Notes: generated by a model not told the origin, from the letters alone. A stretch of DNA of 29,421 nucleotides from a virus (IMGVR_UViG_3300021963_000487:1-29421); one strand, 5' to 3'. Shown: positions 1 through 29,421, counted from the first letter of the stretch. Made by a program: numbers and translations.

Positions 1-2
1 AT

Positions 3-236
3 ATGAAAAGTCTTATTGTTGCGGTCACATTAGCACTCACAGGCTGTGGCACATATGGAGAGCCCTTGTTATTGGCTCGCTTCTATGATCGCCAAGACCC
101 TTGCCAACTACAGAACAATGGTGGTAACTATCCCAGCTTCTGTGGTGCAGGCGGCAGAGGTAGAACTGTGATCTACGCAACACCTACCAACAATCCCATT
201 GGAGCCCCCATTGGCTACACCAAAACGAATCGTTAA
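3..236 (+). CDS. small phage lipoprotein
   Basis: This 77-residue protein starts with a short hydrophobic signal (residues 3-12) followed by a lipobox Leu-Thr-Gly-Cys at residues 12-15, so Cys15 should be lipidated and the mature chain anchored to a membrane facing the periplasm. The mature part is about 63 residues, rich in Gly, Asn and Pro, with two further cysteines (residues 34 and 47). Small phage lipoproteins can be outer-membrane spanins (Rz1 type) or superinfection-exclusion proteins. No Rz-type partner is visible overlapping it, so neither role can be assigned. The ATG lies two bases from the window edge, so its ribosome site cannot be seen and an earlier in-frame start cannot be excluded. 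Confidence 0.7.
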   Translation: MKSLIVAVTLALTGCGTYGEPLLLARFYDRQDPCQLQNNGGNYPSFCGAGGRGRTVIYATPTNNPIGAPIGYTKTNR

Positions 237-519
237 TCTTGAGTGGCGTCCTGTGCTGAACTGGTATGAGTTCAGTGAACTCAAAATGTATGACTACATT
301 ACGGAGAAGAAGCGTAAAACAAGACTGGCTCTATTTGAAGATATCAAATACAGTGACTTTGGCCTTCACGCATTTTATCAAGGCGGCTGGGGTCCTGAAC
401 CTTTGATTTGGAGTCTAAACGCAGAGCAGGGATTTGTTCATTGCAGTGAAGCCCGCCAAGAAGAAATACAACAATGGATTCGTGATACTGTGTTCAACTG
501 TGCTCCAGGAAATGACTGA
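211..519 (+). CDS. hypothetical protein, TTG start
   Basis: The frame is open from 199 and encodes about 102 residues. I chose the TTG at 211 because GGAG at 201-204 sits six bases upstream; the TTG at 199 and the ATG at 286 have no visible ribosome site. It overlaps the 3' end of the lipoprotein gene by 26 bases, which suggests translational coupling. The chain is rich in aromatic residues (four Trp in the full length) with a basic patch Glu-Lys-Lys-Arg-Lys near residue 34, and no membrane segment or recognised motif. I do not recognise the family. It is probably a soluble accessory protein of the early cluster. Confidence 0.6.
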   Translation: MATPKRIVNLEWRPVLNWYEFSELKMYDYITEKKRKTRLALFEDIKYSDFGLHAFYQGGWGPEPLIWSLNAEQGFVHCSEARQEEIQQWIRDTVFNCAPGND

Positions 520-533
520 TGTCTTTATTAGAT

Positions 534-541
534 AATAAATA
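534..541 (+). promoter_or_regulatory. T4-late-like box AATAAATA
   Basis: AATAAATA ends five bases before the ATG at 547. No TTGACA-like element lies 16-18 bases upstream. It matches the boxes at 1512, 5604, 8715, 19116, 28123 and 28299. Promoter role is inferred from position and recurrence. Confidence 0.4.
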
Positions 542-546
542 ACTCT

Positions 547-891
547 ATGCCAAGATCAGGACCAAGACCACAATGTTGGAAAGTGCAAGGTGAGATTCCT
601 CATCAACAGTATCTTTCCTGGCTACAGATGAAAGCCCAGGCCAACTATCGCAAAGAACTTTGGATGCTGAGTTTTGAAGAATACCAACGGCTTTGGCAAG
701 GACATTGGGATCAAAAGGGTCGTGGCATTGACAGCTTCTGCCTGACCCGTGAAGATCAACAGGGTGCCTGGGTTTGGGGCAATGTAGTCTGCATACCTCG
801 CCACGAACACCTACGAAGAAGCGGACTGTATAAAAAGGAGAAACGGAAATGGCAAACCCAACAAGAGGCTGCGATCTCTGGCAACAAATAG
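547..891 (+). CDS. hypothetical protein, possibly HNH-like
   Basis: This 114-residue soluble protein has a central block (residues 40-90) of the form Leu-Ser-Phe-Glu-Glu, a Trp-rich stretch, Gly-Arg-Gly, Cys-Leu-Thr-Arg-Glu-Asp, Gly-Ala-Trp, Asn-Val and a terminal His. That spacing recalls the degenerate HNH-like domains common in phages, where an Arg-x-Asp segment and an Asn-Val turn precede a helix with a His. I cannot confirm a full catalytic set, so a nuclease role is only a suggestion. No Shine-Dalgarno site precedes the ATG; a TAAATA box ends five bases before it. The 3' end overlaps the next gene by 43 bases. Confidence 0.65.
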   Translation: MPRSGPRPQCWKVQGEIPHQQYLSWLQMKAQANYRKELWMLSFEEYQRLWQGHWDQKGRGIDSFCLTREDQQGAWVWGNVVCIPRHEHLRRSGLYKKEKRKWQTQQEAAISGNK

Positions 892-1238
892 CCAGCGTGG
901 TCAATGAAGAAATAGAAAAATCACCAGATAAAATTCTAAAGAAGAACAACTACAGACTTTGGAAAGGATATCTACACAAGTGGGACAACCAGGACTGGAT
1001 TGACATTCTACACGCTGTCAGTGAAATACAGACCATAAAGCCTGAAGTATTCCGCAGAGATCAAGAACGAGCACTAAACAAGGCCGCTGAAATATTAGTA
1101 GAAAATCGCAAGACCAATGGACGCTGTCTTGATACGCAGGAACACAAACACGATTACTGGCATATGGTTATGGTTCTCAAAGAACTGTGGAATGAACTTG
1201 AAAAGCCTGAAAAACCAGTGAATGTGTTATTTGAGTAA
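849..1238 (+). CDS. hypothetical alpha-helical protein
   Basis: This 129-residue soluble protein is mostly charged and predicted helical, with many Trp residues and several His (Glu-His-Lys-His-Asp-Tyr-Trp-His near residue 97). AGGAG at 836-840, eight bases upstream, fixes the start inside the preceding gene, giving a 43-base overlap and probable coupling. No signal peptide, membrane segment or familiar motif is visible. I do not recognise the family. The His/Asp-rich C-terminal third could bind metal, but that is inference from composition only. Confidence 0.65.
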   Translation: MANPTRGCDLWQQIASVVNEEIEKSPDKILKKNNYRLWKGYLHKWDNQDWIDILHAVSEIQTIKPEVFRRDQERALNKAAEILVENRKTNGRCLDTQEHKHDYWHMVMVLKELWNELEKPEKPVNVLFE

Positions 1239-1241
1239 ATA
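1236..1241 (+). promoter_or_regulatory. TAAATA box overlapping a stop codon
   Basis: TAAATA begins with the TAA stop of the gene ending at 1238 and ends three bases before the ATG at 1245. It may be a fortuitous match because the first three bases are the stop codon. Confidence 0.2.
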
Positions 1242-1244
1242 TCT

Positions 1245-1472
1245 ATGATGCTTAATCCAAACTTTGATCCCTATTTAGAACTACAAGAAACCAAGGTTGA
1301 AGTTCTCAGACAACAGAATCTAATCAAACAATTAGTCAATGCACACAATCAGATTGATGTAATATTAAGTGATCTCTGTAATCAACATCAGCAGTTGACT
1401 CTACTGTTGAAGCAGACACGCTATCAGTTGGAAATAGCTCAACAACAGATAATAGAACTACAAAAGAAATAA
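1245..1472 (+). CDS. small coiled-coil protein
   Basis: This 75-residue protein is almost entirely a predicted coiled coil, with a Leu/Ile heptad-like pattern from residue 17 to the end, and it is rich in Gln. It starts with two consecutive ATG codons (1245 and 1248), and neither has a clear Shine-Dalgarno site. It is the last gene before the intrinsic terminator at 1480. Function unknown. Small oligomeric coiled coils of this kind in phages may be structural or may bind a host protein, but nothing in the sequence decides this. Confidence 0.6.
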   Translation: MMLNPNFDPYLELQETKVEVLRQQNLIKQLVNAHNQIDVILSDLCNQHQQLTLLLKQTRYQLEIAQQQIIELQKK

Positions 1473-1479
1473 CTTTTAC

Positions 1480-1505
1480 AGCCTCTTATAAAGGGGCTTT
1501 TTTTG
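1480..1505 (+). terminator. intrinsic terminator
   Basis: An 8-bp stem (1480-1487 with 1491-1498, one G-U pair) with a three-base loop runs into seven T. It closes the first gene cluster and sits directly before the box at 1512. Confidence 0.85.
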
Positions 1506-1511
1506 TGGTGT

Positions 1512-1519
1512 CATAAATA
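1512..1519 (+). promoter_or_regulatory. T4-late-like box CATAAATA
   Basis: CATAAATA lies just after the terminator at 1480-1505 and ends five bases before the ATG of the small terminase gene. The -35 window falls inside the terminator hairpin and has no sigma70-like hexamer. Confidence 0.5.
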
Positions 1520-1524
1520 GTATT

Positions 1525-1986
1525 ATGGATAATGACACACCTAATCAAGCCACCTCTGAAGAACTACCTGATCTACCCAGTGAAGCTCCAGAGCAGGACT
1601 TGACCAAATACCCTCGTTGGGAATACAAAGCTCGCAAAGATCCACGCTGGGGAGAAGTCACCAAGCAGGGTCTCATAGTGGGCCGTGGTGCTGGACAAAG
1701 AATAGTCCCCCCAGATGAAGTCTATAAGTTATCAGAACTTGGCTGCACTGATCGTGAAATCGCAGAGTGGTTTATGATCAAGGAAGATACCTTGAGATAC
1801 AACTTTGCGGAATATCTAACAAAAGGTCGTGCAGGAATGAAACGCCGTTTGCGAGCCGTGCAAATATCAACAGCACTTCAAGGCAATGCCACTCTGCTGA
1901 TTTGGTTGGGCAAACAGTATTTGGGACAGAGTGATACACCTACCAACACTGATGAGAATCAGCCTTTACCTTGGAGCGATGAATGA
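1525..1986 (+). CDS. terS: terminase small subunit
   Basis: This 153-residue protein probably recognises phage DNA and loads it on the large terminase. Residues 1-30 are acidic and likely disordered. Residues 65-95 (Tyr-Lys-Leu-Ser-Glu-Leu-Gly-Cys-Thr-Asp-Arg-Glu-Ile-Ala and onward) form a helix-turn-helix of the kind seen in small terminases. The following Arg-rich helix and the Trp-Leu-Gly-Lys-Gln-x-Leu-Gly-Gln motif near residue 130 are frequent in these proteins after the DNA-binding domain. Position just upstream of the large subunit supports the call. There is no clear Shine-Dalgarno site; a TAAATA box ends five bases before ATG. The stop overlaps the start of the next small gene. Confidence 0.85.
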   Translation: MDNDTPNQATSEELPDLPSEAPEQDLTKYPRWEYKARKDPRWGEVTKQGLIVGRGAGQRIVPPDEVYKLSELGCTDREIAEWFMIKEDTLRYNFAEYLTKGRAGMKRRLRAVQISTALQGNATLLIWLGKQYLGQSDTPTNTDENQPLPWSDE

Positions 1987-2063
1987 TTTCTGTGCCCACA
2001 TTTGTAGCACTATGCGTGGCGTTAGGCGGTTTAGCCTTGTTGGCCATCTATAAGGGTTGGTAA
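1983..2063 (+). CDS. 26-residue single-span membrane protein
   Basis: This tiny reading frame encodes a 26-residue protein with one hydrophobic helix (about residues 4-22) and a short C-terminal Tyr-Lys-Gly-Trp. GGAG at 1973-1976 is six bases upstream, and the ATG overlaps the TGA of the small terminase gene (ATGA), so it looks translated and coupled. It is too short for routine gene calling. A holin- or antiholin-like membrane role is possible, since tiny membrane proteins sometimes sit beside terminase genes, but no lysis enzyme is nearby. Its existence rests on the start context and hydrophobicity only. Confidence 0.5.
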   Translation: MISVPTFVALCVALGGLALLAIYKGW

Positions 2064-2188
2064 TGTTCTCAAAAGATTCAGACTGCACCTTCAAAGACAT
2101 CACACGCCTATCAAGAAGAATAGAACTATTGACCCTGGTCCTGTTTATATTTTTGGTATTAGATTTGGTAGAATATGCCTTTAAGTAA
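2063..2188 (+). CDS. 41-residue single-span membrane protein
   Basis: Forty-one residues: a polar, charged N-terminus with Arg-Leu-Ser-Arg-Arg at residues 15-19, then one strongly hydrophobic helix at about 21-37, which predicts an N-in orientation by the positive-inside rule. The ATG overlaps the TAA of the preceding tiny gene (TAATG), and its own 3' end overlaps the large terminase start by 14 bases. The chain terS, two tiny membrane genes, terL is therefore linked by overlaps. Function unknown; a small holin-like or membrane-anchoring role is conceivable. Confidence 0.5.
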   Translation: MFSKDSDCTFKDITRLSRRIELLTLVLFIFLVLDLVEYAFK

Positions 2189-3413
2189 AGCACAGATGAC
2201 AGTGGCCAAGGACGCCACGAGATTCCGTGTTGTGGTAGCGGGTCGTAGATTTGGAAAAACATTTCTTAGTATAAGGGAGTTATGCTATCACGCCAAGGAG
2301 CCCAATAAAGATGTTTGGTATGTGGCTCCAACCTATAAGATGGCACGCCAGATTGTATGGAAGAAACTCAAAAGCAAACTCAATGATCTAAACTGGATAT
2401 CAAAAACAAATGAAACAGAACTGTCAATCATCCTTCGCAATGGCTCTACTATTGCTCTTAAAGGAGCTGATAACTATGACAGTCTACGCGGTGTGGGCCT
2501 TGATTTTATTGTGCTTGATGAGTTTGCTGATATTGCCCCTGATGCTTTTTATGAAGTTCTTCGCCCTACTCTCTCTGACAAGCAGGGTCGTGCTCTTTTC
2601 ATTGGCACACCCAAGGGCATTGGCAACTGGGCTTATGAAATATATCAAAACTCATTAGAAGATCCCAACAGTTGGTCATCATACAGTTTTACCACCATTG
2701 AAGGTGGCAATGTTCTTGAAGAAGAGATTGAAGCCGCCCGTAGAGACCTTGATGAAAGAACCTTCCGCCAAGAGTATTTGGCTACCTTTGAAACATTTAG
2801 TGGACGCATTTACTACGCATTTGATCGTGCCCTCAATGTTCGTAAATACGAAGGTAATACTCCTGATGTAGTCTATGTGGGTATGGACTTTAACATAGAC
2901 CCTATGTCAGCTGTGGTTGCAGTCAGATCTGGAGATACCTTACATATCATAGATGAAGTGAGGTTGTTTAGTTCTAATACCAAAGAGATGGTAGATGAGA
3001 TTAAACAACGATTTCCCAAATCAAAAGTCTGGGTTTACCCTGATCCTGCTGGCAATCAACGCAAGACATCAGCAGGTGGTATGACTGATATTACCATATT
3101 ACAGAACGCAGGCTTTGTTGTCAAAGCACCAAGAGCACACACTCCTGTTCGTGACCGTATCAACGCTGTCAACAGTCGTCTCTGTGATTCTACGGGTATT
3201 AGACGCTTGTTTGTAGATGGTAAGTGTAAATATACTATTGAAGGGCTTGAGCGTCAGACTTACCGTGAAGGCAGCAGCCAGCCTGACAAAGAAAGCGGCT
3301 ACGATCATATGAATGATGCATTGGGATATATGATTGATTATCTATTCCCAGTGCGTAGGGATGTAGACCCTGAACTATTATTACCACAACGCTGGGGACA
3401 CGCCCTCGCTTAA
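2175..3413 (+). CDS. terL: terminase large subunit
   Basis: This is the DNA-packaging ATPase and nuclease, which pumps the genome into the prohead through the portal and cuts the concatemer. The N-terminal ATPase has a Walker A motif Gly-Arg-Arg-Phe-Gly-Lys-Thr (residues 23-29) and a Walker B motif Phe-Ile-Val-Leu-Asp-Glu (111-116). The C-terminal RNase H-like nuclease has likely metal-binding Asp238 (Gly-Met-Asp-Phe-Asn), Asp290 (Tyr-Pro-Asp-Pro-Ala) and Asp377/Asp381 (Asp-His-Met-Asn-Asp). At 412 residues it is short but complete, like other Terminase_6 type proteins. The start overlaps the preceding tiny gene and has only a weak ribosome site, so coupling is likely. Confidence 0.97.
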   Translation: MPLSKAQMTVAKDATRFRVVVAGRRFGKTFLSIRELCYHAKEPNKDVWYVAPTYKMARQIVWKKLKSKLNDLNWISKTNETELSIILRNGSTIALKGADNYDSLRGVGLDFIVLDEFADIAPDAFYEVLRPTLSDKQGRALFIGTPKGIGNWAYEIYQNSLEDPNSWSSYSFTTIEGGNVLEEEIEAARRDLDERTFRQEYLATFETFSGRIYYAFDRALNVRKYEGNTPDVVYVGMDFNIDPMSAVVAVRSGDTLHIIDEVRLFSSNTKEMVDEIKQRFPKSKVWVYPDPAGNQRKTSAGGMTDITILQNAGFVVKAPRAHTPVRDRINAVNSRLCDSTGIRRLFVDGKCKYTIEGLERQTYREGSSQPDKESGYDHMNDALGYMIDYLFPVRRDVDPELLLPQRWGHALA

Positions 3414-3426
3414 CAAGGACAAGTAA

Positions 3427-4917
3427 ATGAACATTATTCAAACGCTATCAGATGAACTTAAAAGATTACTTCAGGGTAATCTACTCTATGAAACCTACTA
3501 TCCACAGTGGCAATATCTACTTGAAAGTTATGTTGGTGGGCAAGAATATAAAGATGCACAACACCTAACCAGATATCAACTTGAAACAGATGCTGAATAT
3601 CGTAGTCGTTTGAATACAACCCCACTTGAAAATCACTGCCAGTCAGTGATTTCTGTCTATAACAGTTTCTTATTCCGTGAAGAACCCAAGCGTGAGTTTG
3701 AAGGATTAGAAGCACTACCAGAACTTGAAGACTTCTTAAATGATGCTGATCTTGATGGTCGTAGCCTAAACGCATTTATGAAAGATGTTGCCACTTGGAC
3801 ATCAGTGTTTGGACACGCCTGGATTATGGTCAGCAAGCCCAATGTAGGTGCTACCACAGTGGCGGATGAACAGGCATTAGGCGTTCGTCCTTATGTTAGC
3901 CTATTAACCCCAATGGTTGTATTAGACTGGCAGTATCAGCGTCAGCCATCAGGCAGGGTGGTCTTAACATACCTACGCTATTTGGAAGAAACCACAGGTG
4001 ATCTACGCACAGTCAAGACCTGGACAAGAGATACAGTATCAACTTCAGTGATTGATACTAAAAAGAAAATATTGCAAGAAGAAATCGTAGAAGTTAATGG
4101 CTTGGGTAAGATTCCAGCAGTATGTGCCTACAATGGCAGAAGCATCATCCGTGGCTTTGGCGTTAGTGACATTGCTGACATTGCTGATGCACAGAAGTTT
4201 ATCTACAATGCCACAAGCGAAGTTGAACAAAGCATTAGAATGGACAGTCATCCTTCATTGGTCAAGACTCCAGAAACACAAGCAGGCATTGGTGCAGGAT
4301 CAGTTATTCATATGCCAGACAACTTGGATCCAGGCTTGAAGCCATATCTTCTTGAGTTTGGTGGTGCCAGCATTGATTCAATCTATAAGTCAATAGAACA
4401 CGCTATTGCCAGCATTGATAAGATGGCCAACACAGGTGCAGTTCGTGCCACAGAAAGTCGCACAATGTCAGGTGTTGCTATGGAAACAGAGTTTCAACTG
4501 TTAAATGCTCGCCTGTCAGAGAAAGCAGATAACCTTGAGTTAGCTGAAGAACAGATGTGGAAACTATGGTGTGAGTATATGGGTCAACAGTGGCAGGGTA
4601 GTATTGACTATCCTGGTAGCTTTAACATCCGTGACACAGGCAGTGAGATTGCACAGTTAGTTCAGGCCAAGTCCGCAGCCACAAATCCCAAAGTATTCAA
4701 TATCATTGACGGCAAGATTGCTGAGTGGTTGGGTGAAGAAGAAGACATTCTCTTTGCTGAAGATATGGCCGCTGTGGCAGAAGGTCTACCAGAGAAGACT
4801 GTATTTGAACCGCACATTATGATCAATCCAGAAACAGGCGAAGAGTTCATTGCTCGCACAGAAGAAGAACATTTGAGATATGCTGAAATGGGCTACTATC
4901 ACGACGATGACAAATGA
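3427..4917 (+). CDS. portal protein (DUF4055-like)
   Basis: This 496-residue protein should form the dodecameric portal at one capsid vertex, through which DNA enters and to which the tail connects. The N-terminal third, with an Arg-Leu-Asn-Thr-Thr-Pro-Leu-Glu-Asn segment near residue 60, the central Ala-Tyr-Asn-Gly-Arg turn, and the long helix with Met-Ser-Gly-Val-Ala-Met-Glu and Leu-Ala-Glu-Glu-Gln near residues 340-380 fit DUF4055 portal proteins. Length and location after the large terminase agree. A weak AGGA site lies upstream of the ATG. The TGA overlaps the start of the endonuclease gene (ATGA). Confidence 0.9.
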   Translation: MNIIQTLSDELKRLLQGNLLYETYYPQWQYLLESYVGGQEYKDAQHLTRYQLETDAEYRSRLNTTPLENHCQSVISVYNSFLFREEPKREFEGLEALPELEDFLNDADLDGRSLNAFMKDVATWTSVFGHAWIMVSKPNVGATTVADEQALGVRPYVSLLTPMVVLDWQYQRQPSGRVVLTYLRYLEETTGDLRTVKTWTRDTVSTSVIDTKKKILQEEIVEVNGLGKIPAVCAYNGRSIIRGFGVSDIADIADAQKFIYNATSEVEQSIRMDSHPSLVKTPETQAGIGAGSVIHMPDNLDPGLKPYLLEFGGASIDSIYKSIEHAIASIDKMANTGAVRATESRTMSGVAMETEFQLLNARLSEKADNLELAEEQMWKLWCEYMGQQWQGSIDYPGSFNIRDTGSEIAQLVQAKSAATNPKVFNIIDGKIAEWLGEEEDILFAEDMAAVAEGLPEKTVFEPHIMINPETGEEFIARTEEEHLRYAEMGYYHDDDK

Positions 4918-5270
4918 AATTAAAGTATAGTGAAGTAAAACCACTTCGTGAGAAGTTATTGATTGAACAAACAGGTTGTTGTGCTCTATGTCAAGAGCCT
5001 GTTATAGATGATGCGGTATTAGATCACGATCATAAGACTGGCCTAATAAGGGGCGTTCTCCATAGGGGATGTAATGCAATGTTAGGCAAGATAGAAAATA
5101 ATATGCCCCGCAATCGTGTGAACATAGAGAGACTGTCAAAGTTAGCAGACAATCTCATAAACTATTTGGTAGCAGATGCTAAATCAGAGTTTCTGCATCC
5201 AACTTATAAAATCAAGGAGCCTAAAATGGGAAGAGGTCGTGGAAGAGGAAAGAAACCACCAAAGCGTTAA
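4914..5270 (+). CDS. recombination endonuclease VII-like nuclease
   Basis: This 118-residue protein matches the T4 endonuclease VII family, which resolves branched DNA before packaging. It shows Cys23-x-x-Cys26, the Asp37-His-Asp-His40 catalytic block, and Arg-Gly-Val-Leu-His50-Arg-Gly-Cys53-Asn54. The zinc site is thus Cys2 plus His50/Cys53 rather than four cysteines; this substitution leaves metal binding plausible. The C-terminus adds a Gly-Arg repeat and a basic tail (residues 103-118) likely to bind nucleic acid. It is coupled to the portal by ATGA. Placement between portal and scaffold suggests it clears junctions or nicks during packaging. Confidence 0.88.
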   Translation: MKLKYSEVKPLREKLLIEQTGCCALCQEPVIDDAVLDHDHKTGLIRGVLHRGCNAMLGKIENNMPRNRVNIERLSKLADNLINYLVADAKSEFLHPTYKIKEPKMGRGRGRGKKPPKR

Positions 5271-5589
5271 TTGGTATGCTTACTTCAAGAGTATTCGTGA
5301 ACAATGCCCTTGGAGTTATGCTGCCTATCTCAACGGTGCCATTGACATTGTCAACTGGGCAGATTCAGATAAACTTGAACCTCTTGGCTCATATCAAGCC
5401 AGGATGTATATCGTAGATTATCCTGATAACATAGTTGAGGCAATGGCTCAAGAGTTAGACTGCGATGATCTTGACTGTGAGTGGTTGTTCTCATATCCTG
5501 GATATGGTGAATATGCCACTCCTGTTAAAGTATTGATTCAACAGGATAGAAAGCAATTAACGGCCATAAGGAACCGTTTATCAGAGTGA
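5239..5589 (+). CDS. hypothetical phage protein
   Basis: The frame is open from an ATG at 5176, but that would bury about 95 bases in the nuclease gene and give residues that look like read-through of the Gly-Arg-rich region. The GTG at 5239 follows GGAAGAGG closely and yields 116 residues; no later start precedes the conserved-looking core Asn-Trp-Tyr-Ala-Tyr-Phe-Lys. The core has Cys-Pro-Trp-Ser, Ile-Asp-Ile-Val-Asn-Trp and an acidic Cys-Asp-Asp-Leu-Asp-Cys segment. It is soluble with no recognised motif. Because it ends before the head-gene promoter, it is the last gene of the packaging unit. Confidence 0.6.
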   Translation: MEEERNHQSVNWYAYFKSIREQCPWSYAAYLNGAIDIVNWADSDKLEPLGSYQARMYIVDYPDNIVEAMAQELDCDDLDCEWLFSYPGYGEYATPVKVLIQQDRKQLTAIRNRLSE

Positions 5590-5603
5590 TATTGTTTCAC
5601 TCT

Positions 5604-5611
5604 AATAAATA
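5604..5611 (+). promoter_or_regulatory. T4-late-like box AATAAATA before head genes
   Basis: AATAAATA lies in the only sizeable gap between the packaging genes and the scaffold. The strong AGGAGG ribosome site (5631-5636) and scaffold ATG (5646) are downstream at a distance fitting a short leader. No -35 hexamer is visible. Confidence 0.5.
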
Positions 5612-5645
5612 CATTATCAAAATACTCTAAAGGAGGCGATGCACA

Positions 5646-6332
5646 ATGTCAGACAATACATTGGTGAACGATACGGCAACTGATGCCACAAGCGTTAATA
5701 ATACTGAAAATCAGGCACCAGCAACCAGAACCTATACGCAAGATGAAGTAGATGGAATGATGGCCCGTATGAAGGGTTCATTAGAAAAGAAACTTCTCAA
5801 GCCCTATGAAGATTTGGGAGATCCTGAACAACTCCGTTCTATTAAAACAGATTGGGAGAAGCGTCAACAGGAAACACAGGTCAAGAAGGGCGAGTTTGAA
5901 AAAGTCTTGCAGGAAAAGGCTGCTAAATGGGAAGCTGAAATCTCTAAAAGAGATTCTATCATTAAGGAATACAAAGTGAATGTGCCAATCTTATCTGCGG
6001 CGGCCAAATATAATGCGGTCAATGCTGAACAGGTCAAAGCACTATTATCACAGAATGTTCGTATGAATGATAGTGGTGATGTAGAAGTGGTGGACGCTAA
6101 AGGATCAGTTCGTTATAATGACAAAGGTGAGTCCTTACAAGTAGAAGATTTAGTAAAAGAGTTTCTTGACACAAATCCTCATTTCAAGTTAGCGAACCCA
6201 ACAACTACAAATACCAGAAGCAATATAGGAAACAAGACACAGACTTCGTTGGACATAACCAAGTTGGATATGACTAAAGCAGAAGACCGTGCCGTGTATA
6301 AAGAATATAAAAAGGCCAATGGCCTTCAATAA
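5646..6332 (+). CDS. capsid scaffolding protein
   Basis: This 228-residue, highly charged protein sits directly before the major capsid gene and has the look of a phage scaffold: a disordered Thr/Asn-rich start (1-27), a long coiled coil (about 28-120, Lys/Glu/Gln-rich), and a flexible C-terminus with a basic, helical last 20 residues that could bind the inside of the capsid shell. It would direct assembly of the prohead and then be lost or cleaved. The ribosome site AGGAGG at 5631-5636 favours ATG 5646 over the out-of-frame ATG at 5639, which lies too close. No protease domain is seen. Confidence 0.82.
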   Translation: MSDNTLVNDTATDATSVNNTENQAPATRTYTQDEVDGMMARMKGSLEKKLLKPYEDLGDPEQLRSIKTDWEKRQQETQVKKGEFEKVLQEKAAKWEAEISKRDSIIKEYKVNVPILSAAAKYNAVNAEQVKALLSQNVRMNDSGDVEVVDAKGSVRYNDKGESLQVEDLVKEFLDTNPHFKLANPTTTNTRSNIGNKTQTSLDITKLDMTKAEDRAVYKEYKKANGLQ

Positions 6333-6349
6333 CTTAAAGGAGCCTTAAA

Positions 6350-7210
6350 ATGGCAGCATCAACAACAACAACCCTCAACGACCTATTGCCTACAATCGTT
6401 GCAGAGGCATTATTCGTGGCAAATGAGCGTTCCATTATGCGTGGACTCGTTCGTAACTATTCACTTGGCCAAGGTCAAGGTAAGACAGTTACAGTTCCAA
6501 TCTATCCAAAGCAAACAGCGGCGGCATTGACTGAAGGAACAGCATTAACTAATACCGCTGTTGAAACAGATGGTGCAACATTAACCATTGCTGAAGTTGG
6601 TCTAATGACTTCTATCAGCGATATGGCTATGGTTGCTTCTTCTTCTAATGTGGTAGCAGACATTGGTCGTTTATTTGGCGAAGCAATCGCTCGCAAGATG
6701 GACGCTGACTTGTTAGGTTTGGCTAACAGCTTGTCAACAAACTCTGTTGGTGGCGTTTCTACAGCGGCTACTCCAGCATTGATTTTCCAAGCAATCGCTA
6801 AACTTCGTGCTCAAGGCTACGATACAGCCAATGACTGTGCTATCGTTCTACACCCTAATGTAGCATACGATGTGGCCAGCGTTTTAACCAGCACTTTTGC
6901 CGCTCCAGCTTCTATGGTTGGTAACGACGCATTGCGTAACGGCTTTATGGGTATGTTGGGCGGTGTTCCAGTTTATCAATCAAGTTTAGTTCCACAGTCA
7001 ACTGCTTCAAGCAACGCTACTGGTGACTATGCTAACTTGATTTTCCACCGTGATGCATTTGGTCTTGCAGTTCAGCAAGACATCAAGATTGAGACACAAC
7101 GCCAAGCCGCTCTTCGTGGTTGGGATATCGTTGGATCTGCTGTCTACGGCAAAGGTATCTTGTATGATGCCGCTGGCGTTGTAGGTATTTTTGACTCAAG
7201 CATTCAATAA
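6350..7210 (+). CDS. major capsid protein
   Basis: This 286-residue protein has the features of an HK97-fold capsid protein without a delta domain: an N-terminal helix, an E-loop region rich in Thr/Val strands with Lys-Thr-Val-Thr-Val-Pro (near residue 45), a spine helix containing Ile-Ala-Arg-Lys-Met-Asp-Ala-Asp (about residues 112-119), and a P/A domain with Gly-Gly-Val-Pro-Val-Tyr (near 204). It forms the shell around the DNA. Lack of a delta domain fits the separate scaffold gene upstream. AAAGGAG precedes the ATG. Codons look like those of a strongly expressed gene. Confidence 0.92.
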   Translation: MAASTTTTLNDLLPTIVAEALFVANERSIMRGLVRNYSLGQGQGKTVTVPIYPKQTAAALTEGTALTNTAVETDGATLTIAEVGLMTSISDMAMVASSSNVVADIGRLFGEAIARKMDADLLGLANSLSTNSVGGVSTAATPALIFQAIAKLRAQGYDTANDCAIVLHPNVAYDVASVLTSTFAAPASMVGNDALRNGFMGMLGGVPVYQSSLVPQSTASSNATGDYANLIFHRDAFGLAVQQDIKIETQRQAALRGWDIVGSAVYGKGILYDAAGVVGIFDSSIQ

Positions 7211-7224
7211 TCAGGAGAAAGATA

Positions 7225-7731
7225 ATGGCTTTCATAACTGAATCAGGAACTGTAACAAGTTTCGCAGAGTTTCAAGATGTGGTGAATAAAGATCAACGCC
7301 TCTTTGACTCTAATGAAGGCCTCTCTGATGATTTAGTTGAGCAACAGTTAGTAAGGGCCACTGAACGCATACTCACAAAGTTGCGTGCCAGTGCGTGGTG
7401 GAAGAGCTATTATGTAGTTCGTTCCACCACTGCCATAACTACTACGGCAGACATTCCAGCTCTTGATGCTAATAGGATTATTGCTCGTGCCAATGACTTT
7501 ACAGATCTTTGTGTGTATACTGCCTTGGCAGAGTTCATACTTCCTTCTGTAGCAGACTTTGGCAAAGAGGATAATGCTGAAAGACAAAAGATGGGTTACT
7601 ACTCACAGAAAGCAGAGAACCTGTTTGGTGAGTTAATTGCCGCTGGTGACTGGTATGACTTTGATGATGACAACACCATTGAGTCAACAGAAAAATCACC
7701 AGGATATTACAATCTAAAGAGAGTGAGATGA
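7225..7731 (+). CDS. head-tail connector (adaptor) protein
   Basis: This 168-residue protein follows the capsid gene at the place where the portal-bound adaptor ring (HK97 gp6-like, head completion) is normally encoded. The mostly helical middle (residues 28-60 and 85-140), with acidic residues and the C-terminal Gly-Tyr-Tyr-Asn-Leu-Lys-Arg tail, is compatible with that fold, but I see no diagnostic motif. AGGAG lies nine bases upstream of ATG. Its TGA overlaps the next start (ATGA). The call depends mainly on gene order. Confidence 0.65.
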   Translation: MAFITESGTVTSFAEFQDVVNKDQRLFDSNEGLSDDLVEQQLVRATERILTKLRASAWWKSYYVVRSTTAITTTADIPALDANRIIARANDFTDLCVYTALAEFILPSVADFGKEDNAERQKMGYYSQKAENLFGELIAAGDWYDFDDDNTIESTEKSPGYYNLKRVR

Positions 7732-8120
7732 GAACAGAAATACTTGATTATATCAACACATTAAGTTTAGGTGGCTTCCTGTTAAGTCAGGAAATACCAT
7801 TTGAAGATAATGGAGACCCACTATACTTAAAGAACTTGAAAAAGATCTATGTTGGTATCCCAGAGTATTCCACTGAACCTCTAATCAGAACTTTCAGTAG
7901 TCAAGATATCAACAGCGAAACTACAACCATTAGAGTATTTTTTGCCGCAGATGCAAAATCATTACCTACAAACTATGAGACTTTGGTCACTGATTTGAAA
8001 GCAGCCAAAGACATTGACACCATTGCGAATATCTATCGTAGAGAAGTCAGTGTTGAAACTACTTTTGAAGCAGATGCTTTAGTCACACAGTTAGAAATGA
8101 GATTTACCAACATAACTTAA
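7728..8120 (+). CDS. tail terminator-like protein
   Basis: This 130-residue protein has an N-terminal helix (Met-Arg-Thr-Glu-Ile-Leu-Asp-Tyr-Ile), then alternating strands (Lys-Ile-Tyr-Val-Gly-Ile-Pro and Thr-Ile-Arg-Val-Phe-Phe-Ala) with a helix between, and ends in a strand containing Leu-Glu-Met-Arg-Phe. That alpha/beta pattern and the position just before the major tail protein fit the ring that caps the tail tube and joins it to the head (lambda gpU type). A head-closure role is the alternative. It is coupled to the connector gene by ATGA. Confidence 0.65.
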   Translation: MRTEILDYINTLSLGGFLLSQEIPFEDNGDPLYLKNLKKIYVGIPEYSTEPLIRTFSSQDINSETTTIRVFFAADAKSLPTNYETLVTDLKAAKDIDTIANIYRREVSVETTFEADALVTQLEMRFTNIT

Positions 8121-8136
8121 CATAAAGGAGCCTATT

Positions 8137-8655
8137 ATGGCATATACAAGTCCATCATACATCAGCCCAGGTCCAGGTTCATCTAACCAAATCACTTTGA
8201 GTTTAGATGTGGCCAGCGACACAAGCGATATAACACAATCAGCCGCAATCTCTATCGCAGGATTGCAGGATATTACTGTAAACGCATCTAACGATGTTTT
8301 TACTTGGAGTCAACTTGATTCCACAGCGAAAAAACAAGTGGCAACTACTGCTACCAACAGTATCAGTATGAACTTGGTTGTTGACGATGCATTGTTCTTT
8401 GGAACAGCATTATCTGCAGCCGCAACAGGCACAGCCGCTGAACAAGGTCTAATGGGTTTTAGCCGCAACAAAACTTTGATCAACTTCATCTTGAAGTTTG
8501 TTGAAGGTGGTTCTAACCAAGCAACTGCTGACCGCTATATCAAGGGTGTAGGTTACATCACTGGTTTGGCACCAACAGTTTCAGCAGATAGTCCTGTTTG
8601 GGTTACACCTGTGACAATCACTGTATCTGGTGAATACACAGTAGCCGCAACTTAA
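8137..8655 (+). CDS. major tail tube protein
   Basis: This 172-residue, strand-rich Ser/Thr/Ala protein, preceded by AAAGGAG, lies between the tail terminator and the tail assembly chaperones, where siphoviruses encode the tube subunit. It has short repeated beta segments and no charged helices apart from a central one, as in lambda gpV-like tube proteins. Subunits stack as hexameric rings around the tape measure. The leader resembles that of the capsid gene (AAAGGAGCC before each), as expected for abundant virion proteins. It ends just before a strong terminator. Confidence 0.85.
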   Translation: MAYTSPSYISPGPGSSNQITLSLDVASDTSDITQSAAISIAGLQDITVNASNDVFTWSQLDSTAKKQVATTATNSISMNLVVDDALFFGTALSAAATGTAAEQGLMGFSRNKTLINFILKFVEGGSNQATADRYIKGVGYITGLAPTVSADSPVWVTPVTITVSGEYTVAAT

Positions 8656-8676
8656 TCCCAACCTGGGAGCGAACGG

Positions 8677-8705
8677 AAATAGGGGCTTTTGTGCCCCTAT
8701 TTTTG
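8677..8705 (+). terminator. intrinsic terminator after head and tube genes
   Basis: A perfect 10-bp stem (8677-8686 with 8693-8702) with a six-base loop runs into a T-rich tract. It separates the abundant head and tube genes from the tail assembly genes. Confidence 0.93.
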
Positions 8706-8714
8706 TATTACAGT

Positions 8715-8720
8715 TAAATA
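8715..8720 (+). promoter_or_regulatory. TAAATA box after terminator
   Basis: TAAATA lies nine bases after the terminator and 12 bases before the ATG at 8733, with an AAGG-type ribosome site between. It is placed like the boxes at 1512 and 28299. Confidence 0.45.
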
Positions 8721-8732
8721 TAAGGTAAGCAG

Positions 8733-8906
8733 ATGAATGTATTAGACTCAAAGACAGACAAGGAACTACTTGAAAGTCTTATTGTAGAGATTGCCAAAGC
8801 CACTAATGAACTCAAGTGTGCCAAGGCAGACATAGATAAAGCACAGAGCAGAATAAGATTTTTACTTGTTCTGGCTCATACACTGATTGAAAGACAAGGA
8901 GATTAA
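8733..8906 (+). CDS. 57-residue coiled-coil protein
   Basis: A short frame encodes 57 residues that are nearly all helical, with heptad spacing (Leu-Leu-Glu-Ser-Leu-Ile, Ile-Ala-Lys-Ala, Ile-Asp-Lys-Ala) followed by a hydrophobic stretch Ile-Arg-Phe-Leu-Leu-Val-Leu. AAGGTAAG precedes the ATG. It lies between the terminator and the tail assembly chaperones, with the next gene's AAGGAG inside its 3' end. I do not recognise it; a small tail assembly or membrane-associated helper is possible. Confidence 0.55.
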   Translation: MNVLDSKTDKELLESLIVEIAKATNELKCAKADIDKAQSRIRFLLVLAHTLIERQGD

Positions 8907-8909
8907 CAG

Positions 8910-9206
8910 ATGAAACTTTCACAACTGGCGGCAAAGCCACAACTAATTAAAATTACACTTGACGACCCTTCTTTTATAGAAGAGTATAACGAGCCTCTTG
9001 AGTTTTGGACTTGGGATAGACAACCATTGGAAACTTTTATGAAGTTGGCCAATGCTAACCACCAAGACACAGGAGCAATGATTGACATTGTCAAAACACT
9101 GATCCTTGATGACGATGGTAAACCAATCATTAAGCAGGATCTGATGTTGCCAACAAAACTATTGATGGCAGTTATTCAGAAAGTGGTAGAAACCCTGGGA
9201 AAATAA
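8910..9206 (+). CDS. tail assembly chaperone (G-type)
   Basis: This 98-residue protein sits between the tube and tape measure genes, where lambda has gpG. It is acidic in part, with a helix-rich C-terminal half (Leu-Leu-Met-Ala-Val-Ile-Gln-Lys-Val-Val-Glu-Thr-Leu-Gly-Lys). Its last sense codons are Leu-Gly-Lys (CTG GGA AAA), which contain a classic -1 slippery heptamer just before the TAA. In this family the short form and a longer frameshifted form bind the tape measure during tail assembly and are absent from the mature particle. AAGGAG in the preceding gene sets the ATG. Confidence 0.87.
   Translation: MKLSQLAAKPQLIKITLDDPSFIEEYNEPLEFWTWDRQPLETFMKLANANHQDTGAMIDIVKTLILDDDGKPIIKQDLMLPTKLLMAVIQKVVETLGK
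9197..9203 (+). promoter_or_regulatory. -1 ribosomal frameshift site GGGAAAA
   Basis: The zero frame reads G GGA AAA followed at once by TAA (9204-9206). Both codons can re-pair after a -1 slip. The -1 frame is then open from 9203 through 9475. It matches lambda G/GT, whose heptamer is GGGAAAG. A possible 7-bp hairpin (9227-9233 with 9247-9253, one G-U) lies downstream but further than usual. Confidence 0.9.
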
Positions 9207-9244
9207 TAGGCGGGGATACTAACTGGGAGAGTCAAGAAGTCAAT

Positions 9245-9475
9245 ATGATTCTCACAGTCAACAACCTCGCCAAAACATATAAGTTATTGCCCAGTGAAGT
9301 GATGGAGCGTGGTAATACCTTTGACTTGTATGTTATGGATATTGCCACAAGATATGAACGATATCAGCAGAAGAAATCACAAGACCGCTTTGGTCAGGCA
9401 GCTCCTACACCCAAGAGGATGCCTACCAAAGAAGAAATGATGGATATGTTGATGAGAGCCAAAGGAGCGAAATAA
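9245..9475 (+). CDS. T-domain frame of tail assembly chaperone
   Basis: This frame has an ATG at 9245 with only a poorly spaced ribosome site, but it is open back to 9203 with no stop. After the -1 slip at 9197-9203 the ribosome would continue as Ile-Ile-Gly-Gly-Asp-Thr-Asn-Trp into this frame, giving a fusion of 98 plus 90 residues (188) that runs 8910-9475. I regard the fusion as the real product, like lambda gpGT, in which the T part contacts the tube protein. The C-terminus is Lys/Met-rich and helical. The stop overlaps the next ATG. Confidence 0.82.
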   Translation: MILTVNNLAKTYKLLPSEVMERGNTFDLYVMDIATRYERYQQKKSQDRFGQAAPTPKRMPTKEEMMDMLMRAKGAK

Positions 9476-9768
9476 TGCAGATAGAGTTAAAACTCATTGA
9501 AGACGGTATCACACAAGATATAGAGCGTATCAAAAGTGAACTGAAGAAGGTGCCACCAGAAGCACTCAAGGAGTTCAAGGGTTTAACTCCTATCCGCAGT
9601 GGTAATGCTCGTAGAAGAACTACGCTTAAAAATAACGAAACCATCCTGGCTAACTACCCATATGCCCAGAGACTTGACGAAGGGTATAGTAAACAAGCAC
9701 CTAAAGGAATGAGCGAACCTTTTGGCAAATGGCTTGAGAAGAAGTTAAAACAGATATTAAGGGGCTAA
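9475..9768 (+). CDS. HK97 gp10-like tail protein
   Basis: This 97-residue protein has an N-terminal helix, then Thr-Pro-Ile-Arg-Ser-Gly-Asn-Ala-Arg-Arg-Arg-Thr and Asn-Tyr-Pro-Tyr-Ala-Gln-Arg-Leu-Asp-Glu-Gly, the arrangement seen in HK97 gp10-like proteins (a conserved Gly-x-Leu/Asn-Arg segment followed by Tyr-Ala-x-x-x-Glu-x-Gly). It is short for the family (usually about 110-150). These proteins act at the head-tail joint or in tail completion. Here it lies unusually late, after the chaperones. AAGGAG lies upstream and its ATG overlaps the previous TAA. Confidence 0.7.
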   Translation: MQIELKLIEDGITQDIERIKSELKKVPPEALKEFKGLTPIRSGNARRRTTLKNNETILANYPYAQRLDEGYSKQAPKGMSEPFGKWLEKKLKQILRG

Positions 9769-9771
9769 AGG

Positions 9772-12504
9772 ATGGCTACAAATCAACAGGTATATGAACT
9801 ATTAGTCAAGACTAATAATGCAGTTCAAAACCTAACATCATTACAAAACAATATACAAAAGACCAGTGATGCCTTTGGTGGATTAAAGAACGCCATTGCA
9901 GGCATTGCTGTTGGTGCAGTCATCAGAAGTCTATTAAACTTTGCTGACAGCATACAGGATTTAAGTGATGCCACAGGTATTGCCACAGGCAATCTTGTTG
10001 GCTTCCAGAAAGCAGTATCAGCCTTTGGTGGCAATGCAGAGATAGCTGACAAGGCTGTATTAAAGTTAGTCACAAACATTGGTGGTGCCGCAGATGGTAG
10101 TGCTGAACTACAATATGCCTTTAGCCGTGTTGGTGTAAGTCTACAGGATTTGGCCACATTAAGTGAGCAGGATATCCTCAAGAAGACCATTGACGGATTA
10201 GGTAAGATTACCAATCAGTCAGAGCAGGCCATACTTAAACAACAGTTACTGGGCAAAGAGTTCCGTAATGTTGCGGCAGCTGGATTAGGTGATGCCTATG
10301 CCCAGGCCAGTGCTGAAAGTCAAAAGTATCAAGACGCTATCAAGAATGCCGCTGAAGTTCAAGATAAACTAACCAAAGCAATCAGCGATGTCAAGATGAC
10401 AATGCTGGGTATGATCAATGAAACAGGAATCTTAAAATACATACAGGATTTAAGTGTTGACAGTGAAAAACTCAAAGGTGTCATACAGTTAGTAGGCATT
10501 GCCTTTGCCACATACTTTGGAGCCAGTCTTGCTGTCAACATCATTAGGATTGTTGAAGCCATTGCTTCATTAACCAAAGCAGTTATAGCATTAGATGTGG
10601 CCACAATGTTGGCAGGTGGCAAGTGGAAGACCTTTCTTGACATACTATTGAAAGTAGGTAAGGCTGGTGCCGCTATTGGCCTACTAACATTTTCAGGCGA
10701 TCTAAACAGTGGTGAAGATGAACAAATAGCCAAGATCAAGAAACTTGAACAGGCATTAGGCAGTCTTTCAAATACACAGAAAGAAACCTATCAGAAGTTA
10801 AGCAATGAAGACAAACGCCGTGTTGCTGATCTTATAGAATCAGGTAAGACAGCAGAAGAAGCAATGAAGATGATTGCTGGCACTGGTAATCAAGCCAACA
10901 ATGCCGCAGGCGGAGTAAACAATTTAGGGCAAGCAGTAAGAAATATCATTGACCCATTCAAAGGAATGAAGGAAGCACTGAAAGGTAGTGCTGATGATTT
11001 TGCTCGTCTAAACAAAAACACCATTGACAACATTATTCTTAACACCAGCCTTGTTGGTGTTGCTCGTCAAGAAGCAGAGATCCGCAAGGCCAATGCTGAT
11101 ATTACAAACAAAGAAGAAGAAGCAATACGCAAACTCACTGATACTAAGGCCAAACTAACCAAAGAACAACAGGCTGCTGGCCTGGGTGGTATCATTGACG
11201 GACAGATTAAACTGATCCAACAACAGGCAGAAGCTGATAGAAAATCAGCAGAAGAAGCCATAAAGAATAGTGAAGCCCGTGTCAATGCTCGTAAGTTAGA
11301 AGAATACGCTATCAAAGAACAGATCAATCTTGAAAATGAAATGATCAAGATCCAAGATGAGATGGCTAAATCTACATTAAGCGAGATTGAAAAGAAAGAA
11401 TATGAAATTGTTGCCGCAGCCAAGGCTCGTGCCAAGGCAGAGATAGAAGCAGAAGAAGCTCGTCGTGGCAGCAAACTGTCTGTGACTGAAGCCAAAGCCT
11501 ACTATGATGCGGCAATCAAAGGCACCAAGGATTTAGTAGCACAACAAAGAGCAGCCTATGACGACAGTCGCAAGTTCTCTACAGGTTGGAAGCAGGCCCT
11601 AAATGAATATGTTGACAATGCTACCAATGCTGCCAACAGAGCAAGAAGTATATTCCAAAAAGCCACACAGGGTATGGAAGATCTCATTGTAAACTTTGCC
11701 AAGACAGGTAAGTTTGAGTGGAAGAACTTTGTGGCAATGATGCTTGAAGAATTACTTCGTGCTCAAATCCAACAGATCTTTGCTTCATTGATGACTGGTA
11801 TGAAAGACTCAATGAGCACTGGTGGCGGAGGCGGTGGTGGTATTATGGGTGCCATTGGCGGACTGTTTGGCGGTGGCGGAGACAGTGGCAGCTCTGGTGG
11901 CGGAATATTAGATAGCATTGGTAGTATCTTTGGACTTGGTGGAGGCGGTGGAGGCCCTGTTGGTTCCAGTGCTAATAATCCAATGTATGTTATTGATGTT
12001 GGCGGTGGTATGGGTGGCGGAGGTGGTGCTCTTGGAGGACTACTTGGTGGCGGTGACCCGCTTTGTGACTTTATCAATACTCTACCTGGTATGCAAGAAG
12101 ATGCAGGTGGAGGTGGTGGAGGTATTTGGGGCGGAATAACCAACGCATTTGGCGGCATTGCTGATACCATTGGCGGCTTCTTTGGAGGCGGTGGTGGCGA
12201 TACTGGTGGCGGAGGAGGCGGCGGTTTCTTTGACAGTATTGCATCTGGTATTGGCGGACTATTTGATGGCTGGTTTGCAGGTGGTGGTAATATTGGTGCT
12301 GGCAAGTTTGGTGTTGTTGGTGAAAACGGCCCAGAACTTGTAAGTGGCCCTGCTTCAGTAACCCCAATGGGCGGCGGAACTAATGTAACCTACAACATCA
12401 ATGCCGTGGACGCACAGAGTTTCAAACAAATGTTGGCACAAGATCCAAGCTTCATCTATGCCCTATCAATGCAAGGTGGTGGCGGAATACCGTCAAGGAG
12501 ATAA
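9772..12504 (+). CDS. tape measure protein
   Basis: This 910-residue protein fixes tail length and is thought to leave with the DNA. In order: an N-terminal coiled region, a Gly/Ala-rich helix (about 40-55), a hydrophobic stretch (about 235-285) that could cross a host membrane, long coiled coils (about 440-600), and a segment like the lambda tape-measure C-terminal domain (Phe-Ala-Lys-Thr-Gly-Lys-Phe-Glu-Trp-Lys-Asn-Phe, near 640-675). Residues 684-860 are strongly Gly-rich, with runs of up to six Gly. The last 50 residues are again ordinary. By the usual 1.5 angstrom per residue rule the tail would be roughly 130 nm. Confidence 0.95.
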   Translation: MATNQQVYELLVKTNNAVQNLTSLQNNIQKTSDAFGGLKNAIAGIAVGAVIRSLLNFADSIQDLSDATGIATGNLVGFQKAVSAFGGNAEIADKAVLKLVTNIGGAADGSAELQYAFSRVGVSLQDLATLSEQDILKKTIDGLGKITNQSEQAILKQQLLGKEFRNVAAAGLGDAYAQASAESQKYQDAIKNAAEVQDKLTKAISDVKMTMLGMINETGILKYIQDLSVDSEKLKGVIQLVGIAFATYFGASLAVNIIRIVEAIASLTKAVIALDVATMLAGGKWKTFLDILLKVGKAGAAIGLLTFSGDLNSGEDEQIAKIKKLEQALGSLSNTQKETYQKLSNEDKRRVADLIESGKTAEEAMKMIAGTGNQANNAAGGVNNLGQAVRNIIDPFKGMKEALKGSADDFARLNKNTIDNIILNTSLVGVARQEAEIRKANADITNKEEEAIRKLTDTKAKLTKEQQAAGLGGIIDGQIKLIQQQAEADRKSAEEAIKNSEARVNARKLEEYAIKEQINLENEMIKIQDEMAKSTLSEIEKKEYEIVAAAKARAKAEIEAEEARRGSKLSVTEAKAYYDAAIKGTKDLVAQQRAAYDDSRKFSTGWKQALNEYVDNATNAANRARSIFQKATQGMEDLIVNFAKTGKFEWKNFVAMMLEELLRAQIQQIFASLMTGMKDSMSTGGGGGGGIMGAIGGLFGGGGDSGSSGGGILDSIGSIFGLGGGGGGPVGSSANNPMYVIDVGGGMGGGGGALGGLLGGGDPLCDFINTLPGMQEDAGGGGGGIWGGITNAFGGIADTIGGFFGGGGGDTGGGGGGGFFDSIASGIGGLFDGWFAGGGNIGAGKFGVVGENGPELVSGPASVTPMGGGTNVTYNINAVDAQSFKQMLAQDPSFIYALSMQGGGGIPSRR

Positions 12505-12507
12505 TAA

Positions 12508-13125
12508 ATGAGTTTTCAATGGATTATAGATAAAGCAGAATCAATCAGCATCAATACCAAGCGTATGGTTGCTACTACCACTGCCAGAGATGGAACAGTT
12601 CGTGCAGTCAGTCGTGGTGGACAGGTATGGCGTTTTGATGTTAAAGTTCCAGATGGTATCAGTTGGACTGAACTGCGTCAATACATTTCACAGGCTGAAC
12701 AGTTGGATAGAGTTTCAACTGCCACAATCAGTTTGTCAGCCACAGGTCAAAACTGGCTTTACAAATATCAAGGCAACTCTGTGAACTACACAGGATTCGT
12801 TGCCAGCATCACACAAGGTTCGTCAACTATTACATTGACAACAAGCCCAACAACCAGTTCTGGATACAAGTTCCGTGCAGGTGATTATATACAGTTAGGC
12901 AGCAGTGGTAAGGTCTATAAAGTAGCCGCTGATGTTGCCTATAACAGTAATTCAGTGACGCTACATCGTCCTGTGCTTGACTCAACTGCCACTGGTGTTG
13001 CTCTTCGTGTAGCAGAGAACTGTTCCTGGACAGTAATATGCACACAGTTTCCAGAGTGGACATTGTTTGCCAGAGATCAAGTAAGTTGGGCAGGATCATT
13101 TATTTTTACAGAGAATTTAGTATGA
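12508..13125 (+). CDS. distal tail or minor tail protein
   Basis: This 205-residue, strand-rich protein follows the tape measure, where distal tail or lambda gpM-like proteins lie. The N-terminal half (Gly-Gly-Gln-Val-Trp-Arg-Phe-Asp-Val near residue 37) and the Gln-Leu-Asp-Arg helix resemble a ring-forming domain that joins tube to tip. The middle has Ser/Thr-rich strands with Phe-Arg-Ala-Gly-Asp-Tyr-Ile-Gln-Leu-Gly, a turn typical of such inserts. AAGGAG is nine bases upstream. The TGA overlaps the next ATG. Confidence 0.7.
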   Translation: MSFQWIIDKAESISINTKRMVATTTARDGTVRAVSRGGQVWRFDVKVPDGISWTELRQYISQAEQLDRVSTATISLSATGQNWLYKYQGNSVNYTGFVASITQGSSTITLTTSPTTSSGYKFRAGDYIQLGSSGKVYKVAADVAYNSNSVTLHRPVLDSTATGVALRVAENCSWTVICTQFPEWTLFARDQVSWAGSFIFTENLV

Positions 13126-13739
13126 CCATTAACTTAACTTCTTACAAAAGCATTCAGAGTAATCTGTTTGTGCGTATTCAAGTAGATTACTATCGCACAT
13201 CAGCATCTGATAGTTATACTGAAGAAGTGCTCAAGTTCAGTGATATGCTTACACCATTTACCATCAATGATGAAGTCTACACAGGATTGGGTCGCTTGAT
13301 GTCAGTGAGCTCAAGTAGCAGTGAAATCCGTGTCAGTGGCGGACAGGTTACTATTACATTGAGTGGTATTCCTAACAGCAGTATCTACGAGATACTACAT
13401 TCAAAGATCAAAGGCTGTCCAGTGAGAATATATCGTGCTATCTTTGATGCTTCAACTGGAGCATTCCTTAATATTTCAGGTAATCCATTAGGCAGATACA
13501 GAGGCTTTGTCAATAACTACAGTCTCAATGAAGACTATGACAATGCCACAGGCACAAGTTCAAACACATTGGTCTTGGTATGTTCATCATCCGTAGATGT
13601 TTTACAAAATAAACTATCAGGAAGAAAAACCAACCCAGATAGTTTCAAGAAGACTGCTACATTGGCTCAGGCAGACGCCAGTATGGATCGTGTTCCTAAT
13701 CTTGAGAATGCCACATTCAACTTTGGAGCACCAAGCTAA
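13122..13739 (+). CDS. minor tail protein at the tail tip
   Basis: The frame is open from 13038, but ATG 13122 overlaps the previous TGA (ATGA) and gives 205 residues beginning Met-Thr-Ile-Asn-Leu-Thr. The body is beta-rich, with Gly-Arg-Tyr-Arg-Gly-Phe-Val near residue 125 and a conserved-looking C-terminus with Gly-Arg-Lys-Thr-Asn-Pro and Asp-Ala-Ser-Met-Asp-Arg-Val-Pro. The layout recalls DUF2163-like or lambda gpL-like tip proteins that bind the hub, though there is no Cys cluster for an iron-sulfur site. The neighbour downstream is the J-like hub, consistent with the role. Confidence 0.65.
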   Translation: MTINLTSYKSIQSNLFVRIQVDYYRTSASDSYTEEVLKFSDMLTPFTINDEVYTGLGRLMSVSSSSSEIRVSGGQVTITLSGIPNSSIYEILHSKIKGCPVRIYRAIFDASTGAFLNISGNPLGRYRGFVNNYSLNEDYDNATGTSSNTLVLVCSSSVDVLQNKLSGRKTNPDSFKKTATLAQADASMDRVPNLENATFNFGAPS

Positions 13740-14530
13740 TGAGTTTTTTAGATGATATTGTAGATTCAGCATCAGGACTACTTGGTGGTGCTTGGGATAT
13801 GCTCACAGGCAGTGGTGTTGCTGGTGGTGTTGCTCGTGCGGCAGCACTGGGTTATATGCTCAAAGAAGTCACTGCCAGCACTTCAAAGGAAAGTCAAACA
13901 CCAGACACAGTTCGCAGTCAAGAACCTGACTATGGTGTTAGGGAACAGGTAGACCCTGACACCAATAACTCTATACCTGTGGTCTATGGAGAAGCCTATC
14001 TTGGAGGCAAGGTAGTTGATGCAGTCCTAACCAACAACAATCAAACAATGTGGTATTGTTTGGCCATATGCGAACAAACAGGTCCAACAATCAGCGGAAC
14101 ACCCAGTGTTCTTTCTTTTGAAAAGATCTACTGGAACCAAAGTGAAATAGTATTTCAAAGTGATGGTGTCACTGCCGCAAGTCTTCGTGATGAAGAAGGC
14201 AACTCCAGTTCTGATATAAATGGATTGGTAAAGTTTTACTGCTATTCAGGTAGTAGTGCCACGCCCGCAGCCATTAGAGGATATGCACAGGGCAACACCG
14301 CATCAGCCTATAATGTATTTCCAAATTGGACTGTAAATCATTCAATGGAAAATCTTATTTTTGTTTTGGTTAGAGTTGATTACAGCAAAGAAAAAAACAT
14401 AACTGGTCTTGGCAATCTTGAGTTCAAGATCAAAAATACACTGACACAACCTGGTGATGTGTTAAATGATTATATGACCAACAGCAGATATGGTGCTGGT
14501 ATTACCGCAGAGGAGATTAAAGCATCGTGA
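13739..14530 (+). CDS. tail hub protein, N-terminal part (split J-like)
   Basis: These 263 residues begin with a Gly/Ala-rich hydrophobic region (12-42, possibly membrane-active), then Asn-Ser-Ile-Pro-Val-Val-Tyr-Gly-Glu (about 77-85), the entry to the first J-like hub domain. The chain ends Met-Thr-Asn-Ser-Arg-Tyr-Gly-Ala-Gly-Ile-Thr-Ala-Glu-Glu-Ile. In J-like hubs this Arg-Tyr-Gly-x-Gly block is followed directly by a helix and then the next hub domain. Here the gene stops. The expected helix is encoded at the start of the next frame, and the remaining hub begins 3 kb downstream at 17597. The start overlaps the previous TAA. Confidence 0.75.
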   Translation: MSFLDDIVDSASGLLGGAWDMLTGSGVAGGVARAAALGYMLKEVTASTSKESQTPDTVRSQEPDYGVREQVDPDTNNSIPVVYGEAYLGGKVVDAVLTNNNQTMWYCLAICEQTGPTISGTPSVLSFEKIYWNQSEIVFQSDGVTAASLRDEEGNSSSDINGLVKFYCYSGSSATPAAIRGYAQGNTASAYNVFPNWTVNHSMENLIFVLVRVDYSKEKNITGLGNLEFKIKNTLTQPGDVLNDYMTNSRYGAGITAEEIKAS

Positions 14531-17500
14531 ACAGTCTACAAGATCTAAACTCATATAGTGCCGCTTCAACCATTGAGTTCACAGACAATCGTCCCAGCAA
14601 TGTTTTGTTTGATTTAACTACATATTCAAACCCAGCGGCAGTAAACATCTATGAAGGTGAGAACCATAGTGTTCCTAATCCAATAAACATCACTGACATT
14701 ATCAACTATGAGGTCTGCGTGACCACTTATAATATAGATATCAGCGGATTCCCTGCAGGCACAACTGTTGAATGGCCTACATATCCTGGATATATGACTG
14801 CTTCAAATGCCAATGGAGTCTATAGCATCACAGGATTTAAGACACCCAGCGACTGGACCACTGTTAAAAATCCTACTGTTAATATTCCAGATGACATCAG
14901 CGGAAGCTATGTCTATCCAGTGAGCATTGTTTACTTTAATGGAACTGTGGAAACTACCAAATCGTGGAATGTCACGGTCAATATCACAGCAGTTGATGAA
15001 ATGAGTGCGGCAACCGTATTTGATTTCTTTGCATCATCTACATCAACAATCACAGGAACTCCTACAGTTATTGATGCTGATGTGGCCAAGACTTATACAT
15101 TGACTATCACCCCATCAAGAACTGCCAGCGTATCTACATTAAGTAGCAGTGGCACAGGTGGAACCAGCACATTTAATGGCACAAGTAAGGTTCTTACTTT
15201 GGTAGGAACAAAGACACAGGTCAACAGTCACCTTGCTACCATATCAATGGTAAGCACAAGTTCAACAAACGATTTAACTTTAACTTATCTATTAACTAAT
15301 AATCTTAATGCAGTTACAGATACGCAGACTCAAACTTTAAGATGTCTTGATCTTTTATATTTGACAAATACCAGAACAACCAGTATCTACTATAATGAAG
15401 ATACTGCAAAGAATGTTCAAGGTGGTCCACTAATCACTGATAGTGCCTATGATGGATCAGGCACTTATACAATGACTGTGACACCCAGCACTACATCAGC
15501 AGTATCAACAATGGCTGCAACACCAGCATCCAACACTAAAACCATTACTAATACTGGCGGTGTAAAAGTCAAGACAGCACAGAGCAAGTTTGGTGGAGCC
15601 AGTGCTCGTTTTCCTGGTCTGGCTGCTGACTTGATCACAGTCACTAACTCACCAGAATTTAATTTCAGCAACAATGATTTTACCGTTGAATTTTGGATTA
15701 GACCAGATTCTAATTATCCTTCAGGCGGCATTATGAACAAAATAGGTTCAAGTGTTTGGGGAGCCCACCTTGGTTGGAGCATTACTCTACAAGATTATAA
15801 AGTTGAGTTTTGGCAAGGTTTTGCAACTCCTGTAAACTATTCACCATTAAATGGTGTAGTTAGGATTGGACAAAGTTCTCAATTAGGATCTTCAAGTTGG
15901 AGTCATATTGCCTTTACCTGCGAGAACGGAGTATTCAAAACATTTACCAATGGTGTGCTGACACAGACCACTAATAACATTGGCCAGATTGCTCAAAGCG
16001 ATAGTTATCTACAAATAGGAAAAGGCTACTATGGCAACGATGGCACTGGAAACAACGGCGGTGCCTGGCGTGATACTTGGAAATGGGTCAGCGACCCTAA
16101 TCAATATACCAATGGTATGTTTGTTGGCTACCTTGATGAAATCCGTATTTCAAAGATTGCCAGATATACTGCTACATTTACACCTGCAACTTCTGCTTTT
16201 ACAGGCGACGACTATAACTCATTATTGATACACGCTGATGGCACTGACAACAGCACAACATTTACTGATGATACCATTGGACAAACATTAACAGGAACTG
16301 CAAGTTTTAATAACTCTACCAAAGTGCTTACTCTCTCTGGAAACAGAGATGCTGTGAATAACTTGGTTGATCGTATTTTATTAACACCTGCCACTGACTA
16401 TAGACAAAACTTTACATTGTCATATACTGTTACGACTCCAAGATCATCAACAGCTACAAAGACACAACAGTTATTGATTGGAGTAGCAGATACGGATGTG
16501 GTAAACATTGCACAGTCAAGATCTTATATTGGTAATAATCCTAACTATCTTTTTGCCAACAACACACCAAGTATTGCAGACACTGATTCTTCAGGACCAA
16601 CATATACTGTTTCATTCCAATGTTCTTCTGCATTAGGTAGTTTCTCAACAACAAGAAATACCAATGTCAGTGGAAATACAACCATTTCATATAGCGGCAC
16701 AAAAAATGATTGTAATGCTTGGTTTTCAACAGTTATTTTTTATCCAAAGAAAGACAGTATTGCCACTGGTAACATTACCTACACACAATACAAGAACAAT
16801 ACTCTACAGGCCACACAGACATTTTCAATAACTGGAACAAGTCAGGCATTCCCAGATGAAGGATTCTTGGCAGGACCAAACTCTGTTGGTGCTGTATCTT
16901 GGACTCCTACTGCTGAACAAGTCTACTATGTTGGCGTTGTTCAAATCCTTATGGTAGGTGGTGGTGGTGGTGGTGGCTTTGGTGGTGGTGGTGGTGGTCA
17001 AGTTAAAATACTTAATAACATTCCAATCACTAATACTACCTATAACGGTTTTATAGGTTCAGGTGGGAATGCCGCCTACTTTGATGCTGTCTCACAGACC
17101 TATGTTAATGGCACCAATGGTGGTCAGACCAGCTGGCAAGGTGGCTATACTGCTTCAGGTGGAACCACAGGTAGTAAGTTTAATCAAAACAATCCTAACG
17201 GTGTATTTGGAGGAGGTAACTCGTATTCAAGCACAGGCACTACCAGAGCAGGTAGCTACGGTGGTGGTAGTAACTATACTTTCTATGTTGGTGGTGCTGG
17301 TGGCGGTTCAGGTGCCGCGGCAACTGGGTGGCCAGGCGGAAGCAGTCCTGCTGCCAGTGGCGGTGCAGGTGTTACCTTTGAAGACTTAACATATGGCGTT
17401 GGCGGACAAGGTGCCAAATATCTACCACCAAGTAATGCACATACCAAAGGTGCTACCACTGGAACAGCTGGTGGAGGTGGTGGCGGTGCCATTGGCGGAA

Positions 17501-17595
17501 CATTCAAATTGACTGGAACTACAACCAAATATAATCTTCCATTGGCAGATGCAGGACAAAACGGTCGTATTAAAATATGGGTAAGAAGGGTATAA
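14527..17595 (+). CDS. large adhesin-like protein inserted in the hub gene
   Basis: This 1022-residue protein starts at GTG (14527), overlapping the previous TGA, with AGGAG at 14511-14515. Residues 1-20 (Asn-Ser-Leu-Gln-Asp-Leu-Asn-Ser-Tyr-Ser and on) look like the continuation of the hub. The rest is foreign to hubs: Ig/cadherin-like strand repeats (about 20-340), a LamG-like lectin domain (about 344-563, with Phe-Thr-Val-Glu-Phe-Trp-Ile and Gly-Tyr-Leu-Asp-Glu-Ile-Arg-Ile-Ser), more strand repeats (570-800), and a Gly-rich domain (809-1020) with runs of seven and six Gly, like Gly-rich fibre tips. It probably binds host surface glycans at the tail tip. Confidence 0.82.
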   Translation: MNSLQDLNSYSAASTIEFTDNRPSNVLFDLTTYSNPAAVNIYEGENHSVPNPINITDIINYEVCVTTYNIDISGFPAGTTVEWPTYPGYMTASNANGVYSITGFKTPSDWTTVKNPTVNIPDDISGSYVYPVSIVYFNGTVETTKSWNVTVNITAVDEMSAATVFDFFASSTSTITGTPTVIDADVAKTYTLTITPSRTASVSTLSSSGTGGTSTFNGTSKVLTLVGTKTQVNSHLATISMVSTSSTNDLTLTYLLTNNLNAVTDTQTQTLRCLDLLYLTNTRTTSIYYNEDTAKNVQGGPLITDSAYDGSGTYTMTVTPSTTSAVSTMAATPASNTKTITNTGGVKVKTAQSKFGGASARFPGLAADLITVTNSPEFNFSNNDFTVEFWIRPDSNYPSGGIMNKIGSSVWGAHLGWSITLQDYKVEFWQGFATPVNYSPLNGVVRIGQSSQLGSSSWSHIAFTCENGVFKTFTNGVLTQTTNNIGQIAQSDSYLQIGKGYYGNDGTGNNGGAWRDTWKWVSDPNQYTNGMFVGYLDEIRISKIARYTATFTPATSAFTGDDYNSLLIHADGTDNSTTFTDDTIGQTLTGTASFNNSTKVLTLSGNRDAVNNLVDRILLTPATDYRQNFTLSYTVTTPRSSTATKTQQLLIGVADTDVVNIAQSRSYIGNNPNYLFANNTPSIADTDSSGPTYTVSFQCSSALGSFSTTRNTNVSGNTTISYSGTKNDCNAWFSTVIFYPKKDSIATGNITYTQYKNNTLQATQTFSITGTSQAFPDEGFLAGPNSVGAVSWTPTAEQVYYVGVVQILMVGGGGGGGFGGGGGGQVKILNNIPITNTTYNGFIGSGGNAAYFDAVSQTYVNGTNGGQTSWQGGYTASGGTTGSKFNQNNPNGVFGGGNSYSSTGTTRAGSYGGGSNYTFYVGGAGGGSGAAATGWPGGSSPAASGGAGVTFEDLTYGVGGQGAKYLPPSNAHTKGATTGTAGGGGGGAIGGTFKLTGTTTKYNLPLADAGQNGRIKIWVRRV

Positions 17596-17596
17596 A

Positions 17597-19066
17597 ATGA
17601 GCACAATACAAACAAATTTATTCACAATCAATGGAGTAGTCAGCACTGACAAAAGTGTATTACAAAACATCAATACTCTTTGCACAGCCTGTGGAGCCTG
17701 GATGACCTATGACATTGCAGAAGGCAAATGGGCTGTGGTTATCAATCGTGCTGGCACAAGTGTAGCCAGTTTCAATGATTCAAATATCATTGGTGGTATC
17801 AATGTATCAGGCACAGGCATCAATGAATTATACAATACCTGCTCCGTAGAGTTTCCTCACAAAGATCTACGAGATCAAACTGACTATGTGGATTTAGAAA
17901 TAGACGGCACAACTTGGCAGTATTTCCCTAATGAACTGCCAAAGAATATGGACATCAAGATTGACATTATCAATGATCCTATTCAGGCCACATACATTGG
18001 CACCAGCGAACTTAAACAAAGTCGCATTGACAAAGTCATACAGTTCCGCACAGACTATTCAAAGATTGGACTTAAAGCAGGTGATCTCATTGATGTCACT
18101 GCTGAAATGTATGGCTATTCTGCCAAGATGTTCCGTATTACAAAGATTGAAGAAGACGATGGTGATGTATTGGCCATTAGCATCACTGCATTGGAATACA
18201 ATGAAGACATCTACAGCACTACAGGACTTACAAGAAAACTGCGTGAAAAGAAAACAGGCATTGTGCCCAAAGCGGCAAACACAGCATTGACCAGCCTTGA
18301 CAATCAAGCCAGCCTTAAAATGGCAGTCACCCCCAGTGCTCAAGAACAGGGCATTAGTTTATTCTATTCAGCGGCAGCATCAGCAGGTTTAGCCGCAGCC
18401 ACTTGGTATGTTGACTACGCAGGTAAGAAAGTCAGTATTGCCGCTTCAGATGTTGTAGTTTCTTGGGCATTTGCAGACGGTGAAGACTTGGATATTCGTG
18501 CTCGCATAGTCAGTCCAGATGTTGGACAGAGTAGTGTTGATACCTGTTTAGGTTACACAGGCGGCAGTGGACAGTTCCCAGCTGAATCAGTTAGATATTG
18601 GCCTACATCAGGAACAGGTGGTAGTGGTGGAACAGCATATATTGAATGGGGCGGTGATAACACTGGTGTTGGTAATGCTTCAAATCCTATTGCCAGCTCT
18701 GAAACTATTCGTATTGACATTGATAGACTTAAAGCAACATATCCAGCCAAAAGATATTTTGCCGTTGAATGTCGTGGTAATTGGTATACACAACGAGGCT
18801 CAAAGCCCGTGTTTCTTTCTGCAACATTGTATGAAGGTGGAACAACTTCATTAAGTGGTTTTACTTTTACTAACAGCGGGTCAACTCGCAGTCGTGTATT
18901 AGACAGCCAAGGCGTTTATGTTGATAGTTTTCACGGCAATGATGTTGAACAAGATGGCTTTGATGGATCAGGAGCTCCAGGAGACCTAATGGGTTACTTT
19001 GTCTTTGACACACAGACCAATCAAGGTCAGTTCCTACAGACATTACCACCTGGAATCAGTGCATAA
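17597..19066 (+). CDS. tail hub protein, C-terminal part (split J-like)
   Basis: These 489 residues open in the middle of a J-like hub: Asn-Gly-Val-Val-Ser-Thr-Asp-Lys-Ser-Val-Leu-Gln-Asn-Ile-Asn, then Ala-Trp-Met-Thr-Tyr-Asp-x-x-x-Gly-Lys-Trp-Ala-Val-Val-Ile, then Asn-x-x-Ser-Val-Glu-Phe-Pro-His-Lys-Asp-Leu-Arg-Asp and Leu-Lys-Gln-Ser-Arg-Ile-Asp (about 140). These blocks are typical of phage tail hubs that grip the tail tip. Residues 240-489 are beta-rich, Gly/Ser-rich and probably surface-exposed. AAGAAGGG lies upstream of ATG, so it can start independently. Its N-terminal domain must come from the upstream fragment. Confidence 0.82.
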   Translation: MSTIQTNLFTINGVVSTDKSVLQNINTLCTACGAWMTYDIAEGKWAVVINRAGTSVASFNDSNIIGGINVSGTGINELYNTCSVEFPHKDLRDQTDYVDLEIDGTTWQYFPNELPKNMDIKIDIINDPIQATYIGTSELKQSRIDKVIQFRTDYSKIGLKAGDLIDVTAEMYGYSAKMFRITKIEEDDGDVLAISITALEYNEDIYSTTGLTRKLREKKTGIVPKAANTALTSLDNQASLKMAVTPSAQEQGISLFYSAAASAGLAAATWYVDYAGKKVSIAASDVVVSWAFADGEDLDIRARIVSPDVGQSSVDTCLGYTGGSGQFPAESVRYWPTSGTGGSGGTAYIEWGGDNTGVGNASNPIASSETIRIDIDRLKATYPAKRYFAVECRGNWYTQRGSKPVFLSATLYEGGTTSLSGFTFTNSGSTRSRVLDSQGVYVDSFHGNDVEQDGFDGSGAPGDLMGYFVFDTQTNQGQFLQTLPPGISA

Positions 19067-19115
19067 CTTTTTTCACCTTTTTCAGACGATTTATTAGGTT
19101 ATTTTAGGTTTTCAC

Positions 19116-19121
19116 TAAATA
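19116..19121 (+). promoter_or_regulatory. TAAATA box before fibre genes
   Basis: TAAATA lies in the 129-base gap between the hub and the fibre genes. The predicted leader would contain the inverted repeats at 19145-19174. No -35 element is seen. Confidence 0.4.
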
Positions 19122-19144
19122 CAAAGTCATAGGCAATATGACAT

Positions 19145-19174
19145 CAGACAACGATAGGTTGTCTGTCAGACAAC
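19145..19174 (+). repeat. three-arm inverted repeat, alternative hairpins
   Basis: CAGACAAC (19145-19152), GTTGTCTG (19158-19165) and CAGACAAC again (19167-19174). The middle arm can pair with the left arm (8 bp, 5-base loop) or the right arm (about 6 bp, 5-base loop), not both. No T tract follows, so it is not a simple terminator. It could be an operator or an RNA switch before the AAGGAG at 19182-19187. Confidence 0.7.
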
Positions 19175-19195
19175 TTATCTACAAGGAGATATATT

Positions 19196-19579
19196 ATGAG
19201 TGCGGCTTCCAACTATGCGGAGAACTTGGCCCTTAAGTGGCTTTTAACAAACAGTAGTGCAACACGACCAACAGCTTGGTATGTAGCATTGTTTACCAGC
19301 AACCCAACTGATGCAGGTTCTGGCACAGAAGTGTCTGGAACTTATTATGCAAGAACAGCAGTGACTTTTACTGTTACTGATGACACAGCTACTAACAGTG
19401 GTGCGGTAACATTCCCAGCGGCAGGCGGTTCGTGGGGAACCATTAGCCATATTGGTGTATATGATGCATCTACAAGTGGCAACCTATTGTTCCACGGTGC
19501 TGTTACAACATCTAAACAGATTGACAGTGGAGACACTTTCACCATCTCTACATCTAACCTTTCTATTACATTAGCCTAA
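19196..19579 (+). CDS. phage tail fibre or virion surface protein
   Basis: This 127-residue protein has the order found in many small phage virion proteins: an N-terminal helix (Ala-Glu-Asn-Leu-Ala-Leu-Lys-Trp-Leu-Leu), Tyr-Val-Ala-Leu-Phe-Thr-Ser-Asn-Pro-Thr-Asp-Ala-Gly, Gly-Thr-Tyr-Tyr-Ala-Arg-Thr-Ala-Val-Thr-Phe, a Gly-Ser-Trp-Gly turn, and Gly-Asn-Leu-Leu-Phe-His-Gly near the end. I read it as a structural protein that attaches to or forms part of the fibres. AAGGAGATATATT precedes the ATG, a leader shared with the gene at 27102. It is followed by a terminator. Confidence 0.75.
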   Translation: MSAASNYAENLALKWLLTNSSATRPTAWYVALFTSNPTDAGSGTEVSGTYYARTAVTFTVTDDTATNSGAVTFPAAGGSWGTISHIGVYDASTSGNLLFHGAVTTSKQIDSGDTFTISTSNLSITLA

Positions 19580-19589
19580 TAGGTGAGGT

Positions 19590-19622
19590 AGGGCATTGGG
19601 GATTACTCTGATGCCCTTTTTA
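19590..19622 (+). terminator. intrinsic terminator
   Basis: A 7-bp stem (19590-19596 with 19611-19617) with a 14-base loop is followed by five T. It lies between the small virion protein and the first large fibre gene, so it may let only part of transcription through. Confidence 0.75.
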
Positions 19623-19640
19623 ATATAAAGGACATTAGAG

Positions 19641-21068
19641 ATGACAAAACCAGTAATCGTAACCAGAGCAGGTAAAGGCTCCGCACTCACTTTCACAGAA
19701 GGTGATGCAAACTTTACCAACTTACAAAATGCCACTATTTCTGTGGCTGCTGACAGTGGCACTACACAGGCCATAGACCTTAACGGCACAGTCACTGTCT
19801 CTGGTGGAACTGGTTTGTCGTCTGCAATGACCACAAATACAGTTACACTTAATCTTGATAACACCGCAGTTACAGCGGGTTCATATACCAAAGCTTCTAT
19901 CACTGTGGATGCACAGGGTCGTATTACTTCAGCATCAAACGGTAGTGCTGATTTTGCTACCAGTGATGCCCGTTCCGCTATCAGTGTAACTGACGCAGGC
20001 GGCGAAGGCAGTTTAAGCTACGATAGTGGCACAGGGGTTATTACCTACACAGGTCCAAGTTTTAGTGGACTTGAAGTCACATCAGCAAAGAATCAAGCCA
20101 ATGGTTATGCAGGTCTTGATAGCAGTGGTAAAGTAGCATCAGCACAACTACCAAGTTATGTAGACGATGTTGTTGAAGCCGCTAACCAAGCCGCATTGCC
20201 AGGCACAGGTGAAACAGGTAAGATCTATGTGACTTTGGACAACGGTAAAATCTATCGTTGGAGTGGTAGTGCTTATGTAGAGATTTCAGCAAGCCCTGGG
20301 AGCACTGATTCTGTAACTGAAGGATCAACCAATCTTTACTTTACTACACAAAGAGCCCGTGATGCGTTTTCAGCATCAACTGGTATCACAATTACCAACG
20401 GTGCTATTGCCACAACAATCACACAATACACTGATACCAATGCCAGAGCCGCATTGAGTGCAGGCACTGGTATTTCATACAATTCATCAACTGGTGCTAT
20501 TGCTTTAGCCAATACCGCAGTTACAGCAAACTCATATACCTATGCTTCAATCACTGTGGATGCACAGGGTCGTATCACAGCCGCATCAAGTGGAACTGCT
20601 CCATTGGTATCAGGTGGAGCATTAGGCACACCTTCAAGTGGAACAGTTACTAATTTAACTGGAACTGCAAGTATTAACATCAATGGAACTGTTGGTGCTA
20701 CTACACCAACTACAGGTGCATTTACTAACTTATCGTCAACAGGCACATTAACATTTAAGAATCCTATTGAAGCACTTTATGACCTTGGCACAACAGGTGG
20801 AACTATTGCTCCTGACCCAGCCAATGGTAGTGTTCAAAAGATCACTCTTAATTCAGCATTGACAATCAACGCATTTACTAATCCAACAGCAGGTGAATCA
20901 CTAACATTGATCATCTACGGTGGAACTGCTTACACTTCAATCACTTCAACAATGAAGTTTGCTGGTGGTATCAAAACACTAACTGGCACAGCAGGTTGTA
21001 TTGATATTCTTTCAGTTTACTATGATGGCACTAACTATTTTGCCTCACTTGGAAAAGGATTTGCATAA
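19641..21068 (+). CDS. tail fibre protein with internal duplication
   Basis: This 475-residue Ser/Thr/Gly/Ala-rich fibre begins with an attachment-like segment (residues 1-30) and continues with beta repeats. A 27-residue unit (Asn-Thr-Ala-Val-Thr-Ala-x-Ser-Tyr-Thr and on) occurs at about 74-100 and again at about 291-317. Residues 225-245 (Ser-Thr-Asn-Leu-Tyr-Phe-Thr-Thr-Gln-Arg-Ala-Arg) match a stalk motif common in phage fibres, and 130-170 contains Gly-Leu-Asp-Ser-Ser-Gly-Lys-Val. The C-terminal 100 residues are non-repetitive and may be a knob. AAAGGA is upstream of ATG; the stop overlaps the next start. It is expected to be a trimer. Confidence 0.83.
   Translation: MTKPVIVTRAGKGSALTFTEGDANFTNLQNATISVAADSGTTQAIDLNGTVTVSGGTGLSSAMTTNTVTLNLDNTAVTAGSYTKASITVDAQGRITSASNGSADFATSDARSAISVTDAGGEGSLSYDSGTGVITYTGPSFSGLEVTSAKNQANGYAGLDSSGKVASAQLPSYVDDVVEAANQAALPGTGETGKIYVTLDNGKIYRWSGSAYVEISASPGSTDSVTEGSTNLYFTTQRARDAFSASTGITITNGAIATTITQYTDTNARAALSAGTGISYNSSTGAIALANTAVTANSYTYASITVDAQGRITAASSGTAPLVSGGALGTPSSGTVTNLTGTASININGTVGATTPTTGAFTNLSSTGTLTFKNPIEALYDLGTTGGTIAPDPANGSVQKITLNSALTINAFTNPTAGESLTLIIYGGTAYTSITSTMKFAGGIKTLTGTAGCIDILSVYYDGTNYFASLGKGFA
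19860..19939 (+). repeat. fibre coding repeat, copy 1
   Basis: About 80 bases nearly the same as 20511-20590. The conserved core encodes Ile-Thr-Val-Asp-Ala-Gln-Gly-Arg-Ile-Thr. Confidence 0.75.
20511..20590 (+). repeat. fibre coding repeat, copy 2
   Basis: Second copy of the repeat at 19860-19939. DNA is nearly identical over the core, so it arose recently or is kept alike by recombination. Confidence 0.75.
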
Positions 21069-23167
21069 TGCCTATTGGAGCTTTCAAACTTAATACTATT
21101 GCAGCCGCAGCCAGTGCCCCTGCAGGATTTAGAACTGCAAGAACTATTACTTCTTATGGTAATGCCAAGGTATCCACTGCACAAAGTAAGTTTGGTGTAA
21201 GTTCAATAGCATTTGATGGATACGCTGATTATTTTACCACAGGAACTTTAGACAGTGGTGATCTAACTGGTGATATGACCATTGAAGCATTTGTTAGGTT
21301 TAACATACTACCCTCAAGCCAAACTGTTGATGGTGGCAACTATATGATGTTATATTCAACAGGTAGTAATTTACCCTATTGTTCAATTGGCACCAGTAGT
21401 GTTCAATTAGCATTACCTGGAGACAAATACGGTTCTTGGGCAATACCTACAATATCTATCAATACTTGGTATCATTTAGCCATTGTTCGCAGTTCAGGCA
21501 CAATCAAATTTTATTGGAATGGAACAGAAAGAACTTCATTCACCAATGACTACAACTGGACTCCAACTGGCACTGATACAATGCTTGGTTCTGTTGCTAA
21601 CTGGGGTAAATTCAGTGACAACCGTGGTAGTTTTTCTGGATATATGGACGAAATCCGTGTCAGCAAAACTGCTCGTTATACTTCAAACTTTACTCCAACC
21701 GCATCAGCATTTACCAGCGACAGCAATACACTATTATTGATCCACGGCGATGACTTTGATGGATCTACTTCATTGTATGACGACAATGGTGATACAATAC
21801 CTACAACTAATAATGCAGTAACTTTAAACGGTAGCAATCAATATTACAATGCTACTGGCTTGACCACAACTGCTACAGATAACAAGTTCTTGACTTTTGC
21901 CTGCACATTCTATTGGAATAGCAATAACTACAATCAAGGTGGCACAAACCTTATGCACTTGATTGATGTCTATCTACCAAGTGGTAATAGTTTTTACATT
22001 TGGATCAACGGTGGACGAATACAGATTGAAGGCGGCATTGGCACAATTTATGAACAAGCAGAAGACAGTCTAACTGGCAATGCCTGGAACAATGTGGTAT
22101 TATATCTTGATACTTCATCAAGAGCCAATAGCCGCATCTATATCAATGGTGTCAGCAAAACATTAGACGCAGGCGGCAATCCTAACAATACCAACATCAA
22201 CTGGGGTGCTTCAGGAGCACAGGTTACCATTGGAGCTCCTAATAGTAATGTCCAAAGCGGTGGAAGTTATTTTGCTGGAAGAATATCACAAGTATATCTA
22301 CACAACAGAAGCGGTGCTCCAACAATTGATCAATTTTGGGATTCAACAGCCAATAAAGCAAGAAATCTTGGAGCCACAGGAACTGCTACAGGAGCACCTG
22401 CTCCATTGATTTACCACTACGGAACAACTTCTACATTTGCCACCAACAGAGGTGTAGGATTTAACAGTTATACATTGACTGCTAATAACACACCAACAAG
22501 CGGTGCTGGTTATACATATTCTACAACACCATTTACATTGAACTCTGTTTTTGTTGATGACTGGGCAACTAAATTATTGATGCACTTTGAAAATGCTGTC
22601 ACTGACGATAACGCATCAGGTAGAACCGCAACAACAACACAAAGTCTTAACGGTGCAGGTTCTTATAGAACAGACCAGAAGAAGTTTGGAACCTACGCTT
22701 TGGCATCAACAGGCATTCCAGGTGGTTGGACTACAACTGCTACCACAGCATTGAATCCTGGAACCAGTGATTTTACTATAGAGTTCTGGTTCCGTCCTTG
22801 TGCCTCTGCCTCTACAGATCAGATTACAATGCAAAATCAAAGCAATGGTAGTGTTCAGATCTATGTTGACGCTGATAGCGGATTTATAGGATTTGGAAAA
22901 CAAAATACTTCTTGGGATGCTTCTGCAAACCTTGGTGCGGCAATTCCTGTCAATACCTGGCATCATATGGCTTTTGTAAGAAGAGGAACATCACTTACAA
23001 TCTATTATGACGGTAACGCTGTAGGTTCTTCAGCATCAAACACAGACAACTATACATCTAATGTATGGCAGTTTAGTATGGGTGGTGCAACAGGAGTTTA
23101 TTTCTATATGGATGATTTCCGTATCAGTGGTATTGCCAGATATCCTAATAACTTCTTAATAGCATAA
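21068..23167 (+). CDS. fibre-associated protein with three LamG-like domains
   Basis: This 699-residue protein has three concanavalin A/LamG-like jelly-roll domains at about 32-230, 250-420 and 500-699. Each shows parts of the same series: Ser-Lys-Phe-Gly or Lys-Lys-Phe-Gly, a Glu-Phe-Trp-x-Arg or Glu-Ala-Phe-Val-Arg strand, an Asn-Thr-Trp-Tyr/His-His-x-Ala strand, Ile-Tyr-x-Asn/Asp-Gly, and a closing Tyr-Met-Asp-Asp/Glu-x-Arg-Ile/Val-Ser. Such domains bind carbohydrates, so this is probably a receptor-binding or capsule-binding virion protein. Domains 1 and 3 are most alike, domain 2 more divergent. The start overlaps the previous TAA (TAATG). Confidence 0.85.
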   Translation: MPIGAFKLNTIAAAASAPAGFRTARTITSYGNAKVSTAQSKFGVSSIAFDGYADYFTTGTLDSGDLTGDMTIEAFVRFNILPSSQTVDGGNYMMLYSTGSNLPYCSIGTSSVQLALPGDKYGSWAIPTISINTWYHLAIVRSSGTIKFYWNGTERTSFTNDYNWTPTGTDTMLGSVANWGKFSDNRGSFSGYMDEIRVSKTARYTSNFTPTASAFTSDSNTLLLIHGDDFDGSTSLYDDNGDTIPTTNNAVTLNGSNQYYNATGLTTTATDNKFLTFACTFYWNSNNYNQGGTNLMHLIDVYLPSGNSFYIWINGGRIQIEGGIGTIYEQAEDSLTGNAWNNVVLYLDTSSRANSRIYINGVSKTLDAGGNPNNTNINWGASGAQVTIGAPNSNVQSGGSYFAGRISQVYLHNRSGAPTIDQFWDSTANKARNLGATGTATGAPAPLIYHYGTTSTFATNRGVGFNSYTLTANNTPTSGAGYTYSTTPFTLNSVFVDDWATKLLMHFENAVTDDNASGRTATTTQSLNGAGSYRTDQKKFGTYALASTGIPGGWTTTATTALNPGTSDFTIEFWFRPCASASTDQITMQNQSNGSVQIYVDADSGFIGFGKQNTSWDASANLGAAIPVNTWHHMAFVRRGTSLTIYYDGNAVGSSASNTDNYTSNVWQFSMGGATGVYFYMDDFRISGIARYPNNFLIA

Positions 23168-23176
23168 GGATATTCA

Positions 23177-26100
23177 ATGTATCAACTCTATTTTGAAGAT
23201 GGCTATGTAGAATCAGCGTATCTAACAAGAGTTGCTGAAATGTCAGCTGACCTGCCTGCAATATTTGATATTTCTGCAGTTGGTGAAAGAACTATCCTTG
23301 ATGGCTACTACTTTTCTGAAGGTTACATAGAAACAGGTTATTTTGTCTATGTGGCACAGGCGTCATCTTCATTAGCATCTTCATTTACAGTCAACTGCAA
23401 TACTACCTTCCAAGAGTTTTTTGCTACACTATCGTCAACATTTACCCAGACTGCTTCTGGTGGCAAGTTGGTTGGATTTAGTGTTACACTATCTTCAGCA
23501 TTTACACAAACAGCCAATGGCAATAGAAATGCTGATATAGATCTATTTGCCTTTGGTAATGCCCAATTAGCTGTGGCAGTAAGTAGGATCCGTGATAACA
23601 ATATTGCGGCAAGTTCAGCATTTACTATTGCGGTAGATGTAACAAGAACAAGAAATCTATCCAGCGAAGACGCCGCAGTATTCACAGCCGTTATTAATGG
23701 ACTACGCAGCCGTGATGTGAATATAAACGCAGAGGCTGCGTTTTCTTTGACCGCTAATGTTCAACGCACCACAGACATTGTTCTTACTGCATTTACCAAT
23801 AGCACATTGACTGCCCTTGGGGTAGTAGAAAGGTCTACAGGCTCATCTTTATCAAGCCAGGCAAATATCACAGTAGATGTTGCCAGAAGCCGTGATGTTG
23901 CCAGCACATTAACTACAACTGCATCATTATCAGTCCCTGGAGAAAGAACTCGTGAAATACAGGCTGATCTGGCATCTGAGTATGCAATTACTATATTAGG
24001 TCAAAGAACCACAGACATTGTTCTTACTGCATTTACTAATGGAACACTATCAGTCACAGCCATTGTGAACAGAACTTTGGCGAGTTCACAGTCCGTATCT
24101 GCCGCATTAACTGTGGTTGGCGGATTATCTATTGTGTCATCTGCAACAATGACATCAAGAGCTACGGTAAGAGGCTATCTTGATGTATTGGTTAGAAACT
24201 ATGCACTGACTCAAAACACAGGCGGCATCTACAATACCGCGGTCATTGATAACTCTGTTTATAAGTTTGGTGGTGGAAGTCTAACCTGGGATGAGGTTAC
24301 TCGTGCTTTCACTGATAGTCAACCAGTTGTCTCTGAGTCAACATTTTATTTCTTCCAGGCAGGCTATACTTGGTCCAGCACTAACGGCACAACTTGGACA
24401 AGAACAACCAATAATCTTTCTGTAGATCCAAGCAGAACAGACAGTCAAGTAGTTAGAGAAAATGGTTACTTTATTTTCTTTGACGGTAGCAATACCATTT
24501 ACTATTCAACGAATGGAACTACTTGGAGTTCCTCAACTGGTATGTTGTCTGTCATACAGGGCACAGGTATTCGTTTATCATCAAATACAGTTCATTATTA
24601 CAATAACAACTATTATCTTTTTGGAAACTATGTTTCAGGAGTGTTAGACAGGATTGGCTGGATTTCTACTAATAGTTTAAGCGGCAGCTGGAGTGCAAAC
24701 TATTATACCACAGGCAGTGAAAGTCGTGATACCTATAAATCAACCAATGGTGTTGTAGTTCCTTTTGTTCAAAATAGCACACTCTATCTATATAGAGGAT
24801 TAATCACAAGCCCAACTTCTGTGATTGTTGGAACTGGTATGTCAGCCCTTCAAGCGTCCTACGACGGTAGCAATACCTATGGAGTTATTACTTCTTTTGG
24901 CGGCAGTGATCATTATCTATACTATTCTAAAAACAACGGATCTTCTTGGAATGCGATTAGTAGTCCTACTCAACAAAGTAATGATCTGCAATATGTTAAC
25001 GGCTATTGGTTTATATCTGCTGATGATGGTTTATATGCCACATCTGACATTGCCAGCGGTTGGACTAAAGTTCACGATTACAATGTAGGCACAGTATTAT
25101 GGAATGGCACAAGATTCTTATCTACACTATTAGAGCGTCCTGGATTTGTCATCACCTCAACTACTGCTGTATCTGATTGGACAGTTAGTCAGGTAAATGA
25201 TATTTCAGGTGTTGGTGGCAGTTTAAGTTATGCCACAGGCCAACTATCTGCCACTGGCACAATAGATTTATGGATTGCCACTGGCAATGAAAGCAATCTT
25301 AATGACATTAGAAAGTTTGGTTCTACAGTATTAAGAATAAAAAATAGTTATAACTCTTATTTGACTATTAGTGCCTATACCTATAGTGAAGTTACACTAA
25401 TATCTGTTAATAAATCTTTAAGTTTATCTGATAGTGCTTCCTTATACAAAACCAGTAATACCAATCTTTCCAATGATTGGATTCATTTAAGATTTGTTCA
25501 ATCAGGTTCATCTGCGGCATTGTATGTTAATGGACAACGATTAACAGGCACAGGTAATATTGGATATTCAACCAGTTGGCCAAATGGAGCAATTAGTGGT
25601 AATGTTGAAATCCTACAAAGAGATGTTTCCTACATTGACGAACTATTAATCACCACTGATGTTCTTACTGATCCCTCAACTACAAGTTTCTCCGTTCCAA
25701 CAAATAGATGGAACAATACAGCAAATACCAAACTGTTATTGCACTTCAATGATGGCTTTGCAGATGACAGTAGATTCCAAGTAATACCAGAAGCAAGACT
25801 AACTGTCGCAGCCTCAATGACTGTGACAACAAATGCAGACTATGTTGAATCATTTGCATTATCCGCAACTGCTACTCTATCAGTTCAAGGTCAAAGAACC
25901 ACTGACATTGTATTGACTGCATTCACCAATGGTGCATTGACTGCTAATAATACAAGAACAAGAGATAACGATAGCAGTCAAAGTTCTGCGTTTAGTCAAA
26001 CTGCCAGTGCCGTTAGATCAAGAGACAACAGTAGTTCATTAAATGCCTCTGCCTCTGTAACTGCAAACAATACAAGAACAAGAGCATTTGACAGCAATCT

Positions 26101-27091
26101 ATCAGCATTTGCCACAACAGTTACAGTGGCACAAGAGACCAGCGAGATATCAGCCAATCTATCAGCGGCATTCAATACAGTTCAACGCTACATTGAAGAT
26201 GGTGCATTTGAAACAGGATATTTTGCCACATCAGATATCATTGCCAACTATATTGCTGATGGCCGTAGCACATTGGCATCTGCGTTCACAGTAAATGCTG
26301 ACAGTGATTACCTAACCAACTTCAGTGCTTCATTAAGTTCAAGTGCTTCTCTAACTGCGGTCAATACAAGAACAAGATCAGACAACAGCAGTTCAATGTC
26401 CAGTGCTGCCACAGTCACAGCGGCAGTCGCAAAGACCACAGTAACTTCTGTGGCATTGTCAAGCTCTGCTACATTAACTGTGATTGGTATCAAAGGCAGT
26501 GAGATTGCTCTATACGCATTTACTAATGCCACATTGACTGCGTCAGTCAAGAGAACCAGAGCCACTGCAAGTTCAATGGCAAGCTCTGCTACATTGTATG
26601 TAGATACTGCCAACAGTCTAAACAAACTGACTGAAAGCTATCTATCATCAGCATTTACACAGACTGCCACTGCTAATAGAACAAGATCTACCACTGTAAC
26701 TCTACAGGCCTTTGCCGCTGAAGTCACAGTCAATCGTAGACAAAGAACTGCTTTTGCTAACCTATCATCAGCATTCACACTGACTGCTAATGGATCAAGA
26801 GGCATTATATTAGCCAGTTCAATGAGTATCTCTGCCACAGTTACAGCTATTGGTAAGAAGACAGTTAGTGGCACAATTTCAATGTCTGCGGCAATGACTG
26901 CCACAATGATAGTCAGAGAAATAAGAACTGATACCATTGTCTATAGAATACCTGCAGAAGGTTGGATTTACAACATCGCCGCTGAACAAAGATTGTATGC
27001 CATCAACGGTGAAACTCGTGTGTTTAGAATGAAGTCAGAAAGTCGCGTTAGAAACATAGCAGAAGAAACTCGCATACTTACTATAAATTAG
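23177..27091 (+). CDS. giant repetitive tail fibre with nested domains
   Basis: This is the largest protein in the window (1304 residues). Residues 1-335 and 880-1255 consist of about 20-residue Ser/Ala/Thr-rich strand repeats with Arg-Thr-Arg or Arg-Ser-Arg turns; an Arg-Thr-Thr-Asp-Ile-Val-Leu-Thr-Ala-Phe unit recurs near 196, 276 and 906. Between them lies a LamG-like domain (about 344-370 and 676-880) interrupted by a segment of about 300 residues with repeated Trp-containing blades (Tyr-Ser-Thr-Asn-Gly-Thr-Thr-Trp, Asn-Asn-Gly-Ser-Ser-Trp), resembling a BNR-type beta-propeller. The C-terminus (1256-1304) has five Glu-x-Arg type strand repeats. Likely a trimeric host-contact fibre. AAGGA precedes ATG. 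Confidence 0.82.
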   Translation: MYQLYFEDGYVESAYLTRVAEMSADLPAIFDISAVGERTILDGYYFSEGYIETGYFVYVAQASSSLASSFTVNCNTTFQEFFATLSSTFTQTASGGKLVGFSVTLSSAFTQTANGNRNADIDLFAFGNAQLAVAVSRIRDNNIAASSAFTIAVDVTRTRNLSSEDAAVFTAVINGLRSRDVNINAEAAFSLTANVQRTTDIVLTAFTNSTLTALGVVERSTGSSLSSQANITVDVARSRDVASTLTTTASLSVPGERTREIQADLASEYAITILGQRTTDIVLTAFTNGTLSVTAIVNRTLASSQSVSAALTVVGGLSIVSSATMTSRATVRGYLDVLVRNYALTQNTGGIYNTAVIDNSVYKFGGGSLTWDEVTRAFTDSQPVVSESTFYFFQAGYTWSSTNGTTWTRTTNNLSVDPSRTDSQVVRENGYFIFFDGSNTIYYSTNGTTWSSSTGMLSVIQGTGIRLSSNTVHYYNNNYYLFGNYVSGVLDRIGWISTNSLSGSWSANYYTTGSESRDTYKSTNGVVVPFVQNSTLYLYRGLITSPTSVIVGTGMSALQASYDGSNTYGVITSFGGSDHYLYYSKNNGSSWNAISSPTQQSNDLQYVNGYWFISADDGLYATSDIASGWTKVHDYNVGTVLWNGTRFLSTLLERPGFVITSTTAVSDWTVSQVNDISGVGGSLSYATGQLSATGTIDLWIATGNESNLNDIRKFGSTVLRIKNSYNSYLTISAYTYSEVTLISVNKSLSLSDSASLYKTSNTNLSNDWIHLRFVQSGSSAALYVNGQRLTGTGNIGYSTSWPNGAISGNVEILQRDVSYIDELLITTDVLTDPSTTSFSVPTNRWNNTANTKLLLHFNDGFADDSRFQVIPEARLTVAASMTVTTNADYVESFALSATATLSVQGQRTTDIVLTAFTNGALTANNTRTRDNDSSQSSAFSQTASAVRSRDNSSSLNASASVTANNTRTRAFDSNLSAFATTVTVAQETSEISANLSAAFNTVQRYIEDGAFETGYFATSDIIANYIADGRSTLASAFTVNADSDYLTNFSASLSSSASLTAVNTRTRSDNSSSMSSAATVTAAVAKTTVTSVALSSSATLTVIGIKGSEIALYAFTNATLTASVKRTRATASSMASSATLYVDTANSLNKLTESYLSSAFTQTATANRTRSTTVTLQAFAAEVTVNRRQRTAFANLSSAFTLTANGSRGIILASSMSISATVTAIGKKTVSGTISMSAAMTATMIVREIRTDTIVYRIPAEGWIYNIAAEQRLYAINGETRVFRMKSESRVRNIAEETRILTIN
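23764..23815 (+). repeat. giant-fibre strand repeat, copy 1
   Basis: Encodes the Arg-Thr-Thr-Asp-Ile-Val-Leu-Thr-Ala-Phe unit. DNA is close to 24004-24055 and 25894-25945. Confidence 0.7.
24004..24055 (+). repeat. giant-fibre strand repeat, copy 2
   Basis: Same unit as 23764-23815, with few base differences. Confidence 0.7.
25894..25945 (+). repeat. giant-fibre strand repeat, copy 3
   Basis: Third copy, beyond the LamG/propeller block. A weaker relative lies near 26494. Confidence 0.65.
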
Positions 27092-27101
27092 GAGATATAT
27101 T

Positions 27102-27434
27102 ATGGCAACAGCCCGTTCAGGATTTGAACAAACTCTACAGGGTTTGACAATCCAAAAAGACACAGAAGCACAACTGATCTACACCTTTGAGTGGGCAGAT
27201 TGGTTACCAACAGGAGACAGTATTTCTACTTCAACCTACACCATTACGGCCCGTTCTAATGACCCAGATCCATTGGCAATACACAGCCAAGGTCGTTCAG
27301 GAACACAGACCTATGTGGAACTCAAAGAAGGACAAGAAGGAAAAATCTATACTGTGACCTGTGCTATCCAAACAGCCAATGGATTGAAAGATCGTAGAAG
27401 TTTCCGTGTTAAAGTTGAAGCGAGATCAGCATAA
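27102..27434 (+). CDS. fibre-tail adaptor-like protein
   Basis: This 110-residue protein has an Ig-like strand pattern with Lys-Asp-Thr-Glu-Ala-Gln-Leu-Ile-Tyr-Thr-Phe-Glu-Trp-Ala-Asp-Trp-Leu, Gly-Asp-Ser-Ile-Ser-Thr-Ser-Thr-Tyr, and Gly-Lys-Ile-Tyr-Thr-Val-Thr-Cys-Ala-Ile-Gln-Thr-Ala-Asn-Gly. This series is seen in proteins annotated as phage fibre-tail adaptors, which join fibres to the tail tip. Its position right after the giant fibre agrees. AGGAGATATATT precedes the ATG, nearly identical to the leader at 19196. Its TAA overlaps the next ATG (TAATG). Confidence 0.72.
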   Translation: MATARSGFEQTLQGLTIQKDTEAQLIYTFEWADWLPTGDSISTSTYTITARSNDPDPLAIHSQGRSGTQTYVELKEGQEGKIYTVTCAIQTANGLKDRRSFRVKVEARSA

Positions 27435-27628
27435 TGGCCTCCATTAAAGAACTTGCCGCTGAAATCAAAACCATCAAGGACAATCATCTTGCCCATATGG
27501 CACAAGACATTGACCGCATTGAAAAGAAAGTGGAAAAGATTGATGGCCGCATCTGGGCTATCTTGATCATTCTTTGTGGTGCTACATTCTTTCCAATTTT
27601 AATAGACTTCGCAAAGAGCCTACGATAA
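27434..27628 (+). CDS. small coiled-coil membrane protein, holin-like
   Basis: This 64-residue protein has an N-terminal amphipathic coiled coil (residues 4-38, Lys/Glu/Ile-rich) and one hydrophobic span (about 41-60), ending in a short basic tail. This matches XhlA-type (hemolysin-like) phage membrane proteins, which assist holins in lysis. A tail-associated membrane role is the alternative, since it is coupled to the fibre adaptor gene and no endolysin is nearby. Confidence 0.65.
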   Translation: MASIKELAAEIKTIKDNHLAHMAQDIDRIEKKVEKIDGRIWAILIILCGATFFPILIDFAKSLR

Positions 27629-27635
27629 GTATGGG

Positions 27636-28127
27636 ATGGATGATGAAGAGTTTAGAAAAAAATTAAGTGAAGTAGCGGAATGGAAACTTCCAGATACTCC
27701 ACGAGAAACCAGTTTGAATGCCAAGAAGAAACGAGGCAGGAAAAGCAACGAGGAAAAATATCAAGATGAACACGAAGAAATCTTTTTGGAGTTATTTGAA
27801 GGAGTTAATCCAACCTACGCCCCAATGCTCACCAAAGTCAAACACACCCCCACAACCTGCGAGTGTGGAAGAGTCTGCGACAACGGCTGTGAAAAAGAAG
27901 CGAAGTTATACCAAACGAAAGGCAAAAACTGCTGGCGATGGAAGTGCAAAACCTGCGGAATGACGCAGGATCCCTACACTGGTGAATTCACACTTAACCC
28001 TCAAAAGGCCAGTGTAGTTTGGAATAGTTTCTTGCGTGAAACCAAAGGTGCTTATGCCAGCAAAGGCAATCTTGTAAAACAGAATATTTTAATCAGAAAA
28101 TACCCTGATACAAAAGATCCTGTATAA
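27636..28127 (+). CDS. cysteine-rich putative nucleic-acid-binding protein
   Basis: This 163-residue protein has an acidic N-terminus, an AT-hook-like Lys-Lys-Lys-Arg-Gly-Arg-Lys segment (30-36), and a compact cysteine region: Cys75, Cys77, Cys81, Cys85, then Cys99, Cys104 and Cys107 (Cys-Lys-Thr-Cys-Gly). Seven cysteines with a Cys-x-x-Cys knuckle suggest one or two zinc sites. After it come Gln-Asp-Pro-Tyr-Thr-Gly-Glu-Phe-Thr-Leu and a helical C-terminus. I do not recognise the family; binding DNA or RNA is inferred. The gene ends inside the TATAAATA box and directly before the RNA locus. The ribosome site is weak. Confidence 0.7.
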   Translation: MDDEEFRKKLSEVAEWKLPDTPRETSLNAKKKRGRKSNEEKYQDEHEEIFLELFEGVNPTYAPMLTKVKHTPTTCECGRVCDNGCEKEAKLYQTKGKNCWRWKCKTCGMTQDPYTGEFTLNPQKASVVWNSFLRETKGAYASKGNLVKQNILIRKYPDTKDPV

Positions 28128-28130
28128 ATA
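28123..28130 (+). promoter_or_regulatory. perfect T4-late-type box TATAAATA
   Basis: TATAAATA overlaps the stop codon of the preceding gene. It lies six bases before the first strand (28136) of the RNA predicted at 28136-28260, as expected for a -10-type element. Confidence 0.55.
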
Positions 28131-28135
28131 AAATT

Positions 28136-28260
28136 AGCAGGGACACAAATCCGTTTATTCTACCTGGATATGGTTAGTGCTGTCACACTCAAAGTAGTTC
28201 CTTATTGCCATTAGGAACGAGCCCTGTTAGAAACCCAGTCTTTACTGGGTTTCGTCTTTT
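28136..28260 (+). ncRNA. small structured RNA with own promoter and terminator
   Basis: There is no reading frame here. A 7-bp closing helix (28136-28142 with 28222-28228, one G-U pair) encloses a weak ATCC/GGAT helix (from 28149), an AGTG/CACT helix (near 28177) and a 6-bp hairpin (28197-28202 with 28213-28218). The layout resembles a four-way junction, but gaps beside the closing helix rule out a normal tRNA, and no T-loop sequence is present. The terminator at 28230 follows two bases later. Promoter box, compact fold and terminator together suggest a discrete RNA of about 120 bases. Confidence 0.5.
28230..28260 (+). terminator. intrinsic terminator of small RNA
   Basis: A perfect 10-bp stem (28230-28239 with 28244-28253) with a four-base loop is followed by GTCTTTT. 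Confidence 0.9.
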
Positions 28261-28298
28261 CTGCACTCACATTTTCCCCCTGATTTTTGTCTCCCTGC

Positions 28299-28304
28299 TA
28301 AATA
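28299..28304 (+). promoter_or_regulatory. TAAATA box before large structured region
   Basis: TAAATA lies 38 bases after the terminator at 28230-28260. The block of inverted repeats that follows could be transcribed from it. Confidence 0.4.
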
Positions 28305-28872
28305 CTTGTGACAGGCAATCATATACAGGCATTTTGGCAATTCCATTTTTTAGGCTTTTTTATATCACATAAGGTTGGCGGGCCGTTTGATCATACCGCT
28401 GGTGAATCCGTTCTGATGTGTGACGGCAGCCAAATCCAAGCGTGATACTTGGGCTTCTATTCACTACCCTTTCGCAAAAGGATGCCTTAAAGAATAGGTC
28501 TATTAGTTACGAACCCTGACGAATGACTGACGATTTGAATAGTCGTAATGGTTAAAAGATGCTAATCAAACTGCTTATGAAATGAACTGACACCTGAAAT
28601 CATTTCTTAAAAATCCCTGTAGGTTTAGGTATGGAGGAGAGCCCAAAGCAGGCATCAAACGCAAAACCCTACTGTCACCAAGTGTGTGCGAGACACTCAG
28701 ATAATGTCCAAAACATTATTATTTTCACGACACCCCTTTACAGGGTGTCGTGTGGCTCAAGCATCTAGATAATATCTCTCTTAAATGAGTATCAGATGTT
28801 TGCTTTTACACAAGTGCTCAAGTAAAATAACACATCAGCAGTGAGTGAAACGAATCGCTGATGATGTTTTTT
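28305..28872 (+). ncRNA. candidate large structured RNA, no protein gene
   Basis: This stretch has no plausible protein frame on either strand. It contains many exact inverted repeats: 28375-28379 with 28429-28433; 28382-28386 with 28423-28427, stacked inside the first; 28436-28440 with 28448-28452; 28457-28462 with 28492-28497, enclosing 28468-28472 with 28477-28481; 28507-28512 with 28543-28548; 28579-28585 with 28600-28606; 28619-28626 with 28664-28672 (one bulge); 28681-28685 with 28693-28697; 28701-28707 with 28713-28719; 28726-28735 with 28743-28752. It ends in a terminator. I see no tmRNA, 6S or group I intron signature. Size and phage setting recall the GOLLD or ROOL classes, but I cannot match it to them. 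A replication origin or packaging site is the alternative. Confidence 0.45.
28833..28872 (+). terminator. intrinsic terminator of large RNA region
   Basis: A 7-bp stem (28833-28839 with 28857-28863) with a 17-base loop is followed by ATG and six T. Confidence 0.75.
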
Positions 28873-28881
28873 ACGCAGAGC

Positions 28882-28900
28882 AGTCCTGCTTGTCAGGACT
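28882..28900 (+). repeat. leader hairpin before 28929 gene
   Basis: A perfect 7-bp stem (28882-28888 with 28894-28900) and 5-base loop lie 18 bases before the GGAG of the next gene. No T tract follows, so it is more likely a leader structure, an RNA-processing signal or an operator. Confidence 0.6.
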
Positions 28901-28928
28901 TCTATACATAACTTAAATGGAGAAACAA

Positions 28929-29135
28929 ATGGCAACACTACTTGAAATAAGAAATCGCGTATTAGAAGTAACAGGTAGAGATATCTTTGAACCACATCCT
29001 CATTTAGAGGGTATCTTGGATAAAATTATAGACAGCAGTGAATATGGAGATATCACGGATTATGCAAATCTTTTAGAAAACATTCGTGAGTTCTGTGAGG
29101 AACAACTAACTATGAATGGATTTAGAGATGCGTAA
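28929..29135 (+). CDS. small helical protein
   Basis: I prefer ATG 28929 (68 residues) over ATG 28917, because GGAG at 28919-28922 is six bases upstream of 28929. The protein is helical and acidic, with Asp-Ile-Phe-Glu-Pro-His-Pro-His in the middle and no recognised motif. Its opening (Leu-Leu-Glu-Ile-Arg-Asn) resembles that of the partial gene at 29320 (Leu-Asn-Glu-Ile-Arg-Ala), which may reflect a shared N-terminal family or chance. It heads the next gene cluster. Confidence 0.65.
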   Translation: MATLLEIRNRVLEVTGRDIFEPHPHLEGILDKIIDSSEYGDITDYANLLENIREFCEEQLTMNGFRDA

Positions 29136-29307
29136 TAACTATCAAGAATACACTCATACCAAATTGCCTTGGGGCAAATACAAAGGTTATTTTCTCAAAG
29201 ACATACCCACTGATTATCTCAAATGGGCAGTAATGAATTGGACAGACAAAGGCATTGCAGAAATGTTTGCCACTGAACTACAAAGAAGAGAACCAAAATT
29301 AAAATAA
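29116..29307 (+). CDS. small DUF3820-like protein
   Basis: These 63 residues contain Leu-Pro-Trp-Gly-Lys-Tyr-Lys-Gly-Tyr-Phe-Leu-Lys-Asp-Ile-Pro-Thr-Asp-Tyr-Leu-Lys-Trp, a close match to the Phe-Gly-Lys-x-Lys-Gly, Ile-Pro, Tyr-Leu-x-Trp series of small DUF3820-type proteins, which have no settled function. ATG 29128 is an equally likely start (59 residues); neither has a strong ribosome site. It overlaps the previous gene, implying coupling. Confidence 0.7.
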   Translation: MDLEMRNNYQEYTHTKLPWGKYKGYFLKDIPTDYLKWAVMNWTDKGIAEMFATELQRREPKLK

Positions 29308-29319
29308 AAGGACGACCAA

Positions 29320-29421
29320 ATGACAACATTAAACGAAATCAGAGCCAATCTCAAACCAGTAGCATCCAGCAAAAAACTTCGTGAGATATTAGAACAGGCA
29401 CATCGCGAACCCATTGAACCC
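29320..29421 (+). CDS. partial gene cut by window edge
   Basis: AAAGG upstream and ATG 29320 open a frame that runs to the end of the window without a stop (34 codons shown). The visible part is helical and basic, with no motif to identify it. Confidence 0.55.
   Translation, partial: MTTLNEIRANLKPVASSKKLREILEQAHREPIEP

Follow-up and report, generated by a model that had tools for sequence, protein, structure and literature searches.

The hub at the tail tip, which closes the DNA channel until a receptor is found, belongs to the most highly conserved components of long-tailed phages. In the viral genome studied here, the gene expected to encode this part is interrupted by an adhesin-like open reading frame (ORF) of about 3 kb, which raises the question how a hub is built from such a locus. 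The window, i.e. the whole stretch of DNA analysed, is the complete IMG/VR record IMGVR_UViG_3300021963_000487 of 29,421 bases, in which no tRNA was found. A sequence-only reading had proposed that the hub consists of two or three chains, or of frames joined by two frame changes, with a receptor-binding module placed at a surface loop.

Hub halves in the window and in relatives

The coordinates, lengths (263, 1022 and 489 aa), overlaps and frame relations of the three ORFs given in that reading were reproduced (Table 1). They lie in a siphophage-type tail module, the gene order of which (tape measure, distal tail protein, HDI-like protein, hub) matches that of lambda. The HDI-like protein likely starts with MTINLTSY inside ORF 13038-13739, as inferred from the relative L001. 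The first hub frame stops just past an RYGAGI block, in agreement with the Arg-Tyr-Gly-Ala-Gly block at which it had been said to end, and the third frame opens at the INGVV block where the hub blocks had been said to resume. The middle ORF overlaps the N-chain by 4 nt in frame -1 relative to it, and the ATG of the C-chain follows one base past the middle stop in the +1 frame.

Table 1. Tail-tip features of the window, positions counted from its first base.
Feature	Position	Strand	Evidence or remark
Tape measure	9772-12504
Distal-tail-like protein	12508-13125
HDI-like tail protein, lambda gpL position	13122-13739	+	phrog_2048 tail, E 7e-19
Hub N-chain, 263 aa, C-terminus ...RYGAGITAEEIKAS	13739-14530	+	fused-hub profile 1-249, E 5e-82
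Shine-Dalgarno sequence GAGGAG	14510-14515	+	11 nt upstream of middle start, overlaps last N-chain codons; duplex -9.1 kcal/mol
GTGA overlap of N-chain stop and middle-chain start	14527-14530	+	sequence; -4 overlap in 56/76 split loci
Predicted hub anchor, ~24 residues MNSLQDLNSYSAASTIEFTDNRPS, putative missing hub helix and strand	14527-14598	+	profile positions 250-273
Middle adhesin-like chain, 1022 aa, GTG start	14527-17595	+
Two Ig-like domains, residues 25-154 and 157-275	14599-15351	+	model mc4cc331fa9db
LamG-like domain, residues 338-582	15538-16272	+	PF13385 at 375-504, E 3e-11
Gly-rich tip domain, C-terminal, residues 775-1021	16849-17589	+	PF21722, E 4e-9; Pam3 fiber match
Shine-Dalgarno sequence AAGAAGG of C-chain	17583-17589	+	sequence; -5.5 kcal/mol
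Hub C-chain, 489 aa, ATG start	17597-19066	+	fused-hub profile 274-476, E 3e-81; phrog_31
C-chain parts: hub block, then 283-aa extension	17615-18214 (hub block)	+

The nearest cultured relative of both hub halves is the Methylophilaceae phage P19250A, which, unlike the window, carries them without insert, 81 nt apart, in a single 1099-aa chain annotated as 'host specificity protein J' (36% identity to the window N-chain). The N-chain matched no Pfam, PHROG or NCBIfam family; the C-chain matched phrog_31, central tail fiber J (E 2e-17). With a profile of 476 positions built from 23 fused hubs only, the profile search proposed earlier for both hub parts yielded one hub tiled by both chains without overlap, leaving a gap at positions 250-273. 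The hub alignment profile matched T5 pb3 (E 1e-28) and Ur-lambda J (E 6e-4). Judged by sequence comparison, 13739-14530 and 17597-19066 are the N-half and the C-half of a lambda-J-like hub. Sequence matches to J and hub profiles and the hub domain fold, the latter in a model of the fused relative L062 rather than of the window complex, place these parts in the lambda J/siphophage hub family. Membership is claimed for fold and parts and not for a single-chain J, as the gpJ-type part is cut at two places in the window.

Scans of viral contigs yielded 113 distinct N-half loci (named L001 etc.) once identical copies had been discarded, and these loci were sorted with profiles of both hub halves; as split N-chains served as queries, the proportion of split loci does not measure their prevalence. 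The fused class has one ORF, usually with 72-129 nt between the halves, and comprises P19250A and 20-odd viral contigs; the hubs of HTVC111P and HTVC202P are likewise of this type. A split form without insert, in which the helix block opens the C-chain, was found in L007, L046, L050, L063, L068, L079, L081 and L086. About 50 loci including the window are split and carry an adhesin chain with a median length of 722 aa. In L008, the N-half runs through the helix into further sequence and the C-half alone is separate. A hub built from three chains, as suggested earlier, is thus supported both by the profile tiling and by fused and partly split relatives.

These four states were mapped on a tree of the concatenated hub halves (85 rows, quick method, root not inferred), which required five changes versus about 31 in shuffles. 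Fused forms surround the others, and most of the adhesin-free split forms (eight loci in the tree) are intermixed with them. All adhesin-bearing loci fall in one group together with L007, which lacks an adhesin, and L008, in which the N-half is fused again to the anchor. The simplest reading of this unrooted tree is that the fused state came first.

Searches of INPHARED with three N-chains and the window C-chain returned fused J-like proteins only and no split hub, and for the middle chain the sole match was a LamG stretch in Synechococcus phage S-SKS1; no relative was found in a scan of bacterial genomes. The layout, previously called uncommon, therefore deserves this term with respect to cultured phages, where INPHARED gave none, but it is common within this uncultured phage family. 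BFVD holds uncultured-phage proteins that resemble single hub halves, e.g. the 257-aa 'Uncharacterized protein' A0A6J5L2G0 and 406-412-aa entries named 'Tip attachment protein J'. Kolga EXVC016S was considered as a fused J with a 1-kb insert at the loop and rejected, as its extra stretch precedes the RYGAGI-type block.

Further irregularities were seen in this region of single relatives. L132-L140, L041 and L057 carry an additional insertion about 50 positions from the start of the C-half profile, a second hub site that accepts insertions. A 153-aa ORF between the HDI-like gene and the hub N-chain (L002:3762-4223) looks homing-endonuclease-like by eye and had no Pfam match. The C-chain at L106:8001-9899 is interrupted, reading as a 94-aa ORF with an ambiguous base and then a second ORF, probably due to a sequencing error in the contig.

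The variable middle chain

Domain search and structure prediction together recovered the order hub helix, Ig-like, LamG-like (PF13385) and Gly-rich (PF21722) which had been read from the middle frame by eye. The model of the window middle chain reached a mean pLDDT of 73 and a pTM of 0.49. Its two Ig-like domains, with local pLDDT mostly above 90, matched Ig-like repeats with Z scores of 7-12, many of them from bacterial surface adhesins. The LamG stretch, a region of low model confidence, is apparently inserted into a third Ig-like domain (residues 284-331 plus 591-653), and a fourth follows this interrupted one. The Gly-rich tip resembles the fiber of cyanophage Pam3 (7ypx; Z 13.6 over 174 residues, rmsd 3.1). 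Among relatives, Gly_rich_2 occurs in 24/53 middle chains, and FG-GAP, LamG, RCC1-type and DUF285 modules are present as well. LamG and fiber-tip folds hint at host-cell binding by this chain, which is suggestive only.

Closely related loci differ sharply in this chain. For L066 and L090, identity amounts to 88% in the N-chain, 90% in the C-chain and 88% in the anchor at the start of the middle chain versus 18% in its distal part; the corresponding values are 98, 97, 96 and 50% for L025 and L031, and 84, 91, 75 and 27% for L002 and L089. At the DNA level, L025 and L031 are 93-97% identical up to the anchor, at most 40% distally, and 95% again at the end of the middle ORF. The change appears to be episodic, because other close pairs (L025/L027, L051/L055, L067/L080) keep nearly identical middle chains. 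From this variation we infer that the distal middle chain is an exchangeable cassette for host-binding specificity, the binding role being putative.

The middle chain might instead be a structural or enzymatic decoration of the hub, with host recognition left to fibers encoded downstream. The window does encode further fiber-like genes, and because other likely adhesins lie in ORFs 19641-27091, beside a gp80-like fiber gene and a gp77-like adaptor gene, receptor binding may depend mainly on a protein other than the middle chain. A mere decoration is nevertheless unlikely in view of the very fast, block-wise divergence between conserved flanks, the phage-fiber tip fold, and the lectin-like or propeller-type modules of relatives. 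It is also opposed by the C-chain extension, which is shorter where the middle chain is present, as if a C-terminal fiber role had moved: the median is 394 aa in adhesin-bearing loci versus 573 aa in fused and 786 aa in split adhesin-free loci (p 3e-6, a statistic that ignores relatedness). Such shortening is consistent with, but does not prove, a relocation of the binding part from the C-terminal end of the hub to the middle chain.

The downstream region has peculiarities of its own. Homologs of the podophage GP4 fiber I protein gp80 (19196-19579; PF23140, E 3e-42) and of the GP4 fiber-tail adaptor gp77 (27102-27434; PF23148, E 5e-18) flank the fiber-like genes of the window, despite its siphophage tail module. 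ORF 21068-23167 encodes several LamG-like domains, one of which is 32% identical over 255 columns to 15538-16272, suggesting that LamG modules are shared between tail genes of the same phage. The 1304-aa ORF 23177-27091 contains many degenerate repeats (motifs like SSAFTQTANxxRTRD), had no Pfam or PHROG match, and has a 1425-aa counterpart in L001.

The predicted anchor and the chain junctions

The site of the break was located in the fused relative L062, which is 46% identical to the window N-half and was modelled from 96 rows with a pLDDT of about 95 over residues 62-483. This model matched the hubs of RcGTA (6tba, Z 23.5), lambda J (8xcg, Z 23.1), T5 pb3 (Z 21) and other siphophages. Its junction region comprises a helix (258-266), a strand (270-274), a turn (275-277) and a second strand (278-282), with RYQING from residue 285. 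By alignment, the chain would be broken before the helix and the adhesin would enter at the hairpin turn; the surface loop proposed earlier would correspond to a predicted beta-hairpin tip in a confident model of a fused relative, which bears out that proposal in part. Alignment with T5 pb3 shows a longer loop at the break site. Alignment with Ur-lambda J puts the site inside gpJ, hence it is not the known break between lambda gpL and gpJ.

The start of the window middle chain corresponds to the helix and strand missing from the tiled profile. Taken alone, this anchor matched the fused-hub profile weakly (2.9 bits); a helix is predicted at its residues 4-13. Because single-chain profile scores are too weak by themselves, the case for the anchor was built on many loci. 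A profile of the helix only had its best match within the first 8 residues in 40/60 middle chains compared with 3/60 shuffled ones. The block, with the consensus MNSLxELNxY...TDxRP, is conserved across about 60 middle chains while the remainder varies; L7 and N8 occur in all of 65 middle chains, and D20 and R22 are present in 91%. In the adhesin-free split loci, the same block starts the C-chain itself. On this comparative evidence, the first ~24 residues of the middle chain are predicted to supply the missing hub helix and strand.

A four-chain form was detected in L075/L076/L077/L147, L091/L142, L143/L148, L144 and L145 (L091 ends before its C-half). Here, the N-half is followed by a short chain (133-154 aa, the anchor and about one domain) and then by a long one (408-1041 aa), both of which open with the anchor, e.g. 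MGSLADLNTYSATTV and MSTLAELNTYSATSV. These tandem chains support the view of the anchor as a putative docking element and raise the possibility of mixed occupancy.

The weak match in a single chain, together with fiber-like domains such as those of the downstream genes, could also mean that the middle chain is a separate fiber gene located between hub genes, its likeness to the hub helix being incidental. This explanation is quite improbable, since the anchor block opens the middle chain in every split locus examined, forms its most conserved residues, starts the C-chain where no adhesin exists, and is carried by both middle chains of the four-chain form. Moreover, a motif scan of all loci revealed no other anchor-bearing gene repeating across the family.

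Whether the three frames yield separate chains was judged from the junctions. Relative to the N-chain stop, the middle or helix-bearing chain of 76 split loci starts at -4 (56), -1 (10), -8 (6), +3 (2), +14 (1) or +16 (1), so that each of the three possible frame relations is represented, among them in-frame starts separated from the N-chain by its stop. The LN motif was one of the criteria for assigning start codons, which biases the result only slightly, as few candidate starts lie near each stop. A Shine-Dalgarno core precedes the middle start in 74/76 split loci and in 0/28 fused loci, although the region searched there was wider; the counts are inflated by related rows, but the contrast between split and fused loci is complete. 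The duplex energy at split junctions averages -6.9 kcal/mol versus -1.7 at control codons, with values of -5 kcal/mol or lower at 92% of junctions and 5% of control codons. Weak Shine-Dalgarno sequences were seen at a few junctions of the four-chain lineages (L143, L148, L144, L145, L075). The C-chain starts have their own Shine-Dalgarno sequences (mean -5.5 kcal/mol over 52 loci). Collectively, these signals indicate coupled re-initiation, by which separate chains are predicted.

Programmed frameshifts at 14527-14530 (-1) and 17593-17597 (+1), which the sequence-only reading had considered, would instead fuse the frames, so that some or all of the product would be a single long hub-adhesin polypeptide. 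They would account for the order of the parts, which is as expected for one chain carrying an insert, and for the one common frame relation of 67/76 split loci. As a general rule, however, they conflict with the occurrence of three frame relations, with starts in-frame after the stop (3 nt between) and gaps of 14-16 nt, and with Shine-Dalgarno sequences that mark split but not fused loci. Furthermore, adhesin-free split forms exist, no common heptanucleotide slip motif was seen by eye at the printed junctions, and the fixed frame without internal start signal that characterises programmed frameshift genes such as lambda G/GT was not found. We consider this mechanism very improbable. An assembly or sequencing error, named earlier as a possible refutation, is ruled out by the identical break in tens of viral contigs from different metagenomes, and an intron or intein is practically out of the question as well, as 13000-19500 gave no Rfam match and excision would remove the hub block, present once and inside the middle chain, while leaving the N-chain stop.

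Proposed hub completion and known tail tips

We regard it as likely that this locus encodes a multi-chain J-like hub completed by an exchangeable chain of anchor plus adhesin, with separate chains and their assembly deduced from the features described above. The N- and C-chains would hold the whole J-type hub core except for one helix and one strand. The middle chain would present the anchor first, continue as a stalk of Ig-like domains with a LamG-like insertion, and end in a Gly-rich tip of phage-fiber type. All three would be made from one message by coupled re-initiation, for which the GTGA overlap and the Shine-Dalgarno sequences provide strong sequence support. During assembly, the anchor would complete each hub unit non-covalently and fix the adhesin at the tip of the hub beta-hairpin. 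Because only the anchor must fit the hub, the distal part would be freely replaceable, and host-binding specificity could therefore be exchanged as a cassette. More tentatively, and with somewhat less than an even chance, the device may be described as split-protein complementation, in which a conserved helix-strand anchor on a swappable adhesin completes the hub and the two anchor chains of the four-chain form share or compete for three sites, giving a mixed adhesin content.

Division of a hub among several chains is known from lambda (gpL/gpI/gpJ) and RcGTA (gp13/gp15)(PMC10721106, PMC13243795). The earlier statement that the hub is normally one polypeptide was hence too strong, given the upstream division of these hubs (PMC10721106), but it holds for the present site, where they are undivided. 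Lambda and RcGTA share the hub fold, as modelled for the fused relative L062, and likewise split one hub unit with variation adjoining the break, which in lambda is a described focus of variation (PMC10721106, PMC13243795). Their break, however, lies upstream between the HDI and HDII-insertion parts and leaves gpJ uninterrupted, whereas in the present family one or two breaks lie inside the gpJ part, and the intervening chain is an adhesin with a hub segment. T5 has a one-chain hub, with fiber and receptor-binding protein separate and below it (PMC10721106); the profile match to pb3 extends over the greater part of the hub core, and the pb3 loop at this site is longer.

Binding modules on a conserved tail-tip scaffold, in Dits at loops, are also known from evolved Dit and Tal proteins (PMC7291167). 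There, the decorations lie inside one chain. In the present case, the polypeptide is interrupted before and after the module, which would contribute part of the scaffold and has its own ORF, start and Shine-Dalgarno sequence instead of sharing one polypeptide with it. Gly-rich tips are proposed antireceptors (PMC10721106, PMC13243795), and by composition the middle chain can be compared with the poly-glycine 'brush' tips of LSH1 gp25 and phage S16 (PMC13243795). Those Gly-rich ends belong to the hub C-terminus or to a fiber-tip protein, in contrast to the separate middle chain described here. In the open-access literature, we found no hub that is interrupted at this hairpin and receives the missing segment from an adhesin chain. 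While multi-chain hubs and tail-tip binding modules were known before, the break site and the adhesin chain predicted to supply a hub segment appear to be new.

The absence of Pfam, PHROG and NCBIfam families for the hub N-chain marks an annotation gap, and the 24-residue anchor is a concrete candidate for a docking element. The series from fused over split and adhesin-bearing hubs to duplicated anchors illustrates in nature how such a device might come about. If the proposed reading is true, a variable chain that fills a break in the hub couples receptor binding directly to hub integrity, and the host range of these phages could change without remaking the scaffold.
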